This document shows, in pieces, positions 1-64,000 of a stretch of 64,000 nucleotides of DNA. The notes below the pieces were generated by a model that saw nothing but the letters and a program-made list of their open reading frames with translations, had not been told where the DNA came from and ran no database searches. The stretch comes from Alphaproteobacteria bacterium (GTDB lineage Bacteria > Pseudomonadota > Alphaproteobacteria > UBA6615): contig JBDXCV010000003.1 in NCBI GenBank assembly GCA_039980135.1, positions 496,001-560,000 of the forward strand, in the 5' to 3' direction. Within the stretch, counting starts at the first letter, position 1. Each line of letters starts with the position of its first letter. Made by a program: the position numbers and the translations under genes.

Positions 1-599
1 CGGAACGGTGTGCCGGGGTGTAGCGCCTCGGGCAGCCAGCGTTCGCCGCCGCTGCCGTCCTGCGTACACAGCGCCAGCGCGAAGGGCGCGCGATAGGCCC
101 AGCGCGCGACACGGGCGCCGCGGGACCGTTCGGTCAGCGCGTCCCACATCGAGGGGTAGACGCCCATGACCCGCAGGACCACGGGAATACGTGTGAGCCG
201 CGCGATCAACGCGCCGGCGAGAACATTCGAGCGGTCGACATATACCAGATCGGGCCGGGTCTTCCGGACGGTGCGCCAGGTGCGCCAGAGGTGCCGCAGA
301 TTGGTCAACGGCCCGCGCAAGCGGCCCAGCCAGGCGGGGTAACGATGCTCGCTGGCGAGAACGTGAACCGGCCGGCTCAGGCCTTCCAGTTCGACTTCCC
401 GGTCCGCCGGGTCGGTCCAGTCCGTGCGATAGTCGGCGCCGACACCACGACACGTCATCAGGAAGGTGACCTCATGGTCGGTCCGGTCGAGCGCTTCGAT
501 GACGCGGTAGATGGTCGGAGCACCGGTCGGCTGCCAGCGGCGCCGTTCGAGGCTGGTCTCGAACCCGCTGAAGACCCGACAGAGATAAAGCATGCGCAT
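1..599 (-). CDS. Glycosyltransferase, GT-B (GT4-like), C-terminus outside window
   Basis: Reading the minus strand from an ATG at 599 gives an open frame of 199 codons that runs off the left edge, so only the N-terminal part is present. It begins MRMLYLCRVFSGFETSLE and shows the N-terminal Rossmann-like pattern of GT-B glycosyltransferases, with an acceptor-domain segment PDLVYVDRSNVLAGAL followed by VVLRVMGVYPSMW. The start lies 12 bp downstream of the preceding stop, so it is the next gene of the same operon. A role in transferring a sugar during surface-glycan assembly in the cytoplasm is inferred from fold and context; the C-terminal nucleotide-sugar-binding domain cannot be seen. Confidence 0.75.
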   Translation of the reverse strand, partial: MRMLYLCRVFSGFETSLERRRWQPTGAPTIYRVIEALDRTDHEVTFLMTCRGVGADYRTDWTDPADREVELEGLSRPVHVLASEHRYPAWLGRLRGPLTNLRHLWRTWRTVRKTRPDLVYVDRSNVLAGALIARLTRIPVVLRVMGVYPSMWDALTERSRGARVARWAYRAPFALALCTQDGSGGERWLPEALHPGTPF

Positions 600-611
600 G
601 ACTGCGGTTGC

Positions 612-2270
612 TCAGGCCCGGGCGATGGCATCGACATCGACGCCCTCGCGTTCGAGCCATTCGCGGGCATACAGCGATGCCGGGTTTCGCATGTCGTGCA
701 TGTGCCGCTTGAAGGTGGAGAATCCGAACATCCGGTAGTGGTCGCTGAACCGGTCGAAATAGTTGAGATATCGGAACAGGCGATCGCGGCGCGCGCGGCC
801 GGCGAGCAGGCGGGTGGCGACGGCAACGGGTGCGAGGACGGCGCTGAGCGCGCGCGGCCAGGCGGTGATGCGGCTCGAGATGGTGGAGAAGACCTGCGTG
901 TGGTCCCAGTCGAAGAGCCAGTCGCGGTATAGCGCCTGGTTGTACTTGTCTGCCAGCGGTGCGTCGCGCCAGAAGGCGGTGAAGTCCCGATCCCACAGGG
1001 GCAGATCCCAGTCGAGGCCGAGAAAATCATAGATGCGCTGGCCGCCGACCACATACTTGGCCTGCCGTTCGCGATATTCCCAGAGCTCAAAAAATGCTGC
1101 GGCCTCTGCCGCACTCACAGGGCGTGTCGCACTGTCTGCGATGCCGAGGCGATCCGCGATCCGCGCACGAATGGCGGTGATGTTCGCCGGGGTGAGCAGC
1201 GAACGCCAGAGGCCATAATGCTTGTCCAGGATGGCCGTGATCACCGTTTCGAGCGGGATGGTCTCGTCAGACATCAACGCGGCCGGGATGTGCCCGCCGG
1301 TAACGAAGTCACCGGTCTGGCCGTTGACGATCATCGCGTCGGCCGGGAGCCGACCTCGCTGCCGGAGCACGGACAGGGCGAGCAAATCCTGGTGATTGGG
1401 CACCGCGCACAACCCGTCGGCGAAGTGGCCATATTCCTGGCGCAGGACATCGGGCAGTGCCGCGCGCGCCCCGCGACTGCCGGTCGCGATGAACTCCCAT
1501 TCCACGCCCAGGCGCGCCGCGACACGCTGCGCGACCGCGGCGTCGGCATTGCGGCCGGGGCCATAGGAAAAAGCCCGCAGATTCCTGGCGCCGTGTTCGG
1601 CCAGCTTGGCCAGCACGAGGCGTGAATCGAGCCCGCCACTGAGGGGGACGATAATTGTCCGCCCGTTGGCTTTCGTGATTGTCCGCGCGAATGCGATGTC
1701 GGCGATGTCCGACAACCGGGCGCGGGCCTGTTCCGGCGAACACGCATCGCGCGCGTCCGGCCAATGGCGGTAGGACGACGCTTGCGTGGAGGTGTCAGCG
1801 CCGCTTTGCCAAACCCTGACGTCGCCGGCCTCCATCTGCGCGATTGCCGGCACGAGAGTGTCGGCGCCGGTGACATAACCCGCCATCGCAAACTCGCGGA
1901 CCGCGTCCGGGTCGAACGGCGGCTGCCCGGCCGTCAACGCACGCGCATCGGTTGAAACAGGCGCCTGTCCGTCCGTGACCGGGCCACGGCAATAGAAGAG
2001 CGGTGTGCTGCGGATATGATCGACGGCCCCGACGGTGCCGCCCGGGCCGGTTCCGATCACGGCGTAGAATCCGGCAATCTCGACCAGACGCGTGGCGATC
2101 GACTGTGCATCGCAGGGCGGCGCCGCGAGTGCCGCGGCGACGATTTGCGCTGCCGCCGGCTCTCCGCGATGAACCACATGCACCGCGCCGGCGGTGAACT
2201 GCGTCCAGCCGTGCCCATGCGTGGCCGTCCCGCCGGCTGCGGCAGGGGGCGACGTGATGACCGGTTTCAT
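612..2270 (-). CDS. Asparagine synthetase-like ATP-dependent amidotransferase lacking catalytic Cys
   Basis: The 552-residue protein has the PP-loop pyrophosphatase signature VPLSGGLDS near residue 211, followed by a typical asparagine-synthase C-terminal domain, so it should adenylate a carboxylate and displace AMP with an amine. The N-terminal third resembles a class II glutamine amidotransferase fold, but the protein does not begin Met-Cys and no Cys is placed to act as the N-terminal nucleophile. It may therefore use free ammonia or another amine. It differs strongly from the two canonical AsnB proteins at 32746-36840. It follows the aldolase gene with a 36-bp gap. The substrate is unknown; amidation or amide-bond formation on an acidic sugar or aglycone is an inference from the locus. 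Confidence 0.8.
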   Translation of the reverse strand: MKPVITSPPAAAGGTATHGHGWTQFTAGAVHVVHRGEPAAAQIVAAALAAPPCDAQSIATRLVEIAGFYAVIGTGPGGTVGAVDHIRSTPLFYCRGPVTDGQAPVSTDARALTAGQPPFDPDAVREFAMAGYVTGADTLVPAIAQMEAGDVRVWQSGADTSTQASSYRHWPDARDACSPEQARARLSDIADIAFARTITKANGRTIIVPLSGGLDSRLVLAKLAEHGARNLRAFSYGPGRNADAAVAQRVAARLGVEWEFIATGSRGARAALPDVLRQEYGHFADGLCAVPNHQDLLALSVLRQRGRLPADAMIVNGQTGDFVTGGHIPAALMSDETIPLETVITAILDKHYGLWRSLLTPANITAIRARIADRLGIADSATRPVSAAEAAAFFELWEYRERQAKYVVGGQRIYDFLGLDWDLPLWDRDFTAFWRDAPLADKYNQALYRDWLFDWDHTQVFSTISSRITAWPRALSAVLAPVAVATRLLAGRARRDRLFRYLNYFDRFSDHYRMFGFSTFKRHMHDMRNPASLYAREWLEREGVDVDAIARA

Positions 2271-2306
2271 GCTGGAGCCGTTGACTGGATCCGCGTGTTG
2301 CCGCTG

Positions 2307-3227
2307 TCAGGCCAGCGCGCCGTCGGGGAGCATTTCGAACTTTTCGAGAGCGTCCCGAATCTGCGCCTGCTCGGCCTCGTTGGCGTCGCGGTAGTAGCTG
2401 GTCATGTGCGGCCCGCAGATGCCGCGTAGCGAAAGGATGTACTTCTCCGCCGCGCCAGGGATGAAATTGTCGGTCTTGAGTGTGCCCGGCAAGGCATCCT
2501 GGAACCCGTTCAAGCGCCGCTGCATTTCGAGGGATTCACTGATGTTGCCGTCGCGGAACGTTTTGTACTGATTGATGATTGCTTCCGGGACCGCACAGGC
2601 GAGGCTGGTGGTCGTGCCCTGCACGCCGAGCGCCAGGTTCGAGTGGAAGCAGGCGACCACGGCGGTGATCACCTGGAAGCCGGGCTCGGCAAGCGAGATC
2701 GCCTTGGTGCAATGGACCGTGTTGTTGGAGCTGAACTTCACACCCGCGATGTTGGGGTGATCCTTGATTCGTTCGTAAAATTCCGGTGGGACCGGACGGC
2801 ACCAGTTGGCGCTGGAATAGCCCCAAAGCGGTTTCGGCGCATGGTCCGCAATCGCCCGATAATGCCACTCAAGCCGGTCGAGGCTGTAAAGCGGATGATA
2901 GGGCATGAAGTGGTAGGCATCGGCCTCGAGATGGCTCGTTGCGTCGATGAAATCGTGGCTGTCCTCCAGCGCGTAGAAGCTGCAGCCCAGGAGGACCGGC
3001 ACCCGCCCGGCGACGGTCTTGGTGACCAGTTCGGCGACTGTCAGGCGCTTCTTGAAGGACAGGTTCATGTCCTCGGAATTGGTCCCGAGCACCCAGAGCC
3101 CGCCGACACCGCGCTCGATGAGAAACTCGACGAGGTTTACCAATCCGGCCTCATCGATTTCGCCTTCGGCCGTGATCGGCGTGACGAGCACGGGGATGAC
3201 CCCTTCGACGCGTCGCATATCTTTCAT
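2307..3227 (-). CDS. DapA/NanA-family class I aldolase, atypical active site
   Basis: The 306-residue protein fits the dihydrodipicolinate synthase/N-acetylneuraminate lyase TIM-barrel family. It has GTNSED (residues 48-53) at the usual GTTGE site and the Schiff-base lysine in GVKFSS (K164). The motif that normally reads PYYN, carrying the catalytic Tyr, reads PYHP here, so His111 replaces the Tyr. The ATG at 3227 was chosen over longer options because it overlaps the upstream stop by 4 bp (ATGA) and has AAGGAG 8 bases upstream (3236-3241). It is translationally coupled to a CMP-sugar synthetase, which suggests it makes or cleaves a 3-deoxy-ulosonic acid for CMP activation. Lysine biosynthesis is unlikely in this context. 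Confidence 0.85.
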   Translation of the reverse strand: MKDMRRVEGVIPVLVTPITAEGEIDEAGLVNLVEFLIERGVGGLWVLGTNSEDMNLSFKKRLTVAELVTKTVAGRVPVLLGCSFYALEDSHDFIDATSHLEADAYHFMPYHPLYSLDRLEWHYRAIADHAPKPLWGYSSANWCRPVPPEFYERIKDHPNIAGVKFSSNNTVHCTKAISLAEPGFQVITAVVACFHSNLALGVQGTTTSLACAVPEAIINQYKTFRDGNISESLEMQRRLNGFQDALPGTLKTDNFIPGAAEKYILSLRGICGPHMTSYYRDANEAEQAQIRDALEKFEMLPDGALA

Positions 3228-3949
3228 TGATTGATCTCCTTCGGGGTCGGAATATTGAGGTGGCGAACAAGGGCCTCGGCCACTTGGAAGTCTGCCTCGG
3301 TGTCGACGTCGATCGAGTGATACTCGTCCATCACCAGGGGGATTTGTCGCGCGGACACGAACTTCCGCTCGCGCCGGAACCAGTCGCAACGCATCGCATA
3401 GATCGACGCGTTATAGATGTAGAACGGTTCCCAATCGGGACCGGGCGGCGTACCGCAATAATCTTCCAGCACGCCGTCGCGAATGCGTTTGAGATTGGGA
3501 TCCCGCTTCTTGAACGGGCCTTTCACACTGGCGACCGTGTCCAGATCGGAGCCCTGCAGGGACTCGATGGCTGTGTCGATATGCGCAGACTGGCGGATCG
3601 GACAGGTCGGCTGGAGCAGGACAATCACGTCATAGGCCGCCCCCGTCGCCGCTTCCATATGGTCGAGTGCATGCAGCATGACGTCGTTGTTGCGAATCTC
3701 GTCGCCGCCGAGCTCTGCTGGGCGCTTGTAGGGCACGGGCGCGCCGTAGCTCTGTGCCGCGGCCATGATCTCGTCGTCGTCGCTCGAGACCAGCCAGTCG
3801 GTCAGGTTCGCCGCGCCGGCCGCCGCTGCGATTGTGTATGCGATCAGGGGGGCGCCGTTCAGGTCGCGCACATTCTTGCGCGGCAGGCGTTTCGATCCGC
3901 CGCGTGCGGGGATGACGCCGAGGGTGCGTGGTTTGGGGTTTTCGTTCAT
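3224..3949 (-). CDS. Acylneuraminate cytidylyltransferase family (CMP-ulosonic acid synthetase)
   Basis: The 241-residue protein starts with the CTP-binding signature IPARGGSKRLPRKN (about residues 13-26), diagnostic of CMP-NeuAc/CMP-legionaminate synthetases (NeuA/LegF/PseF). It is expected to join CTP and a nonulosonic acid to give the CMP-sugar donor plus pyrophosphate in the cytoplasm. The conserved acidic residues of the metal site occur around SSDDDE and in the later IDVDTEADF segment. Its start overlaps the stop of the upstream KpsC-like gene by 4 bp and its stop overlaps the aldolase start by 4 bp. The window holds a second NeuA-like enzyme (45122-45877) and an SpsF-type one (41754-42449), so each may serve a different acid. 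Confidence 0.92.
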   Translation of the reverse strand: MNENPKPRTLGVIPARGGSKRLPRKNVRDLNGAPLIAYTIAAAAGAANLTDWLVSSDDDEIMAAAQSYGAPVPYKRPAELGGDEIRNNDVMLHALDHMEAATGAAYDVIVLLQPTCPIRQSAHIDTAIESLQGSDLDTVASVKGPFKKRDPNLKRIRDGVLEDYCGTPPGPDWEPFYIYNASIYAMRCDWFRRERKFVSARQIPLVMDEYHSIDVDTEADFQVAEALVRHLNIPTPKEINQ

Positions 3950-5433
3950 CTTTCAATTCCGGTCTTCGCGCGGCGGCTGACATCGTCGTTGATCTTGCGG
4001 ATGCTTTCCGCATGTCCGTCGGCATCTTCGCTCGTCGTCGTCTCGAATTCGGCGTCGATGAGCCAGCCGAGACGCCGGTCCGTACTGTCAAGGTCATGCG
4101 GGGTGCCGCCACCGAGGGCCTCCAGCAGGAGTTTCGGCAGGTCTGCGATGGATTTCGCGGTAACGCCGATACCGGGCGAATCGTAGAAGGTGCGCGCCAG
4201 GGTGATGACCCGTCGGCCGAGCAATAACCCCTCCCAGCCCGACGATCCGTTGTCGGTGATGATCACTTCGGCATGGCGGATATATTTGAACTGATCATCG
4301 AAGGGGTCGGCGAGGACCACGTTCGGCAGGGCGGCGAGCGCCCGGTAGTAGCGGGTTGGTCGGCGGCCGCGGTTGAGCCGGTGTTCGCGCACGATGAGGA
4401 TCGCGTCGTGGGGCAGCGCCGCGCTGATCTGGGCCGCCGTCTCATACTGGTTGTGGAACGACGGGGCCTGAAAGTTGATCGCCAGCTCAGGCTCCTTGTG
4501 AAACGGCAGATAGACGTATTTTTGCCGGGTCAGTTCGGCCGTCTCGGGGCGCGAGAAGAACTTCCGCTGGCGACCGGCCAGATAGCGCGTTCGATAATAT
4601 TCCGCGACCGCGGGCAGCACCGGGCGTGGCGCACTTGTGCGGCGCCGAACCTTGTGGGCGACCCGGGTCACCAGCAGTTCGACGAAGAACCGGTGGCGGC
4701 TGAGCCAGGTCTCCGCATCGCCCGACTTCCAGTATCGGGCGATGTATCCGACGGTCGAAGGCTTGTTGCGGAATTTGTCGATCAACTCGTACGCCATGGC
4801 GGAGACCGGCCGCGCCGCCTTGGCGTTGGCGGCGTACTGCGACTCGGCATCGGTATTGAGCATCGCGATATCGCGGGTCCAGAAGGTGCGGTCCGTGAAA
4901 ATCTTGGAGGACCGGCCGCTGAGGGCGGGAATGCCGCGATGGGCGGCGATCATTGCCGCCGCCGTGTGATGGGGTGAGGCGAAGTTGCCCGTCAGGATCA
5001 GATCCGGATTGGCGGCGCGGATCACGTCGTCCATAAAGGCGAACTGGGCGTACACCACGCGGCGCGGAAAGCTGTTGTCGGCCAGTGCGCGCCGCGCGAC
5101 CCGGCGCAGCGGCCAGTGATATGCCGGCAAGCCGAACGCCCGCCCGATGTCACGCTCGCTGGCCAGGATCAGACGGTTGACGGGAATGTCCGACGCCTGC
5201 TCGCTGCCGGCGATCAGGCGCACATTCGCCGCCATATCGATGTCGTTCGCCGTCACCGCAAAATCGGGCAGCGCATACACATGATCATCCGATGCCACGA
5301 TGCCGTCATAGGCGTCGCGGGCATTCTCCTCGCAGATCACGGAAATTTCCCACCCGGCCGTCTCGCGCGCCTGGCGCAACAGCTCGATGAAATAATTATG
5401 GCGTCTGCCGTGGGGTAGAAAAAGAACGCGCAT
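3946..5433 (-). CDS. Capsule polysaccharide biosynthesis (KpsC/KpsS-like) GT-B protein
   Basis: The 495-residue protein starts MRVLFLPHG, a Rossmann strand, and its C-terminal half has features of the Capsule_synth/KpsS-type family: YLPFHKEPELAI (about residues 318-329), ILIVREHRL, and ITDNGSSGWEGLLLG, where a nucleotide-sugar-binding loop precedes the GSS/E motif. Family members are Kdo or related transferases that act in the cytoplasm on capsule or lipid-linked acceptors. I infer a glycosyltransferase that may use the CMP-sugar made by the coupled downstream cytidylyltransferase. No signal peptide or membrane segment is visible. The sulfotransferase gene lies 21 bp upstream. Confidence 0.7.
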   Translation of the reverse strand: MRVLFLPHGRRHNYFIELLRQARETAGWEISVICEENARDAYDGIVASDDHVYALPDFAVTANDIDMAANVRLIAGSEQASDIPVNRLILASERDIGRAFGLPAYHWPLRRVARRALADNSFPRRVVYAQFAFMDDVIRAANPDLILTGNFASPHHTAAAMIAAHRGIPALSGRSSKIFTDRTFWTRDIAMLNTDAESQYAANAKAARPVSAMAYELIDKFRNKPSTVGYIARYWKSGDAETWLSRHRFFVELLVTRVAHKVRRRTSAPRPVLPAVAEYYRTRYLAGRQRKFFSRPETAELTRQKYVYLPFHKEPELAINFQAPSFHNQYETAAQISAALPHDAILIVREHRLNRGRRPTRYYRALAALPNVVLADPFDDQFKYIRHAEVIITDNGSSGWEGLLLGRRVITLARTFYDSPGIGVTAKSIADLPKLLLEALGGGTPHDLDSTDRRLGWLIDAEFETTTSEDADGHAESIRKINDDVSRRAKTGIER

Positions 5434-5454
5434 CGGTTGTTTCGGTCTTTGCGG

Positions 5455-6585
5455 TTAGAATTCCAGAAGTGCCTTGGCGGCGTTGTGGTCGTCCATGGCG
5501 TTGTCCTCGATATAGTGACGGTCGCTGTCGGATACATGGGATGTGCGATCGACGACCGCGTCGACGACGCCGGTGTCGGCATCGTCGAAGCTCGAATTCG
5601 CGACGATCGAATCGCCGTTGAAGGTGGGTTGTTCGAGGGCCGGTTCGAAGTCGATGCCGATCCGCGCGCTCAGGGCGCGCATGGTGTCCGCTGGCGCGGC
5701 GGCGAGCTGTTCGAAGGACACGATCAGCGCGCGGTCACCATGGTTTGCACGGTTCCGCACCATCGCCCGGGCGCTGGCCCGCCAGTAATCCATGGCGCTT
5801 TCGACGTCGGCGAACATGTGGCGCTTCGAGTTGTGGCGCTGGGCCGAGGCGAACCAGGATACGGGGTCGCGCAGGACCGAGATCAGATAGCCGTCGGGGT
5901 AGGCCGCAAAGAATGACGCCATGTTGGCGGCGTCCTCGAGCATGCGGGGCACGAACGCGCTGATATAGCGGGCGTCTTCCACGCGGCCGCGATAGTTGAG
6001 CCAGGCGTTGAAGTAGGAGCCGAAATAGGCGTCGAGCACATCGCGCTCGGTCGCCGGAGGGTTGTTCGCGAGAATAGCCGCGAACACCTGCTTCTGCACC
6101 ACCGGCGGCAGGAAGAACCGGAACCGGCGCGGCTCACGCTTGCCCTTGGTGTAGCCCTGCTCCACCAGCGAAATATTGGTCCGCTCGAACAGCATGGCGA
6201 ACAGGTCATCGGCCGACGCGTGGACGTTGATCGGCGGCCAGTTGAACTTCTCCGGGTAGCCGATCTTCAGTTCCTGGGGATGGGACAGGATGGCGCTGTG
6301 GCCGTCGAAGAGCTGGCTCAAAAGGGTGCCGCCGGAACGCTGGACCTGGGAGATCATGATCAGCGGCGCGGCGACCGGGATGGTCTCCTGTACGCACTGA
6401 CGGGCGATGTCGTCGAGATTGGCCCGGTCGCCGGCAAGGGCTTCCTGGTCCGTCTGCTGCTGTGCGCGCGCCAGCGCGTCGGCATGGATGTTGTGGCGCA
6501 GGCCATGGGGCACGACCCGGCGCAATACGGACCTGACCGGCGCGAACGCCGGCCGGTCGATCAGAGACAAAATGGACGGGCTCAT
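5455..6585 (-). CDS. Sulfotransferase family protein (1 of 3)
   Basis: The 376-residue protein has the PAPS 5'-phosphosulfate loop in MISQVQRSGGTLLSQLFDGH (about residues 79-98) and the 3'-phosphate-binding segment SVLRDPVSWFASAQRH further on. Both are hallmarks of the P-loop sulfotransferase fold. It should transfer sulfate from PAPS to a hydroxyl or amine on a carbohydrate. PAPS would come from CysD/CysNC encoded at 47140-49838. Its ATG overlaps the stop of the SDR gene upstream by 4 bp. The first 75 residues are charged with no signal peptide, so it is probably cytoplasmic and modifies a nucleotide- or lipid-linked precursor. The acceptor is not deducible. Confidence 0.88.
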   Translation of the reverse strand: MSPSILSLIDRPAFAPVRSVLRRVVPHGLRHNIHADALARAQQQTDQEALAGDRANLDDIARQCVQETIPVAAPLIMISQVQRSGGTLLSQLFDGHSAILSHPQELKIGYPEKFNWPPINVHASADDLFAMLFERTNISLVEQGYTKGKREPRRFRFFLPPVVQKQVFAAILANNPPATERDVLDAYFGSYFNAWLNYRGRVEDARYISAFVPRMLEDAANMASFFAAYPDGYLISVLRDPVSWFASAQRHNSKRHMFADVESAMDYWRASARAMVRNRANHGDRALIVSFEQLAAAPADTMRALSARIGIDFEPALEQPTFNGDSIVANSSFDDADTGVVDAVVDRTSHVSDSDRHYIEDNAMDDHNAAKALLEF

Positions 6586-7520
6586 GCGGCGGATCCCGGG
6601 GTCAGCAAGGCGATGGTCTCGCGCACGCCGCGCTGCAGGTCGCCGGTCGGCGTAAACCCGGTCTCGCGGAACCGCGCATCGGAGACTTCATAGGAGAGCT
6701 GGTTCATGATCTCCGCGTCGACGAACGTCACGTCGAGATCGGGCACATGGATGCGGATGGCATCGACGATGTCGCGCACCCGCGCGTTCAGGGTCAGGAC
6801 GTTATAGATGCGCTTGTCGAAGATCTTGCCCCGGATGACATGTGCGAGTGCGGCGACCGCATCCTCGAGGTCCAGATAAGGGCGCTTTTGCTCGTAGGCG
6901 GTGCTCCACACGGTGAGTGGCTCCCCCATCGCCGCCTGCCAGCAGAATTTGTTGACCGCGGTGTGGAAGCGCATGCCGGGCGACACGCCGAAGATCGTGC
7001 CGAAACGCGCCATGAAGAAGGCGAGGTCGTCGCTCTCGCCCAGCTCGGCCAGCAGGCGTTCTTCCTTGAGCTTGCAGTCGGCATAGGGGCTCTGCGGGTT
7101 CAGATCTTCCATGCCTGCGGTCTCGTCGACCACCGCCTTCTGCGATCCGTATACGCTTGTCGACGACAGCGAGATCAGGGGCGTCCTCATACTGGCGCAG
7201 GCGCGGGCGACTTTTTCCGTGCCGATATAGTTGACGGCTTCGAGCTCGTCAGCGCGGCCGAAGCTGGACGCCGCGTCGGTGATTGCGGCCAGATGAACGA
7301 CGCAATCCGCACCCTCGACGACCGGCTCCAGCGGGTCGCGCGTGATGTCGATCTCGCGGAAGCGATAGCTGGCCTCGTCGCCGAGATCGAATAGCGCGGG
7401 ATAGCGCTGGGTCATCAGATTGTCGACGAGATCGATGCTGCAGCCCGGGAAGTGATCCGGCAGGGCGCGCACGAGACGCGAGCCGATATGTCCAAGGGCG
7501 CCGGTGACGACGAACTTCAT
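6582..7520 (-). CDS. NAD-dependent epimerase/dehydratase (extended SDR)
   Basis: The 312-residue protein has the Rossmann motif TGALGHIG (residues 6-13) and the catalytic Tyr-Lys pair in SPYADCK, preceded by SLSSTSVYG. This defines an extended short-chain dehydrogenase/reductase acting on a nucleotide-bound sugar. The exact reaction (4-epimerase, 4,6-dehydratase or 4-reductase) cannot be read from the sequence. It is coupled by 4-bp overlaps to both the cupin gene upstream and the sulfotransferase downstream. Its immediate association with a QdtA/FdtA-type cupin suggests it handles a dTDP-deoxysugar. It lacks a clear RmlD profile, so I do not assign it as the missing dTDP-rhamnose reductase. 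Confidence 0.88.
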   Translation of the reverse strand: MKFVVTGALGHIGSRLVRALPDHFPGCSIDLVDNLMTQRYPALFDLGDEASYRFREIDITRDPLEPVVEGADCVVHLAAITDAASSFGRADELEAVNYIGTEKVARACASMRTPLISLSSTSVYGSQKAVVDETAGMEDLNPQSPYADCKLKEERLLAELGESDDLAFFMARFGTIFGVSPGMRFHTAVNKFCWQAAMGEPLTVWSTAYEQKRPYLDLEDAVAALAHVIRGKIFDKRIYNVLTLNARVRDIVDAIRIHVPDLDVTFVDAEIMNQLSYEVSDARFRETGFTPTGDLQRGVRETIALLTPGSAA

Positions 7521-7951
7521 GAAGAGGTCTCCGAAATGCCGCGGAAGCGCAGATAGGCGTCGCGGTCACGAATATAGTCGTCTTCCTCATACGGGCGGTC
7601 GCACAGCACGAGGAGGATCGTGTCGTCTTCGAGATAGGTCTGCTGGCTCCAGATGCCCGGCGGGACCAGCAATCCGTCCTTCGGATTGCGGAGCGTGTAG
7701 TCAGCTTGCGCGGCCCCGTCGTCACACACCACATCGATGGCCCCGGACACACAAATCATCAACTGACTGCACAATTTGTGCGCATGTGTCCCCCGAACGG
7801 CATTCGGGCGGCCTTTGACGATAAAGGAACGCTGGACATCGAACGGCAGGCCACCGGCCTTCTCCAGAACGATGAGTTCGCCCGACGGGTTTACATGCTC
7901 GGGGAACTCGATCTCCCGGACTTCGGAAAGGGCTGTTTCTATCTTGCTCAT
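7517..7951 (-). CDS. QdtA/FdtA-type sugar 3,4-ketoisomerase (cupin, WxcM-like)
   Basis: The 144-residue product is a single-domain cupin containing VRGTHAHKLCSQLM, close to the RGxHAHK motif of dTDP-4-keto-6-deoxyglucose 3,4-ketoisomerases, and the later VPPGIWSQQTYL. Known members move the keto group from C4 to C3 of dTDP-4-keto-6-deoxyglucose, ahead of a PLP aminotransferase. An ATG at 7951 was chosen because the longer frame runs back into the upstream SDR gene; it leaves 13 bp after that stop. Substrate supply would come from RfbA/RfbB, and the aminotransferase at 19065-20180 is a good candidate for the next step. Whether the galacto (Fdt) or gluco (Qdt) isomer is made is not decidable. 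Confidence 0.85.
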   Translation of the reverse strand: MSKIETALSEVREIEFPEHVNPSGELIVLEKAGGLPFDVQRSFIVKGRPNAVRGTHAHKLCSQLMICVSGAIDVVCDDGAAQADYTLRNPKDGLLVPPGIWSQQTYLEDDTILLVLCDRPYEEDDYIRDRDAYLRFRGISETSS

Positions 7952-7964
7952 GACAGTATCCGGT

Positions 7965-8972
7965 TCAGGATTCCAACCCGATGTTGCCCTGTTCCTTCCG
8001 CCGCCGCAGGGTCTCTCGCAAGCCGTCTTCGAGGGACCATTTGCATGACCAGCCGGTGTCACGGTGCAAAGCATCGGTATTGGCGATGAAGTTTCGCTCT
8101 TCGACAGGGTGGAGCGGCTCGGGCGGCTCAACGAACATGATCGGAACCTCAACGCCGGTAGCCTCCTGTGCAATGTTTGAAACAAGCTGGAATGCATCCG
8201 CGAGCGGCGTGCCGACCCCCGACCCGACCAAGTAGGAATCACCCTTCAAGTTACTGCTCTCTGATCCGGCTGCCTGGAATGCCGCGATCACGTCATCGAC
8301 GAACACATAGTCACGCAGCCAGTTTCCCGGTTCGAATATTCTCACGGTTTCACCCTTGAGGGCTCTGTCCAGAACCCTGTCGAGGATACCGCGGTTTGTT
8401 CCCGTACGTGTATGCCCGGCGCCGAACACATTCGTTAGCCGCAGCGACGCACCGGATATGTAGCCCTCCGTTGCAAAAATGCGCAGATAGTTTTCGGACT
8501 GAAGTTTATTGGCATCGTAAATCGAAAGCGGCCGTTCGCGCCCCGACTCATCGACGGGCGTGGTGTGCGAGACTCCGGCTGTTGTCGCGGTGCTTGCGAA
8601 GACGACAGCCGGACACTGTCCTGACCTTCTTGCACCTTCGAGCAAGCGCAATGTCGCCATCGTGTTGATATCGAGGTCTTCCATCGGGTCCGCGAGTGAG
8701 TGCCGCAAATCGGTTTGACCGGCGAGATGGAACACGACGTCGACCTGCCTGTCGAACACGCGCTGCCATAGGTTCGGGTCCCGAATGTCACCCTGTATGT
8801 CGTCGACATCCGTCGCGGCATCCGGCATCGGCGGCAGCGGGTTGCGGGCAACGCGCACCAACTGACCGGCCGACAGGGAAAGGCTGCGACCCAGTTGTGA
8901 GCCGAGGAATCCACCCGCCCCGGTGATCACGACGTTCTGGCCTTCGAAGCGCGGGTCCGGCTCGACAGTCAT
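7965..8972 (-). CDS. NAD-dependent epimerase/dehydratase (extended SDR)
   Basis: The 335-residue protein shows TGAGGFLGSQLG near the N-terminus, DVVFHLAGQTD in the NAD domain and the YDANK catalytic Tyr-Lys pair, with DYVFVDDVIAA of nucleotide-sugar epimerases in the C-terminal half. It therefore belongs to the UDP-glucose 4-epimerase/dTDP-glucose dehydratase group. The start ATG overlaps the stop of the upstream methyltransferase gene by 4 bp, and the cupin gene starts 13 bp after its stop. Substrate and stereochemistry are unknown. With RmlD absent, a 4-ketoreductase role on a dTDP-6-deoxysugar is one possibility, but the sequence alone does not show it. Confidence 0.87.
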   Translation of the reverse strand: MTVEPDPRFEGQNVVITGAGGFLGSQLGRSLSLSAGQLVRVARNPLPPMPDAATDVDDIQGDIRDPNLWQRVFDRQVDVVFHLAGQTDLRHSLADPMEDLDINTMATLRLLEGARRSGQCPAVVFASTATTAGVSHTTPVDESGRERPLSIYDANKLQSENYLRIFATEGYISGASLRLTNVFGAGHTRTGTNRGILDRVLDRALKGETVRIFEPGNWLRDYVFVDDVIAAFQAAGSESSNLKGDSYLVGSGVGTPLADAFQLVSNIAQEATGVEVPIMFVEPPEPLHPVEERNFIANTDALHRDTGWSCKWSLEDGLRETLRRRKEQGNIGLES

Positions 8973-9745
8973 TTTTGGGTATCGGCCACGAAAACGAAAT
9001 GCGACGTGTGTTGGACCTGCATGCGGTCCGGGAAGTTCCCCATCGGCAGCGGCTGGCGCTCCCCAAAGAATCGCCCGCGATAGAGGGAGCGCTTGATCAG
9101 GCGGTAGCCGGTCTGCGAAACGGCCGCGAGAAACTCGTCGGCGTTCCAGAACCAGCTTGGGATTTTCTGCCCGTAGTAGTTTTGCAACGTTACATAAGTC
9201 GGCTGCGGTCCGGCCATGACGTCGTCGAGAATCAGAAGAGGTGCGCGGTAACCTGCGAGAGCGCCCAACAGGCTCTTCCAGTCATCGATGTACTGCAATG
9301 CGCTGCCGACGTGAACGATATCGAATGGCGAACTTTCGACAGGCAAATCCGTATTGAACCGAATGCGATCGTCATGCGCGTAAACGTCTTCACCGATCGC
9401 GCACAGATTTGCATTCTCGACAACGAGGAAATCGAGCTTGTCGGATGCGCTCAGGCCGGTGGCGACCTCGTTGAAACTGAAGCCGGCGGCGCCACCGAAA
9501 TCGAGAATTCGGCACACACCAGTCAGGCGCGCGACGGTCGCCGCAAATTCGGGCAGACAATAATGGTCCGTGATGTCACAGCTCTTGCCATTGTGGTTGG
9601 AATCGGGAACGCCGGAGGCGATCTCTACGGCGCGTGCGTGCGAGCGCGACAGCCATGTTTCGGATTCGAAAACGCCTTCGTCTCCGCCGGCTGCAGCGAA
9701 ACTTTCGTAGACACCTTCCCAGATGAATTCCGGACGGTCAGACAT
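8969..9745 (-). CDS. SAM methyltransferase, probably TIGR04325 family
   Basis: Starting from the ATG at 9745 the product has 258 residues. It opens SDRPEFIWEGVYESF, and the WEGVY-type start together with a SAM-binding ILDFGGAAGFSFNE segment matches the family annotated as putative methyltransferase TIGR04325, which is common in surface-glycan loci. It would methylate a sugar or glycan intermediate. The start is uncertain: an ATG at 9760 and one further upstream are possible, but 9745 gives an 8-bp overlap with the preceding sulfotransferase stop and puts the conserved motif close to the N-terminus. The downstream SDR is coupled by a 4-bp overlap. Confidence 0.75.
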   Translation of the reverse strand: MSDRPEFIWEGVYESFAAAGGDEGVFESETWLSRSHARAVEIASGVPDSNHNGKSCDITDHYCLPEFAATVARLTGVCRILDFGGAAGFSFNEVATGLSASDKLDFLVVENANLCAIGEDVYAHDDRIRFNTDLPVESSPFDIVHVGSALQYIDDWKSLLGALAGYRAPLLILDDVMAGPQPTYVTLQNYYGQKIPSWFWNADEFLAAVSQTGYRLIKRSLYRGRFFGERQPLPMGNFPDRMQVQHTSHFVFVADTQK

Positions 9746-10802
9746 TCTGCGCGCCGCCAACATTGATGGGTTCTGCTTCTGGGTTCCCCGCCAGCGGTGG
9801 GGTCGACTTCCCATAGCCTGACGCGGGAAGCTCGCGCCTAATCATCGATTCGAGGCGTGCGTTATGCGGGCGAAAATACTCTTCGATTTGTCGCATGATC
9901 TCCGGGGACGGGCGCTTGCGATTGCTGGCCTTGGTGGTGGTGCGATCGACGGCCCGCGCCCTTATTCTTTCCTTCAGGCGCCAGAGCGCAGGTGCTTGCC
10001 GCGATAGCGAAAACCAGGGGAAGAACCGTTCGCGGATACGGGCGTAGCGATTCTCGGCCCCGCGCACCGAGTAGTACATGTCCGTTTTCCGCTTGTTGTG
10101 CCACTCCGTGCCGAGTGCGGTGACGGCTTCATCGGCATCGACTTCGAGGAACGTCGCAACGTCGCGCGCAAAGATATCCGGTGTGTCGCGGAGATCTTCG
10201 AACAGGAACACGCCGACGTTCTCGCGCCCGAACTTGTCGGCGTACAGATCGACAAGTTGGTCATACCGGTAGGTCTGGATGTCGGCCGAACTCACGAAAT
10301 CGCCCATCCTTGCCGACTGAAGCCGCTTGCCGACCCAAGTGTCGAAGGAATCGGCAAGCGTGCCCTTTCGGGAAAGATGCTCGTAGAGGGACAAGATTGC
10401 GTCGGGCTGGCTGCGGATGGTGATCAGAATTTTGGCGTCGCCCAGCACGTCTTTCAGCCGGTCTGCAACGAGGGCCCTGTCTACCGCGCGCGCCGTCGAC
10501 AGGGCTTCTTCGGCGAGAACAGATAGCTTGCCGAAATCTAGCTGACAGGTTTCGAGAGCCGATAATGCACGGGCGCGTTCATGCGCGGCATCGAAGGTCA
10601 GGGAATCCTGTGTCCAGATATTAAGTACGGCTTCGGCGAATTCGTTCGCGGCCTGCGCGCTTTCGGCGGTATCCGGCCAGGGACCGGCCTCGAAAGGCTT
10701 GCCGACAAAATCAATCTCAGGGTGCGCGGGGAACAGACTTCTTTGAAGCGTTGTTGTGCCCGACTTCTCGACGCCGATATGTACTGCCCAGCGAGGGGTC
10801 AC
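9738..10802 (-). CDS. Sulfotransferase family protein (2 of 3)
   Basis: The 354-residue protein begins just before HIGVEKSGTTTLQRSLF, the PAPS-binding loop, at residues 7-23, followed by a 3'-phosphate site in ITIRSQPDAILSLYEH. It is a P-loop sulfotransferase that uses PAPS. No ATG is available near the motif; a GTG at 10802 gives a 4-bp GTGA overlap with the upstream GT2 stop and leaves a normal N-terminus, whereas the longer reading frame is out-of-frame GT2 sequence. It lies between a glycosyltransferase and a methyltransferase, so sulfation of a glycan intermediate is likely. Confidence 0.85.
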   Translation of the reverse strand: MTPRWAVHIGVEKSGTTTLQRSLFPAHPEIDFVGKPFEAGPWPDTAESAQAANEFAEAVLNIWTQDSLTFDAAHERARALSALETCQLDFGKLSVLAEEALSTARAVDRALVADRLKDVLGDAKILITIRSQPDAILSLYEHLSRKGTLADSFDTWVGKRLQSARMGDFVSSADIQTYRYDQLVDLYADKFGRENVGVFLFEDLRDTPDIFARDVATFLEVDADEAVTALGTEWHNKRKTDMYYSVRGAENRYARIRERFFPWFSLSRQAPALWRLKERIRARAVDRTTTKASNRKRPSPEIMRQIEEYFRPHNARLESMIRRELPASGYGKSTPPLAGNPEAEPINVGGAQNV

Positions 10803-11785
10803 TTTGTTGGGCTCCGCTGATAGAAATCCCGCAACACGCGATAGGCGGACTCGGGCAACAAACGGCGCATTGCGGGGACGATGTTTCGGAAAACAGCGCT
10901 GCCTGCTTCCGTCCCCAGATAGCTCGCCAGCAAGGGCGCCACCATCCATTTTTGGCGGGTGTTCAGGATCGGTGATCTGACGAAGGACAGGAGAATCTGC
11001 CGGGCCGCCTGGACGTAGAAAGAGAAGAGCTTGCCGGAGCTGATTTGCAAATTCGCTTCGTTGGGGTTCCGCAGATGCGCTGGTTGCCGGTGATACTCTC
11101 GTTGAAACAGTGATTCCTGCGTGACGACGAACGGGCCCGCGAGGGCAAGATGGCAGCTCAGAATGCGATCATTCAGGATCGGGCCGGTATCCTTGAGGGC
11201 AGAAAATACACCCAGTAGCTTGTCACGATCGATAAGCCCGTGAATGAAGTTTCCATACGGTGCCCGACTTTTGTTGCGGCCGCGTTCCTTGATCAAAATT
11301 CGTTTTGCCAAGCGTAGTCCACTGAAGTTTTCTGGGTTCCTCGCGCCGGTGAAATCGGCTGTGTAGACATCCTCGCCGGCATCCCAGTCATGAAAGACAG
11401 GGGGACTGGCAGCCGCAACCGCAGATGGGGTGTCCTGCAACCGCTGAACAAGCGCGCCGGTGAAGCCGGAAGCATAGGTGTCGCCGGGACAGCACCAGGT
11501 GATGAACTGACCGCTGGCCCGCTCGGTCGCGAGCGCGTAGTTCCCCCAACCACCAAGATTATGCGGCGTGTTCATGTTTCTCACGCGGGGGTCCGATGCT
11601 GCATAACGCGCCGCAATGTCACGCGTCCCATCTGACGAACCGTCATCCTGGATCAGGATTTCAAGGTTCGCGTGGGTTTGCGCCAACAGCGATTCAAGTG
11701 TGCGTTCAAGCGTTGCCTCTGCATTGTAGGTGAGGACAGCGAACGTCACGAGTGGCGCTGTATCCGGATGCCCGGAAGTCGTCAT
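10799..11785 (-). CDS. Glycosyltransferase family 2
   Basis: The 328-residue protein shows the GT-A fold signature FAVLTYNAEATLERTLESLL and IQDDGSSDGTRD near residues 13-52, with a downstream acidic segment (CCPGDTY) at the position of the metal-binding DxD-like motif. It should transfer a sugar from a nucleotide donor with inversion, in the cytoplasm. An ATG at 11785 makes a 4-bp overlap with the upstream C-methyltransferase stop. The C-terminal 80 residues hold moderately hydrophobic helices but no clear membrane segments. Donor and acceptor are unknown. Confidence 0.88.
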   Translation of the reverse strand: MTTSGHPDTAPLVTFAVLTYNAEATLERTLESLLAQTHANLEILIQDDGSSDGTRDIAARYAASDPRVRNMNTPHNLGGWGNYALATERASGQFITWCCPGDTYASGFTGALVQRLQDTPSAVAAASPPVFHDWDAGEDVYTADFTGARNPENFSGLRLAKRILIKERGRNKSRAPYGNFIHGLIDRDKLLGVFSALKDTGPILNDRILSCHLALAGPFVVTQESLFQREYHRQPAHLRNPNEANLQISSGKLFSFYVQAARQILLSFVRSPILNTRQKWMVAPLLASYLGTEAGSAVFRNIVPAMRRLLPESAYRVLRDFYQRSPTK

Positions 11786-13008
11786 TCGGTGATGACCTCG
11801 ACCCGCGGTACGAAGGTGATCCACTGGCCGCCCGCCGCGACATAGTCGGTTTCGTTGGCGAAGATTTCGGCTTTATGGTTCCAGGCGAACAGCACGGCAT
11901 AGTCGGGGTAGTCCGCCGCGAAATCAGCGTAGGGCCGGACCGGGATATTCGTCCCCGGCGTGAGCTTGCCCTGTTTGATAGGTGTGGTGTCGGAGATGAA
12001 GGCGATATCGTCGGGGCCGATGCCACAATAATTCATGACGGTCGTGCTCTTCGATGTCGCGCCGTAGCCGACAACGCGTTTGCCTTCGGCGTTCAGGTCG
12101 CGAAGCAACTTGACCAGATCGTCGCGGGATTTCTCGCAAGCGGCACGGAAGGCATCGAAGGTTTCGGGCTTGTCGAGCCCGAGTGCGGTCTCGTGGGCCG
12201 TCAGTTCGGCCACGCGGGGTGACACCGTGCGCGCGCCCGCCCGCCCGATAACGTAGCGCATCGAACCGCCATGGGTGCCCTGGGGCAGCGCGTCGATCAG
12301 CTCCATGCCGAAGGGTTTGAACCAGGATGCAACCGAACGCAGGGAGAAGATGAAGACATGCTCGTCGTAGAGCTGGTCGTAGGAGGTGTTCTCGATCATG
12401 TCGCCCAGATACGGCTCCTCGAAGACGAAGACACCATCCTCCTTGAGCAGGATGTCGATGGCCTGGGCCACGGCCTGAACGTCGGGGATATGACAGATGA
12501 CGTTGGCGGCGATGACCGCGTCGGCATTGCCATGGGTCTCGACGACGTTCTTCGCGGTCTCCGGATTGAGGAAGGCGCACAGCGTCTCGACCCCGTGGCG
12601 GCGTGCCTCCGCGGCGGTGTTGTCCGATGGCTCGATGCCGAGATGACGGGTGCCGGTCTTGGCGAAGTTCTCCAGCATCGCGCCGTCGTTGCTGCCGATC
12701 TCGACCACGAACGGGTCCGCGCCGCTGACGAAGTTTTCTGCAACCCAGGCGGCGTATTCGCCGAAATGGGCGACCATGCGCCGCGAGGTGCGCGTGAAGA
12801 ACGCATACTGGTCGTGGAACATCGCCTCGGCCGGCGGCTGATCGATGATCTGCAACGTGCCGCAGGAATCGCAGAATGCCGGGGCGAGTTCGTAGAAATA
12901 CTCGTCCCCTTTCTCGTCGGGGCTGTGAAAGCCGTTCGCGATCGGCTGCTGGCCGAAACTCATGAAGGCGGAAATGGGCGCGTCGCAGACGCGGCAACGG
13001 TCAGTCAT
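11782..13008 (-). CDS. Sugar C-methyltransferase (zinc-binding, class I SAM)
   Basis: The 408-residue protein has an N-terminal zinc-ribbon-like pair CRVC (residues 5-8) and CDSC (about 47-50), a SAM-binding VEIGSNDGAMLENF, and a C-terminal domain with VVGYGATSKSTTVMNY and a Rossmann-like tail. This three-part layout matches deoxysugar C-methyltransferases such as TcaB9/NovU-type enzymes, which methylate C3 or C5 of dTDP-4-keto-6-deoxysugars. It is the first gene of the leftmost minus-strand run and is divergent from rfbA, which supplies dTDP-glucose. I infer a C-methyl-branched dTDP sugar. The methylated carbon cannot be assigned. Confidence 0.88.
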   Translation of the reverse strand: MTDRCRVCDAPISAFMSFGQQPIANGFHSPDEKGDEYFYELAPAFCDSCGTLQIIDQPPAEAMFHDQYAFFTRTSRRMVAHFGEYAAWVAENFVSGADPFVVEIGSNDGAMLENFAKTGTRHLGIEPSDNTAAEARRHGVETLCAFLNPETAKNVVETHGNADAVIAANVICHIPDVQAVAQAIDILLKEDGVFVFEEPYLGDMIENTSYDQLYDEHVFIFSLRSVASWFKPFGMELIDALPQGTHGGSMRYVIGRAGARTVSPRVAELTAHETALGLDKPETFDAFRAACEKSRDDLVKLLRDLNAEGKRVVGYGATSKSTTVMNYCGIGPDDIAFISDTTPIKQGKLTPGTNIPVRPYADFAADYPDYAVLFAWNHKAEIFANETDYVAAGGQWITFVPRVEVITE

Positions 13009-13135
13009 GCTCTTGAGGGCTCTGTCGTGAGGGTGTGTGGGTGAGGTATGGCGCGCGGGGCTTGCTTGGCGTGGGCGAGGCGATATGCTCGCCGAAACCC
13101 TTGCGCGTCCGCGCGCATCTTGAAGGAGCGGAATA
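13009..13135. promoter_or_regulatory. Divergent intergenic region with strong SD for rfbA
   Basis: This 127-bp spacer separates the divergent methyltransferase and rfbA genes, so it should carry two promoters, but I cannot point to convincing -35/-10 hexamers. The firm element is AAGGAG at 13123-13128, seven bases before the TTG used to start rfbA at 13136. That Shine-Dalgarno decides the rfbA start, because no in-frame ATG lies upstream of the conserved nucleotide-binding motif. Confidence 0.6.
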
Positions 13136-14056
13136 TTGGCGTTCGCTGTTTACAATGCGCCGGATACGCCCTGCCGGCGCGCGATTATTCTGGCCGGCGG
13201 CACCGGGTCGCGTCTGACCCCGATGACCTGGGCGATCAACAAACATCTGTTGCCTGTCTTCGACAAGCCGATGATCTATTACCCGCTGACGACGTTGATG
13301 TTCGTCGGCATTCGCGACTTCCTGATCATCAGCAACGCGGATGCCATTCCGGAGTTCCGGCGCTTCTTCGGCAACGGTTCCCAGTGGGGTCTCAACATCG
13401 AATATGCGACCCAGGACGGTGCCAACGGCATCGCCGAGGCGCTGTTGATCGGCGAGGCGTTTATCGCCGGGGAGCCGTTCTCGCTCGTGCTGGGTGACAA
13501 TATCTACTACGGACACGGCCTGCCCGAAATGCTGGCTGCGAGCGCGATGCACGCCAGGAATGGCGCGGGTGTTCTGACCTACAGCGTCTCGAACCCGCAG
13601 GATTATGGCGTCCTGACCGTCGATGCCGCGGGTCAACCGGTCCAGATTGCTGAGAAACCCGCCAACCCGACATCCAACAGGGCGATTACAGGACTTTATT
13701 TCTACTGCGCGGAAGCCGTCGAAATGGCGCGCGCGCTGACGCCCTCGGCCCGCGGCGAACTGGAGATCACGGACCTGAACCGCGTGTTCATGGAGGCCGG
13801 CCGGCTGCATTACGAGGAACTTGGCCGCGGCTCGGTCTGGTTCGATGTCGGCACGACCGACGCCTTGTTTGCGGCCAGCGCATACATCGAAATTGTCCAG
13901 CGACGGCAGTCCATCGGCATCGCCTTCCCCGAAGAGGTGGCGTTCCGATTGGGCTATATCGATCTGGATCGGTTCAGTCATATCGTTGATGGGTTGCCTG
14001 ATTGCGCCTATCGGGGCGTGCTCGAGGATGTTCGCCGCGAGGCGACAGAGGGATGA
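13136..14056 (+). CDS. rfbA: Glucose-1-phosphate thymidylyltransferase
   Basis: The 306-residue protein has the nucleotidyltransferase signature LAGGTGSRLTPMTW (about residues 20-33) and LPVFDKPMIYYPLTTLM, typical of RmlA/RfbA. It converts glucose-1-phosphate and dTTP to dTDP-glucose, the entry point for dTDP-deoxysugars. It starts at TTG with an AAGGAG seven bases upstream. The length is close to the usual 290-300. The stop overlaps the rfbC start by 4 bp, so the two genes form a plus-strand pair inside an otherwise minus-strand region. Product can go to RfbB encoded on the opposite strand. Confidence 0.95.
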   Translation: MAFAVYNAPDTPCRRAIILAGGTGSRLTPMTWAINKHLLPVFDKPMIYYPLTTLMFVGIRDFLIISNADAIPEFRRFFGNGSQWGLNIEYATQDGANGIAEALLIGEAFIAGEPFSLVLGDNIYYGHGLPEMLAASAMHARNGAGVLTYSVSNPQDYGVLTVDAAGQPVQIAEKPANPTSNRAITGLYFYCAEAVEMARALTPSARGELEITDLNRVFMEAGRLHYEELGRGSVWFDVGTTDALFAASAYIEIVQRRQSIGIAFPEEVAFRLGYIDLDRFSHIVDGLPDCAYRGVLEDVRREATEG

Positions 14057-14604
14057 AGCTGCACGAAACCACGATCGCCGGCGCGCTCATTCTCGAGCCG
14101 GATGTATTCGGCGACGAACGCGGCTTTTTCCTGGAGACCTACCGGGACAGCCGGTTTGCCGATGCCGGTATCGAAGCTTCGTTCCCGCAGGACAATCACT
14201 CGCGCTCCGGCCCCGGGGTGTTGCGCGGGCTCCACTACCAGATCACCCGTCCGCAGGGGCATTTGGTGACGATTCTTTCGGGCGCGATCTTCGATGTGGG
14301 GCTCGACCTGCGGCGCAGCTCGCCGAGTTTCGGCACGGTCTTCACCACCGAGCTGAATATGGACGGCCCGCGTCAGATCTGGCTGCCGCCGGGTGTGGCC
14401 CATGGCTTCTGTGTGCTCGGTGACGGTGCTGATATCCACTACAAATGTTCCGATATCTATGTGTACGGCGACGAGGCCGGCGTGGCCTGGAACGATCCCG
14501 ATCTGGCGATCGACTGGCCGCTGGACGCACCGCTCGTGACCGCGAAGGATGCGGCGCATCCGCGCCTGCGGGACATTCCCGAAGAGCGTCTGCCCCACGC
14601 CTGA
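14053..14604 (+). CDS. rfbC: dTDP-4-dehydrorhamnose 3,5-epimerase
   Basis: The 183-residue cupin protein has FGDERGFFLETY, FPQDNHSRS and VLRGLHYQ, the last containing the catalytic His of RmlC. It epimerises C3 and C5 of dTDP-4-keto-6-deoxy-D-glucose to give the L-lyxo form. The ATG overlaps the rfbA stop by 4 bp. Its TGA stop is directly followed by the reversed TGA stop of rfbB, with no spacer between the convergent genes. No RmlD is visible in the window, so the product need not become rhamnose; a C-methylated L-sugar is an alternative given the methyltransferase at 11782. Confidence 0.95.
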   Translation: MKLHETTIAGALILEPDVFGDERGFFLETYRDSRFADAGIEASFPQDNHSRSGPGVLRGLHYQITRPQGHLVTILSGAIFDVGLDLRRSSPSFGTVFTTELNMDGPRQIWLPPGVAHGFCVLGDGADIHYKCSDIYVYGDEAGVAWNDPDLAIDWPLDAPLVTAKDAAHPRLRDIPEERLPHA

Positions 14605-15684
14605 TCAGGTCCCGGCCAGGCCGAGCCGGCCGCCGTCATAGCTGGATCCCAGGATCGGTTCCCACCAATTCTGGTTTTCCAGATACCAGTCGACAGTCTG
14701 TCGCAGGCCTTGGGTGAAATCGACCGAGGGTCGCCAGCCGAGTTGTTCGTGTGCACGGGTCGCGTCGATGGCGTAGCGGAAATCATGTCCCGGTCGGTCC
14801 GCGACGAAAGTGATCAACCGGTTGTGGGGCGCGCCGTCGGGCCGGGCCGCGTCGAGGGCGGCGCAGAGCGCGCGGACCAGATCGATATTCCGCATCTCGC
14901 AGGCAGCCCCGATATTGTAGGTCCGGCCCGGCGTGCCATCGTTCGCGGCGATCCAGAGCGCGCGCGCGTGGTCATCGACATGAATCCAGTCGCGCACATT
15001 GGTGCCTTCGCCATAGACCTCGAGGGTCTGTCCCTGCAGACCGCGCAGGATCGTGCGCGGGATCAGCTTTTCGGGAAACTGATAGGGCCCGTAATTGTTG
15101 GACGCGTTGGTGACGATGGTCTCAAGCCCGTAGGTCGTATGCCAGGCCCGGGCCAAGTGATCCGCCGCGGCCTTGGTGGCGGCGTAGGGGGAATTGGGTC
15201 GGTAGGCGCTGTCTTCGTCGAAGCGGCCTTCGTCGCCGAGCGACCCGTAGACTTCATCGGTTGAGACGGCGACGAAACGTGGTGCGGGCCGGTCTCCCCG
15301 CTTGCCGGCCTGGCGCGCAGCAGCTTCGAGCAGACTATATGTGCCCTGTACGTTGGTGCTGATGAAGTCGGCCGGACCGTCGATCGACCGATCGACATGG
15401 GATTCGGCCGCCAGATGCACCGTGTAGTCCGGGTCGACATCGGCGAACAACGCCGCCATGGCATCCCGGTCGCAGATGTCCGCCTGGACGAACCGATGGC
15501 GGTCGTTGTCTGCGAAACCGTCCACGGTCAGCGGGTTGGCCGCATAGGTCAGCTTGTCGACGTTGACCACGGTCGCGTCTGTGTCGGCGAGCAGATGACG
15601 CACCAGTGCCGAGCCGATGAAACCGGCGCCGCCGGTGACGATCACCCGGGGGGCGTCGGGGTTATGATTTCGCGAAGCTGTCAC
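14605..15684 (-). CDS. rfbB: dTDP-glucose 4,6-dehydratase
   Basis: The 359-residue extended SDR has TGGAGFIGSALVRHL near residue 18, HLAAESHVDRSID and VSTDEVYGSL, plus the SPYAATKAAADHL Tyr-Lys pair, all diagnostic of RmlB. It uses NAD+ to convert dTDP-glucose to dTDP-4-keto-6-deoxyglucose. The frame begins with GTG at 15684, overlapping the end of the upstream sulfotransferase gene by 23 bp; a shorter start just before PRVIVTGG cannot be excluded. It is the last gene of the long minus-strand run and abuts rfbC tail to tail with no room for a terminator. Confidence 0.95.
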   Translation of the reverse strand: MTASRNHNPDAPRVIVTGGAGFIGSALVRHLLADTDATVVNVDKLTYAANPLTVDGFADNDRHRFVQADICDRDAMAALFADVDPDYTVHLAAESHVDRSIDGPADFISTNVQGTYSLLEAAARQAGKRGDRPAPRFVAVSTDEVYGSLGDEGRFDEDSAYRPNSPYAATKAAADHLARAWHTTYGLETIVTNASNNYGPYQFPEKLIPRTILRGLQGQTLEVYGEGTNVRDWIHVDDHARALWIAANDGTPGRTYNIGAACEMRNIDLVRALCAALDAARPDGAPHNRLITFVADRPGHDFRYAIDATRAHEQLGWRPSVDFTQGLRQTVDWYLENQNWWEPILGSSYDGGRLGLAGT

Positions 15685-16651
15685 GATAATGGTACCGGTC
15701 GTTTTCCCATTTGTAGAAGTCGCTGGCCGCGTCGAGCCGACTGGCCTCGTCGAACGCGCCGGCGTAGCCGAAACCTTCCATCAGACCGTGGAAGTGGAAC
15801 TCGATGATTGCGGCCTCTTCCTCGCTGATGCGGTCGCGCCAGCGGCCGATATTGCGGTCGGAGATCGCGGAGAAGTCGATTTTCTCGAAGCTGTTGCCCC
15901 GGGTCGGTTGTCCGAACACGGTCGGCACCAGCATGGTCGGGTCGGCTGGAATGCCGAGGAAATCGCAAATGCTGCCGAGTGCGGTTTCGCTGTCCGATAC
16001 CAGATCCTCGAAGCGCAGCACCATGTAACGGTCGGCACCGAAGCGGGCGGTGTTCGCATTTGCGTAGATCATGCCGAGACGCGCGCGATGAATGATGCTG
16101 GCCAGGGTCATGCGCTCATCCTCGCCGAACCGGGAGTAATGGCTTTCCACGCCGGATTTCAGGGCGCCGTAATTGTCGCGCGGGTCGCGCAGGAGCTGAA
16201 TGAACTTCGCGTTGGGGAATGCCGCCATCAGCTCCCCGGCCATCAACTCGATGCTCGTTTCCTTGATGACGTTCCAGGCTCGCCCGGCACTGCCCGCCGT
16301 TTGTGCAAACGTATCGAGCTGGTGGTGCACCACCGCCGTGATGTCACGGAGCTCGATTTCCGACAGTCCCGCCTTGAAGCGTTCATTGAAGGCCGTGAGA
16401 TCGAACCCGGCCGCATCTGCCGGTGTCCGCAACGTGTCGGAGAGGAACTCGCAGACGATCCGTTCGAGCCGCGCCCGGCGATCGTCATCGGTGTACTCCT
16501 CGCCAAGCCAGCGCGGGTGATAGGCGTACATGACCGTCGCGTCGTGGGGGTATACCGACAGGTCCGGATGTCCGTCGAACAGATTAAGAAACATCGTGGT
16601 GCCGCATTTGCGGTGGCCGCAGACGAAGAGGACGGGGGTGTCGAATGCCAT
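15662..16651 (-). CDS. Sulfotransferase family protein (3 of 3)
   Basis: The 329-residue protein begins MAFDTPVLFVCGHRKCGTTM, whose GHRKCGTTM is the PAPS-binding loop, and later has FIQLLRDPRDNYGALKSG, the 3'-phosphate-binding segment. It is a P-loop sulfotransferase. The ATG at 16651 is the only Met before the loop that does not run far into the neighbouring gene; it leaves 25 bp after the MBOAT stop. Neighbours are an MBOAT/SGNH pair and rfbB. The acceptor is unknown, but a sugar or glycan is likely given the locus. Confidence 0.88.
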   Translation of the reverse strand: MAFDTPVLFVCGHRKCGTTMFLNLFDGHPDLSVYPHDATVMYAYHPRWLGEEYTDDDRRARLERIVCEFLSDTLRTPADAAGFDLTAFNERFKAGLSEIELRDITAVVHHQLDTFAQTAGSAGRAWNVIKETSIELMAGELMAAFPNAKFIQLLRDPRDNYGALKSGVESHYSRFGEDERMTLASIIHRARLGMIYANANTARFGADRYMVLRFEDLVSDSETALGSICDFLGIPADPTMLVPTVFGQPTRGNSFEKIDFSAISDRNIGRWRDRISEEEAAIIEFHFHGLMEGFGYAGAFDEASRLDAASDFYKWENDRYHYRDSFAKS

Positions 16652-16676
16652 GGTCGAGGTGTCAGATGTTCTGAGG

Positions 16677-18044
16677 CTAGAAGCGGAAGTAGATGAATGT
16701 CTGCGAGCGGTCGATGAACAAGAAGGTCGCGACGAGAAGCACACCGAGTCCGGCGCTATAGCTTGCCGTACGCAGCAACGAACGCGGGTCGGCATGAATG
16801 AGCCGTTCGAAACGCACCCCGAAGCAAACCAGCGCGGCGATGGCGACGACGAGCCACATCTCCAATGTCGTACCCAATCCGCCTGCGCCACCGAAGGCAT
16901 TCGCGATGCTCGAGCCGAAATGGGCGAGGTCGGTCCAGCTGAACAGGAACAGGAGCCAGCCGATCGAGACCAGGGTGAAATTGGCCGTTTGCTGCGCGCG
17001 CATCGGCAGCCGGTCCCACCAGCGCGCCGATAGGTGATATCCGATCACCAGGGCTGCGTGGTACAGGCCCCAGACGATGAAGGTCCAGCCGGCACCGTGC
17101 CACAGGCCGGCGATGGCGAACACGATGGCGATGTTGCGCAGATAGTGTCGATTGCCACCCAGCGGCAGGTAGAGATAGTCGCGAATCCAGTAGGACAGGG
17201 TGATGTGCCAGCGGCGCCAGAAGTCACGCGGGTTGGCGGCGCTGTAGGGGCGGTTGAAGTTTGCCGGAAAGTCGAAGCCGAAAATCTTGCCCAGCCCGAT
17301 GGCGACCATCGAGTAGCCGTAGAAGTCGAAGTAGATCTGGAAGCTGTAACCAAGAATCACATAGACCGCCGCGCTGCCCGACAATTCGCCGGGGCTCTCG
17401 ACGAGCGGTGCCAGCTGGGCATCCAGCGTATCGGCGATCAGCACCTTGGCGGCCAGGCCGAAACAGATGTATCCCGCCGCTTCGGCCAGCCTTGCATGGT
17501 TCGGTACATAGGCCTTCAGCGTGGCGAGCGACTTCTGGACCTGATCGAAGCGCAGAATCGGCCCGGCCACCAGCTGGGGGAAGAAGCTGATGTAGAGGGC
17601 GAAGTCCGGGAGCCGGGCGGGTTGTGCGATGCGCGCGGTGTAGCGGTCGACGGCGTAGGAGACGAGCTGGAAGGTGAAGAAGGAGATACCCGCCGGCAGG
17701 ACGATGTCCTGGAACAGCGAGAAAACCTCTTCGGACTGCGCGGAGGCCGGCAGGACCGAGCCGATCACGAAGTCCGCATACTTGTAGTAGAACAGCGCCG
17801 CGACCGGTCCCGCGATGGCCAGCGCGAGCTGCCAGGGCCGGTCGCGCAGTTCATCGCTGCGGGTCAGCAGGTAAACCCAGACGACGCCGCCCACGAGAAC
17901 CGCCAGATGGTCGACGCCGGACAGGCCGTAGAACAGCCACGACGCGCCGAGCAGCACGTAGACGCGCGCGCTCCGCGGCAGGGCGAAGAACAAGGCGACG
18001 ACCGCGGCCAGAAAGAAGACAAAGCGGAATTCGTTGAAGATCAT
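16677..18044 (-). CDS. MBOAT family membrane-bound O-acyltransferase (AlgI-like)
   Basis: The 455-residue polytopic membrane protein has the MBOAT hallmarks of the AlgI/DltB branch: FFPQLVAGPILRF, NRPYSAANPRDFWRRWHIT and LWHGAGW with the catalytic His near residue 315. About ten hydrophobic segments are visible. Such proteins pass acyl (usually acetyl) groups across the inner membrane to a periplasmic partner that esterifies a polysaccharide. The adjacent SGNH-like gene (18058-19068), 13 bp upstream, is the expected partner. This implies O-acetylation of the exported glycan. The acyl donor and site are inferred from the family. Confidence 0.93.
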   Translation of the reverse strand: MIFNEFRFVFFLAAVVALFFALPRSARVYVLLGASWLFYGLSGVDHLAVLVGGVVWVYLLTRSDELRDRPWQLALAIAGPVAALFYYKYADFVIGSVLPASAQSEEVFSLFQDIVLPAGISFFTFQLVSYAVDRYTARIAQPARLPDFALYISFFPQLVAGPILRFDQVQKSLATLKAYVPNHARLAEAAGYICFGLAAKVLIADTLDAQLAPLVESPGELSGSAAVYVILGYSFQIYFDFYGYSMVAIGLGKIFGFDFPANFNRPYSAANPRDFWRRWHITLSYWIRDYLYLPLGGNRHYLRNIAIVFAIAGLWHGAGWTFIVWGLYHAALVIGYHLSARWWDRLPMRAQQTANFTLVSIGWLLFLFSWTDLAHFGSSIANAFGGAGGLGTTLEMWLVVAIAALVCFGVRFERLIHADPRSLLRTASYSAGLGVLLVATFLFIDRSQTFIYFRF

Positions 18045-18057
18045 CTGGCGAGTGTCT

Positions 18058-19068
18058 TCAGCCGTTGCCCGGGAGATTGAGGAACGACTTCAGATAGTCC
18101 GCGAGGACCGGGGCCGGCGCGTGACAGCAATCGGGCCAGGCCTGCGCGCTGCCGCCGAGCGCGGGTGGTGCGAGGTGGCAGGTCAGCGTGAAACGGTCGC
18201 ACGCTTGCGAGACCTGTTGGCGAAGGGCGAGCGCGTCTCCGGCCGGCTGTCGGCCGTCGAGAGTGCCGGGCGCCAGCGGCGACTCGTAGATCGTGATCGC
18301 GATGCCGCTGCGCGCGAGCGCGTCGAGACGTGCAAAATCCTGATCGATCATCTGCGGCACACCCACCGCCATCACCTGTGGCGCGAGGCTGAAATCGCCG
18401 CCCGCCGCCTCAAAGGGCGCATTCCGGCTGCCGTCGGTGCGTGTGGCGCGGTCATTCGTCGAGGCCCGAATGACGTCGGGGTATCGCGCCGCCATCCGGT
18501 TGCGCAGGCGCGCGGCGTTGAACAGGTTCGTGAATCGATCCCACTCCAGAAGGAAGCGATCCGCCACCACCTTGGCCGAGAGGACTGGATTGCCGCTGCC
18601 GGACCAGGCGGATGCGACGTCGTTTGCCGCCAGGGTCCACCGCCGGAGCGGGGCCGGGTAGTCCGGCGGCGCGTAATATTGCAGCTCCAGATGGTCGAGG
18701 CTGATCACCGCGTGGCGGGGCGCCTTGCCGTCGCGCGACAGTTCCTCGAGGAGCGCGATGCTCTGGCGCATCGATCCGCCGGGCAGGGAGAAGTTGAAGA
18801 AGCCATCGGTCGGAAGGCCCAGATCCGTATGTGAGACCATCACCGAACGGCTGTTGCCGAACAGGCCCATGTCGAACGGGTCGTTCGCGCGAGCATGGGC
18901 ATGCTTGTAGGCGGCGAGGTCCTCGATCGGTAGCGTATCGAGCTGCGCGCGCAGTTGCGCGTTCTCCGGCACGAACGGATCGTTGCTGCTCGGACCCTGC
19001 AGATATGCCAGCAGCGCCAGCATCACAACGATGGCGGCAGTGAAGATGCGGAAGTCGAAATGCGTCAT
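18058..19068 (-). CDS. SGNH-like periplasmic acyltransferase partner of MBOAT
   Basis: The 336-residue protein has one N-terminal hydrophobic segment (about residues 7-24) that would anchor it to the inner membrane with the rest in the periplasm. MGLFGNSRSVM carries the nucleophilic Ser in a GNS block, and WPDCCHAP near the C-terminus gives the DxxH block, consistent with an SGNH fold like AlgJ/AlgX/DltD partners of MBOAT proteins. The ATG overlaps the upstream aminotransferase stop by 4 bp. I infer that it transfers the acyl group delivered by the MBOAT protein to a glycan. Overall similarity to named families is not obvious, so the assignment rests on motifs and position. Confidence 0.7.
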   Translation of the reverse strand: MTHFDFRIFTAAIVVMLALLAYLQGPSSNDPFVPENAQLRAQLDTLPIEDLAAYKHAHARANDPFDMGLFGNSRSVMVSHTDLGLPTDGFFNFSLPGGSMRQSIALLEELSRDGKAPRHAVISLDHLELQYYAPPDYPAPLRRWTLAANDVASAWSGSGNPVLSAKVVADRFLLEWDRFTNLFNAARLRNRMAARYPDVIRASTNDRATRTDGSRNAPFEAAGGDFSLAPQVMAVGVPQMIDQDFARLDALARSGIAITIYESPLAPGTLDGRQPAGDALALRQQVSQACDRFTLTCHLAPPALGGSAQAWPDCCHAPAPVLADYLKSFLNLPGNG

Positions 19069-20180
19069 GTCGCGGTCGAGAGGAAATTTCCAATCGCGGT
19101 GCCGACCCGCGCCGGCACGTCCGTGGGCAGTTCCGGATACATGGGCAGGGACAGAACGCGGGCCGCCGCCGCCGTGGTTTCGGGCAGTTCTCCGACGCAA
19201 CGTACATGCTGGGCATAGCCCGGATTCTCGTGCGCGGGCATCGGGTAGTGGATCGCGGTACCGATCCCCCGGTCCTTGAGGAAGCGCGCGATATCATCGC
19301 GCCGATCGCTTCGAATGACATACTGGTGCCAGGCGTGGCGGCATCCCTCCGCGGCCCGGGGTGTCTCCAGGTCGAGCCCGACGAGCGCCTCGTCATAGGC
19401 GTTTGCCAGCTTCTGGCGTCGCGCCAGGTCCGCCTCGAAACGGGCAAGTTTGATGGCCAGGATCGCGGCCTGAATTTCGTCCAGCCGGCTGTTGACGCCG
19501 CGTTCATGGGAAACGCGCGTCGCATCCCAGCCATACTGGCGCAATGCGCGCAGGCGGTCCGCCAATGCTGCGTCGTGGCAGGTGATCATCCCCCCATCGC
19601 CGATCGCGCCCATATTTTTGGTCGGGTAGAAGCTGAAGCAGCCTGCGACCCCGATGCCGCCCACGCGTTTGCCGCCATACTCGGCGCCATGGGCCTGTGC
19701 ACAATCTTCGATCACGACGAGCCCGTGGGCCGCCGCGACGGCGGCGATCTCGTCCATCGGTGCCGGATGACCATAAAGGTGCACGGGGATGATCGCCTTC
19801 GTACGATCGCTGATGGCGCCGGAGATCTGGTCGGCGCGCATATCGAAATTGCCCGGGTCGATATCCACCAGCACCGGGGTTGCCCCGCTCGCATCGATTG
19901 CCGCGATCGTGGCGAGCGCCGTATGAGACACGGTGATGACCTCGTCGCCGGGTCCGATGTCGAGGGCGCGCAACACTAGCGTGATGGCGTCCGTACCGCT
20001 CGCGACGCCGACGGCAAGTGCCGTGCCACAATAGTCCGCGAAGGCCGTTTCGAACGCCTCGACCTCGGGGCCAAGCACATATATTCCGCGGTCGAGAACC
20101 CGGCCGATAGCCGTCTCGATCTCCTCGCGATGGGCGAGATACTGCGCCTTGGGCAGGTTGGGCAGAAGAAAGTCGGACAT
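19065..20180 (-). CDS. DegT/DnrJ/EryC1 sugar aminotransferase (FdtB/QdtB-like)
   Basis: The 371-residue protein is a PLP-dependent sugar aminotransferase with VASGTDAITLVLRAL for phosphate binding, IEDCAQAHGA carrying the Asp that contacts the PLP nitrogen, and the Schiff-base lysine in FYPTKNMGAIGDGG. It resembles FdtB/QdtB/TylB, which aminate C3 of dTDP-3-keto-6-deoxyhexoses with glutamate as donor. The QdtA/FdtA-type cupin at 7517 would provide that substrate. It starts 8 bp after the ABC exporter stop, and its own stop overlaps the SGNH gene. The specificity for C3 rather than C4 is inferred from the cupin. Confidence 0.88.
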   Translation of the reverse strand: MSDFLLPNLPKAQYLAHREEIETAIGRVLDRGIYVLGPEVEAFETAFADYCGTALAVGVASGTDAITLVLRALDIGPGDEVITVSHTALATIAAIDASGATPVLVDIDPGNFDMRADQISGAISDRTKAIIPVHLYGHPAPMDEIAAVAAAHGLVVIEDCAQAHGAEYGGKRVGGIGVAGCFSFYPTKNMGAIGDGGMITCHDAALADRLRALRQYGWDATRVSHERGVNSRLDEIQAAILAIKLARFEADLARRQKLANAYDEALVGLDLETPRAAEGCRHAWHQYVIRSDRRDDIARFLKDRGIGTAIHYPMPAHENPGYAQHVRCVGELPETTAAAARVLSLPMYPELPTDVPARVGTAIGNFLSTAT

Positions 20181-20188
20181 GGATCGAA

Positions 20189-21955
20189 TTAGTGCGCCGC
20201 CGCGTTGCGTTCGGCGGCATCGTCGGCGCGTGTCACCGCGCCATGCTGGATGCGGTAGATCACGTCGGCCATCGTCAGAATCGCCGGCTGGTGTGAAATC
20301 GCGATGATCGTCACCTTCCCCTTGAGCGGCGCGAGCGAGGCGATCACCTCGCGTTCCGTCTGTGGATCGAGGGATGCGGTAGCCTCGTCGAGAATGAGCA
20401 AAGCGGGTTTCCGGACCAGCGCTCTGGCGATGGCCAGCCGTTGTCGCTGGCCGCCCGACAGACGGGTGCCGCGCTCACCAACGAGCGTGTCGAGTCCCTC
20501 GGGCTCGCTTAGAACGAATTCCCACAGGCCGGCGGCCCGGAGGGCCGCTTCCGCGTCGGTTTCGCTCAGCTTCGGATCACCGAGGGTGACGTTGGAGAGA
20601 ATCGAATCGTGGAACAGCACGCTGTCCTGGGGGACATAGCCGATGCGTCCGCGCCACCAGCGCAGATCGGTTTCCGTCAGAGGCGTGTCATCGATGGCGA
20701 TCTCGCCCGCGTCGGGTCGGATCAACCCGGTCACGAGATCGAGGATGGTCGTCTTGCCGGCACCGGACGGACCGATGATCGCCGTGCATTGTCCGACGGG
20801 AACATCGATATCGAGGTTCTGCAGGACGTTGGTCTCGTCGTAGCCGAACTGCACGCCGCGAAAGGTCAAAGCCCTGTCGAGGGCGGGTTTTTCGGTGCCG
20901 GCGAGCTGTTCGGCCGATTGGTGGGCATCGTCTATCGAATTGCGCAGGCGCCAGAACGTCGTCTGTGCGACGACCAGGGCTTGGTACGAACCCTGTAGAG
21001 TATTTACCCGCGTGATCATGCGTTGCAGGACAATCGCCATGAACAGTATTTGCGCGAATGGCAGGGCCAGGAATTCCAGCGCCACGAAGATACCGCCCGC
21101 GAGGATCAGCACGACCAGCGGCTCGGTCACGCCCTGGAACATCGCCACGCCGAAAACTTCGCGGCGATGGCTCATGTTGATCTCGTCGGACTCATGCTCG
21201 AGCAACGGCAGCAGACGGTTCTCCAGCGCCATGGCCTTGATCGGCTTGATCGATGACAGGCTGTCGGTGAACCGGTCGACGAGCGAGCGCATCAGCGCCG
21301 CGTTTCGGTCGCTCGCCGAATGGGCGATTCGGATCAATCCATGCAGAAAGACAAATGTTACGGCGCCGAAGGCCAGCCCGGCCAGCGTGACCTGCCAGGA
21401 TGTGAGCAGGGCCACAGAGGCGTAAATCAGCACCAGGAAGGCTTCCGTTACGAGCTTGATGCCTTTCTGATAGGACGACGAGGCGACCTTGGCTTCATGG
21501 CCGAGTGCGGTGGCGAGGATGCCGGTCGGCTGGGTCACGAAATATGACCAGCGCGCCCGCATCAGGCTGCGGATCAGTTCGAGGCGCAGATCGGTCATCA
21601 TGCGCGCCGAGGTGTATCCGACCTGGGTGGCGGCGAGCACGTTGAGGATCGCCTTGGAGGTGATGAAGACCACGATCAACGCGAGCAGAGAACCGATCGT
21701 GGGCGTTAATCCGACCGTGGCAAATGCCGATGTTACGGTGTCGATGATTTCGCCGCCGATTTCCGCCTGTTCACCCATGGCGACCGCCAGCAACGGGAGG
21801 AACATCACCACGCTGAAGCCCTCAAGCAGGCCGGCCAGAAGCACCAGAACCACGGCGAGAATATTCTTGGCCGGATAGGCCAGCGTCATGATCCGCAACA
21901 GGCCGACGGATTCGCGCCAGATGTTGGTGTCTATGTTTGCGGGGCGTTGTGCCAT
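20189..21955 (-). CDS. ABC-type half-transporter (glycan/lipid exporter, MsbA/PglK-like)
   Basis: The 588-residue protein joins an N-terminal type I exporter membrane domain (six hydrophobic helices within about residues 1-330) to an ATPase domain with Walker [10 protein letters not shown] (about 395-403), signature [15 protein letters not shown] (about 498) and Walker [13 protein letters not shown] (about 518). It should act as a homodimer in the inner membrane. In glycan loci such proteins flip lipid-linked oligosaccharides (PglK/WlaB) or lipid A. No Wzx/Wzy pair or Wzm/Wzt pair is present in the window, so this is the best candidate for moving the precursor across the membrane. Confidence 0.93.
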
Positions 21956-21970
21956 GTGGATCGGGTCCGG

Positions 21971-22897
21971 TTAATGCTGGCCGAGGACGAGTGTGCGGAG
22001 CGGGTCACCGCTATAGCGCGTCGGGTCGATATCGACGGAGGTCTTGTGGCTCATGGCGGCGTAGTAGCTGGCGAAGCCGAACATGAACAAAACCCGCTCG
22101 TCTTTCTCGGTGCGTGCGCCGTAGTGAAAGCAGCGTCCGGAATCGACAATGCTGCAGGTGCCCGCGGGTCCCGTCGCGTCGCGCGAATCCTCGGGCCGGC
22201 ACATGGTGTACATCTCATCGTCGGGGACGGAGCGGCGCCAGTCGCCCATTTGACGCGACACCCGGTCGGACACATCGGCCGGCAGGAAGGTGAAGGGACC
22301 GTTCTCGTCACCGATGTCGCTGACATTGATGAAGAACTTCAGCTCGCGCCAATCCATATTGTCGCGGTGGTAGAGCTGGCTGCCCTGCATGTAGTCGTTC
22401 TTCGGCGACCACCAGCCCTGCACGGTCTGCAGCACCGGTACCGCGCCGAAATACTCACACGCAATTTGTAAAATTCCGTCGGACATCACGAAGTCGAGCA
22501 CCTCGGGGTGGTCATCGAGGTCGCTCGGCAGGAACACCTTCTTCTGGAACGGGTCCCACCACTCGGCGGTGTCGCGGCGTTGGGCGAGCTTCTCGCGGAC
22601 GGCCGCGATGACGACTTCGGCGCCTGGCAGGGTCCCGGCCGCAAGCTTGCCATAGCCGGTCTTCGAATCGACGGCGTTGGCCAGTGCAGGATTGTGGGTG
22701 ACGGCGCGCATCGTCGACTTGCGCTTCATCCATGCGACGGGATTACGGATGAACTTGATGGTCCGCGAGATATAATAGGCGAGTTCGATGTTGAGCCCGA
22801 GCCGGTGAACATAGCCGCGTATCTGGCGCCCGTCGGCGGTGGCAAAGGAACGCATCACGCGCCCGGCGCGCTGGAAGTTTCGGGTGATGGCTGTCAT
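21971..22897 (-). CDS. Phytanoyl-CoA dioxygenase (PhyH)-like Fe(II)/2OG oxygenase
   Basis: The 308-residue protein has a likely HxD iron motif in LYHRDNMDWRELKFF and a distal His in VDSGRCFHYGARTEKDER, where the following Arg could bind 2-oxoglutarate. ENGPFTFLPADVS between them is typical of the PhyH family. It would hydroxylate or oxidise a small molecule or sugar intermediate in the cytoplasm. The first 60 residues are basic and unrelated to the fold. It lies between the transketolase gene (27 bp upstream) and the ABC exporter. PhyH-like enzymes occur in glycan and natural-product clusters; the substrate here is unknown. Confidence 0.8.
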   Translation of the reverse strand: MTAITRNFQRAGRVMRSFATADGRQIRGYVHRLGLNIELAYYISRTIKFIRNPVAWMKRKSTMRAVTHNPALANAVDSKTGYGKLAAGTLPGAEVVIAAVREKLAQRRDTAEWWDPFQKKVFLPSDLDDHPEVLDFVMSDGILQIACEYFGAVPVLQTVQGWWSPKNDYMQGSQLYHRDNMDWRELKFFINVSDIGDENGPFTFLPADVSDRVSRQMGDWRRSVPDDEMYTMCRPEDSRDATGPAGTCSIVDSGRCFHYGARTEKDERVLFMFGFASYYAAMSHKTSVDIDPTRYSGDPLRTLVLGQH

Positions 22898-22924
22898 GGC
22901 GAGATTCCGATCCGGTCCAGTTGA

Positions 22925-24829
22925 TCAGTTACGCAATTGTTGTTGGATGACGCCGGCCAGGCTTTCCCGGTCGAGACCGTGATGGCGCAGCGCCTCTTCG
23001 TTTGTGCCGCATACCGGCAGTTCATCAAGGCCGAACCGCGTGACCCGCGGCGTCTTCGAAAGCCCGAGTTCGGCGATGACAGAGGCGATCCGTTCGCCCT
23101 GGCCGCCGTCCCGGTAGTGATTGTCGATGGTGAAGACCCGCGCCAGCCCGTCGATTTCCGCCTCCAGCCAATCCGCGTCGATGAGGTTCAGCCAGGGCAT
23201 GTTGACGACCCGACAGTCGATACCGTCATTGGCGGCGAGGCTCTCGGCGGCGGCGTATGCCTCCGACAGCATCACCGGCCCGTAGGCGAAGATGGCGGCA
23301 TCGGCGCCGTCGCGGAGCCGTGTGCCCTGCCCGACCTGTAGCGCCGACGGCGCACCGGGCGTGTAGCTCAGCGCGACCGGGATCGAGGTCAGGCGCAGAT
23401 AGCAGGGGCCGTCGGCCTGATCGACCATCCAATCCAGCGCGGCGGCGGTCTCCGCAGCGCTCGATGGCTCGAACGCGGTCATGCCGGGCACGCAGGACAT
23501 CAACGCAATGTCGCGCACCGACTGATGGGAGTGGCCGGGCCCGGCCGGGAGAAGCCCGGCGAGGCTGCCGGCGTAGATGATCTTCGTGCGCTCGGAGGCG
23601 TTTGTGTAGACCTGCTCGTTCGCCCGCGGCGTGAGGAAGCAGGCGAAGGAATGCACGACGGGAAGCTTGCCGGACAGCGCCAGGCCGCCGGCCTGACCGA
23701 CCATATCCATCTCGGCGATACCGCATTCGATGTAGCGCTCGGGATAGGTGTCGCGGAACGGGATCAGCCCGCAATCGAGGACGAGATCCGCGTCGAGCGC
23801 GACGAGGTCGGGGTTGCGGCCCCCGGCGGCAACAATCGCATCCGCATAGGCCGGGATCAGCCGTTCGACCTTCGGTGCCGCACCGGCGGGCGGGCGCGCG
23901 AATATCTCCGCGTCGAGCGGCGCGGCGCCGGCACCGGCCAACTGTGCGTTGGCGCGTTCCGTGAGTTCGGCCGTGGCCCGGTCATAATCGTCCGCAGACG
24001 GCGCGCCGCTGTGATAGCCGTAGAGTTCTAGGTCGCCGAGATCGCCCGGTTCCATGAACGACACGCCGCGGCCCTTGATGGTGTCGGCGATGATCACGCT
24101 GGGGGCGGACACATCGCGCGCCGCGTCCAGTGCCTTCGCGAAGGCATCAAGATCATGCCCGTCGCAGCGTTGGACATGCCAGCCGAAGCTGGCGAAGCGG
24201 ACCTCCAGACCACCGAGGTCGCTGGTGTTCGAAACCCAGTGATCCGACTGGATCTTGTTGTGGTCGACGATCACGGTGATCGCGTCCATCCTGGCGTTGG
24301 CCGCGCCCTGCAGGGATTCCCAGATCTGGCCTTCCTGCAGTTCGCCGTCGCCGGTCATCACGTAGAAGCGGCGATCATCGCCGGTCAGCCGGTCGGCCCG
24401 CAGCATGCCCTTGGCCTTGGAGATGCCCATCCCCAGCGAGCCGGAGTTGGTTGCGATATGCGGGATGGAGACATCGGGATGCCCGGGCAGCCCACCCAGC
24501 CGCCGCAGCGTGTCGATCTTGTCGAAGGGCAGCAGGCCGAGCGAGATCAGGACGGTGTAAAGCGCGGGGACATCGTGGCCCTTGGATGAGAAGAACACAT
24601 CCAGCGGCGCGCCGTCGGTATCGCAGCGCATCTCGTTCAGATAGAGCCAGGAGACCATGTCGAGGCAGGAGAAACTCGATCCCACATGGCCCGAGCCGGC
24701 CCGGGCGATCATGTAGAGCGTGTTGATCCGGCACAGGGTCGCGAACAGCGTGGTCCGCTCGGCCGGCGCGTTGAGTGCTGCCAGCGCGCGATCGATCTCG
24801 GCCTTGGGTATCAGGTTCAAATCACGCAT
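22925..24829 (-). CDS. Transketolase, full-length single polypeptide
   Basis: The 634-residue protein carries all parts of a transketolase in one chain: GSGHVGSS (45-52), SSKGHD (81-86), the thiamin-diphosphate motif GDGELQEG (160-167) with VDHNKI, a central pyrimidine-binding domain with IECGIAEMDMVGQAGG holding the catalytic Glu, and a C-terminal domain. It moves a two-carbon ketol unit between sugar phosphates. Its place in the middle of a glycan operon, coupled within 9 bp to an SDR gene, suggests a dedicated role, perhaps making an unusual ketose or two-carbon-branched sugar, rather than the pentose phosphate pathway. That role is inference. Confidence 0.92.
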   Translation of the reverse strand: MRDLNLIPKAEIDRALAALNAPAERTTLFATLCRINTLYMIARAGSGHVGSSFSCLDMVSWLYLNEMRCDTDGAPLDVFFSSKGHDVPALYTVLISLGLLPFDKIDTLRRLGGLPGHPDVSIPHIATNSGSLGMGISKAKGMLRADRLTGDDRRFYVMTGDGELQEGQIWESLQGAANARMDAITVIVDHNKIQSDHWVSNTSDLGGLEVRFASFGWHVQRCDGHDLDAFAKALDAARDVSAPSVIIADTIKGRGVSFMEPGDLGDLELYGYHSGAPSADDYDRATAELTERANAQLAGAGAAPLDAEIFARPPAGAAPKVERLIPAYADAIVAAGGRNPDLVALDADLVLDCGLIPFRDTYPERYIECGIAEMDMVGQAGGLALSGKLPVVHSFACFLTPRANEQVYTNASERTKIIYAGSLAGLLPAGPGHSHQSVRDIALMSCVPGMTAFEPSSAAETAAALDWMVDQADGPCYLRLTSIPVALSYTPGAPSALQVGQGTRLRDGADAAIFAYGPVMLSEAYAAAESLAANDGIDCRVVNMPWLNLIDADWLEAEIDGLARVFTIDNHYRDGGQGERIASVIAELGLSKTPRVTRFGLDELPVCGTNEEALRHHGLDRESLAGVIQQQLRN

Positions 24830-24838
24830 CGGAAAAAC

Positions 24839-25645
24839 TCACCAGGCAGAAAAGCCGCCGTCGATCACGAGATCGGCGCCGGTCATGTAGCGGGATGCAT
24901 CGGACAGCAGGAACAGGATGGGTCCGGTGTAGTCGTCGGGTTCGGCCATTCGCCCGAGCGGCACCTTCGGCAGATAGCGCTCGAGGAATTCGGGGTCCTG
25001 TTCGTCGAAGACGCCGCCGAATGTCACGCTGTTGGTGCGCACACCCTGGCGCGCCCAATAGGTCGCGATGTAGCGGGTCAGATTGTAGAGCGAGGATTTG
25101 GAGGCGGAGTAGGCGACGGGTTTGAAGAAGGTCTCACCGCGCTGGCGCCGGTATTCATAGAGATTCTGGTCCGGGCTCAACGCGCCGTAGATCGACGCGA
25201 TATTGACGATGGAACCGCGCCCGGCTTTGGCCATGGCGCTGCCGACCACCTGGCAGCACAGAAACACGCCCTTGGCGTTGACCGACATCACCCGGTCCCA
25301 GGATTCTTCCGGGTACGTCTCGAAGGGACCATTCTCCTCGACAGGCGCATCGGGCGGTGAATCGAGTGCGGCGGCATTGACGATGCCGTGTGGCGTCTCC
25401 CAGCGCGCCTCGATATCGGCCAGCGCGGTCTCGATGGAGGCCCGGTCGGTCACGTCCACCTCAAGCTGGGACAGGTTGTCGTCATCGGCATTTGCGATCT
25501 CGCCGGTGTCGATCATTGTGCGATCGAAGATCGCGACGCGCGCGCCCGCATCGATGGCGGCGGTCACGAATGCGCGGCCGAGGTTTCCCGCGCCGCCGGT
25601 GATGACGATCGTGCGGCCGTCGAGAGAAAAGCTGTTTGTGCTCAT
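24839..25645 (-). CDS. Short-chain dehydrogenase (PtmA/FlmA-type)
   Basis: The 268-residue classical SDR has ITGGAGNLGRAFV (about residues 14-26), NIASIYG, and the YSASKSSL catalytic Tyr-Lys. Its tail, GRMAEPDDYTGPILFLLSDA and VIDGGFSAW, closely resembles the SDRs found in nonulosonic-acid/flagellin-modification loci (PtmA/FlmA). It includes the characteristic insertion SPDQNLYEYRR before the active-site Tyr. An ATG at 25645 overlaps the upstream stop by 4 bp. It should oxidise or reduce a sugar-derived hydroxyl with NAD(P). The exact substrate is unknown. Confidence 0.85.
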   Translation of the reverse strand: MSTNSFSLDGRTIVITGGAGNLGRAFVTAAIDAGARVAIFDRTMIDTGEIANADDDNLSQLEVDVTDRASIETALADIEARWETPHGIVNAAALDSPPDAPVEENGPFETYPEESWDRVMSVNAKGVFLCCQVVGSAMAKAGRGSIVNIASIYGALSPDQNLYEYRRQRGETFFKPVAYSASKSSLYNLTRYIATYWARQGVRTNSVTFGGVFDEQDPEFLERYLPKVPLGRMAEPDDYTGPILFLLSDASRYMTGADLVIDGGFSAW

Positions 25646-27018
25646 GATGGGGTGACTCCTGTCGGCGCGCGTTCGGCCGGCCATGGGGTGGCCGAAGCCT
25701 CGACGACGCCCTCGGCGAGAAGCGCGTGGGCGAAACCGACACAGGTCTCGAACGGCAACTCGATCCGGTCCGCGAGAGCAATCAGATCAAGCGTACCGTC
25801 GGCGAAGGCCAGGAAGTTGACGATGTCGCGCACGCTGTGAGGCAGGGTCTTGGTGTTGAGATCCGGATAGAGGCCGCGCTTGCCGAGCTGCGGTTCGCAG
25901 GGCTGTGCGGTGCGGAAATAATAGTTGCTCTCGAAGGCTGCGATGCATTTGCGCAACGCCTCGAACCCGCCACCCAACCCGGCCGGCGATGCGAGAGACA
26001 GGTCGTCCAGCGACGTGTGGTATTCCGGGAACGCGTCGAAACGTGACCGCATGATCAGGGCGATGGGAAGATCGGCGCCGGGGCTGCTGTACTGGCGCTC
26101 GTCGCTGCCGCGCTCAAGATAGGTCGAGGTCGTGAAATCCGGCGCATGGTGTGTCATCACATGGCGTGAGATCCGGTCCACCAGCGTGTCGGCCCAGCGG
26201 GTTTCCTGGAACGTGTAGTTGCGGTCGTCGCCGATACAGCTGAGCACGTAGCCGCCGATCGTGTGGGCGCGCATGGCCGCCAGATTCCGGCTCAGATAGA
26301 CGATTGAGCCGATGGTCTCGGGCAGGAAAACGATGCGATAGCTGTAGCGACGATCGGTTTGGTCGGCCAGCCAGCGCGCCAGCGCGGTCAGGACGACCAC
26401 GCCCGACAGGTTGTCGTTCGCCATCGACGGATGACAGGTATAGGCGGATAGCAGGATTTCCTTTTCCTCGCGGCCCGGCAGCAGCAGCTCGGCATAGGTC
26501 AGCGACCCCGGTGCCAGCGTGCTGTCGATCACCACATGATAGTTGCCTGGCTTCAAGCGGCTGCGTTGCTGTTCGCTCAGGCAGAATCCCCAGCGCGGTG
26601 TGTAATAGGACGAGATATACGGAATCGCGTCCGGCTGTTCGGGCAGGGAATAGAGATGCGGCTCCAGTTCCTCGAGGGTCATCTTCGCGTCGACCGGGGT
26701 CGAGTAGCTCATGACGTGAAGATTGTTCGCCTGGAAGTCGATGATCCTCTCGCCGGCCTCGTCGGCGATGAAGGCGTCGCGGATCGACCATTCGTCGGGC
26801 ACGGTCCAGTCGAAGCATTCGGTGCCCGTCGGTACCTCATGGATTTGCAACCCGGGCAGAATTTCGCCGAGATAGGCCATCGTCTCGCGTACCCCCGGGC
26901 CGGTAATGCTCCGGCAAATCGGGAACAGGTCACGCATCCAGGCATACATCTCGTCATGCACACCCGGCGAGGGCCGGGGCATGTCGATGCGGTTCGTGAA
27001 GGGGTTTACGTTGTTCAT
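25642..27018 (-). CDS. DUF4910 aminopeptidase-like protein (M28-like zinc site)
   Basis: The 458-residue protein matches the DUF4910/DUF2172 family: DLFPICRSITGPGVRETM near the N-terminus, SAYTCHPSMANDNLSGVVVL with the His and Asp expected for a two-zinc M28-type site, and FLPETIGSIVYLS with the conserved Glu. A winged-helix-like C-terminal part follows. Family members sit in polysaccharide and natural-product loci and are structurally aminopeptidase-like, but no reaction is established that I know of. It might hydrolyse an amide or peptide link on a glycan precursor. The ATG at 27018 (28 bp after the neuB stop) is preferred; 26982 is an alternative. Confidence 0.82.
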   Translation of the reverse strand: MNNVNPFTNRIDMPRPSPGVHDEMYAWMRDLFPICRSITGPGVRETMAYLGEILPGLQIHEVPTGTECFDWTVPDEWSIRDAFIADEAGERIIDFQANNLHVMSYSTPVDAKMTLEELEPHLYSLPEQPDAIPYISSYYTPRWGFCLSEQQRSRLKPGNYHVVIDSTLAPGSLTYAELLLPGREEKEILLSAYTCHPSMANDNLSGVVVLTALARWLADQTDRRYSYRIVFLPETIGSIVYLSRNLAAMRAHTIGGYVLSCIGDDRNYTFQETRWADTLVDRISRHVMTHHAPDFTTSTYLERGSDERQYSSPGADLPIALIMRSRFDAFPEYHTSLDDLSLASPAGLGGGFEALRKCIAAFESNYYFRTAQPCEPQLGKRGLYPDLNTKTLPHSVRDIVNFLAFADGTLDLIALADRIELPFETCVGFAHALLAEGVVEASATPWPAERAPTGVTPS

Positions 27019-27046
27019 ATCTGAAGGGTGGCGGGTGCCGCGTCGT

Positions 27047-28096
27047 CTAGGAGGCGACCACGACGGCGCTGATATTGTCATCGGTCGTCAGGGCAACGGA
27101 CGTGGTCCGGCCGACAAAGTTCCCGATTTCATAGGGTGGGGTGCCGTCGCCCGGCGACTTGATCGCGATGTCGTCACGGGTGAGCACATGGCCCGCGGGC
27201 AGATCATGTGCGGCAACGAGTTTCTTGCTCATCTTGGTCAGCGGCGCGGCCTCTTCGTCATAGGCGCGCTTGACCCCGTCGCCGAGCGCGATGTTGAGGC
27301 GTTGCAGGTCGCGGGTCAGCCGCCGCAGGCCGCTCGATTCCAGTGAGAAGGCATGGTCAGTCCCCTTCTTGGAGCGGTTGAGCGTGAAATGCTTCTCAAT
27401 CACGCGGGCCCCGAGCATGTAGGCGCCGAGGCCGAGCGTGTAGCCGTTGTCATGGCTCGAGAGGCCGACAACAGTGTCGGGGAAAGCCTCACGGAAGGTC
27501 TCGACGACACGCAGGTTGAGCTTGTCGAACTCGCACGGGTAACTGGCGGTGCATTGCATGATGCAGAGTTGCGGGTTGATGGCCGCCGCCGCGTCATGGG
27601 CCCGGCGCACATCATCCATGGTGCCGCCGCCGGTGCTCATGAACATCGGCTTTCCCTGCTTGGCGACATACTCGATCAGCGGGATGTTGGTGAGATCTCC
27701 GGACGCGATCTTGTAGGCCGGCAAATCGATTTCCTCGAGGAAGTCCGCGCTCTCGAAGTCGAAGGCGGTCGAGAAGAAGGTGATGCCGAGTTCCGCGGCG
27801 CAGGCCTTGAGCTCCAGATACTCGTCGCGCCCGAACTCGAGGAACTCGCGATGTTCGCCATAGGTCGGCGCGAAGGCATTTTCGCTATTGTAGGGCTCGT
27901 CGAACATCGCCTTGGTGTACATCGTGCGGTTCGCGCGCTTCTGAAGCTTGACCGCGTTGGCCCCGCAATTCGAAGCGGCCTTGAAGAGCTCCTTGCACTG
28001 GTCAAGGTTCCCCTGGTGATTGTGGCCGATCTCGGCGATCACATAGCAATCGTTGTCGTCGTTGATCGTGTACCCGTCGACGGTAAGTTCGCGCAT
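27047..28096 (-). CDS. neuB: NeuB-family nonulosonic acid synthase A
   Basis: The 349-residue protein begins MRELTVDGYTINDDND and contains YVIAEIGHNHQGNL, FSTAFDFESADFL, YKIASGDLTNIPL and VIEKHFTLNRSKKGTDHAFS of the NeuB TIM barrel, followed by a C-terminal SAF (antifreeze-like) domain. It condenses phosphoenolpyruvate with an N-acetylated hexosamine derivative to form a nine-carbon nonulosonic acid. It is the most divergent-looking of three NeuB paralogs here and lies between a DUF4910 gene and a glycosyltransferase-like gene. The sugar acceptor (ManNAc-, legionaminic- or pseudaminic-type) cannot be told from sequence alone. Confidence 0.92.
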   Translation of the reverse strand: MRELTVDGYTINDDNDCYVIAEIGHNHQGNLDQCKELFKAASNCGANAVKLQKRANRTMYTKAMFDEPYNSENAFAPTYGEHREFLEFGRDEYLELKACAAELGITFFSTAFDFESADFLEEIDLPAYKIASGDLTNIPLIEYVAKQGKPMFMSTGGGTMDDVRRAHDAAAAINPQLCIMQCTASYPCEFDKLNLRVVETFREAFPDTVVGLSSHDNGYTLGLGAYMLGARVIEKHFTLNRSKKGTDHAFSLESSGLRRLTRDLQRLNIALGDGVKRAYDEEAAPLTKMSKKLVAAHDLPAGHVLTRDDIAIKSPGDGTPPYEIGNFVGRTTSVALTTDDNISAVVVAS

Positions 28097-28139
28097 GGTG
28101 GTTCAGTCCAGTTGTCTGGTTGAGGAGTTGCCGGTCCGG

Positions 28140-29771
28140 TCAGGTGCGGTAGACCGCGCCATAATAGGAATCGGCGTAAGCCGTGTTGGTGTGTTCGTGG
28201 GCGCCGAGAATGGCGTTTCGCAGCGCATCCCAGTCGGGTTGCGGTCGATTGTCCGCATCCAGCGCGACAGGCACACAAGCGCAACGCTCTTCGAGCAACG
28301 CGCGCGCCGGGGCGCGAAATTTGAACAGTCCGAAATCGGCGAAGACGGCCGGCCGGTCGGTCGAAAGCGCGGTGGCGAAGGCTGTGGATGACGGGTCGGG
28401 CAGGATCAGCACATCGGCCTGATGGATCACCTTCTCCGACGGCTGGTTGAGTTCGCGCGCGCCGAACTGTGGGGCCATATCCATCGGGGAGCGGGTCACG
28501 ATCAGCGGGTGGGGCTTGTAGAGCGTCGGGAAATCCCATTCCTTCAGCTTGGCGAGAAGTCGCGCTTCCCAATCGAGAAATGGCACGTCGGGCATGAAGG
28601 CCTGATAGGTCACCCAGTCACCGAAGAAAAAGCTCGAGAGCACCATGACCGTGGGTTTGTCTTTTGGGCCGCCCGCCACCGGCGGCGCCTTGGTGGCTGC
28701 TGCCGGCAGACCTTCCAGGGTGGGCGTGTCCGCTCGCACCAGGAGATCGGGCCGGAAGTGACCCGCGAGACCCTCGGCCTGGGTCGGTGTGAAGGACACG
28801 AAATGATCGCAGGTGTCGAACTCGACGATGTTCTTGAACCACTCGTCGGTGAACTGCCCCGACCCCGCGCCGTGATCATGGGCCACAACCCGACCGCCGC
28901 GCTGGCGGACCGCATGGCGCAGCAGCCGCGACCAGATGTTTCCGCCGCTGCCCGTCCAAAGCTGGGCCGGTATCGGCGTGCCACAGGTCTCCAGGTCGCG
29001 CAGATGGGCGACGATCAACGCCATCGCCGGGTGCAGCCATTCTCGCAGATAGGTTTCGAGGAAGGCGGGCGAACATGTGCTGCCGGCGGCATAGCCGGCA
29101 TTGAACGCCGCCATACCTTTTTCGACGGCCCGGTCGAGCGCCGGTGCATCGACGAGTGACAAATCCGTTTCGCGCGGGGTGAACCAGAGATGCGGGCGTC
29201 TGAACGTAACAGGCGTATCGATGGATCGCGCATGGGCGGCCATCACCTCGTCGACCCCCAGCGCGATGATTTCAGTTTCATAGTCCGGCCCCGACAGACG
29301 TCGCCGGATGATGCCGTCGCGCATCATCAGGTCGCGGGCCAGACGCAGCGGCGCGCGCAGGAGGCGCGGTGCGCCGGGGCCGTTCTGCAGATGCCAGATG
29401 ATCGACGGCGCCGGCGGAGCGGTTTCGTTGAGGACCGCGGCAAGCGCACGGCCACGCGACGGCGGCAGGGGTTCGCGCCCGGCTTGCCGGAACGCGTCGG
29501 TCACGAGCGATGCCTGGAACAGGGACAACGCGTCGATGAAGAAATGATGCGCCAGCAGGAAGAAGGCCTGGTCGGCGAGCGAGTCCGACCCGGCGGTCTC
29601 GCGCAATCCCGCAACCAGCTGCGCCGCGGCGGCGTCGCGCATCGGCTTGTGACTGCCGACCGGAACCGGCCAGAAGAAGTCGCGCACGCCGTCACCGTCG
29701 ATGGCGACGTTTTCCATCTCGAGCGGATAGGGCGTTGCGGTCATGATGGTCTGTGTGTCTTCGGGGGGCAT
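28140..29771 (-). CDS. Putative GT-B glycosyltransferase/surface-carbohydrate protein, unrecognised family
   Basis: From an ATG at 29771 (13 bp after the upstream stop) the product has 543 residues; an ATG at 29744 is also possible, while the 600-residue reading runs back into the methyltransferase gene and is rejected. The C-terminal half shows a Rossmann-like pattern with TVMVLSSFFFGDW, FPTLYKPHPL and IHQADVLILPDPSSTAF, which resembles the PHP and D-SS motifs of KpsC/TagF-like transferases. The N-terminal half has AHDHGAGSG and no family I know. I do not recognise it confidently; a glycosyltransferase is the best guess from motif order and operon position. Confidence 0.6.
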   Translation of the reverse strand: MPPEDTQTIMTATPYPLEMENVAIDGDGVRDFFWPVPVGSHKPMRDAAAAQLVAGLRETAGSDSLADQAFFLLAHHFFIDALSLFQASLVTDAFRQAGREPLPPSRGRALAAVLNETAPPAPSIIWHLQNGPGAPRLLRAPLRLARDLMMRDGIIRRRLSGPDYETEIIALGVDEVMAAHARSIDTPVTFRRPHLWFTPRETDLSLVDAPALDRAVEKGMAAFNAGYAAGSTCSPAFLETYLREWLHPAMALIVAHLRDLETCGTPIPAQLWTGSGGNIWSRLLRHAVRQRGGRVVAHDHGAGSGQFTDEWFKNIVEFDTCDHFVSFTPTQAEGLAGHFRPDLLVRADTPTLEGLPAAATKAPPVAGGPKDKPTVMVLSSFFFGDWVTYQAFMPDVPFLDWEARLLAKLKEWDFPTLYKPHPLIVTRSPMDMAPQFGARELNQPSEKVIHQADVLILPDPSSTAFATALSTDRPAVFADFGLFKFRAPARALLEERCACVPVALDADNRPQPDWDALRNAILGAHEHTNTAYADSYYGAVYRT

Positions 29772-29784
29772 CGAACAGTCAGGT

Positions 29785-30867
29785 TCAACCGGTGCCCTGC
29801 CCGACCTGGCCAACCTGGCCGACGACATCGCCAGCGAGCTCCAGCGCCTCGCGCACCACGACTTCAAAATCATCGACGGCGAAGCTGCCCTCGCGGCTGA
29901 GAATTTCGCGCAGGGCGAATTGCATCTTGGCGCAGGTGGCAAGCGCGATGAGCGGTTCGCGTCCCGCCGTCTCGTCGAGGGCGTCGAACAGCGGCCCGAA
30001 GCGGTCGGTGATGTCCGGCGGGAAGGGGAAGTCTGACCCGTATTCGCTGTCGCTGATCGGGGTGCCGCCCGTGCCGGGGGCGGCGGTCTTGGTAATCAGG
30101 TAGCGAAGGTCGCCGTCGCCGAGCCAGACGGTATCATCGGGAAACAGGGTCCGGCGGTGGCTCGTGTCGTAGGAGACGCCATAGGGCAGCGGTTTCGGGT
30201 TGTCGAACCCGAAGTCGGCGAGACGGGTGCTGAAATCCGCGTCCGAATAGGTGCGCAGATACGGGACCTTCCAGTCGTCCAGATACTCGGCGACGTAGCG
30301 GTTGGCATAGCCCATCAGGCGAAGCGCGGCGATGCAGGCATCGGCCGGCACGTTGGCGAGGAGGTTGCGGAACCGGCGAACGGCGTACCAGTAGGCGCCG
30401 CCCGCGCCATACACATAGATCCAGGCCTGGCCGCCGATCTTGAGCACGCGCGCCAGTTCGCGCAGGCAGGTATCCGGATTGTGGGTGTGCATGACCACGC
30501 CATTGCACCAGAGGAAGTCGAAGCTCTCATCCTCGAACGGGAGCGATTCGAGACTGGTTTCATGACCGGCGAAGGCATCGAAGCCGAAGCTTTCCAGATT
30601 GCGTGACGTGCTCTCAATGTTGATCGGGCTGATGTCCGCAAAGTCCACATGGGCGGCACCGTTCGACAGCATGAAGATCGAGCCGCGACCGTTGCCGCAG
30701 CCCGCGTCGAGGCATTTCTTGCCCTCGAATATCGCGCGCGGATCGAGATCGTTGGCCGCGAAGCGCTGGGTGAAGAAGCCGACGAACTCCTCCATCTCCG
30801 GGCGATCATAAAGGGCGAAGGTCTTGCCGAAGACGGTGTCGTGCTGGGATTCGAGATTGTTGCTCAT
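29785..30867 (-). CDS. Class I SAM-dependent methyltransferase
   Basis: The 360-residue protein has the SAM-binding motif KCLDAGCGNGRGSIFML (about residues 49-65), the acidic FADISP that contacts the ribose, and LPFEDESFDFLWCNGVV of Methyltransf_11-type enzymes. It would methylate an O or N position on a sugar intermediate. It is directly downstream of the PseA/PtmG-type amidotransferase (50-bp gap). In Campylobacter a methyltransferase (PtmH) next to PtmG N-methylates the amidino-legionaminic acid, so a similar role is a reasonable inference. The tail ends in a short VGQVGQVGQ repeat. Confidence 0.85.
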   Translation of the reverse strand: MSNNLESQHDTVFGKTFALYDRPEMEEFVGFFTQRFAANDLDPRAIFEGKKCLDAGCGNGRGSIFMLSNGAAHVDFADISPINIESTSRNLESFGFDAFAGHETSLESLPFEDESFDFLWCNGVVMHTHNPDTCLRELARVLKIGGQAWIYVYGAGGAYWYAVRRFRNLLANVPADACIAALRLMGYANRYVAEYLDDWKVPYLRTYSDADFSTRLADFGFDNPKPLPYGVSYDTSHRRTLFPDDTVWLGDGDLRYLITKTAAPGTGGTPISDSEYGSDFPFPPDITDRFGPLFDALDETAGREPLIALATCAKMQFALREILSREGSFAVDDFEVVVREALELAGDVVGQVGQVGQGTG

Positions 30868-30917
30868 GGGGTTTCCGATTGGCGTTTGTACCGGGGGCCG
30901 AGGTTCCGGGTATGGGT

Positions 30918-32054
30918 TTAAGCGGCCGGTGTGTCGTCGGCCAGATGGCCGGGAAGGGTCCAGCGCCCAGCATCGTCGCGATGCCAGATGTCTGTGTTGC
31001 GGTAGCGGTCCATGACCGCGTCGAAGTCTTGCCGGGACATGTCCAGAAAACCGGTAAAGGCCTCGATGAAGGGTTCGCTGAGGTCCTGCAGGTCATGCCG
31101 GCGCACCAGTTCCTTGGCGGCGTCGCGGGTCAGCCGCCCGTTGCGGATGTCTTCGCATGCATGGTCGGTTGCACGGCCATAGCCGAACTTCAGGACCTTG
31201 AAGTACTGGTGGATACGATGAATTTTCTCGTCGATGCCGACATAGTTCCGGAACGTTCCTTCGGCCGGTTCGGGCAGGGCCTGGAAGCCGTGTCCGCGGG
31301 CGATGTCCAGATGGGTTTCGGAATCCCAGTGGAAGAAATGGCTCATGAACATCGCCTTGGTCGGCGATGACGGCAGTTCCTCGGGATAGTCGTAGGCGAG
31401 CAAATGGTCGTAGGGAATGTCATAGGCCTCGGCGACATGGCGGGCGTCGTGACCGTCATTGGCGGCGAATTTCATGAACCAGTCATGGGTCATCTCGGCG
31501 CTCTCGGCGATGGACGCGTCGCCGCCATACTCGAAGGCCGAATTTTCCCCGAGCATGACGAGCGGAATTTCGAACCGCAGCGCCACGCGCAACGGCATGG
31601 CGTGCAACAGCGTATGGCTCAGCAGGTCGGGGTCACCGTAATCCTCGAACCCGATGCGGATCAGGCGACGGTGAAGGGGCTGTGCGGGCGTGAAGACAAA
31701 CAGGTTCGCTCCCATGTTCGGGATCACCGAGAGATTCTGCACGCCGATCTCGGTCTTCATGCCGTAGTCGATATTCACCGCGAGGATGCGCAGGTCGTTG
31801 CCGAGCACGCGGTGCACCTGGGTGATACTGTCCTTGCCGCCGCTCACCGGTACGAGGACATCATAGAGCGGTGCCTTCTTCGCCTTGGTCTCGGCGATCA
31901 GTTCCCTGAAGGCCTCGCTGCGTGCCGCCCAGTCGATGCCGGCGACGGCGGCGTTCTTCTGGTCATGGGCAAGGCAGGCGCCGCACACGCCGTGCGCGTC
32001 GAACACGACGTGGGGTTTGCTGTCGGGGATCAGGCATTTGCGGCAGTAGCGCAC
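30918..32054 (-). CDS. N-acetyl sugar amidotransferase (PseA/PtmG/WbpG-like)
   Basis: The 378-residue protein begins with a Cys-rich metal site (RYCRKC and VCGACL), then the PP-loop VLVPVSGGKDS (about residues 67-77). This layout is that of N-acetyl sugar amidotransferases such as PseA, which convert an acetamido group to acetamidino on pseudaminic or legionaminic acids. It starts with GTG at 32054, with AGGA a suitable distance upstream. No HisH/HisF-type glutaminase partner is next to it, but two asparagine synthetases are encoded just upstream and could share an ammonia source. It points strongly to an amidinated nonulosonic acid. Confidence 0.88.
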   Translation of the reverse strand: MRYCRKCLIPDSKPHVVFDAHGVCGACLAHDQKNAAVAGIDWAARSEAFRELIAETKAKKAPLYDVLVPVSGGKDSITQVHRVLGNDLRILAVNIDYGMKTEIGVQNLSVIPNMGANLFVFTPAQPLHRRLIRIGFEDYGDPDLLSHTLLHAMPLRVALRFEIPLVMLGENSAFEYGGDASIAESAEMTHDWFMKFAANDGHDARHVAEAYDIPYDHLLAYDYPEELPSSPTKAMFMSHFFHWDSETHLDIARGHGFQALPEPAEGTFRNYVGIDEKIHRIHQYFKVLKFGYGRATDHACEDIRNGRLTRDAAKELVRRHDLQDLSEPFIEAFTGFLDMSRQDFDAVMDRYRNTDIWHRDDAGRWTLPGHLADDTPAA

Positions 32055-32062
32055 GTGTAATC

Positions 32063-32749
32063 CTATTCGCGAAACTTGACGATCTCGGCCGGGCGGCCCT
32101 GGACGATCGCGTTTTGTGGAATGTCTCCGGAGACAATCGAAGACGCCGATACAACGGCGCCGTTGCCGATGCGCGCACCGCGCAACACGAAGACGTAGGC
32201 GCCGAGCCAGGCATCTTCGCCAATGGCGATCGGCGCGTGTTTGAAGCCCTGGTCCCGGATCGGGATTCCCTTGGCGAAATTATGATCCGAGACGTTCAAA
32301 TAACAGTAACCGGCGGTGATGGTGCCGCGACCGATGGTAACGTCGCGACCCGCGTTGATGATCGAACCCATGCCGATGCTGGCATTCTCGCCCACCGCGA
32401 TCGTGGCGTTGTTCGCCGCAACCAACCGGGCGTTGGTGTCGAGAGTCGAGCGGTCATGCAGGACGATCGTGCCGTTCTCGCGGTTCTTCAGATGCACGCC
32501 GGGCATCAGGGTTACGTTGTCACCGATCTGCAAATTCGCCGGCTTGCCGTCGATCTGCAGCAGCAGGCGGCCGAGAACCCGCAGCCCGCGGCCATAGGGG
32601 ATGCCGAGCATGCGGAAGCGCATCTGGTAATAACGCGTCCAGAATCCTGCGCATTTGCGGATCTCGACCGTTTCGTCATAGCGCAACGGAATGTCGCCGG
32701 CATCGCTGTAGCCGAGGTCGATTGCGGGCTGTGTATTGGCGTCGCTCAT
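32063..32749 (-). CDS. Hexapeptide-repeat (LbH) acyltransferase
   Basis: The 228-residue protein shows left-handed beta-helix repeats from about residue 75 (for example ATIAVGENASIGMGSIINAG and APIAIGEDAWLGAYVFVLRG) with the His in NVSDHNFAKG at the active-site position of xenobiotic/galactoside acetyltransferases. It should acetylate an amino or hydroxyl group on a sugar using acetyl-CoA, as a trimer in the cytoplasm. Its ATG overlaps the stop of the first asparagine synthetase by 4 bp. It could be the N-acetyltransferase for the 3-amino sugar or for a nonulosonic acid precursor; position favours the latter. Confidence 0.88.
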   Translation of the reverse strand: MSDANTQPAIDLGYSDAGDIPLRYDETVEIRKCAGFWTRYYQMRFRMLGIPYGRGLRVLGRLLLQIDGKPANLQIGDNVTLMPGVHLKNRENGTIVLHDRSTLDTNARLVAANNATIAVGENASIGMGSIINAGRDVTIGRGTITAGYCYLNVSDHNFAKGIPIRDQGFKHAPIAIGEDAWLGAYVFVLRGARIGNGAVVSASSIVSGDIPQNAIVQGRPAEIVKFRE

Positions 32750-34614
32750 TGGGCGGCCGAGGTCATGGCCTGGGTCCCAGCGTCGGCCGGGAATTCTTCG
32801 AGGAACATCCGTGCATTGATCACTGCGAACAGGAACAGCCCCTCATGATTGTCGAGGTCGGGTGCATCGAGCAGCGACTCGACGGTCTCGCGCCGGACGA
32901 TATCGTAGATCGCCCCGTCGTCGAGAACCTGTGCCCGGACGTCGGGGTCGTTGCGGTCGAGGAAGCCAAACAGGGGCGCGTTGAATCCGACCTTGCGGCG
33001 ATTGTCGAGAATAGCGTCGGGGACGATGCCCCGCATGGCTTCACGCAGGACCGCTTTCGCCTTGCCGTCCTGGACGAGATGGCGAGTCGGTACGGCGTAG
33101 CAGGTGTCGAACAGGTTGCGGTCGAGGAAGGGCGAGCGGTTCTCGATGGAGAAATACATCGCGTTGAGATCTTCTTCGTGGAGCGGCGGCGGGATGGTCT
33201 CGACGAACAACTCGTTGAGCATCCGATTGCGCAGGACATCACTGTCCCAGCTGTCTTCCGTGAACGGCTCGCTCCATGGCGACGTCAGGCTTTGTGAAAA
33301 CGCCTCGGCGTTCATATAGAGGTGGCGTCGTTCGTCGGAATTGTCGACGAACATATCCGGGTTCCGCAGCAGCGGGTTCAGCACATGAGGCAGGATGTGT
33401 GTTTCCCAGTTGGCGCGCGCGTTGTCGTAGTCCGGCGTTCCATGCATCGCGGCGAGATAGGCGAGGTGGTGGTCGTAATAGCCGGAGAACAGCTCGTCGG
33501 CGCCGGTACCGCTGATGGCGATCTTGTAGCCGGCGTCGTGGACCGCCTCCATCAATAGCCAGTGACAATAGGCCGAGATGGTGAAAACCGGCGCGTCATG
33601 CTGGCGGATCAGAGTGCGCAGCCGGGGCAGGAAATCCTTGGTCTCGAGCGGCACTTCGGTGTGACGCAGATTCTGCGCATCCACCGCCGCATTCACCATG
33701 TCCTGCTCGATGTAGCGGGAATCCTGATTGACCACAGTGAAACCATGCACGTCATACTCGAACATGTTGGCCGCGATGCTGATCAGGGAGTTCGAATCAA
33801 TCCCGCCGCTCATGCAGAAGGCGAGCGGCACGTCGGCGCGCAGGCGAATACGGACGGCATCAATGACGGCCTCGCGTGCCTGTTCGACAGCATCGTCGAA
33901 ACCGAGCGCGTCGTTGCGCGCGATATCAGGGTTCCAGTAACGCGCGGGTGCAGCACTGAAATCGCTGCCGAGCTGCAACATGGCGCCGGCCGGAAGTTCG
34001 CGCACGTCGTCGAAGAAGGTCTCGCTGGATTTGTAGAGCGCCCGGTAGCCGTTGACGATCAGGCGCTGGAGTTGCGCGGTGTTCGGGCGAAGCGGGCGTC
34101 CGGCAAGGGCGGCGATGAATTTCACTTCCGAGCCGAAATACATCCCGTCGTCGGCGGACAGCATATACAGCGGCTTCTCGCCGAACCGGTCACGGGCGAG
34201 GGTCAGGAAGCCGGATTTTTCATCGAAGGCGGCGATGGCCCACATGCCTTCGCATCGATCTAGGGCCCCGGCCATTCCCCATTGCGCAATCGCGGCGAGG
34301 AGCACCTCGGTATCGCTCTGGGTCGTGAAGGTTACCGACCGCGACTCGAGCTCACGACGCAGTTCCACGAAATTGTAGATCTCGCCGTTCGTCGCGACCA
34401 CATGCGGCCCACGCTGCATCGGCTGGTTGGCCCGCTGATCGAGGTCGATGATCGACAACCGGCTGTGCAGCAGGTCGACGTGTCGCTCGGGCCCTGCGGC
34501 GTGATGATAGACACCCACAGCGTCCGGCCCGCGCCGGCCCATCAACGCGTGACAGGCCGCCACGGCCGCGTCGGACAGCTTGCGTTTACCGATATATCCG
34601 GCGATGCCGCACAT
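32746..34614 (-). CDS. asnB: Asparagine synthetase (glutamine-hydrolysing), tandem copy 1
   Basis: From the ATG at 34614 the 622-residue protein begins MCGIAGY, so Cys2 becomes the N-terminal nucleophile of the class II glutaminase domain; NGEIYNF and FGEKPLY follow. The synthetase domain has FCMSGGIDSNSL near residue 270. It would amidate a carboxylate with glutamine-derived ammonia and ATP. An almost equally long paralog lies just upstream (34972-36840), separated by a 118-residue gene. Two such enzymes in a glycan operon argue for amidation of sugar acids (uronamide or amidated nonulosonic acid) rather than asparagine supply. This is inference. Confidence 0.93.
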   Translation of the reverse strand: MCGIAGYIGKRKLSDAAVAACHALMGRRGPDAVGVYHHAAGPERHVDLLHSRLSIIDLDQRANQPMQRGPHVVATNGEIYNFVELRRELESRSVTFTTQSDTEVLLAAIAQWGMAGALDRCEGMWAIAAFDEKSGFLTLARDRFGEKPLYMLSADDGMYFGSEVKFIAALAGRPLRPNTAQLQRLIVNGYRALYKSSETFFDDVRELPAGAMLQLGSDFSAAPARYWNPDIARNDALGFDDAVEQAREAVIDAVRIRLRADVPLAFCMSGGIDSNSLISIAANMFEYDVHGFTVVNQDSRYIEQDMVNAAVDAQNLRHTEVPLETKDFLPRLRTLIRQHDAPVFTISAYCHWLLMEAVHDAGYKIAISGTGADELFSGYYDHHLAYLAAMHGTPDYDNARANWETHILPHVLNPLLRNPDMFVDNSDERRHLYMNAEAFSQSLTSPWSEPFTEDSWDSDVLRNRMLNELFVETIPPPLHEEDLNAMYFSIENRSPFLDRNLFDTCYAVPTRHLVQDGKAKAVLREAMRGIVPDAILDNRRKVGFNAPLFGFLDRNDPDVRAQVLDDGAIYDIVRRETVESLLDAPDLDNHEGLFLFAVINARMFLEEFPADAGTQAMTSAAQ

Positions 34615-34618
34615 CTGG

Positions 34619-34975
34619 CTAGCTGTCCTCACCCAGATCGGTCAGGTCGCCATCGAGCCAGCGCACCATTTGCATTTTCTGTTCGCTCAGATACGCCTCG
34701 AATGCGTCGTCGTGACCCTGTTCAACCAGCACGACGAAATTCTTCGCCTCTGCATTCCGCACCAGCGCGCCGCGGAGGCCGAAACCGGCAAGGCGCCCGT
34801 TGAGCGAAGGCGTGGCGTAGAATCCCCAATCGGTGCGGGCGAAATCACACTCGCCGCCCGCGGGCGTGGTGAAGGTCACCTGTTCGCCCGGCTCGAGCGC
34901 CACGGAACCGCAATCCAGAAGGGTCCGGCCGGCGGCGCCGAAGGCGCGCGGCGGCGATGTCGGATCGAACTTCAC
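34619..34975 (-). CDS. Uncharacterised 118-residue protein between tandem asparagine synthetases
   Basis: This small acidic protein starts with GTG at 34975, overlapping the upstream asnB stop by 4 bp, and ends four bases before the next asnB start, so all three genes are tightly coupled. I do not recognise the family. The sequence is rich in beta-strand-like stretches, with LEPGEQVTFTTPAGGECDFA and TDWGFYATPSLNGRLAGFGL, followed by a hydrophobic VLVEQGHDDAF segment, which suggests a compact beta-sandwich or small cupin-like fold. No signal peptide or membrane helix is seen. A substrate-adaptor or accessory role for the two synthetases is suggested only by position. Confidence 0.75.
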   Translation of the reverse strand: MKFDPTSPPRAFGAAGRTLLDCGSVALEPGEQVTFTTPAGGECDFARTDWGFYATPSLNGRLAGFGLRGALVRNAEAKNFVVLVEQGHDDAFEAYLSEQKMQMVRWLDGDLTDLGEDS

Positions 34976-36840
34976 GCCGCCACCTCGCCGGCCTGTCCCT
35001 GGGTGGCGTGCGCCGCGTCCTCGAGGAACATCCGGGCACAGACGAAACCGAACAGGAACTTGCTCTCGCTGTTGGCGAGGTTGTCCTGATCGAGCATTGC
35101 TTCGACGGCGTCACGGCGGACCAGATCGAAGACCGGTCCGTCGTCCAGCACCTGGGCGCGCACTTGCGGGTCCTTCGTGTCGAGCAGGTCGCCGATAGGT
35201 GCGTTGAAGCCGACCTTGCGGCGATTGTCCACGATCGCATCCGGGGCGATGCCACGGATGGCTTCGCGCAGGACCGACTTGGCCTTGCCGTCCTGGACGA
35301 GATGCCGGGTCGGCACGCTGGCCGCGGTCTCGAAGAGGTTCCGGTCGAGGAACGGCGAGCGGTTCTCGATCGAGAAATACATCGCGTTGGCGTCGTCTTC
35401 GTGGAGGATCACCGGAACCGACTCATGGAAAAGCTCGTTCATCATCCGGTTGCGCAAAAGCCCGTCGCAATAGCGCGTCTCCGAGAAGGGTTCGGACCAT
35501 GGTTCGTGGAGCGCGTCGGAGAACATATCGGCGTTGAGATAGATGTGGTTGCGAAATGACGGGTCGTTCATGAACAAGTCCGGATCCTGGAGATGCGGGT
35601 TGCGGACGATCGGCGCGACATGCTCGCGCCAGGCCGCCAGCGCTGTCGCGTGCGATGCGGTGTCCCCGGCGACCTCGTACAGGTAGGCGTTGTGATGATC
35701 GTAATAGCCGGTGAACAGTTCGTCCGCCGCGGTGCCCGACAGGGAAATCCGGTAGCCGGCATCGGCGACCGCCTGCATCAGCAGCCAGTGAACATAATAG
35801 GAGATCGTGTACACGGGAGCGTCGTGTTGGTGCACGAGGGTGCGGAGATTGCCGAGGAAGCCATCGGTCGACAGGGGCACGCCCGTGTGCCGGATACCGA
35901 GCTCGGCGACACTCAAATCGACCATGTCCTGTTCTTCATAGCGCGCGTCGGTGTTCAGGATCGTGAAACCGTGGACGTCGGCATCGAATTCGCGGCGTGC
36001 GATGGCGACGATGGCGTTTGAATCGACCCCGCCCGACAGGCAGAAGGCGAGCGGCACGTCGGCGCGCAGGCGTAACCCCACGGCGTCGATCAGGGCGCCG
36101 CGCGTGGCGGCGACCGCGTCGTCGAAACCCATCGCCGGGTCCGGCGCCGCCGACCAGGACCAGTAGCGCGCCCGTTCGCTGCTGCCGTCGGCCCGCAGGG
36201 TCAGTGAGGTGCCCGGGGGCAGCTCCTCGACGCCATCGAAAAACCCTTCATCGACCTTGTGCAGCGCCTTGTAGCCGTTCACGAGGAACCGGGTGAGGTG
36301 GTTGCGATTGACGCTCGGGGTGGTGCCGGCGAGCGCGAACAGAAACTTCGGCTCCGATCCGAAATACAGTCCCGCCGCGGTTTGCATCAGGTAGAGCGGC
36401 TTTTCTCCGAACCGGTCGCGAACCAGGGTCAGGGTCCGGCCAGCTTCGTCGAGCGCGGCAAAGGCCCACATGCCCTCACCCCGATCCAGGGTCTTTTCCA
36501 GTCCCCATTCTTCGATGCCCGCGAGGAGCACCTCGGTATCGCTCTGGGTCTTGAATGTCGCGCCCGCGGCGCGCAGCTCATCGCGCAGTTCGCGGTAGTT
36601 ATAAAGCTCGCCGTTGGTGGCGACGACATGATCGCCGCGCCGCATCGGCTGGTTGGCCCGGGGGTCGAGGTCGATGATCGACAGGCGGCTGTGCAGCAAC
36701 AGCGCGTGTTTGCCTGGCGCCAGTTCGAAGCTATGCCGGCCGTTGGCGTCGGGCCCGCGGCGAACCATCAACGCCTCACACGCCTCGATGCGCGCCGTCG
36801 ACGGCGGGGTCGGCCCCAGATATCCCGCGATGCCGCACAT
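34972..36840 (-). CDS. asnB: Asparagine synthetase (glutamine-hydrolysing), tandem copy 2
   Basis: The 622-residue protein begins MCGIAGYLG with the nucleophilic Cys2, then NGELYNYRELRDEL and FGEKPLYL of the glutaminase domain, and FCLSGGVDSNAIVAI of the ATP pyrophosphatase domain. It is clearly paralogous to copy 1 along its whole length (for example both share MYFSIENRSPFLDRNLF and NRRKVGFNAP), so the pair arose by duplication and diverged. It starts 3 bp after the NeuB-B stop. The family makes amides from carboxylates; here the acceptor is probably a sugar acid or a glycan-linked amino acid. The reason for two copies is unknown. Confidence 0.93.
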   Translation of the reverse strand: MCGIAGYLGPTPPSTARIEACEALMVRRGPDANGRHSFELAPGKHALLLHSRLSIIDLDPRANQPMRRGDHVVATNGELYNYRELRDELRAAGATFKTQSDTEVLLAGIEEWGLEKTLDRGEGMWAFAALDEAGRTLTLVRDRFGEKPLYLMQTAAGLYFGSEPKFLFALAGTTPSVNRNHLTRFLVNGYKALHKVDEGFFDGVEELPPGTSLTLRADGSSERARYWSWSAAPDPAMGFDDAVAATRGALIDAVGLRLRADVPLAFCLSGGVDSNAIVAIARREFDADVHGFTILNTDARYEEQDMVDLSVAELGIRHTGVPLSTDGFLGNLRTLVHQHDAPVYTISYYVHWLLMQAVADAGYRISLSGTAADELFTGYYDHHNAYLYEVAGDTASHATALAAWREHVAPIVRNPHLQDPDLFMNDPSFRNHIYLNADMFSDALHEPWSEPFSETRYCDGLLRNRMMNELFHESVPVILHEDDANAMYFSIENRSPFLDRNLFETAASVPTRHLVQDGKAKSVLREAIRGIAPDAIVDNRRKVGFNAPIGDLLDTKDPQVRAQVLDDGPVFDLVRRDAVEAMLDQDNLANSESKFLFGFVCARMFLEDAAHATQGQAGEVAA

Positions 36841-36843
36841 GGT

Positions 36844-37875
36844 CTAGTCGAGCGCGCTTTCGTCAATGGGGGCGCCGGCTGCGATGGCTTGCGTCGCGCG
36901 TCGCCCAATCAGCGAGGGTTCTTCTGCCGGCGCAGTTCCTTCGGCCGGCCGCAGGCACACCGTATCGTCGGCCGACAGGATGCTGCCCGCCGCAATATCG
37001 CGCAGCGCGTGCACGGACCGCCGCACCGCCGTGCGAACTTCGGTCTCGACCGGAAGCACCCGTTTTCCGCCAGTGCCGATAAGAATCTCGGCCTGCCGCA
37101 CGCGATGGACAAGTGATTTGAGGTCGTCGGGATCGGCGGACAGCGCGTGGTCACGGAAATCCGAGTAAGCCTTGTCCAAGGTGAAATGTTTTTCGATCAC
37201 GCGGGCGCCGAGGGCGACGGACAACACGGCCGCATCGGGGCCGGCGGTGTGGTCGGAATAGCCGACCATGGCGCCGAGGGTTGCAAGGTCGGCGATCGCC
37301 GAGAGATTGGCATCGGCCTCCTCGGTCGGATAGCTGACCACGCAGTGGAGGATGACGACCCCCGGATCCACGCCGTTGGCGGCATGCACGGCGGCGATTG
37401 TCTGCTGGGCGGTGCGGACCTCGTCGAGAGTCGCCGCACCGGTCGACAGCAGGATCGGTTTGCCGGTCTGTGCCACCGTTTCGAGGAGCCGCGTGTAGGT
37501 GCAGTCTCCCGATGCGATCTTGAAGGCAGGCACGATCGGATCGAGCCATTCGACCGCAGGCAGATGGAACGGGGTCGACAGGAAAAGTACATCCTTCTCG
37601 CGCGCCGTGGCGGCGAGGGATTCGAATTCCGCGCGGGACAGTTCGAAGCGCCCGAGCTGTTCGAGGCGCGCCGGTTGATCGGCGGCGACGAGGCGGCTCG
37701 GTTCGATCGTCTGGAACTTCACCGCGTCGGCGCCGGCATCGGCGGCCGCTATAACCATCTCGCGCGCGACCTCGACATCGCCTTCATGATTGTTGCCGAC
37801 CTCGGCGATGATCATCACCGATTCGGACAGATCATGCTGGGCGATATGGATGGGTCTGTTGGGTTCAGCGGGCAT
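36844..37875 (-). CDS. neuB: NeuB-family nonulosonic acid synthase B
   Basis: The 343-residue protein has MIIAEVGNNHEGDVEVAREM, LFLSTPFHLPAVEWL, FKIASGDCTYTRLL and VIEKHFTLDKAYSDFRDHA, all NeuB TIM-barrel motifs, plus a C-terminal SAF domain ending in IGRRATQAIAAGAPI. It condenses PEP with a hexosamine derivative. The ATG at 37875 overlaps the end of the upstream acetyltransferase by 11 bp. It follows a gene order SpsF, Gfo/Idh, DegT, SDR, GNAT, NeuB that reads like a complete pathway from nucleotide sugar to nonulosonic acid, so this synthase is probably the last step of that module. Confidence 0.92.
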   Translation of the reverse strand: MPAEPNRPIHIAQHDLSESVMIIAEVGNNHEGDVEVAREMVIAAADAGADAVKFQTIEPSRLVAADQPARLEQLGRFELSRAEFESLAATAREKDVLFLSTPFHLPAVEWLDPIVPAFKIASGDCTYTRLLETVAQTGKPILLSTGAATLDEVRTAQQTIAAVHAANGVDPGVVILHCVVSYPTEEADANLSAIADLATLGAMVGYSDHTAGPDAAVLSVALGARVIEKHFTLDKAYSDFRDHALSADPDDLKSLVHRVRQAEILIGTGGKRVLPVETEVRTAVRRSVHALRDIAAGSILSADDTVCLRPAEGTAPAEEPSLIGRRATQAIAAGAPIDESALD

Positions 37876-38554
37876 GGCGATGGAAAATATGGCTGGCGGA
37901 GTCGAACCTGAATCCGAGCGATTCATAGAGTCGGATCGAGGCGGTGTTGGCGAGTTGCGTGCCGACCCGAATGGGCGCGCCCGGATTGCAGGTGCCGGCG
38001 GCGAAGGTGATCATGGCGCGCGCAAGGCCGGTGTTGCGCGCCGCGCTGTTGACGGCGACAAGGTCGATCACGACATCGCCGTCCCGGTCGAGCAGTTGCA
38101 GGAAACCGCTGACCTGTCCGTTCTGGCGACCGACCACCATCCATTCGCCGCGCTGGCCGGCGAAAAAATTTCTCGCCCAGTCGGCCTTGATCCGGTCTGC
38201 GATCCGGTCGTCGATCTCCGGGTCGGCATGAAAACGGTCGGTCCTGAAATTTTCACCGGCGATCCGCGCCACGTGGTCGGCGTCGTCGGGGTCACCCATG
38301 CCGACATCGGCGTTGAACTGTGCTGTCTCGACCCTGCCTGTTCGCAAGAAGCTGAGGCTTGTATCGACAAGCGTGAAACCCGCGGCCCGCAGAGCCTGGG
38401 GTCGTGCCAGGTCGGCAACCGGCACGCGGGCATCGATGAATGCCGGTGTCGGCACATCGATACGGGACGGCGCGGCATCGGCGGCGAGATGCCACGCCGG
38501 TTTACCAAGCCGTTCACCGAGCCAGGCATCCTCTGTCAGACCCGATGGGCTCAC
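37865..38554 (-). CDS. GNAT N-acetyltransferase (WecD/PseH/LegH-like)
   Basis: The 229-residue protein has a C-terminal GNAT domain with VIDLVAVNSAARNTGLARAM, which covers the acetyl-CoA pyrophosphate loop, and NTASIRLYESLGFR, the family's last strand. It would N-acetylate an amino sugar. GTG at 38554 gives a 4-bp GTGA overlap with the SDR stop and keeps the N-terminal domain typical of WecD-like enzymes; the ATG further upstream lies inside the SDR gene. Position between an SDR/DegT aminotransferase pair and a NeuB gene fits acetylation of the 4-amino intermediate of a pseudaminic- or legionaminic-type pathway. Confidence 0.82.
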   Translation of the reverse strand: MSPSGLTEDAWLGERLGKPAWHLAADAAPSRIDVPTPAFIDARVPVADLARPQALRAAGFTLVDTSLSFLRTGRVETAQFNADVGMGDPDDADHVARIAGENFRTDRFHADPEIDDRIADRIKADWARNFFAGQRGEWMVVGRQNGQVSGFLQLLDRDGDVVIDLVAVNSAARNTGLARAMITFAAGTCNPGAPIRVGTQLANTASIRLYESLGFRFDSASHIFHRHAR

Positions 38555-39588
38555 GAGGCCGCCAGCTGATTGCCTTTGCGCTCGAACAGGTTCTTGTACC
38601 ACTCGATATATTCGACGAAGCCCTTGTCGAGGGGGAATTGCGGGTCGTAGCCGATCAGACGGCGTGCCTTGTCGACCGACAGCGTACCGCGCTCCGGCAT
38701 CAGCACATCGCGGTCCTCATACTTCACGCGGACGTCCGGGAAATGGGCCTCGATGATCTCGGCCATCTGCGCGATTGAACGTGCGCCGCCATAGGTCAGG
38801 TTGAAGGTCTCGTTGCGGGAGTTCTCGTTCTCGATCACCTTCTCGATACCCTGCACAAGATCGCCGATATAGGTGAAGTCGAGGGCGTCGGTGCCGTCGC
38901 CGAAAACCGTGACATCGGCGCCCTGGATGGCGTTCTCGATGAAGATCTGGCCGACGCGCCGGCTGACGCAGCGCTCGCCATAGAGCGCCGACGGCCGCAC
39001 GATCGTGTAGGGAAGATCGAACACCTGATTGTAGGCGATGACCATTTTCTCGCCGGCGAACTTCAGGGCGCCATAGATGCCGAGCGGATCGCAGATCGTG
39101 TCCTCGGTGACCGTGTTCCCGTGGAAATTTCCATAGACCATCGAGGAGGAGAAGAAGACGAAATGCTCAACCGTGCCGCGCGAATAGTCGAGCGCGTTCT
39201 CGAGTGTACGCAGGCTGTGGTCGAAGGTGCTGTAGGGGTCCTTGTTCGACCGGTTGGCGTGGGAGACCGCCGCGAGCTGGACGACAACCTGAGGCTCGAT
39301 GTCCGAGAGCATGTTGGACAGCGCGTGATACTCCCGCGCATCCTGAAGATGCACGGGGATATCCGCCTGGCGCAGCAGGTCGAGCCGCTCCTGGGTGATC
39401 TGGATATAGAGCTCGCGGTTGACCATATCGTTCTGGGAGTTTCCGAACGCGTACAGGTTGTTCACCTGCAGACTGTCGATGATATGCACGTCCGCACCCA
39501 GCGCCTTCAGGCGTAGGGCCAGATTATGGCCGATGAAACCGGCGCCGCCGACCAGGGCGATCCGGCGGTTGGCGATCGGGATGGTCAT
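38551..39588 (-). CDS. NAD-dependent epimerase/dehydratase (extended SDR)
   Basis: The 345-residue protein has LVGGAGFIGHNLALRLK (residues 12-28), FVFFSSSMVYGNF and YGALKFAGEKMV, whose Tyr-Lys pair is catalytic, then DFTYIGDLVQGIEKV. It is an extended SDR acting on a nucleotide sugar, with substrate not fixed by sequence. It is coupled to the DegT aminotransferase upstream by a 4-bp overlap and to the acetyltransferase downstream, so it probably acts in the same amino-sugar branch as a dehydratase, epimerase or ketoreductase. Confidence 0.88.
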   Translation of the reverse strand: MTIPIANRRIALVGGAGFIGHNLALRLKALGADVHIIDSLQVNNLYAFGNSQNDMVNRELYIQITQERLDLLRQADIPVHLQDAREYHALSNMLSDIEPQVVVQLAAVSHANRSNKDPYSTFDHSLRTLENALDYSRGTVEHFVFFSSSMVYGNFHGNTVTEDTICDPLGIYGALKFAGEKMVIAYNQVFDLPYTIVRPSALYGERCVSRRVGQIFIENAIQGADVTVFGDGTDALDFTYIGDLVQGIEKVIENENSRNETFNLTYGGARSIAQMAEIIEAHFPDVRVKYEDRDVLMPERGTLSVDKARRLIGYDPQFPLDKGFVEYIEWYKNLFERKGNQLAAS

Positions 39589-40733
39589 GAGAGAACCTCG
39601 CTTGTGACATCTTTGACCGCCGCGACAATGGTTTCCATGTGGCTCTCATCGAGATGAGGCCCGACAGGAAGGGCGATCGAACAATTGCTGATCCAGCTGG
39701 CAACCGGATGGTCTTCGGGGGCATGCCCGAACCGGTCGCGATAATAGGTGGTCTGAGGCACGGGTCCGGGATAATGGACCGATGTGCCGATGCCCCGGGC
39801 GTTCAGGGCCTGGATGACATCCGTGCGCTTGTCGGCGTCGCCGGCATCCAGCATGACGTTGAAGCAGTAGTGGCCTGAAACGAAACGCCCCTCGGGCCGG
39901 TCGAACAATGTCAGCCCGGCTACGTCGCGCAGGCCGCCGTCGAGCACTTCGAAATTCGCGCGCCGCTGGCCGAGAAAACGATCCAGTTTCTTGACCTGCT
40001 CGACGCCGATGGCCGCCTGTAGTTCGTTCATCCGGAAATTGTAGCCCAGTGTGACCACATCATAGATGCCGGGGACCTTGCGTTCGTGCATGGCGCGGTC
40101 GACTCCGAACGCCTTGCGCAGGCGCATGCGGCCGGCAAGATCGCTGTCACGGGTGATGACCATGCCGCCTTCGGCGGTGGTCATGTGCTTGACCGGGTAG
40201 AAGGAGAACACGCCGGCATCGCCAAACAGGCCGGCATGCACCCCGTCGAGCCGGGTGCCGATGGCCAGCGCCGCGTCCTCGAGCACGAACAGGTCATGCG
40301 CCGCGGCGATCTCCATCACCCGCACCATGTCCACCGGCATGCCGAGATAGTGGACGACGGCGATGCCGCGGGTCCTGGGCGTGATGGCGGCGGCCAGCGC
40401 GTCGAGGTCGATGTTGCCGGTATTCGGTTCGGCATCCACGAACACCGGCGTGGCACCGGTATAGGCGACGGTGTGCACCGTCGCGGTGTGGGTCTGGGCC
40501 GGGACGATCACCTCGTCTCCCGGACCAATCCCGCATGTGAACCAGGCCAGATGCAGCCCGGCCGTGCAGGAAGATACGGTGAGCGCCTCGGGGGCCCCGG
40601 TCCAGGCCGCGAAGTCGGCCTCGAACTGTCGGCCACGCGGGCCATGCGCCAGGATCGGGTCGTCGAGTGCGGCCATCACGGCGGCGCGCTCTTCGTCTTC
40701 GATCATCGGGCGTCCGAAAGGTATGTCAGTCAC
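39585..40733 (-). CDS. DegT/DnrJ/EryC1/StrS aminotransferase
   Basis: The 382-residue PLP enzyme has VSSCTAGLHLAWF for phosphate binding, VLEDAALAIGT with the Asp for the PLP ring nitrogen, and the Schiff-base lysine in FYPVKHMTTAEGG. The GHYCFNVMLDAG segment and the closing GTSVHYPGP are typical of ArnB/PseC-like sugar aminotransferases, which transfer the amine from glutamate to a 4-keto sugar nucleotide. It is 13 bp from the Gfo/Idh gene and overlaps the SDR gene. It likely forms the 4-amino sugar that the GNAT enzyme downstream acetylates. Confidence 0.9.
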   Translation of the reverse strand: MTDIPFGRPMIEDEERAAVMAALDDPILAHGPRGRQFEADFAAWTGAPEALTVSSCTAGLHLAWFTCGIGPGDEVIVPAQTHTATVHTVAYTGATPVFVDAEPNTGNIDLDALAAAITPRTRGIAVVHYLGMPVDMVRVMEIAAAHDLFVLEDAALAIGTRLDGVHAGLFGDAGVFSFYPVKHMTTAEGGMVITRDSDLAGRMRLRKAFGVDRAMHERKVPGIYDVVTLGYNFRMNELQAAIGVEQVKKLDRFLGQRRANFEVLDGGLRDVAGLTLFDRPEGRFVSGHYCFNVMLDAGDADKRTDVIQALNARGIGTSVHYPGPVPQTTYYRDRFGHAPEDHPVASWISNCSIALPVGPHLDESHMETIVAAVKDVTSEVLS

Positions 40734-40746
40734 GGGCGTGGTTCAC

Positions 40747-41757
40747 TCAGTGATAGTTGATGTCTTGCGGTTTGCCGGTTGTCACCGCGCGTTCAATGGC
40801 CAGCGATACGGCCATCGCGTCCAGCACGTCCGCGCGTGACACCTCGGCATCCCCGCCATCGAGAAGCAACGACACGAAGGACGGGATCAGGTCGCCCTTG
40901 AACGACCCGGGATAGGGATCGTCGAGAAGGTCCGGCGGCGTTTCGGGGTCGCGGCTGCGATAGAGCCGCGCCGCGTCGGGTGCGTTGCGCCAGGTGCCGT
41001 TCGTGCCGAACACAACCACGTCGTGGAAGTGGGGATAGACGCACGGAAAGTTTGCGCTGACCTTTGCGATGCTGTCGTCGGGAAACCGAAGCAGGGCGAC
41101 GACGGTGTCATTGAAAGAAAATTCGGTGTCACGGGAGGCGCGTTGCGTGCCCATGGCCGATACCTCCACGGGCCGCCGGCCGGTGAGCCAAAGCAGCAGG
41201 TCGATCATGTGGATGCCGCCGCCATGGGTGACCGAATAGAACGGCAACGTGCCGCGCCATCCGTTGAGGATTTTCTCCATCCGGCCATAATTATAGTCGC
41301 CTTCCAGATAGTAGATATCGCCCAGCTCGTCGCTGTCCAGAAGGGCCTTCAACCGCGCGAATCGCGGATACTTCCGAAGGATGAGGTTCGACGATATCTG
41401 AACATCGGGGCGTCGGGTCAGCGCCTCGGATATGGCCGCGAACTCCTCGTCGTGAAAGCAAAGCGGTTTCTCGACAAAAATATGTTTGCCCGCGGAGACC
41501 GCCGCCAGAACCTGTGCGGCATGGGCGTCGTCATAGGATGCGATCGAGACGGCGTCGATGTCCGGGTCGTCCAGCACATCTTTCGGGCTGGGGGTGGTTC
41601 GGGCATTCGGATGCCGGGCGGACACTTCGCCCAGATGAGTTTCGTCGATATCGCAAAGCGTTGTCACGCGGCAGCGGGAATCCTGTTCGAACCCGGCGAT
41701 ATGGGCCTCGCCGACCCCGAGACCGATGATTCCGACCCTTAATTCATGATCGTTCAT
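40747..41757 (-). CDS. Gfo/Idh/MocA-family oxidoreductase
   Basis: The 336-residue protein starts with a Rossmann motif, RVGIIGLGVGEAHIAGF (residues 7-23), and has the family hallmark HIFVEKPLCF with the conserved Lys, then a C-terminal alpha/beta sheet domain with YNYGRMEKILNGW and SVTHGGGIHMIDLLLWL, where the second His is usually catalytic. It oxidises or reduces a sugar hydroxyl with NAD(P). The ATG overlaps the SpsF-like stop by 4 bp. Enzymes of this family occur in nonulosonic-acid and amino-sugar loci; the substrate is not assigned. Confidence 0.9.
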   Translation of the reverse strand: MNDHELRVGIIGLGVGEAHIAGFEQDSRCRVTTLCDIDETHLGEVSARHPNARTTPSPKDVLDDPDIDAVSIASYDDAHAAQVLAAVSAGKHIFVEKPLCFHDEEFAAISEALTRRPDVQISSNLILRKYPRFARLKALLDSDELGDIYYLEGDYNYGRMEKILNGWRGTLPFYSVTHGGGIHMIDLLLWLTGRRPVEVSAMGTQRASRDTEFSFNDTVVALLRFPDDSIAKVSANFPCVYPHFHDVVVFGTNGTWRNAPDAARLYRSRDPETPPDLLDDPYPGSFKGDLIPSFVSLLLDGGDAEVSRADVLDAMAVSLAIERAVTTGKPQDINYH

Positions 41758-42449
41758 GTTGACGCCAATTCGACGCCGGCGCGCAGTTTCAGGATCTCGT
41801 CGAGACCATAGGACCAATGGGGCGCATCCATTCTTGCCACCAGTGTCTCGAACGCTCGGAAATCGTCTTCGGTATCGACGCTCAGATTGATATCTCCGAG
41901 CGCCCGGCCGCTGGTGAATTCGGCAATGCGCCAGTCCTCGGCTGTTCGATAAAACAGCGGGGTGACATGCTCGATATCCTCAGCCGACGTCATCAAGGTT
42001 CGGGCCCGGCGGAAAGCGCCGGCGTCGAGCAGTTCGACGGACATTCCCTTGGGGTAGGTGCGATGTTTCACGTTGGTCACGAGGTCGGCTGTCGTTTTTG
42101 CGTAGAGGGCGCGCGCCTCGGTGACGAGCGTTGTGTCGAGCAGCGGGCTGTCCCCGCTGACCCGGACAAAGGCGTCGGCGCCCGTCTCGTCGAGCGCCTT
42201 TATGAAACGCGAGGCAACATCATCCAGCGGCCCACGTACGCAGGTCACGCTTTGTGTGTGACAGAAAGCGGCCACCGGGTCGTCGTCGGCATTGCCGGAC
42301 GTTGCCACCACGGTCCGGATATCGGGCGCCAGGCGCGCCAGCCGCTCAAGCAGGTAGCCGAGCAATGGCTTGCCGTGGGCCGGACGCAACACCTTGCCCG
42401 GCAAGCGTGCCGAACTCATGCGGGCCTGAACGACGACTACCGGGGGCAA
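41754..42449 (-). CDS. SpsF-type cytidylyltransferase, first gene of the 28-kb operon
   Basis: The 231-residue protein begins VVVVQARMSSARLPGKVL, the hallmark of the SpsF/CMP-sugar cytidylyltransferase family, and later has RVSGDSPLLDTTLV with the metal-binding Asp, and NLSVDTEDDFRAF. It probably activates an acidic sugar with CTP. The frame starts at TTG (42449); an upstream ATG at 42463 is out of frame and meets a stop. A weak GGAAAA sits about seven bases upstream. It heads the uninterrupted minus-strand run that ends with rfbB, so its leader controls most of the locus. Confidence 0.85.
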   Translation of the reverse strand: MPPVVVVQARMSSARLPGKVLRPAHGKPLLGYLLERLARLAPDIRTVVATSGNADDDPVAAFCHTQSVTCVRGPLDDVASRFIKALDETGADAFVRVSGDSPLLDTTLVTEARALYAKTTADLVTNVKHRTYPKGMSVELLDAGAFRRARTLMTSAEDIEHVTPLFYRTAEDWRIAEFTSGRALGDINLSVDTEDDFRAFETLVARMDAPHWSYGLDEILKLRAGVELAST

Positions 42450-42460
42450 TTTGAATTTTC

Positions 42461-42471
42461 CATGCTACCGC
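42461..42471 (-). promoter_or_regulatory. ops-like element (RfaH recruitment site candidate)
   Basis: The minus strand reads GCGGTAGCATG from 42471 to 42461, 10 of 11 matches to the core GCGGTAGCGTG of the enterobacterial ops/JUMPstart element that recruits RfaH to paused RNA polymerase. It lies in the transcribed leader of the longest operon, 12 bases before the spsF start codon, and the window encodes an RfaH/NusG paralog at 45903. The function is inferred; an 8-mer core could occur by chance in GC-rich DNA. Confidence 0.45.
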
Positions 42472-42511
42472 AGTCCGGGTGAATCAATCTCCCGAACCAA
42501 ATGTGTCGCAA

Positions 42512-42529
42512 CCGCCCTGCCGAGGGCGG
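42512..42529 (-). other. GC-rich hairpin in the spsF leader
   Basis: CCGCCCT (42512-42518) and AGGGCGG (42523-42529) form a perfect 7-bp stem with a 4-base loop. On the minus strand it is followed by TTGCGACACATTTGG, not a U-tract, so it is not a standard intrinsic terminator. It sits about 40 bases before the ops-like element and may be a pause or leader-folding element. Confidence 0.5.
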
Positions 42530-42700
42530 ATTCGCACATCGAATGTCACATACGAAACGGCGCGGTCAGTGCACTAAATCCGGCCCGGGGACCGCATAAA
42601 AACCGAGACCGGAATTTCCGACCCTGGCGGCCAGTACACTGTTTTTACGAACAATTCCGTATGCACACGAAGTGATCACGAACCGGATTTCACCCGGAGC

Positions 42701-42715
42701 GTTCACTTTGTGAAC
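42701..42715. promoter_or_regulatory. Perfect 15-bp palindromic operator, copy 1
   Basis: GTTCACTTTGTGAAC has 6-bp perfect arms around a TTT centre. The identical 15-mer occurs at 47076-47090, ahead of the winged-helix regulator gene. Here it overlaps the predicted -10 and transcription start of the spsF-operon promoter, the position expected of a repressor site. The binding protein is inferred to be the regulator encoded at 46424-47068. Confidence 0.75.
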
Positions 42716-42743
42716 AGTATGTTGGCAAGGGTGATTCAGTCAA
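42714..42743 (-). promoter_or_regulatory. Predicted sigma70-type promoter of the spsF operon
   Basis: On the minus strand TTGACT (42743-42738) and TACTGT (42719-42714) are separated by 18 bp, a reasonable -35/-10 pair. Transcription would begin near 42707 and give a leader of about 260 bases. The regulator promoter at 47088-47117 has the same arrangement. No other pair in the leader looks as good. Confidence 0.55.
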
Positions 42744-42764
42744 GTCTGCTGACGCACCGTCAAC

Positions 42765-42790
42765 GACCGCGAAAAGCAGTTTTTCGGGTC
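42765..42790. repeat. Imperfect inverted repeat after the flippase-like gene
   Basis: GACCGCGAAAA and TTTTCGGGTC pair as a 10-bp stem with one bulged base around GCAGT. It lies just beyond the stop of the minus-strand membrane-protein gene and upstream of the spsF promoter, so it could end that transcript, but no run of T follows it. Confidence 0.4.
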
Positions 42791-42802
42791 TGAAATCCGC
42801 GT

Positions 42803-43732
42803 CTACCGAGGCGGTCTTTTCGTGACCAGCCAAAGCACCCCGCCGGGCAGCCCGCCGACCAGCAGAACGATGCCGAACAGGATCGATACACTGACGGCCT
42901 GGGTTGCACCGATCCCGAGGGCGCCGAGCAGAATGACCAGGATCTGCTCGCGGACCCCCCAACCGGCGATCGAGATCGGGATGCTGACCAGCAGGATCGT
43001 CGGTGTCATTGCGACCATGTAAACCAGGAAACCAGCTTCCCCGCCCAGCGCGTGATCGAGGCTCCAGGCGAGCGCGATGGTCGCCGCGTGGATGGCGATG
43101 GACAGACACAGAGTGGGGATCGCAACGCCCGGGCGCAGGCAAAGGGCGACCGCATCCCGCGACAGCAGGATCGCGAAGTTGATGATGCGAATATGCTGAA
43201 ATCGCCGGGTCAGGGAATTGTCGAACACGCACAACATGACCACGGCGGACCAGCCGCCCGTGAGGACGGCGATCAATCCCGTTGCCGCGATGGGGTTGTC
43301 GAGTTTCTCGACCAGTAGCGGGGTGATCGCTGTCGTAGCGACAATCAGAACGATCAGGCCGATGATCCGGTCCAGCAGAACGCTGTTGGTTGCGGTTTGC
43401 ACGCCAACGCCGGTCCGCCACAGATAGAACACGCGCATTGCGTCACCGCCGATGCTCGACGGTAGCGTCTGGTTGAAGAACATGCCGATGAGGAAAAGCC
43501 GCAGCGCTGTCGTCGCGGGAAGTTCGACGTTCAGGCTTCTGAGAACCAGCCGCCAGCGCGCCGTGCCCAGGGCGACGATCGCGGCGAAGAAAAGGGCCGC
43601 CAGACCGATCCAGGGAATCTGCGCGTCCGCCAGTTTCCCGAGGACCTCCGCGAAGTCGATTCCGCCGAGCACCCACGTGATCAGGGCGACGGAGACGGCC
43701 AGTTTGGCGAACATCAAAAGGTGTTTTTGCAT
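42803..43732 (-). CDS. Flippase-like/LPG-synthase-TM family membrane protein
   Basis: The 309-residue protein has about eight hydrophobic segments and the family's conserved loop NQTLPSSIGGDAMRVFYLWR. It belongs to the lysylphosphatidylglycerol synthase TM region/UPF0104 family, inner-membrane proteins found in many glycan and lipid loci and proposed to flip or move lipids. It has its own transcription unit between the spsF leader and a divergent neuB gene. A role in handling a lipid-linked precursor is inferred from the family and location only. Confidence 0.85.
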   Translation of the reverse strand: MQKHLLMFAKLAVSVALITWVLGGIDFAEVLGKLADAQIPWIGLAALFFAAIVALGTARWRLVLRSLNVELPATTALRLFLIGMFFNQTLPSSIGGDAMRVFYLWRTGVGVQTATNSVLLDRIIGLIVLIVATTAITPLLVEKLDNPIAATGLIAVLTGGWSAVVMLCVFDNSLTRRFQHIRIINFAILLSRDAVALCLRPGVAIPTLCLSIAIHAATIALAWSLDHALGGEAGFLVYMVAMTPTILLVSIPISIAGWGVREQILVILLGALGIGATQAVSVSILFGIVLLVGGLPGGVLWLVTKRPPR

Positions 43733-44026
43733 CGGTCTGGAAGGGCTGCTTCGGTCGGGCCGGGGCCGGAATGAGCGGGTCTGCGCGCGGTGGGTGGTTC
43801 AGATTAGATCGGGTGTCCGAGTGCTACCTACATCAACTGGCGCGGCAGGCATATCCGTGATCCCGCATTCCGCTGCATCGCAACAGATGTTCAGGGCGGT
43901 GCGGGCCGCATTTCCGGCTGTTTCGCCCTGATTGTAGGGCTTTCTTAACCAAACTCGCATTCAATGGGTGAGGCCGAATGTGCCGGGTTTTCCACCCGTG
44001 GCGCAGCGCGGCGAACGAGAAACCGG
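43733..44026. promoter_or_regulatory. 294-bp divergent intergenic region
   Basis: This spacer separates the minus-strand membrane-protein gene from the plus-strand neuB-neuA pair, so both promoters should be here; I see no confident hexamers and no copy of the GTTCAC palindrome. On the minus strand GTAGGTAGCAC near 43821-43831 shares the GGTAGC core of ops elements but not its flanks. Confidence 0.35.
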
Positions 44027-45109
44027 ATGACAAAGCCCATGCATGCACATGATGAGGACCATTCGTTTGAAATTTCGGGCCGCACCGTGGGTGGCGATGC
44101 GCCCGCCTATCTGATTGCCGAGGTCGCGCAAGCACATGACGGATCGCTGGGGACGGCGCATATGTTCATTGATGCCGCGGTGGATGCGGGAGCGGATGCC
44201 GTCAAGTTTCAGACGCATATTGCAGATGCCGAATCGACACGCGACGAGCCCTTTCGCGTGGCGTTCAGTAAGCAGGACAAAACCCGGCTCGACTATTGGC
44301 GGCGCATGGAGTTCAGCGCCGAACAATGGGCCGGACTCGCCGACCATGCGCGGTCGTCCGGACTGGATTTCATGAGTTCGGCCTTCTCGCTCGAGGCCGT
44401 CGCCCTGTTGCGGCGGCTGGATGTCCCGGTCTGGAAGATTGCCTCGGGTGAGGTTCGCACCCGGGGAATGGTCGCGGCCATCTGTGCCGACGCAAAGCCC
44501 GTTCTGTTGTCGACGGGGATGAGCCCCTGGGGTGATATCGATGCCGCGGTCAGCGAGATCGGCGCGGCAGGGTCATCGGTTGCCGTGCTCCAATGTGTCA
44601 GCCGGTACCCCACGCTGCTCGAGGATGTCGGCCTCAATGTCATGGCGGAGATGCGCGCGCGCTACGCCTGTCCGGTGGGGCTGTCCGATCATTCGGGGCA
44701 ACCCTGGCCGGCGCTCGCCGCGATCGCGCGCGGCGCGGCCGTCGTCGAGTTGCACCTCACATTGTCGGAACGGATGTTCGGGCCGGATGTACCGTCGTCG
44801 CTGACCGTTGATCAGTTCCGGACGGTGTCCGATATGCGTGATGCCGTCGCGACAATGGATGCGCACCCCGCAGACAAGGACGCGGTCGCGGAAGATCTTG
44901 CGGACATGCGCGCGATGTTCGGGCGCAGCCTGGCGCCGAAGCATGACCTTGCGGCCGGCACACTTGTTACCGAGGACATGTTGCTCGCCAAGAAACCCGC
45001 GACGGGCATTCCCGAGAATGACATCGATGCGGTCGTCGGGCGAACGCTGGTACGCGATGTCCCGTCCGATCGCCTGATTGCCTGGTCGGATTTGCATGTT
45101 GACGGTTGA
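44027..45109 (+). CDS. neuB: NeuB-family nonulosonic acid synthase C
   Basis: The 360-residue protein has YLIAEVAQAHDGSLGTAHM, FMSSAFSLEAVALL, WKIASGEVRTRGM and PVLLSTGMSPWGDIDAA, with a C-terminal SAF domain, so it is a third NeuB-type synthase. It differs from the other two at the barrel end (VELHLTLSERMFGPDVPSS instead of VIEKHFTL), which suggests a different substrate. The start at 44027 is preferred over 43964, which would add a basic non-conserved leader; ATG at 44039 is also possible. It is followed 12 bp later by its own CMP-sugar synthetase gene, forming a two-gene plus-strand unit. Confidence 0.9.
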   Translation: MTKPMHAHDEDHSFEISGRTVGGDAPAYLIAEVAQAHDGSLGTAHMFIDAAVDAGADAVKFQTHIADAESTRDEPFRVAFSKQDKTRLDYWRRMEFSAEQWAGLADHARSSGLDFMSSAFSLEAVALLRRLDVPVWKIASGEVRTRGMVAAICADAKPVLLSTGMSPWGDIDAAVSEIGAAGSSVAVLQCVSRYPTLLEDVGLNVMAEMRARYACPVGLSDHSGQPWPALAAIARGAAVVELHLTLSERMFGPDVPSSLTVDQFRTVSDMRDAVATMDAHPADKDAVAEDLADMRAMFGRSLAPKHDLAAGTLVTEDMLLAKKPATGIPENDIDAVVGRTLVRDVPSDRLIAWSDLHVDG

Positions 45110-45121
45110 GGTGACGACGCC

Positions 45122-45877
45122 ATGAGCTGGGCAGACGGAAGCCGTTCACCGGCGGTCCTCGCCGTGATACCGGCGCGTGGTGGTTCCAAGGGTATTCCGG
45201 GGAAAAACATGAAGCGGCTCGGCGGGCTTACGCTCGTCGGCCGGGCGACACGGCTGGCCGTGTCGCAGAACTGGATCGATCAGGTCATCGTCTCGACCGA
45301 CGATGCCGAGATCGCCGCCGAGGTCGCGCGTCAGGGCGGTGATGCGCCGTTTCTGCGGCCGGCGGATCTGGCCGGTGATACGGCATCCTCGGACGATATG
45401 TGGCGTCATGCCTGGCGGTCAGCCGAAGATCATTACGGGCGGCGTTTTGATGTCTCGGTTCTGCTCGAACCGACGAGCCCCCTGCGCCAACCGGCCGACC
45501 TGACGGCCACGATGACGGCGCTGTTTGGCGGCGCGTTTCATGGCGCGGCGACGGTCAGCCCCACACCGGCGCATTACGCGCCGCAGAAAACCCTGACGGT
45601 CAACGAGGGCCGGGTCGGGTTTCTGCTCGAGGAAGGCGCGCGCACGGCGCGCCGCCAGGACGTGCCGCCGCTCTACCACCGCAACGGGCTTTGCTATGCG
45701 CTGCGCCGTGAACCGTTTCTCGACGGCGCACCCATCCTCGATGAGGCCTGTGCAGCCGTCATTATCGAACGTCCGATTGCGAATATCGACGAGCCGTTTG
45801 AACTGGAACTTGCCGAATGGCTATTGCAGCGACAGGGGCTCATCGTCACCGATACGCCGCTATCCGAAACGGCTTGA
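45122..45877 (+). CDS. CMP-nonulosonic acid synthetase (NeuA-like), copy 2
   Basis: The 251-residue protein carries VIPARGGSKGIPGKNMKRLG (about residues 15-34), the CTP-binding motif of acylneuraminate cytidylyltransferases, and LLEPTSPLRQPADL typical of the family. It would make the CMP-activated form of the acid produced by NeuB-C next door. It is divergent from the copy at 3224-3949 in sequence, so the two likely activate different acids. The ATG at 45122 lies 12 bp after the neuB stop with GAGGTGA upstream. It converges with the RfaH-like gene across only 25 bp. Confidence 0.92.
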   Translation: MSWADGSRSPAVLAVIPARGGSKGIPGKNMKRLGGLTLVGRATRLAVSQNWIDQVIVSTDDAEIAAEVARQGGDAPFLRPADLAGDTASSDDMWRHAWRSAEDHYGRRFDVSVLLEPTSPLRQPADLTATMTALFGGAFHGAATVSPTPAHYAPQKTLTVNEGRVGFLLEEGARTARRQDVPPLYHRNGLCYALRREPFLDGAPILDEACAAVIIERPIANIDEPFELELAEWLLQRQGLIVTDTPLSETA

Positions 45878-45902
45878 AACCGCGCCGGGGTTAATTCGCC
45901 TG

Positions 45903-46427
45903 TCAGCCGGCGGGGGCCAACGCGGTCATCGGCATTTTCACGCGGACCTGACGACCCAGCAGATTCAGCAGAAGAAAAACGCGATGCTGGTCCGAAGGCG
46001 CATCGAAAATACCGATATGGTCGGCCATTGAGCCTTCGGTAATGCGAACCTTGTCGCCCTTCTGCAGGCCGGCGCGCTCGCCGAGGATGACATACCCGCT
46101 CGCATCCTCGTGGCGGCGAATATCGTCGATGACATTGTCCGGCACGGGTGCGGGTTGCCCGCTGTGGCAGATCAGTTCGCTCACACCGACGGTCGAATTT
46201 AGCGCCCGCCACCGCGCGCGCTCGGGGTCCATGCCCACGAACAGGTAGCCGGGAAAGAGCGGCTTCTGGACGCTGTCTGTCTTGCGGGCGTGGCGTCGGC
46301 GCTTGATGTAACGGGGAAGATATCCATCGAACCCCTGGCGCAGGATATGCGCCAGCGCCTTGAATTCACCATTGGGGTGGGTCTTGACGACGAACCAGCG
46401 TTTCGCGTCGTTCATTGTCGGGTTCAT
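45903..46427 (-). CDS. RfaH/NusG-like transcription antiterminator
   Basis: The 174-residue protein has an N-terminal NGN domain (RWFVVKTHPNGEFKALAHIL, then QKPLFPGYLFVG) and a C-terminal KOW domain with KGDKVRITEGSMADHIGIF. This is the layout of NusG paralogs such as RfaH, which bind RNA polymerase and suppress termination and polarity in long surface-glycan operons. A specialised paralog is more likely than the housekeeping NusG because it lacks the secE/ribosomal-protein neighbourhood and sits in the glycan locus. Its ATG overlaps the regulator stop by 4 bp, so both are made from one transcript. Its probable target is the ops-like leader at 42461. Confidence 0.9.
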   Translation of the reverse strand: MNPTMNDAKRWFVVKTHPNGEFKALAHILRQGFDGYLPRYIKRRRHARKTDSVQKPLFPGYLFVGMDPERARWRALNSTVGVSELICHSGQPAPVPDNVIDDIRRHEDASGYVILGERAGLQKGDKVRITEGSMADHIGIFDAPSDQHRVFLLLNLLGRQVRVKMPMTALAPAG

Positions 46428-47068
46428 GGCTGCGCCTCTTCGACCGGCGGTACGCTGATCTGCAAGAGGCCGGGCACGATAACCCGGCTTGCGGGATATT
46501 CGCGCAGGAGCGAATCGTAGGCCGCCTGCGGATTCGAAAGCACCGTCAGCAGCAACGCGTCTATGTCGCCGGCTTCGTTGATTGACGGCACGACCGGCAG
46601 ATGGGCGAAACTGGCCTGCGTGTGGGCGGGGTCCACGATAGCGACAATCTCGACGCCCGACGCCTCACACAAAGAGGCGACTTCGGTCAGTTCGCTTGCG
46701 CCATAGAGGGCGATACGATTCCAGCCCCGTCGGCCGGCTTCGTTCAGGGCGTCGGTGCATTGGCTGCGCGCGTCGCGGAAGAAACGAAATGAGTCCGACA
46801 GATATTCGGCCGTCAGCCGACTCTTCTCGGTAAACCCCTGGGGTGTGAGGTAGTAGGCATACCGGTTTGCCGGCGCCTGGCTGACCTTGATCAGGCCCTT
46901 CTTCACACAGCGTTTCAGATAGGCATTCGTCAGCCCGAGCGCGATGCCCAGATCCTGTGCGACCGTACGCTGGGTGATGCGCTCATTCTCGTGAATGGCG
47001 TTCAGGATACCGAGAGTGATCTCGGAATCGTCGGCTTTGCCGACCGGTATGCGTTCAGCGTTGCTCAT
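46424..47068 (-). CDS. Winged-helix transcriptional regulator with Rossmann-like sensor domain
   Basis: The 214-residue protein has a winged helix-turn-helix at about residues 16-75 (RITQRTVAQDLGIALGLTNA as helix-turn-helix, then YYLTPQGFTEKSR as the wing). It is followed by a C-terminal Rossmann-like domain (RIALYGASELTEVASLCEAS, VEIVAIVDPAH, DIDALLLTVL) that resembles PglD_N/CoA-binding folds, so it may sense a nucleotide or nucleotide sugar. The gene starts 7 bp beyond a perfect palindrome (47076-47090) that overlaps its own -10, which suggests autorepression. It is co-transcribed with the RfaH-like gene. The same palindrome stands before the spsF operon. Confidence 0.85.
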   Translation of the reverse strand: MSNAERIPVGKADDSEITLGILNAIHENERITQRTVAQDLGIALGLTNAYLKRCVKKGLIKVSQAPANRYAYYLTPQGFTEKSRLTAEYLSDSFRFFRDARSQCTDALNEAGRRGWNRIALYGASELTEVASLCEASGVEIVAIVDPAHTQASFAHLPVVPSINEAGDIDALLLTVLSNPQAAYDSLLREYPASRVIVPGLLQISVPPVEEAQP

Positions 47069-47075
47069 GCGCGGT

Positions 47076-47090
47076 GTTCACTTTGTGAAC
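47076..47090. promoter_or_regulatory. Perfect 15-bp palindromic operator, copy 2
   Basis: GTTCACTTTGTGAAC is identical to 42701-42715. It begins 7 bp from the regulator start codon and overlaps the predicted -10, so bound protein would block initiation of its own operon. Confidence 0.75.
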
Positions 47091-47117
47091 ATATGGTGTT
47101 CAGGCGGTGAACGTCAA
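47088..47117 (-). promoter_or_regulatory. Predicted promoter of the regulator/RfaH-like operon
   Basis: On the minus strand TTGACG (47117-47112) and TATGTT (47093-47088) are 18 bp apart. Initiation near 47081 would leave only about a dozen leader bases before the ATG at 47068. The arrangement relative to the palindrome matches that at the spsF promoter to within a base. Confidence 0.55.
47098..47112. promoter_or_regulatory. Second, imperfect operator half of a tandem pair
   Basis: GTTCAGGCGGTGAAC keeps the outer GTTCA/TGAAC arms of the palindrome but has a GC-rich centre. It is 22 bp from copy 2, two helical turns, and covers the -35/spacer of the same promoter, suggesting cooperative binding on one DNA face. 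Confidence 0.5.
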
Positions 47118-47139
47118 GTATTTCATGCGCTTAGGTGAA

Positions 47140-49044
47140 TTATCGCGGGTTGCTGAAATTCTCCGTCACGTAAACCACCAGTTCGTCGACACATTCCTCG
47201 ATGCTGCGGCCGCTCGTATCGACGCTGATGTCGGGATCCGCCGGCTCCTCATAGGGGGCGGAGATACCCGTGAATTCCTTGATGTCTCCCGCGCGGGCCC
47301 GTTTGTAGAGCCCTTTCGGATCGCGCGATTCGCATGTCGCGACATCCGCGTCGATGAAGACTTCATGGAAGGTGTCGCCCGCCGCTTCGCGCGCCCGATC
47401 GCGGTCGGCACGATAGGGTGAGATGAAGGCCGTGATCACGATCAGGCCGGCATCCGCCAGCAGTGCCGCGACCTCGCCCACGCGCCGGATATTTTCGGCG
47501 CGGTCTTCCGGCGAGAAGCCCAGATTGGCATTCAACCCCGTCCGCACATTGTCGCCGTCCAGCACATAGACCTGATAGCCCTTGTCGAACAGACGCTGCT
47601 CCAGCGCCATCGCCAGGGTCGATTTGCCCGCGCCCGACAGGCCGGTGAACCAAAGCACGCCGGGCTTGTGACGGTTGCGAGCAACCCGTCGGGCCGGATC
47701 GACGCGATGATCGACCTCCGTCAGATTGGTGCCGCGCACCGTGACCGCCTGGCGCTGATCGGGATAGATGCCGAGCGAAACGACGCCGCCACCCAAAGTC
47801 AGATGTCTGTCGACGACGACGATCCGTCCCGTGTGCGGCAGGTTGTCGTGATCGTCGAAGGCGACGAGCTGGCTCGTGCGGATCACAACGTCGGCGATTT
47901 CGTCGCGCACGACCCGTGTCGCGTCATGGTCCGACAATGCGTCGATATCGATCACCCGCTCGATCTGCTCGACCACGGCATCGACCCGTTTCGGGCCGAT
48001 CTTGAGTTCGCATGTGGCGCCGATCTCCAGCGGTGTCTCCGCCAGCCAGAAGAGGCGGGCATGAAACACGTCCGATTCGATCGGCGCCGCCATCTCGTGG
48101 CTGGCGATCTCGCCGCGTTCCACGAAAATCTGTTCGTCGAGCGTGATGCCGACGGATTCGCCGGCGCGCGCCGTGGTCGCGTTCCCGTCGGTGTTCCAGC
48201 TTTCGATGGATTCCACCCGGGCCGTCCGGTTGCTGGGCGAGAAGACAAGTTCGTCGCCGACATTCAGGGTACCCGATTCGATCCGTCCGGCAAGGATGCG
48301 ACGCTCGTCGAACTTGTAGACGTCCTGCAGCGGCAGGCGCAGCGGTTGCTCGGCTGCGGATGCCGGGTGCTCGAACTGCGGCAGGGTCTCGAGAATGGTC
48401 GGCCCTTTGTACCAGTCCATCTTGTCTGACGTCGTTGCGACGTTGTCGCCCTCGCGCGCCGAAATCGGAATGATCTGGCGCGGCGTGATGCCGATCCCCT
48501 CGAGATACTGGCGATACTCGGCCTCGATGGCGCGGAAGCGATCTTCGTCATAATCGACGAGGTCCATCTTGTTCACGGCGACGGCGACCTCGCGAACCCC
48601 GAGCAGTTGCAGCAGATACATATGATGGCGTGACTGGCGGCGCACGCCCTGGTCGGCATCGATCATCAGCAATGCCGCATCGGCATTCGATGCACCGGTT
48701 ACCATGTTGCGGATGAACTCGCGATGGCCCGGTGCGTCGATCAGCACATATTCGCGCGCATCGTGACGGAACCATATCTGCGAGGTATCGATCGTGATGC
48801 CCTGGTCGCGCTCCGCCTTCAGGCTATCCATCAGGAACGCCCATTCGAACGGCATCCCGCGCCGTCGGCACATTTCCTCGATGGCTTCGAGTTTGCCGTC
48901 AGGCAATTGGCCGGTGTCGTGGAACAGGCGGCCCACCAGCGTGGATTTTCCGTGATCGACATGGCCGACGATCACCACGCGCATTTGCTGCTCGGGTGCC
49001 GGGCGGGCTTTGACGGGATCGGCGATGGTCTGTGCGTTGGCCAT
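47140..49044 (-). CDS. cysN: Bifunctional sulfate adenylyltransferase subunit 1/APS kinase (CysNC)
   Basis: The 634-residue protein joins a CysN GTPase (GHVDHGKST at residues 27-35, VLIDAPGHREF and NKMDLVDY as other G motifs) to a C-terminal APS kinase with P-loop FTGLSGAGKST near 467 and ISPYRADRD. With CysD it makes APS from sulfate and ATP, driven by GTP, then phosphorylates APS to PAPS. PAPS is the donor for the three sulfotransferases in the window. Its ATG overlaps the cysD stop by one base. No PAPS reductase or sulfite reductase is nearby, so the pair appears dedicated to sulfation rather than cysteine synthesis. It may read through into the regulator. Confidence 0.96.
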   Translation of the reverse strand: MANAQTIADPVKARPAPEQQMRVVIVGHVDHGKSTLVGRLFHDTGQLPDGKLEAIEEMCRRRGMPFEWAFLMDSLKAERDQGITIDTSQIWFRHDAREYVLIDAPGHREFIRNMVTGASNADAALLMIDADQGVRRQSRHHMYLLQLLGVREVAVAVNKMDLVDYDEDRFRAIEAEYRQYLEGIGITPRQIIPISAREGDNVATTSDKMDWYKGPTILETLPQFEHPASAAEQPLRLPLQDVYKFDERRILAGRIESGTLNVGDELVFSPSNRTARVESIESWNTDGNATTARAGESVGITLDEQIFVERGEIASHEMAAPIESDVFHARLFWLAETPLEIGATCELKIGPKRVDAVVEQIERVIDIDALSDHDATRVVRDEIADVVIRTSQLVAFDDHDNLPHTGRIVVVDRHLTLGGGVVSLGIYPDQRQAVTVRGTNLTEVDHRVDPARRVARNRHKPGVLWFTGLSGAGKSTLAMALEQRLFDKGYQVYVLDGDNVRTGLNANLGFSPEDRAENIRRVGEVAALLADAGLIVITAFISPYRADRDRAREAAGDTFHEVFIDADVATCESRDPKGLYKRARAGDIKEFTGISAPYEEPADPDISVDTSGRSIEECVDELVVYVTENFSNPR

Positions 49045-49838
49045 TACATGTACCCCGAGGTGCGCAGGCGCTCGAAGGAATCTTCGGCTTCGGTGTCCAT
49101 CAGCCGTCCCGCGCGTTCGGGTTCCCGGGTCATCTCGAGTTCCTCGATAATCTCGTCGATGGTTGCCGCGTCGCTGTCGATCGGGGCCGTGATGTTCTTC
49201 TCTCCCAAAGAGCGATAGCGCTTCCCGCCCTGGGAGAAATAGAGCGGGTTGATCGGGATATTCTCTCGCTGGCTGTATCGCCAGATGTCGATTTCGGTCC
49301 AGTGCAGCAACGGGTGAATGCGCAGATGGGCGTTCTCGGGGGTGTCGGTCGTGTATTGATCCCAGAACTCGGCGGGCTGGTCACGGAACTCCCATGCCCC
49401 GTCGGTCGCGCGGGGGCTGAACACGCGTTCCTTGGCGCGGGTTGCTTCCTCGTCGCGCCTGATCCCGACGAAGATACCCTTATAGCCACCGTCCGCCAGA
49501 AGGTTGGCCAAGCCGGCGCTCTTGCGGGCGGCCGCGCGTGTCATCGGCGGCAGGCTCGGGTCCATTTCGCTTTCGGGCGGACAATCGATAACGATCAGGT
49601 CGAGGTCCCACTCTTTCGTATACTGATCGCGGTAGGCATAGACCTCGTCGAGCTCCATGCCGGTGTCGAGCTGCACCACCGGGAACGGCACCTTTCCGAA
49701 GAAGGCCTTGCGCGCGAGCCAGAGCACGACATTGGAATCCTTGCCGATCGACCAGAGCATGGCGAGCGGGCGGGCGCAGGCGTAGGCCTCGCGCAGGATG
49801 TAGACGCTACGGGATTCGAGTATGTCCAAACGGTCCAT
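49044..49838 (-). CDS. cysD: Sulfate adenylyltransferase subunit 2 (CysD)
   Basis: The 264-residue protein has LAMLWSIGKDSNVVLWLARK, the PP-loop of ATP sulfurylase small subunits, and QLDTGMELDEVYAYRD, then WTEIDIWRYSQREN and FSQGGKRYRSLG. It adenylates sulfate with ATP as a complex with CysN. The ATG at 49838 is preferred over a TTG at 49847. The gene lies divergent from the nucleotide-sugar dehydrogenase across a 284-bp spacer. Length and motifs are complete. Confidence 0.96.
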   Translation of the reverse strand: MDRLDILESRSVYILREAYACARPLAMLWSIGKDSNVVLWLARKAFFGKVPFPVVQLDTGMELDEVYAYRDQYTKEWDLDLIVIDCPPESEMDPSLPPMTRAAARKSAGLANLLADGGYKGIFVGIRRDEEATRAKERVFSPRATDGAWEFRDQPAEFWDQYTTDTPENAHLRIHPLLHWTEIDIWRYSQRENIPINPLYFSQGGKRYRSLGEKNITAPIDSDAATIDEIIEELEMTREPERAGRLMDTEAEDSFERLRTSGYM

Positions 49839-50122
49839 TGTACACAAATTTCTTGTTGGTTATTTTAATTCACACGATGTTTGTGGCGAACCACATAGGT
49901 CAGTCCTTAAGGCAACGCAAGAGGGCCAGCCGAATTTCTCTGGTTTTCTTCGCGCGTTGAGGATTTTCGACCCTGTTGCGTCAAAACATGAGCCGATGCA
50001 AGCGGAATTGTCGCAAAACCCTGCTGATCGCGCGATCTATCGGACTTGGCATCGCGCCCCTGTCCGCGTTATGAGCCACCCGCAATGTCGCGATGGCGCG
50101 GCACACAGCGGAGCGGAAGAAG
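49839..50122. promoter_or_regulatory. 284-bp divergent intergenic region (cysD / sugar dehydrogenase)
   Basis: This is one of the most AT-rich stretches of the window. On the minus strand TAAAAT (49867-49862) could be the cysD -10, with only a weak TTCGCC 17 bp upstream. On the plus strand GGAG at 50110-50113 precedes the chosen ATG by nine bases. I see no copy of the GTTCAC palindrome here. Confidence 0.4.
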
Positions 50123-51394
50123 ATGTCCTCCTCACCACGCATTTCTGTCGTCGGCCTCGGTTATGTCGGCCTGCCGCTGGCGATCCATCTCGCCCGCCAT
50201 TTCGAAGTGACGGGCTTCGATATCGATGCAACGCGGATTGCCGAACTTGTGGCCGGGGAAGATCGGACGGAGGAAGTGGAGCCCTCCGCGCTGCGCGACA
50301 CGAAGATGCGCTTCAGCGATGATGAAGCCGCGCTCGCGGGGACGGATATTTTCATTGTGACGGTGCCCACCCCGGTCGATGGGGACAATAAACCGGACCT
50401 GCGCCCGATTCGCGGCGCCAGCGAGACGGTGAGCCGCAACCTCGAGGCCGGCGCGACGGTTGTCTTCGAGTCCACCGTGTATCCCGGCGTCACCGAAGAT
50501 GTTTGCGGACCCATTCTCGAAGCTGGGTCTGGACTGAAATGCGGGGTCGATTTCTTCCTCGGATATTCGCCCGAACGGATCAATCCCGGAGACCGCGAAC
50601 ATACCGTCGACCGGATCACCAAGGTCGTCGCCGGGCAAACCCCGGAAGTGACCGCGCAGCTTGTCGCCATGTATGGCGCGGTCAATGGCGGGGATGTTTT
50701 CGAGGCGCGTGACATTCGCACGGCCGAGGCCGCCAAGGTCATCGAGAATGCCCAGCGCGATATCAACATCGCCTTCGTCAACGAAGTGGCCGTGATTCTT
50801 AACGGCCTCGACCTGAACGTCCTGGACGTGCTCGACGCGGCCAATACCAAGTGGAATTTCCTGCCGTTCCAGCCCGGCCTCGTGGGGGGGCACTGCATCG
50901 GTGTTGACCCGTTCTATCTGGCCCATGCCGCGCAGGCGGTGGGACATAACCCGGAAGTCGTCCTCGCCGGCCGGCGGATCAATGACGGCATGGGCGGGTA
51001 TATCGCGCGCGAAGTCGCCGAGCGTCTCGAGGCTCCCAAGGCACGGGTGCTCGTCCTGGGTCTGACGTTCAAGGAGAACGTGCCCGATCTGCGCAACTCC
51101 CGCGTGGTCGATATTATTTCGGCCTTGCGTGATATGGGGCATGGCGTCGATGTGCATGACCCTCATGCCGACCCGGATGAGGCGCAGCAGTTTTTCGGAA
51201 TCGAACTGCTCGCCTCGCTCGACGATGGTGCGGGTTATGATGCGGTCATCGGCGCGGTGCGCCATCACGAGTATGGCGAGCTGGGTCCGGAGAAGCTGGC
51301 CGGACTCCTCGCCGAGGGCGGATTGCTGGCGGATATCAAGGGCATGTGGCGGGGCACCGAAATGCCTGCAGGTTACCGCCGCTGGCAGCTCTAG
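50123..51394 (+). CDS. Nucleotide-sugar 6-dehydrogenase (TviB/WbpA/WbpO-like)
   Basis: The 423-residue protein has the NAD-binding VVGLGYVGLPLAIHLA (about residues 9-24), VTVPTPVD, the GYSPERINPGD segment and the catalytic Cys in LVGGHCIGVDPFYLAH, then GLTFKENVPDLRNS. This profile is closer to UDP-N-acetylhexosamine dehydrogenases (TviB/WbpO/WbpA) than to UDP-glucose dehydrogenase. It oxidises C6 twice to give a uronic acid, the type of carboxylate that the asparagine synthetases could amidate. The ATG at 50123 is preferred to 50093 because of the GGAG and the short N-terminus. It converges on the CBS-nucleotidyltransferase with a 14-bp gap. Confidence 0.93.
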   Translation: MSSSPRISVVGLGYVGLPLAIHLARHFEVTGFDIDATRIAELVAGEDRTEEVEPSALRDTKMRFSDDEAALAGTDIFIVTVPTPVDGDNKPDLRPIRGASETVSRNLEAGATVVFESTVYPGVTEDVCGPILEAGSGLKCGVDFFLGYSPERINPGDREHTVDRITKVVAGQTPEVTAQLVAMYGAVNGGDVFEARDIRTAEAAKVIENAQRDINIAFVNEVAVILNGLDLNVLDVLDAANTKWNFLPFQPGLVGGHCIGVDPFYLAHAAQAVGHNPEVVLAGRRINDGMGGYIAREVAERLEAPKARVLVLGLTFKENVPDLRNSRVVDIISALRDMGHGVDVHDPHADPDEAQQFFGIELLASLDDGAGYDAVIGAVRHHEYGELGPEKLAGLLAEGGLLADIKGMWRGTEMPAGYRRWQL

Positions 51395-51408
51395 CGCGAC
51401 CGCAGGGA

Positions 51409-52542
51409 TCAGAAGATCTGCGCGAACTCTTCGTTGGCCCGCCGGTAATCGTCGAGCTGACCGATATCGACCCAGTATTCCTGGACCGGATAGGCCAGTG
51501 TCGAGAGACCGGCGTTGCGGCAGGCTTCGAACAGGTCCGGCATGTCGAACGCGCGGTCGTCGGGGACCATGTCCAGCGCTTCGGGCCCGAGGACATAGAT
51601 GCCGGCATTGATGAAGTGGCGTGTGACGGGTTTCTCGCGCAGTCCCCTGATTTCATGGTCGTCGATATCGACGACACCGTAGGGGACCTGCACTTCGTAG
51701 CTGCGGACCGCCATCGTGGCCGCCGCACCGTTCTCGCGGTGGAAATCGATCATCTGCACCGGGTCCACCTTGGACAGGATGTCGCCGTTCATGACCAGGA
51801 CGGGCGCGCTCGCCTCGCGCGACAGCTTCGCCAGGGGCCCGGCTGTGCCGAGCGGCATGTCCTCCTCGATATAGGAGACATCCACATTCATGGAGGCGCC
51901 GTCGCCGAAATGATTGCGGATGACGTTCGCGCGGTAGTTCACAGAGATATGGAATTCGGAGAAACCTGAATTGGCCAGGCGCCGAACGATGGTCTCGAGA
52001 ATCGGGCGGCCGCCGACATCGAGCATCGGTTTCGGTGTGTGCTCGGTCAGCGGACGCAGGCGCAAGCCTTCGCCGCCGGCCATCAGCACGACCCGGTAGG
52101 GCTGGTCGTGCGGTGCCAGAAGGGTGTCGATCGTGATCAGATCGACGGCGCGCCCGGCGAAGTCGATGACCGGGATATGCTTGATTTTCTCCCGGCGCAT
52201 GAAGGCGAGAACATCGCCGCGCGGTTCGCCGAAGCGAATGGTGCGCGGTGCGGGGTTCATGATCGCGCGTACGGGCGCGTCGGTCGCGACGCCGCGCAGG
52301 AGTCCCCGCCGGATGTCACCGTCGGTGACGGTGCCGATCAGCTTGCGTTGCCGGTCGACAACGAGGCCGATCTGAACGGTCCAGGCCGTGAACCGTTCGA
52401 TCAATGTGTGAATGGATGTGTCCGGCCCGATCAGGCTCTGCGCGAGCCGCGTTTGCGGGGGCGCGACCTGTTCGACCGACGACTGTTCGGCGGGCGCGGG
52501 CGCGGGGGCCGGAGGGGTAATATGAGCGACTGCGGAATCCAT
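51409..52542 (-). CDS. CBS-domain sugar nucleotidyltransferase (PtmE-like)
   Basis: The 377-residue protein has a Pro/Ala-rich start, a CBS pair (about residues 38-148) and a nucleotidyltransferase domain with LMAGGEGLRLRPLTEHTPKP, MNGDILSKVD and the closing YWVDIGQLDDY. CBS-NTPase proteins of this layout include PtmE of Campylobacter, which makes GDP-glucosamine (or GDP-GlcNAc) for legionaminic acid synthesis. The adjacent legB and legC genes support that role. The CBS pair may bind a nucleotide that regulates activity. It lies 48 bp downstream of legC on the same strand. Confidence 0.87.
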   Translation of the reverse strand: MDSAVAHITPPAPAPAPAEQSSVEQVAPPQTRLAQSLIGPDTSIHTLIERFTAWTVQIGLVVDRQRKLIGTVTDGDIRRGLLRGVATDAPVRAIMNPAPRTIRFGEPRGDVLAFMRREKIKHIPVIDFAGRAVDLITIDTLLAPHDQPYRVVLMAGGEGLRLRPLTEHTPKPMLDVGGRPILETIVRRLANSGFSEFHISVNYRANVIRNHFGDGASMNVDVSYIEEDMPLGTAGPLAKLSREASAPVLVMNGDILSKVDPVQMIDFHRENGAAATMAVRSYEVQVPYGVVDIDDHEIRGLREKPVTRHFINAGIYVLGPEALDMVPDDRAFDMPDLFEACRNAGLSTLAYPVQEYWVDIGQLDDYRRANEEFAQIF

Positions 52543-52590
52543 GATTTCACTGCATAGAATTCGCGAAAAACTTTAACGATCGATTGACGG

Positions 52591-53805
52591 TTAACGCTTT
52601 ATTTCAGCGCCCAGCCCTGCGCCGGAGGGCAAGGTCAGGCCGCAGGCGGCCAGCCGTTCGGTGACCGCAAGCGTCGCGCGGGGTGCACCCGCATACATCG
52701 CCATGTCATGAAGCGGCGCCCAGAAGGGGCGGCATTGATATCCATTGTCGTTCAGGCGGGTCAGTGCGAGGTCGCGTGCGTCGGGTTCATCGAAGATGAG
52801 CCCGCACAGCCAGTTGTTGCTGTCGCCCCAGGGTGGGGATGACAGAAGCCGGACCCCCGTCACCGAGCTGAAGGCGCCCGCGTAGTGTGCGGCGAGGTCG
52901 CGCTTTGCATTGAGCTTTGCATCGAGAGTTTCGAGCTGGGCACAACCGAGCGCGGCGTTGATGTTCGGCAGCCGGTAATTGTAGCCGACCATGTCATGAA
53001 CCAGATCTGCGCCGTCATTTACCCGCGCCGTCGTCGTCAGGTGGCGCAGGCGTCGCGCGAGCAGCTCGTCGTCGGTAATCAGCGCGCCGCCACCGCCGGT
53101 GGTGATGGTCTTGTTGCCGTTGAAGCTGAAGGCGCCGATCCGGCCGAACCGCCCGGTGTGGGTGTCGCCGATGACGCTGCCGAGGGACTCCGCCGCATCC
53201 TCGACGATTGTCAGCTTGTATCGCGCCGCGACGTCACACAGCGCCGCCATGTTCGACGGAAGTCCGTAGCAATGAACCGGCACCATCGTGCGGATAGTGG
53301 CACCCGTTTCCCGATTGATCTGGGACTGTCCGCGCAGTTCGCCGATACTCTCGAGATGCCTCTCCAGCGCGACAGGGTCGATTCCGAGACCCTCGGCTTC
53401 GCAGTCGACGAAGTGGGGCGTGGCACCGCAATAGCTGACGGCGTTGGCTGTGGCGACGAATGTGAAGGAGGGAACCAGCACTTCGTCACCTGGTTTGACG
53501 CCGACGGTGAGAAGCCCGGCATGCAGGGCGGCGGTGCCGTTGACGGTCGCGACGGCGTGCCGTGCGCCCGTGATGTCGGCGAGCTCCCCCTCGAACCGGT
53601 CCACCCACGCGCCCACCGACGACACCCAACCGGTGTCGAGGCAGTCCTTCACATAGTCCCAGGCGTTGCCGTCGATCTCGGGGGCGTGCAGCGGGTACGG
53701 GCCGCCGGCGTGGGGCAGGACAGTGGTGATCCGGTCCAGCACGTCGTCGGCGACGGCTTCGGGGCTTGCATGCCCTGCGACTGCGGCGTGTGCAACCTCA
53801 GACAT
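52591..53805 (-). CDS. legC: LegC-family PLP aminotransferase
   Basis: The 404-residue protein has the signature DYVKDCLDTGWVSSVGAWVD of LegC-family aminotransferases, VNGTAALHAGLL for phosphate binding and the Schiff-base lysine in SFNGNKTITTGGGG. It should aminate C4 of the 4-keto sugar nucleotide made by LegB. The ATG at 53805 overlaps the legB stop by 8 bp; the longer reading frame extends back through legB. A downstream acetyltransferase and LegG hydrolase would complete the path, but they are not adjacent. Confidence 0.92.
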   Translation of the reverse strand: MSEVAHAAVAGHASPEAVADDVLDRITTVLPHAGGPYPLHAPEIDGNAWDYVKDCLDTGWVSSVGAWVDRFEGELADITGARHAVATVNGTAALHAGLLTVGVKPGDEVLVPSFTFVATANAVSYCGATPHFVDCEAEGLGIDPVALERHLESIGELRGQSQINRETGATIRTMVPVHCYGLPSNMAALCDVAARYKLTIVEDAAESLGSVIGDTHTGRFGRIGAFSFNGNKTITTGGGGALITDDELLARRLRHLTTTARVNDGADLVHDMVGYNYRLPNINAALGCAQLETLDAKLNAKRDLAAHYAGAFSSVTGVRLLSSPPWGDSNNWLCGLIFDEPDARDLALTRLNDNGYQCRPFWAPLHDMAMYAGAPRATLAVTERLAACGLTLPSGAGLGAEIKR

Positions 53806-54811
53806 TATAGAGATGCGCCTTGTAGCCGGCCCGGTTCGCGGGTGCCGCGAACCAGTCGATCGTTGCGGCGAGCCCGCGGCGGAAGCCCTCGAGGCCGACA
53901 TGGGTCGGCTGCCATCCGAGCATGGCGGCGGCCTTGCGATTGTCACACCACAGGCGCTCCACCTCGGAGGCGTCGGGCCGAAGGCGCTGATCCTCCGTCT
54001 CGATCCGGATATCGATACCCATCTCGGCCGCGATCGCCTCGGCGGTCTCGCCGACGGAGATCTCGAAGTTGGTGCCGAGATTGATCACCTCACCGCTCGC
54101 TGCGGGCGAATCTGCGGCGGCGAGAAATCCGAGCACGGTGTCGCCGACGAAAGTGAAATCGCGGGTCGGGGCGGTCGCCCCGAGCTGAATGGTCGCCGGG
54201 CCGCTGCTCCGGTCGTGATTCGCCAGCTGGGTGATGATGGTCGGGATGACGGCGCGCGCCGATTGCCGGGGGCCGAAGGTGTTGAACGGGCGCACGACGG
54301 TCACGGGGGTGCCGAACGAGCGGCCGTAGGACAGGGCGATCTGGTCGGCGCCGACCTTCGTGGCGGCGTAGGGGCTTTGCGGGTTGAGCGGATGGGCTTC
54401 GTCGATCGGGACATACTGGGCGGTCCCGTAGACCTCGCTCGTCGAGGTGTGGATGACGCGGCCGACGCCGAGGTCGGTGGCCGCCTGCACGATATTGAGC
54501 GTGCCGGTCACGTTGGTATCGACGTAGCTTTCCGGCGCCAGGTAGGAATAGGGAATGCCGATAAGGGCCGCGAGGTGGAACACGGTGTCGCAACCCGACA
54601 TGGACTGACGGACGGCGTGGGAATCGCGGATGTCACCCGCGATAACCTCAACCGCATCGCGAATCCCGGGGTCCGAATCGTCGAGCCAGCCCCAGGAGCC
54701 GCGGGAATCATATTCGACAAAGGCGCGCACATCGGCGCCCTCCGCCACGAGTTTCTCGACGAGATGGGAGCCGATAAAACCGCCGGCGCCGGTCACCAGG
54801 ACTTTGGACAA
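53798..54811 (-). CDS. legB: LegB-type nucleotide-sugar 4,6-dehydratase
   Basis: The 337-residue extended SDR has LVTGAGGFIGSHLVEKLV, the LegB-typical DSRGSWGWLDD, SEVYGTAQYVPIDEAHPLN and SPYAATKVGADQIA with the Tyr-Lys pair. It resembles the GDP-GlcNAc 4,6-dehydratase of the Campylobacter legionaminic pathway. It begins with TTG at 54811, supported by GAGGGTGAA immediately upstream. It is the first gene of a legB-legC-ptmE-like operon and lies 135 bp from the housekeeping block. Confidence 0.92.
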   Translation of the reverse strand: MSKVLVTGAGGFIGSHLVEKLVAEGADVRAFVEYDSRGSWGWLDDSDPGIRDAVEVIAGDIRDSHAVRQSMSGCDTVFHLAALIGIPYSYLAPESYVDTNVTGTLNIVQAATDLGVGRVIHTSTSEVYGTAQYVPIDEAHPLNPQSPYAATKVGADQIALSYGRSFGTPVTVVRPFNTFGPRQSARAVIPTIITQLANHDRSSGPATIQLGATAPTRDFTFVGDTVLGFLAAADSPAASGEVINLGTNFEISVGETAEAIAAEMGIDIRIETEDQRLRPDASEVERLWCDNRKAAAMLGWQPTHVGLEGFRRGLAATIDWFAAPANRAGYKAHLYNV

Positions 54812-54946
54812 TTCACCCTCACATACGCTTTGCCGGAACCCGGCCCAAGGATGCCCATGGTCGGTGAGGATGGTTAAGGAAGGGTAAGGACTATCGCTAA
54901 AGCGGTGCTATGGAAGCCGTCGAATGAGGTTGTGCGGCGGTCCTGT

Positions 54947-56605
54947 TCAGCTCTTCTTCGGAACTCTTTTCAGCGCCCATTTGACCCGGGCCGCACTGGC
55001 GCCGGCTTCGAGTGCGCCGGACACCACGATTTGTTCGCTGCGGCGCACGTCTTCGGTCTCGCCAAGATAGATGCTTTCCGCCAGCGAGACGGTGCCGCCC
55101 TCCGCGATCAGCCGCCAGCCGATGCCGCTCGGCAGGCGCAGCAGCACGGCCGAACCGTTTTGCACCAAGGACGCCTGGACGGTGGGGTGGAGGTGGAACC
55201 GCAGGGCGAAACCCATTGCCGGGCGGGCCTTGTCCGCGACCCCGGCCCGGCTCAGCACGTCTTCGCCACGAATATCGTCCCCATCCATGGCCATATAGAT
55301 GCGCCGCTCATGTTCCAGCCCGAAGGCCGGCACATAGCCGTCATGGCCGGCGTTCACCCAGATATTGCCGTCGTCTTCACTGCGTTCGACGCGGACATTC
55401 TGCGGCCGCCGCCCAAACGTGCCGTCGGCGAGAATTTCCGATGAGTTCGTGTCGTCAACGACCATCGTCGAATGCGCGGCCGATGATCGCTGGACGGTGG
55501 CCCACGGGTCACGGTTGCCGGGTCGCGCACCGCAGTTCGTGATCATCCGCTCCTTGCCGATCGAGACCTCGAGGCTCAGCGTGCCCGCATGGGCGTGGAT
55601 ATCGAGCCCCGCCTGTGGCGGGGTGCCCGTGTCCAGGAGCGCCACGGTGCGGTTGGCGACAATGCGTTCAAATCCGGTGTGCGGCGCGCTAGACGGGGCC
55701 CGGCCACGCGCATCGGCCTGTGCCAGCAGCATGTCGATCTGCCAGTCCTCGCCCTCGCAGCCGCCGTTGAACAGGGCGAGCCGCCCGTCGTTGTGGCGCA
55801 GCATGCGCAGGAAGGGCGCGGCGCGGTCGATGGCCCCGAGAAGAAAGCCGGGAATATCTTGCTCGGCCGCGAGCAGGGCGCTGCGTACATCCACCAGGTC
55901 GCGCAACACGGTCGCCTGGGTTTGCGGGTTGCGCGAGACATGGCCGCCATCGGGCAGAATCTGTCGGTCGCAGGCGCGTTCGAGAATCCGGAGGCCCTGG
56001 CGGATCGACGCTTCGTGGCCCGGCAGTGCCACGCCCGCAACGGTGAGGCCCTTGGCGGCCCGGATCAGGCCCGCCCCCTCGACACCGCCGGGCAGGACGC
56101 GGGCCAGATGCTTGGCCTGCCGCGCGATGGTCGCGAGATAGCGGCGCCGGTAGTCGTCGTCCGCGGATGCGCAGAAGAAATCATGCTGGCCGAGCCAGGC
56201 GAACAGCCGCGTCGCGAGAATATCGGGGCGCCAGGCGATCTCCTGCCAGCCGGTCTGGTGTTCGATCCAATCCTCGACCAGATCGCGTGCGCGGCGTCGC
56301 GCGGCATCGCCGCCCACGGCCCGCAGATCACGCAGCCAGTCGAAACCGTGCAGCTCCGCCAGCCAGGCATCGCTCATGCCGACCGGTCGCCAGGCGTGCT
56401 TGCCGCCGCGTACGGTCTCGCCCAGAAACGACAACTCCCCGGCCGAGACGGCGGTACCGCGCTCGGCGTTGCCGGGCCAGGAATCCGGCGGCACGATGGC
56501 GAGTTCGTTCGGCGCCCGTCCGATCAGGGTGTAGCGATAGACCGGCGAGGCGTAGAACAGCTTGCCGACGCCATAGCGCAATTCCTGAAAGACGTTGCCG
56601 CTCAC
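54947..56605 (-). CDS. Heparinase II/III family protein
   Basis: From a GTG at 56605 (4-bp GTGA overlap with rpe) the product has 552 residues. Its helical N-terminal domain includes [12 protein letters not shown] and [20 protein letters not shown], and a C-terminal beta-rich domain with [18 protein letters not shown] and [17 protein letters not shown] follows, the layout of heparinase II/III polysaccharide lyases. The longer open frame up to 57334 is read out of frame through rpe and is rejected. No export signal is obvious. Homologs beside rpe/rsmB are common in alphaproteobacteria; the natural substrate is not established. Confidence 0.9.
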
Positions 56606-57294
56606 CCGCCGCCTCGCATGGCGGCAATATTGTCGGCATAGGAATCCGGACCGCCCCGGAAGGTGGCGGTACCCGCCACCAGAACATTGGCCCCGGCGGC
56701 GATGGCGCGGGGTGCGGTATCCCGGTCGATCCCGCCATCGACCTCGAGGTCGATCGGTTGGCCACCGGCGGCCATATGGGCGTCGATACGCGCGCGCAAC
56801 GCGGCGATCTTGTCCAGCTGGCTCTCGATAAAGGCCTGGCCGCCGAAGCCGGGATTGACGCTCATCACCAGGATCAGGTCGACCATGTCCATCACTTCGT
56901 CGACCACCGCGACCGGCGTCGCGGGGTTGAGCACCACGCCGGCCTTCTTGCCCAGACCACGGATCGTCTGTAGCGAACGATGCAGGTGGGGTCCGGCCTC
57001 GGGGTGGAGGGAGATCACGTCCGCGCCGGCTTCTGCAAAGGGCTCGATCATGTAATCGACCGGGCTGATCATCAGATGCACGTCGAAGGGCAGATCGCAG
57101 TGCGGGCGCAGCGCCTTCACGACACCGGGCCCGATCGTGAGGTTGGGCACGAAATGCCCGTCCATGATGTCGATATGGATCCAGTCGGCACCGGCGGCGG
57201 CGACCGCGCGCACTTCCGTGCCCAGGCTGGCGAAATCGGCCGCCAGGATCGAGGGTGCGATGCGGACAGGAGCCGCCTTTGAGGAGGGAGCCAT
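56602..57294 (-). CDS. rpe: Ribulose-phosphate 3-epimerase
   Basis: The 230-residue TIM-barrel protein has [32 protein letters not shown] with the catalytic Asp and metal-binding His, [18 protein letters not shown] and [11 protein letters not shown]. It interconverts ribulose-5-phosphate and xylulose-5-phosphate in the pentose phosphate pathway. The ATG at 57294 places the conserved start about ten residues in. It overlaps the heparinase gene by 4 bp and follows rsmB by 61 bp. Confidence 0.96.
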
Positions 57295-57355
57295 GGTTTT
57301 CTGGTAACCGATTTGCAGACTGCGCCGCAAGCAAAGCGACGCGGGGCGTCCCGGC

Positions 57356-58654
57356 CTAGTTCCGGATCAGGCGCGCGGCGAAGAACCCGTCCATGCCGCC
57401 GCGCTCGGACCAGTGGCAGGGCAAGGTCCGCAGGGTCCCAGCCGGCGTGATCGCGGCCGGTTTCAGCCCATCCAGCTCCGGCCAGTCGTCGGCCGAGATC
57501 GGGTCGAGCGTGACCGGGGCGCCGGAGGCCAGAAGTGCATCGACGCGCGCGGTGCCTTCTTCCGGCTCCAGTGAGCAGACCGAATAGATGATGGTGCCGC
57601 CCGGGGCGACCATGTTGACCGCGGCCAACAGCAGCCGGTCCTGCAGCGCGGTGGCGGCCTTGATGTCGGCTTCGCGGCGGCGGTGGGGGATGTCGGGATG
57701 GCGACGGATCGTGCCGGTGGCCGTGCACGGCGCGTCGAGTAAAACCGCGTCGGCCGGGGTCGCGGGCCGCCATTGGGTCGCATCGGCATCGACGATATCC
57801 GCGATCAGGCCGGTGCGCGCGAGATTTTCCTGGAGCGCCGACAACCGCTGGTTGGAGATGTCGACCGCCGTGACGGCAGGCCCGCGATTGGCCAGCTGCA
57901 TCGTCTTGCCGCCCGGTGCGGCACAGAGGTCGATGACCCGCGCCTCGGCATCGTCGCGCAGCAGCTTCGCCGGCAGGGACGCCGCCACGTCCTGGACCCA
58001 CCAGATTCCGTCGTCGAAACCCGGCAGTTCGGAAATGCGTCCGCCGGTCGGCCGGCGCAGGGTGCCGCCGGGCAGGATCTCGGCGTCGAGTTTTGCCGCC
58101 CATTCCGCCGGGTCGGCGCGTTTGGCCAGGGTAAGGTCGAGTGGTGGCTCGATCAGGTGGGCGTCGGCGATCGCGCGGGCGGTGTCGGCGCCATAGACAT
58201 CCTGCCAGCGCTTGAGCATCCAGTTGGGCGTGTTGATCTCGCCCGGCGATCGGGTGCCCTCGCGACTTTCCGGCTCACGGCCGATCCGCCGCAGCACCGC
58301 GTTCACCAGCCCCTTGAGGGCGCCGCGCCGGTACTTGCCGGCCAGGCGCACCGCACCATCCACGGCGGCATGGGCCGGGGTCTCCAGGAACAGCAGTTCG
58401 GCGGTGCCGATCCGCAATATGTTGCGGACATGGGCGTGGCGGCCGGCCAGCGGCCGGTCAAGGCATTCCGAGATTCGCGCATCGACCTCGCCGAGGCGGC
58501 GCAGCACGGTCGCGATGATCCGGCGCGCCTGGGCGCGGTCGCGCGGGTCGAGCTTCGCCATGGTGCGGTCGGCGGCGAGGGTCGTATCCAGGGGTTTTCC
58601 GTCGTCGAGGACGGCGTCGAGGATCTGGCAGGCGGCGGTGCGGGAATCGGACAT
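57356..58654 (-). CDS. rsmB: 16S rRNA m5C967 methyltransferase RsmB
   Basis: The 432-residue protein has an N-terminal NusB-like RNA-binding domain (about 1-140) and a SAM methyltransferase domain with [18 protein letters not shown]. Two Cys motifs, DAPCTATG and [13 protein letters not shown], are those of m5C methyltransferases, in which one Cys forms the covalent adduct and the other aids release. It methylates C967 of 16S rRNA. Followed by rpe, it belongs to the conserved housekeeping block at the edge of the glycan locus. Confidence 0.95.
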
Positions 58655-58680
58655 GATGCTTTATGGCGCGCTTTATGCCC

Positions 58681-58726
58681 CAAAAACAAATCGACCGCAG
58701 CCGGTCATCGAACCCGCTGCGGTCGA
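58681..58726 (-). terminator. Intrinsic terminator after gcrA
   Basis: TCGACCGCAG (58691-58700) and CTGCGGTCGA (58717-58726) form a perfect 10-bp stem with a 16-base loop, and on the minus strand the stem is followed by TTTGTTTTTG. It lies 20 bp past the gcrA stop and ahead of rsmB. Confidence 0.85.
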
Positions 58727-58746
58727 ATGGCTGGAACCGGCGGGAA

Positions 58747-59220
58747 CTAGGCCGCCGTTTTGTCTTTCCGGATATACGCCATGGCGCAATGCTCCGCGCA
58801 GTAGGGCCGCCCGGGAACGGTATCGGCCTCGCAGAAGCTGAAATCTGAATCGCCGGGGTCGCCGATCGGCCACAGGCAGTCGGAGACGTCGCCGCCACGC
58901 CGCGCCAATGGCGGGATCGGCGCTTCCGGGATGCGTTTGCCGCCGTCCGGCACGATCTTTTCACCGCCGATTTCCTCATCGGCCATGGTCCCGCGCAAGG
59001 CCTTGGCCTCGAGTGCCCGGTCGATGGCCCTGTTCCGCCGGCGTGAACCGGTGCCATTGCCCCGGATGGGGGAAGGCCGGCTCTCCAGGCCGAGCCGGTG
59101 TGCCTTGCCGATCACCGCGTTGCGCGTCACGCCGCCCAACTGTACGGCGATCTGGCTCGCACTCAGGCCCTTGGCCCACAAATCCCGCAACATTGTTACC
59201 CGTTCGTCAGTCCAAGACAT
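58747..59220 (-). CDS. gcrA: GcrA-family cell-cycle regulator
   Basis: The 157-residue protein begins MSWTDERVTMLRDLWAKGLS followed by SQIAVQLGGVTRNAVIGKAH, the N-terminal helix-turn-helix of GcrA, then a basic linker and a C-terminal CLWPIGDP/FCEA/YCAEH domain that contacts sigma70. GcrA activates genes with methylated GANTC promoter sites during the cell cycle in alphaproteobacteria. It is monocistronic: a strong terminator follows and the htpX unit lies upstream. This is the best taxonomic marker in the window. Confidence 0.95.
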   Translation of the reverse strand: MSWTDERVTMLRDLWAKGLSASQIAVQLGGVTRNAVIGKAHRLGLESRPSPIRGNGTGSRRRNRAIDRALEAKALRGTMADEEIGGEKIVPDGGKRIPEAPIPPLARRGGDVSDCLWPIGDPGDSDFSFCEADTVPGRPYCAEHCAMAYIRKDKTAA

Positions 59221-59320
59221 GTCCGGTTCCTGTTCGTTTCTTATTGCCCCAACGGCCGCCGAGCGCGACCTTGATCCCGGGCGAAGCCTAGATCATGTAG
59301 GAACAGGGGGGCAAGTACAC

Positions 59321-59340
59321 AAAATGGGGTATGAACCCCA
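59321..59340 (-). terminator. Probable terminator after htpX
   Basis: On the minus strand TGGGGT and ACCCCA pair as a perfect 6-bp stem with a TCAT loop (59340-59325) and run straight into TTTT. It lies about 60 bp after the htpX stop, upstream of gcrA. The short stem makes it a moderate prediction. Confidence 0.55.
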
Positions 59341-59401
59341 ATATGTGGACAATCTGTTAGCCGAATACCCAGATTTTGGGGGTTTTTGGCTGTACTCATG
59401 T

Positions 59402-60337
59402 TCATTTTCGTGCCCAGGGGCCGCCGGATCGTCCGCCGGCGGGTGTCCCTGATCGCGACCATGGCCCGCCGGTGGTCGGGGCTGTATCTCCCGGTTTTCC
59501 GTGACCCCCGGACATTTCCCGCAGGCGTGCGACCCTGTTTGCGGTATTCGGGTGGGTTGAAAACAAGCTGTCATGCTTGTGGGTGTGCAGCGGGTTGACG
59601 ATGAACATGTGCGCGGTCGCCGGGTTATGCTCAGCGGCCTGGTTGTCGATGCGTTTCGACCCCGCCTCGAGCTTCTCCAGCGCACTGGCCAGCCATTCCG
59701 GATCGCCGCAGATCAGCGCCCCTTCCCGGTCGGCCTGATACTCGCGGTTGCGGCTGATTGCCATCTGCACCAGCATCGCGGCGAGAGGCGCCAGAATCAT
59801 CATGGCGATGGTGCCGAGGAGGCCGAACGGACTGTTGCGGTTGCCGCCAAAGAACAGCGCGAAGTTGGCCAGCATGGAAATCGCGCCGGCAAAGGTCGCG
59901 GTGATGGTCATGATCAGCGTGTCGCGGTTCTTCACATGCGCCAGTTCATGGGCCATGACGCCCGCGACTTCGCGTTCGTTCATCAGTTGCAGCAGGCCGG
60001 ACGTCGCGGCGACGGCGGCATTGTTGGGGCCGCGACCGGTCGCGAACGCGTTGGGCTGGGGGTTGTCGATGATATAGACCCGGGGCATCGGCAGCCCGTC
60101 GCGGTCGGCCAGCTGGGCGACGATCCGATAGAGCGGATGGGTCGGATCATTGAGTTCGCGGGCCTTGTAGTAGCGCAGGACGGCGCTGCCCGAGTTCCAC
60201 CAGGCGAAAATATTGATCGCCGCGGCGACGGCCAGCGCGATCACGATTCCCTGGGGGCCGGCCAGCAGGAATCCGCCGACCATGAAGATCGCGGTCAGGG
60301 CGGCCAGCAGCAGCGCGGTACGGAAATAGTTCGACAT
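59402..60337 (-). CDS. htpX: Membrane zinc metalloprotease HtpX
   Basis: The 311-residue protein has two N-terminal hydrophobic helices (about 7-50), [19 protein letters not shown], the zinc site HELAH at residues 130-134 and the third ligand in [10 protein letters not shown]. Two further membrane helices lie between them. HtpX degrades damaged membrane proteins in the inner membrane under stress. The C-terminus has a Gly/Pro-rich extension of about 30 residues. It is divergent from the DUF1674 gene. Confidence 0.95.
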
Positions 60338-60472
60338 GGTGGTCCCGTATGGTCCTGTTTTGTCTGAATGCGTGTCGGCTACTCAATGTGGGGGCGCGTC
60401 GGCTGCAAGCAATACCCTGCAAACCTGTGGCAAACCCTTGGCAAACAGGGCCTGATCGTCCATATCAACGTC

Positions 60473-60727
60473 ATGTCCGATAAACATGACAAATCGCCCG
60501 ACGTGCAGACGCGTCCGCCACCGCAGTACCGCGTCCGCAAGCCGGAGGGAGAGACTTCAGCACCGAAATCCGCCCAAAATACGGCGGACAAGTCAGCCGG
60601 AATGCAGGTTGCGGACGCATCGAAGGCCGACGGAACAGGCAAGGCCACGGAAATCGGCGGCCCCAAGGGACCGGAACCGACCCGGTTCGGCGACTGGGAA
60701 CGCGACGGACGCTGCGTCGATTTCTGA
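60473..60727 (+). CDS. DUF1674/SdhAF4-type protein
   Basis: The 84-residue protein ends with EIGGPKGPEPTRFGDWERDG and RCVDF, the conserved C-terminal motif of the DUF1674 family, related to succinate dehydrogenase assembly factor 4. The N-terminal half is hydrophilic and variable, as usual. In eukaryotes SdhAF4 protects flavinated SdhA; the bacterial role is assumed similar. The ATG at 60473 excludes an unlikely 35-residue leader. It is followed after 12 bp by an exonuclease gene. Confidence 0.9.
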   Translation: MSDKHDKSPDVQTRPPPQYRVRKPEGETSAPKSAQNTADKSAGMQVADASKADGTGKATEIGGPKGPEPTRFGDWERDGRCVDF

Positions 60728-60739
60728 CACGAAAAAAGA

Positions 60740-61327
60740 ATGCCCGACACGCTGAACGACGTGGTGCCCGCATCGGGGATGGTGGTCATCGCCGATCTGG
60801 AATACACGTCCTGGGAAGGTGCGCAGGAAAGCGGCTGGGCCGCGCCGGGCCAGTTCCGCGAGATCGTGCAGATCGGCGCGGTGCGGGTCGATGCAGGCGA
60901 TCACTTTTCGGAGTGCGCGGATTTCTCAATGCTCGTCCGGCCGACGATCAACCCCGAACTGTCCAACTACTTCACGGCCCTGACCGGCATCACCAATGAA
61001 TCCGTCGCGCGCGATGGCGTGGGTCTGGCAGAGGCGCTGACCGCCTTCGCGGGTTTCGTGCGCGGAGACATTGTCCTGTCCCACGGGCGCGACGAGCTGG
61101 TGATCGGCGAGGACTGTGCGCTGAAGGAACTCGACAATCCGTTTGCGTCTGCGGACTGGCGGGACATCAACCCGCCGATCCGCCGGGTCACTGACGAACA
61201 TCTGATGAGCTCGGAGTTGCCCGCGTTCTTCGGTCTCGATCCGGTTGGCCCGGCCCATGACGCCCTGGCCGACGCGCGCGCGTTGGCAAAAGTGCTGGCA
61301 CATCTCAGGAACGAGGATCGCGACTGA
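60740..61327 (+). CDS. 3'-5' exonuclease-like protein (DnaQ/RNase T fold)
   Basis: The 195-residue protein shows the DEDDh exonuclease pattern: IADLEYTSW (Asp and Glu), an ALTGITNESVA segment, LSHGRDELV and GPAHDALADARALAKVL with the His and last Asp. It probably trims RNA or DNA 3' ends. It is 12 bp downstream of the DUF1674 gene with a purine-rich GAAAAAAGA before the ATG. The specific substrate is not known. Confidence 0.85.
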   Translation: MPDTLNDVVPASGMVVIADLEYTSWEGAQESGWAAPGQFREIVQIGAVRVDAGDHFSECADFSMLVRPTINPELSNYFTALTGITNESVARDGVGLAEALTAFAGFVRGDIVLSHGRDELVIGEDCALKELDNPFASADWRDINPPIRRVTDEHLMSSELPAFFGLDPVGPAHDALADARALAKVLAHLRNEDRD

Positions 61328-61342
61328 TTTTCCCCGGTCGGT

Positions 61343-61633
61343 TCAGCCCTTCGGAATTTCCGCCACCACGTCGAGCATCCGGCCCGCGGGGCCGAACTCG
61401 CCGAGCGCCGCACCGATCTGCTCGGCGTTGGAATCACGGAAGTCGATGAAATCCTGGTGCGTGTCCCAGCGCATGTAGTTCAGCACCGTGCCCGTTGCGG
61501 CTTCGACGTGGACCGTCGCGCCGTGAAATTCCGGCTGGGCCGCGACAAGCGTCCCGGTGATCTTCTGTACCGCGGCGGCACAGGCCTCCACGCGCTCGGG
61601 GCCGACGGCGAATTCCACCATAACGATTTGCAT
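61343..61633 (-). CDS. Antibiotic biosynthesis monooxygenase (ABM)-domain protein
   Basis: The 96-residue protein has the small ferredoxin-like ABM fold pattern: MQIVMVEFAV at the N-terminus, FHGATVHVEAATGTVLNYMR in the middle and FRDSNAEQIGAALGEFG. Such proteins act as dimers, as cofactor-free monooxygenases, haem-related proteins or stress proteins. Its ATG overlaps the stop of the upstream membrane-protein gene by one base. Function is not predictable. Confidence 0.8.
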   Translation of the reverse strand: MQIVMVEFAVGPERVEACAAAVQKITGTLVAAQPEFHGATVHVEAATGTVLNYMRWDTHQDFIDFRDSNAEQIGAALGEFGPAGRMLDVVAEIPKG

Positions 61634-64000
61634 CAGTCTTTTTCCTCGTCCGTTTGATCCTTGGTTTCGTCGGTGCCGCGTGTGTTCTCACGCAGGCGGT
61701 CGAAGTCGAAGGCCGTCGATTCGTGCCGCGTGAACGCGGGTTCGGCCGGTTGCGGGCGGGCGGCGGGTTTCGCCGGGGCCGGGCGCGCCGGCGTGTCGTC
61801 GCGGTTCTCTGGTTCTTTTGCCGCCGGCCTTGGCGCGGCGGGCTTGGGTGCGGCGGGCTTCGGCGCGGCCGGCCTGGGAGCTTCGGATCGCGGCGCGGAT
61901 GCCCGCGGGGCTTCCGTCTGTCGGGTCTGCGGTCGTTGGGCTTCCGGCGGCGGGGTGCGCGGCGCGGGGGGGGCCGGGACCGTGTCGTCCGGTCTTGCCC
62001 CGCGTCGTCGGGTGTCACGGTCGGGCGCGTCTGTCGGTGGGGGCGTGTTCGGTGGCGCCGTCTCGTCCCGCTCGACGGTCGCGCCCAGCTTGGCCCAGTC
62101 TATATGGGTGTCGTGGACGGCCTCATGGCGTGAGGCCTGTTCGCGCCGTGCCGGTGCGGCGGGCGCCGCCTCGGGTTCCCGGGGTCGCGCCGCAGGTCTG
62201 GCCGGCGGCTCGGGCGGGGTGTCGCGCATGACCGGTTCGCGCGGCGCTGTCGCATCATGTTCGGGTGCGGCGCCCGGCGAGGCGTCCTGCATGGCGCCCT
62301 GTGCGGTGTCGCGGCGGCGGCGCTTGCGGAGCCAGGGCGCCTTCTGGCGGCGTCTTCCGGCGGGTTTCTCGCCAGCGGGTCTTTCGGCGGGTCTCTCGTC
62401 GACTCTTTCGGCAGAACGATCCGGGGACGAGTCCGGACGGGCTTCTACGTCCGGCGCATCTGCAATCGTCTGCCGCACTTCGGGTTGCGGGGATACGCGA
62501 GGCCGGTCTTGCGCTTCGCGGGGCGCGGGATCGACCGCCGGCGGGTCCTGGCGCGACGGCGCATCGTCGGGTTCCCGCCGGTCGTCAAATTCCGGTTTGC
62601 TGTCAAAGGCCGGTTCCGGATCGAGTTTCGTTGCTTCGTTGAATTCGGGTTCGTCATCGCGCGCGTAGGCGCCCTGCGCCGGTTCGTCGGAATACGCTGA
62701 AGGCTCGGCCGTGCGATCCTGCTGTTCAGGTTCGAAGGCGGTGAATTCGTCGGGCTGTACCGGGGCAGCCACATTGGCGGGACGCCGGCCAAACAGCGTT
62801 CCCAGCATCACCAGCACCAGTGCTGTACCGAGAAGCCCGGTCGCGAGCCACATCTCGGGGAGGGGCAGGCGCGGTACGACCGCCGGCGCGGCGAACCGGG
62901 CGACGAGCACCGTGACCAGCAATATTGTCGCAAGGACGCCGAGCCCGACGTCGACGATGGCCAGCCAGATCATGGTGAAGGAGGCACCGAGCATGGCCAT
63001 GGCCGCGCAGGTGAGGACCAGCAGGATGAGTTGGCCCTGGGTGTAGGGCCAGACGAAAACGTCTGTCGATGTCGCGGATGGCGCAAACATGATGTCGGTG
63101 CCGGCCATCAGGCCGGTGGTGATCAGCAGGAATAAGAATGTCGTCGCCAGGACATGCTGGTGCCGCCGGGGGCCGAACAGGCGGGCGATAATAAAGCCGC
63201 CCAGCCCCAGACAAATGGCCGCCGCGACGTTCGGTTCGAGGCCGAACCCTTCGAGCGGGCTCCTGCGGGCGAAATCACCCAGATAAGCGGTCGCCGTGTA
63301 TCCGGTGAGCGCCATCGCGACCAGCAGTGCGTATATTTGCGGCCCGGTGAGGATGAAGCCCAACGCGGCGCGTGCATCCGCGCGCAGTTCGGCGGAGAAC
63401 AGCGCATTGGGCCGTCCGCCGCGCGCGCGCCCCATCGCCCGGAACAGGCTCAACACGAGGAGCACGGTCAGGATGATCGCCAGCCAAGCCATCGGCGCGA
63501 CGGCGCCCAGGCCGAAATTGTCCGTGAGAGCTGCGATGCGGCCCTCGGCCTCGGGGCGGGTCAGCATGCCGATGAGGGCAACCACGATGAACGGGCCGAG
63601 GATCAGGCCCGGCATGCCGGCGGCGATCTGGCGATGGGATCCGTAATGGCCGAGCACGAGTATGGGCAATATCAGCAAGGCGCCGGCGGCCAGGTTGAGC
63701 GTGGCACGGCCCCACCCGAATGTCTGTGGCGATCCGATGGCCAGCATCGCCGCGACGGCGACGACGATGGTCAGCACGGCCAGGAACATCGATTTGCGCC
63801 CGCCGATGATATAGGCGAACAGCAGGCCGATGATGCTGCCGGCGACCACGGCGCCCGGTTGTCCCGCAAACGAGAGGGATGCGGACGCGGCGCCGACGGC
63901 GCTTGCCCCGTTCCCCGTGCCCGCAACCGACAGACTCTGCATAACTGGGACGAGCGCGGCCGGGAGCGCGACCAACAGGACGAGAGAGGTCAGCGGCAAG
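61633..64000 (-). CDS. Polytopic membrane protein with long disordered tail, N-terminus outside window
   Basis: About 788 residues are visible and the frame is still open at the right edge, so the start is not certain. The first 410 or so residues contain about eleven hydrophobic segments (for example VVAGSIIGLLFAYIIGG and LILLVLTCAAMAMLGASF). The remaining 370 are very rich in Pro, Arg, Glu and Ala, with repeated AAPKPAAPKPAAPRPAA, and look disordered. I do not recognise the family. The tail could interact with cytoplasmic or periplasmic partners depending on topology. Confidence 0.7.
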   Translation of the reverse strand, partial: LPLTSLVLLVALPAALVPVMQSLSVAGTGNGASAVGAASASLSFAGQPGAVVAGSIIGLLFAYIIGGRKSMFLAVLTIVVAVAAMLAIGSPQTFGWGRATLNLAAGALLILPILVLGHYGSHRQIAAGMPGLILGPFIVVALIGMLTRPEAEGRIAALTDNFGLGAVAPMAWLAIILTVLLVLSLFRAMGRARGGRPNALFSAELRADARAALGFILTGPQIYALLVAMALTGYTATAYLGDFARRSPLEGFGLEPNVAAAICLGLGGFIIARLFGPRRHQHVLATTFLFLLITTGLMAGTDIMFAPSATSTDVFVWPYTQGQLILLVLTCAAMAMLGASFTMIWLAIVDVGLGVLATILLVTVLVARFAAPAVVPRLPLPEMWLATGLLGTALVLVMLGTLFGRRPANVAAPVQPDEFTAFEPEQQDRTAEPSAYSDEPAQGAYARDDEPEFNEATKLDPEPAFDSKPEFDDRREPDDAPSRQDPPAVDPAPREAQDRPRVSPQPEVRQTIADAPDVEARPDSSPDRSAERVDERPAERPAGEKPAGRRRQKAPWLRKRRRRDTAQGAMQDASPGAAPEHDATAPREPVMRDTPPEPPARPAARPREPEAAPAAPARREQASRHEAVHDTHIDWAKLGATVERDETAPPNTPPPTDAPDRDTRRRGARPDDTVPAPPAPRTPPPEAQRPQTRQTEAPRASAPRSEAPRPAAPKPAAPKPAAPRPAAKEPENRDDTPARPAPAKPAARPQPAEPAFTRHESTAFDFDRLRENTRGTDETKDQTDEEKD

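Follow-up and report, generated by a model that had tools for sequence, protein, structure and literature searches.

The window, by which we mean the whole 64,000-nucleotide stretch of DNA that was analyzed (contig JBDXCV010000003.1, positions 496,001 to 560,000), carries on its - strand a gene for a winged-helix regulator, a gene for an RfaH-type NusG paralog (hereafter rfaH), and a long run of glycan genes that begins with spsF. The features referred to below are, in the order of transcription:

47098..47112, no strand assigned: operator 2, GTTCACCGCCTGAAC, at the -35 box of the regulator promoter
47088..47117, - strand: regulator-rfaH promoter, TTGACG-18-TATGTT
47076..47090, no strand assigned: operator 1, GTTCACAAAGTGAAC, overlapping the -10 box of the regulator promoter
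46424..47068, - strand: regulator gene, 214 aa; winged helix, long helix, small C-terminal Rossmann domain
45903..46427, - strand: RfaH-type NusG paralog gene, 174 aa; 4-bp overlap with the regulator gene
42714..42743, - strand: glycan operon promoter, TTGACT-18-TACTGT by eye, TTGACT-16-CATACT in a scan
42701..42715, no strand assigned: glycan-promoter operator, GTTCACAAAGTGAAC, in the spsF leader and overlapping the -10 box
42472..42498, - strand: predicted RNA hairpin, GGUUCGGG..CCCGGACU, directly upstream of ops
42461..42472, - strand: ops element, TGCGGTAGCATG, 10/12 identical to E. coli GGCGGTAGCGTG
41754..42449, - strand: spsF (SpsF-like cytidylyltransferase), the first glycan gene, with a probable TTG start
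612..41817, - strand: co-directional glycan run (epimerases, aminotransferase, NeuB-type synthases, sulfotransferases, methyltransferases, transporter, others)

The original prediction had given the glycan operon a length of 28 kb and an end at 14.6 kb, which is too short. The co-directional run on the - strand reaches about position 612 and goes on into the neighboring sequence, with two short stretches called on the opposite strand by a quick gene caller.

The regulator gene and rfaH, both on the - strand, overlap by 4 bp (ATGA), and this overlap makes a common transcript very likely, as had been proposed. Just one other NusG-domain gene is found in the genome of the window, presumably the housekeeping NusG. 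The expectation that the pair would recur in other Alphaproteobacteria was borne out by 80 regulator loci of relatives, taken from public genomes (1.24 Mb in total; most of the relatives are MAGs). We found rfaH directly 3' of the regulator in 78 of the 79 loci with room for it, a count that comprises 76 loci within the set limits and two (L132 and L194) in which the matches overlap slightly more. An even draw of 289 alphaproteobacterial genomes gave an RfaH-type gene in 72 and a regulator match in 65; about seven of the regulator matches were weak, and most of the strong ones adjoin an RfaH-type gene. One relative with the pair, Hwanghaeella grinnelliae (locus L180), is culturable. In a genome of another class (L246), a short MarR_EPS protein, rfaH, and a near-identical hairpin and ops co-occur.

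The N-terminus of the regulator matches the HTH_24 winged helix (1.2e-12), and in the predicted structure the winged helix is followed by a long helix and then by a small Rossmann domain. The best NCBIfam match was TIGR04176 (MarR_EPS), with 64 bits over residues 15-93, which misses the curated cut-off of 88 bits; the association with polysaccharide gene clusters that characterizes this family is present. TIGR04176, a family of MarR-type EPS-associated regulators, has a related winged helix and shares the operator GTTCAN5TGAAC with our regulator, whereas its model spans 105 positions and has no Rossmann domain. When residues 113-209 were compared with known structures, they matched Rex NAD domains, a UDP-sugar dehydrogenase domain and a WbaP domain at Z scores of 8-9, which by the structure tool's own notes may mean a common fold only; the whole regulator returned only weak matches in Foldseek. 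Rex-type repressors likewise combine an N-terminal winged helix with a C-terminal Rossmann domain (Rex match, Z about 9), but good alignment is confined to the Rossmann part and the likeness is one of fold only. Our guess is that the regulator would respond to a nucleotide or sugar-nucleotide precursor.

The best-scoring family for the RfaH-type protein was RfaH (TIGR01955), at 125.7 bits against a curated cut-off of 144.5 bits, and, as for RfaH, the leader of its predicted target operon holds an ops element. In E. coli RfaH, residues K10, H20, R23 and R73 contact ops, and in the structure H20, R23, Q24 and R73 form the pocket that receives base T6 of ops (PMC5995543). The protein in the window keeps H20, R23 and Q24, and has H at position 10 and V at position 73. 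Among 53 relatives, position 20 is H or N, position 23 mostly R and position 24 mostly Q; RfaH-type relatives have V or I in place of R73, and H, R, Q or K at position 10. E48, a residue of the autoinhibitory contact, is not kept, and R138 is. AlphaFold2, given a small alignment of 53 homologs, predicted the C-terminal domain to be a NusG-like beta-barrel (mean pLDDT 89), whereas the C-terminal domain of free E. coli RfaH is an alpha-hairpin.

The whole 3.76-Mb genome contains four matches to the palindrome GTTCAN5TGAAC. The regulator promoter holds two of them and the spsF leader one, and the fourth lies across the stop codon that ends an unrelated gene. The second copy at the regulator promoter, GTTCACCGCCTGAAC at 47098-47112, was absent from the original prediction. 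Among the 79 testable loci of the relatives, 72 have an operator no more than 250 bp before the regulator, and 48 have at least two copies there, mostly spaced 21-24 bp apart. The 1.24 Mb held 137 matches; 129 belong to regulator promoters and 6 to further ops leaders, which leaves 2, and a control palindrome with permuted halves gave zero matches. In 31 of the 45 tandem pairs, TTGAC stands immediately before the upstream site and the downstream site overlaps a -10-like hexamer 17-18 bp further on, an arrangement that points to repression. Of 13 strong TIGR04176 loci, which encode short proteins without a Rossmann domain and come mostly from outside Alphaproteobacteria, 10 carry this palindrome too, and its presence there ties it to this winged-helix family and to the DNA-binding domain.

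Within the spsF leader, GCGGTAGCATG lies at 42461-42471 on the - strand, and only about 11 nt separate the 3' end of ops from the TTG at which spsF probably starts. From the start of the leader operator to the extended ops element the distance is 234 bp, in agreement with the original prediction of an operator at the spsF promoter and an ops-like element about 240 bases downstream. The word GCGGTAGCRTG occurs three times in the genome. The two occurrences outside the leader are antisense inside unrelated genes, and the leader copy is the sole intergenic ops-like element of the genome. With the fourth operator over a stop codon and both remaining ops words on the antisense strand of genes, we accepted no further member of the regulon. 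We also made no use of a site resembling an intrinsic terminator that lies between the promoter and ops (42606-42624, - strand), because such sites were no commoner than in shuffled sequence (5 vs 4.0).

Leaders of homologous operons, where the element had been expected to recur, yielded 75 non-redundant ops sites, nearly all in genomes with an RfaH-type gene. The extended consensus in relatives is TTCACCCGGACTGCGGTAGCRTGG, in which CACC and GCGGTAGC were fixed by the search pattern, so that independent conservation is shown by the flanking positions only (TT, GGACT and TG). In the 289 alphaproteobacterial genomes, CACCCN5GCGGTAGCNTG was present at 28 places in 27 genomes, compared with 3 for a reversed control. 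An RfaH-type gene was found in 26 of these 27 genomes vs 72 of 289 overall (Fisher p 8e-17, uncorrected for phylogeny). The one genome with the extended element and no RfaH-type gene (G221) has the regulator just before ops.

The leader is predicted to fold into a hairpin that adjoins ops and was absent from the original prediction. In the window it reads GGUUCGGG-A-GA-UUGAU-UC-A-CCCGGACU, with 8 bp plus 2 bp. Across ops sites, the minimum free energy averaged -12.3, compared with -9.8 when the upstream sequence was shuffled (Wilcoxon p 7e-7), and the upper stem is often interrupted. The 3' arm pairs better with its own upstream arm than with swapped arms (0 of 200 swaps as good); when only variant arms were considered, 3 of 300 swaps equaled the native pairing. 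Alignment cells changed on both sides of the stem numbered 37 vs 21.8 +/- 3.6 in shuffles, and the covariation score of 0.165, against 0.114 +/- 0.010, was above all 500 shuffles and all slid versions, figures that lean towards this structure because a covariance model fitted the alignment to it. The hairpin-ops covariance model matched 32 of the 289 genomes at E <= 1e-5, 30 of them with an RfaH-type gene. A distance of 10 nt separates the foot of the hairpin from the pause base T11, and the E. coli JUMPstart hairpin ends at the same place. The JUMPstart sequence used for that fold was matched in 2368 E. coli genomes. Among known Rfam families we found no credible match for the leader: RF01707 (JUMPstart) did not match the window leader even with E allowed up to 5, and in 12 relatives it had no match that reached the gathering score. 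A feature of JUMPstart, a stem-loop directly upstream of ops in polysaccharide leaders, is present here, and the JUMPstart stem-loop was itself already known (Weinberg 2010, PMC2864571).

The position of ops relative to rfaH varies among the relatives. At 44 of the 75 non-redundant sites ops lies directly behind rfaH, mostly 20-120 bp after it, and one of these 44 sites has an operator of its own. At the 31 sites not directly behind rfaH, an operator lies within 400 bp of ops in 21 cases and was not found within that distance in 10. In the divergent type the regulator promoter region is held in common (L146, L153-L155), and the remote type with its own operator includes the leader in the window. 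Two loci (L077 and L115) have ops and no operator within 400 bp although their genomes have the regulator; in two other genomes (G038 and G248), ops without an operator accompanies an RfaH-type gene, and the regulator was not found in either. From the distribution of operators over the 75 sites, it follows that the promoter feeding ops is nearly always under the operator. This regularity is the strongest support for a two-layer reading.

Taken together, we conclude with a probability of about 0.8 that the locus encodes a two-layer switch for a long surface-glycan operon, in which a repressor would act at initiation and the RfaH-type protein at elongation. The original prediction of such a switch fits the presence of the operator at both promoters and essentially nowhere else, together with its presence at most of the non-contiguous ops sites; operator placement and ops architecture are what the two-layer logic is read from. 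In the mechanism that we propose, the regulator would bind GTTCAN5TGAAC over both promoter boxes (-35 and -10) upstream of its own gene and over the -10 box of the glycan promoter, and would block RNA polymerase until a ligand of the Rossmann domain released it. Release would open both promoters, and the RfaH-type protein would be made as well. Some 240 nt downstream of the glycan promoter, polymerase would then pause at the hairpin-ops element, and there the RfaH-type protein may read the non-template ops bases, load, and exclude NusG. Once loaded, it would carry transcription and translation through the long operon and so relieve polarity.

Several of these observations could be read differently. 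Co-activation of the regulator, rfaH and the glycan operon would likewise put one site at both promoters, and some leader operators lie beside the -35 box without a clear -10 box beneath them, as might be expected if the regulator were an activator or a dual regulator that recruits or remodels polymerase, with positive feedback plus antitermination as the resulting circuit. We regard this as quite improbable, because most operators lie on the -35 and -10 boxes themselves, where repressors typically bind, and tandem sites bracket the core promoter. The elongation layer could also work in another way, with a cis-acting, NusG-like protein that is not autoinhibited, loads mainly because it is synthesized beside its target, and leaves the ops-hairpin to serve chiefly as a pause or translation element rather than as a site of specific recruitment. 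The predicted beta-barrel, the loss of E48 from the autoinhibitory contact and the many ops sites directly behind rfaH are all consistent with this, and a 2026 preprint ties monomorphic RfaH to neighboring operons (PMC13015549). However, ops is retained where it is remote from rfaH and the ops-pocket residues H20, R23 and Q24 are largely kept, so we consider a purely cis-acting protein unlikely. That the ops-like word in the spsF leader is a chance match, as the two further antisense copies in the genome might suggest, can be dismissed with near certainty: the extended element and the hairpin are found again in other leaders of the class, and conservation in relatives and the tight co-occurrence with RfaH rule it out.

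Beyond the two-layer switch at this locus, we entertain a broader and more doubtful possibility, namely that the module is a portable cassette of Alphaproteobacteria and at least one other proteobacterial class. Such a cassette would join a flux-sensing repressor, whose Rossmann domain reads a sugar-nucleotide, to an RfaH that is not autoinhibited yet ops-specific, and both would act through one composite leader (operator, pause hairpin and ops) to govern surface-glycan operons. If this were true, ops specificity would be separable from fold-switching, and current models of RfaH evolution tie the two together.

The E. coli RfaH-ops/JUMPstart system (RF01707) uses, as here, a NusG paralog, the ops core GCGGTAG and an upstream hairpin with 10-nt spacing to T11, and its targets are likewise long envelope operons. 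In contrast to E. coli, a repressor-like gene is here co-encoded with rfaH, the predicted form of the C-terminal domain is beta and R73 is not kept; compared with JUMPstart, the hairpin has its own sequence (CACCCGG), and RF01707 had no match in the loci scanned. The claim that no similar system had been described was too strong, because the association of some RfaHs with an HTH regulator is already published: in Wang et al. 2020 (PMC7593976), RfaH cluster CL4 adjoins an HTH regulator, with the RfaH-like gene beside the regulator gene and envelope genes, as here. The parts of the paper that we read gave no operator, leader element, architecture or mechanism for CL4. Monomorphic RfaH has also been connected with adjacent operons, in a 2026 preprint (PMC13015549). 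Open-access literature searches on this regulator with RfaH in Alphaproteobacteria returned these two reports as the only relevant ones, and in the papers searched we found no description of the operator, the extended ops, the hairpin of this lineage or the three architectures. CL4 presumably includes the pair of regulator and RfaH-type gene described here.

According to Wang et al. 2020 (PMC7593976), Bacteroides UpxY and Myxococcus TaA are encoded inside the operon that they serve. Both of these, and Bacillus LoaP, are specialized NusG paralogs like the RfaH-type protein. For none of the three do we know of a partner repressor with an operator that is also found in the leader of the target. 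The module belongs to the RfaH-ops kind and is not a formal member of TIGR01955, TIGR04176 or RF01707, because the cut-offs of all three are missed. It represents a second, widespread lineage with a predicted RfaH recruitment site and a defined operator, and offers a natural experiment in which ops lies directly behind rfaH, divergent from it, or remote. It thereby opens three questions to experiment: does ops recognition depend on the alpha-to-beta switch, does a pause hairpin help the loading of RfaH, and how do cells place both initiation and elongation under one signal in very long operons?

Three NeuB-family synthases are encoded at the single window locus, which suggests more than one nonulosonic-type sugar:

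43964-45109, plus strand, NeuB-family synthase
36844-37926, minus strand, NeuB-family synthase
27047-28096, minus strand, NeuB-family synthase

The window glycan may also be sulfated, because sulfate-activation genes adjoin the regulator and two sulfotransferase-domain genes lie within the run of glycan genes. The sulfate-activation genes (47140-49847, minus strand), identified by reading the sequence alone, are immediately 5' of the regulator and encode a CysN/C-type protein, with CysD apparently preceding it. The sulfotransferase-domain genes are:

15662-16900, minus strand, sulfotransferase-domain gene
9738-10949, minus strand, sulfotransferase-domain gene

In the glycan leader, a statistically unremarkable, terminator-like stem and T run (42606-42624, minus strand) lies between the promoter and the ops-like element.

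Among regulator loci from public genomes, L029, L102 and L157 have the ops-like element directly 3' of the regulator without rfaH in between; in the genome of L029 (G036), rfaH sits on a different contig. At L141, L146 and L153-L155, three to four operators (predicted regulator sites) are 5' of an ops leader that points the other way from the regulator-rfaH transcript.

In one alphaproteobacterial family (L250-L261), the open frame that contains a winged helix resembling TIGR04176 (MarR_EPS) is about 700 codons long, and a search for the operator found none near this frame. At L246, from another proteobacterial class, rfaH and the same hairpin-ops come after a short MarR_EPS regulator that lacks the Rossmann domain.
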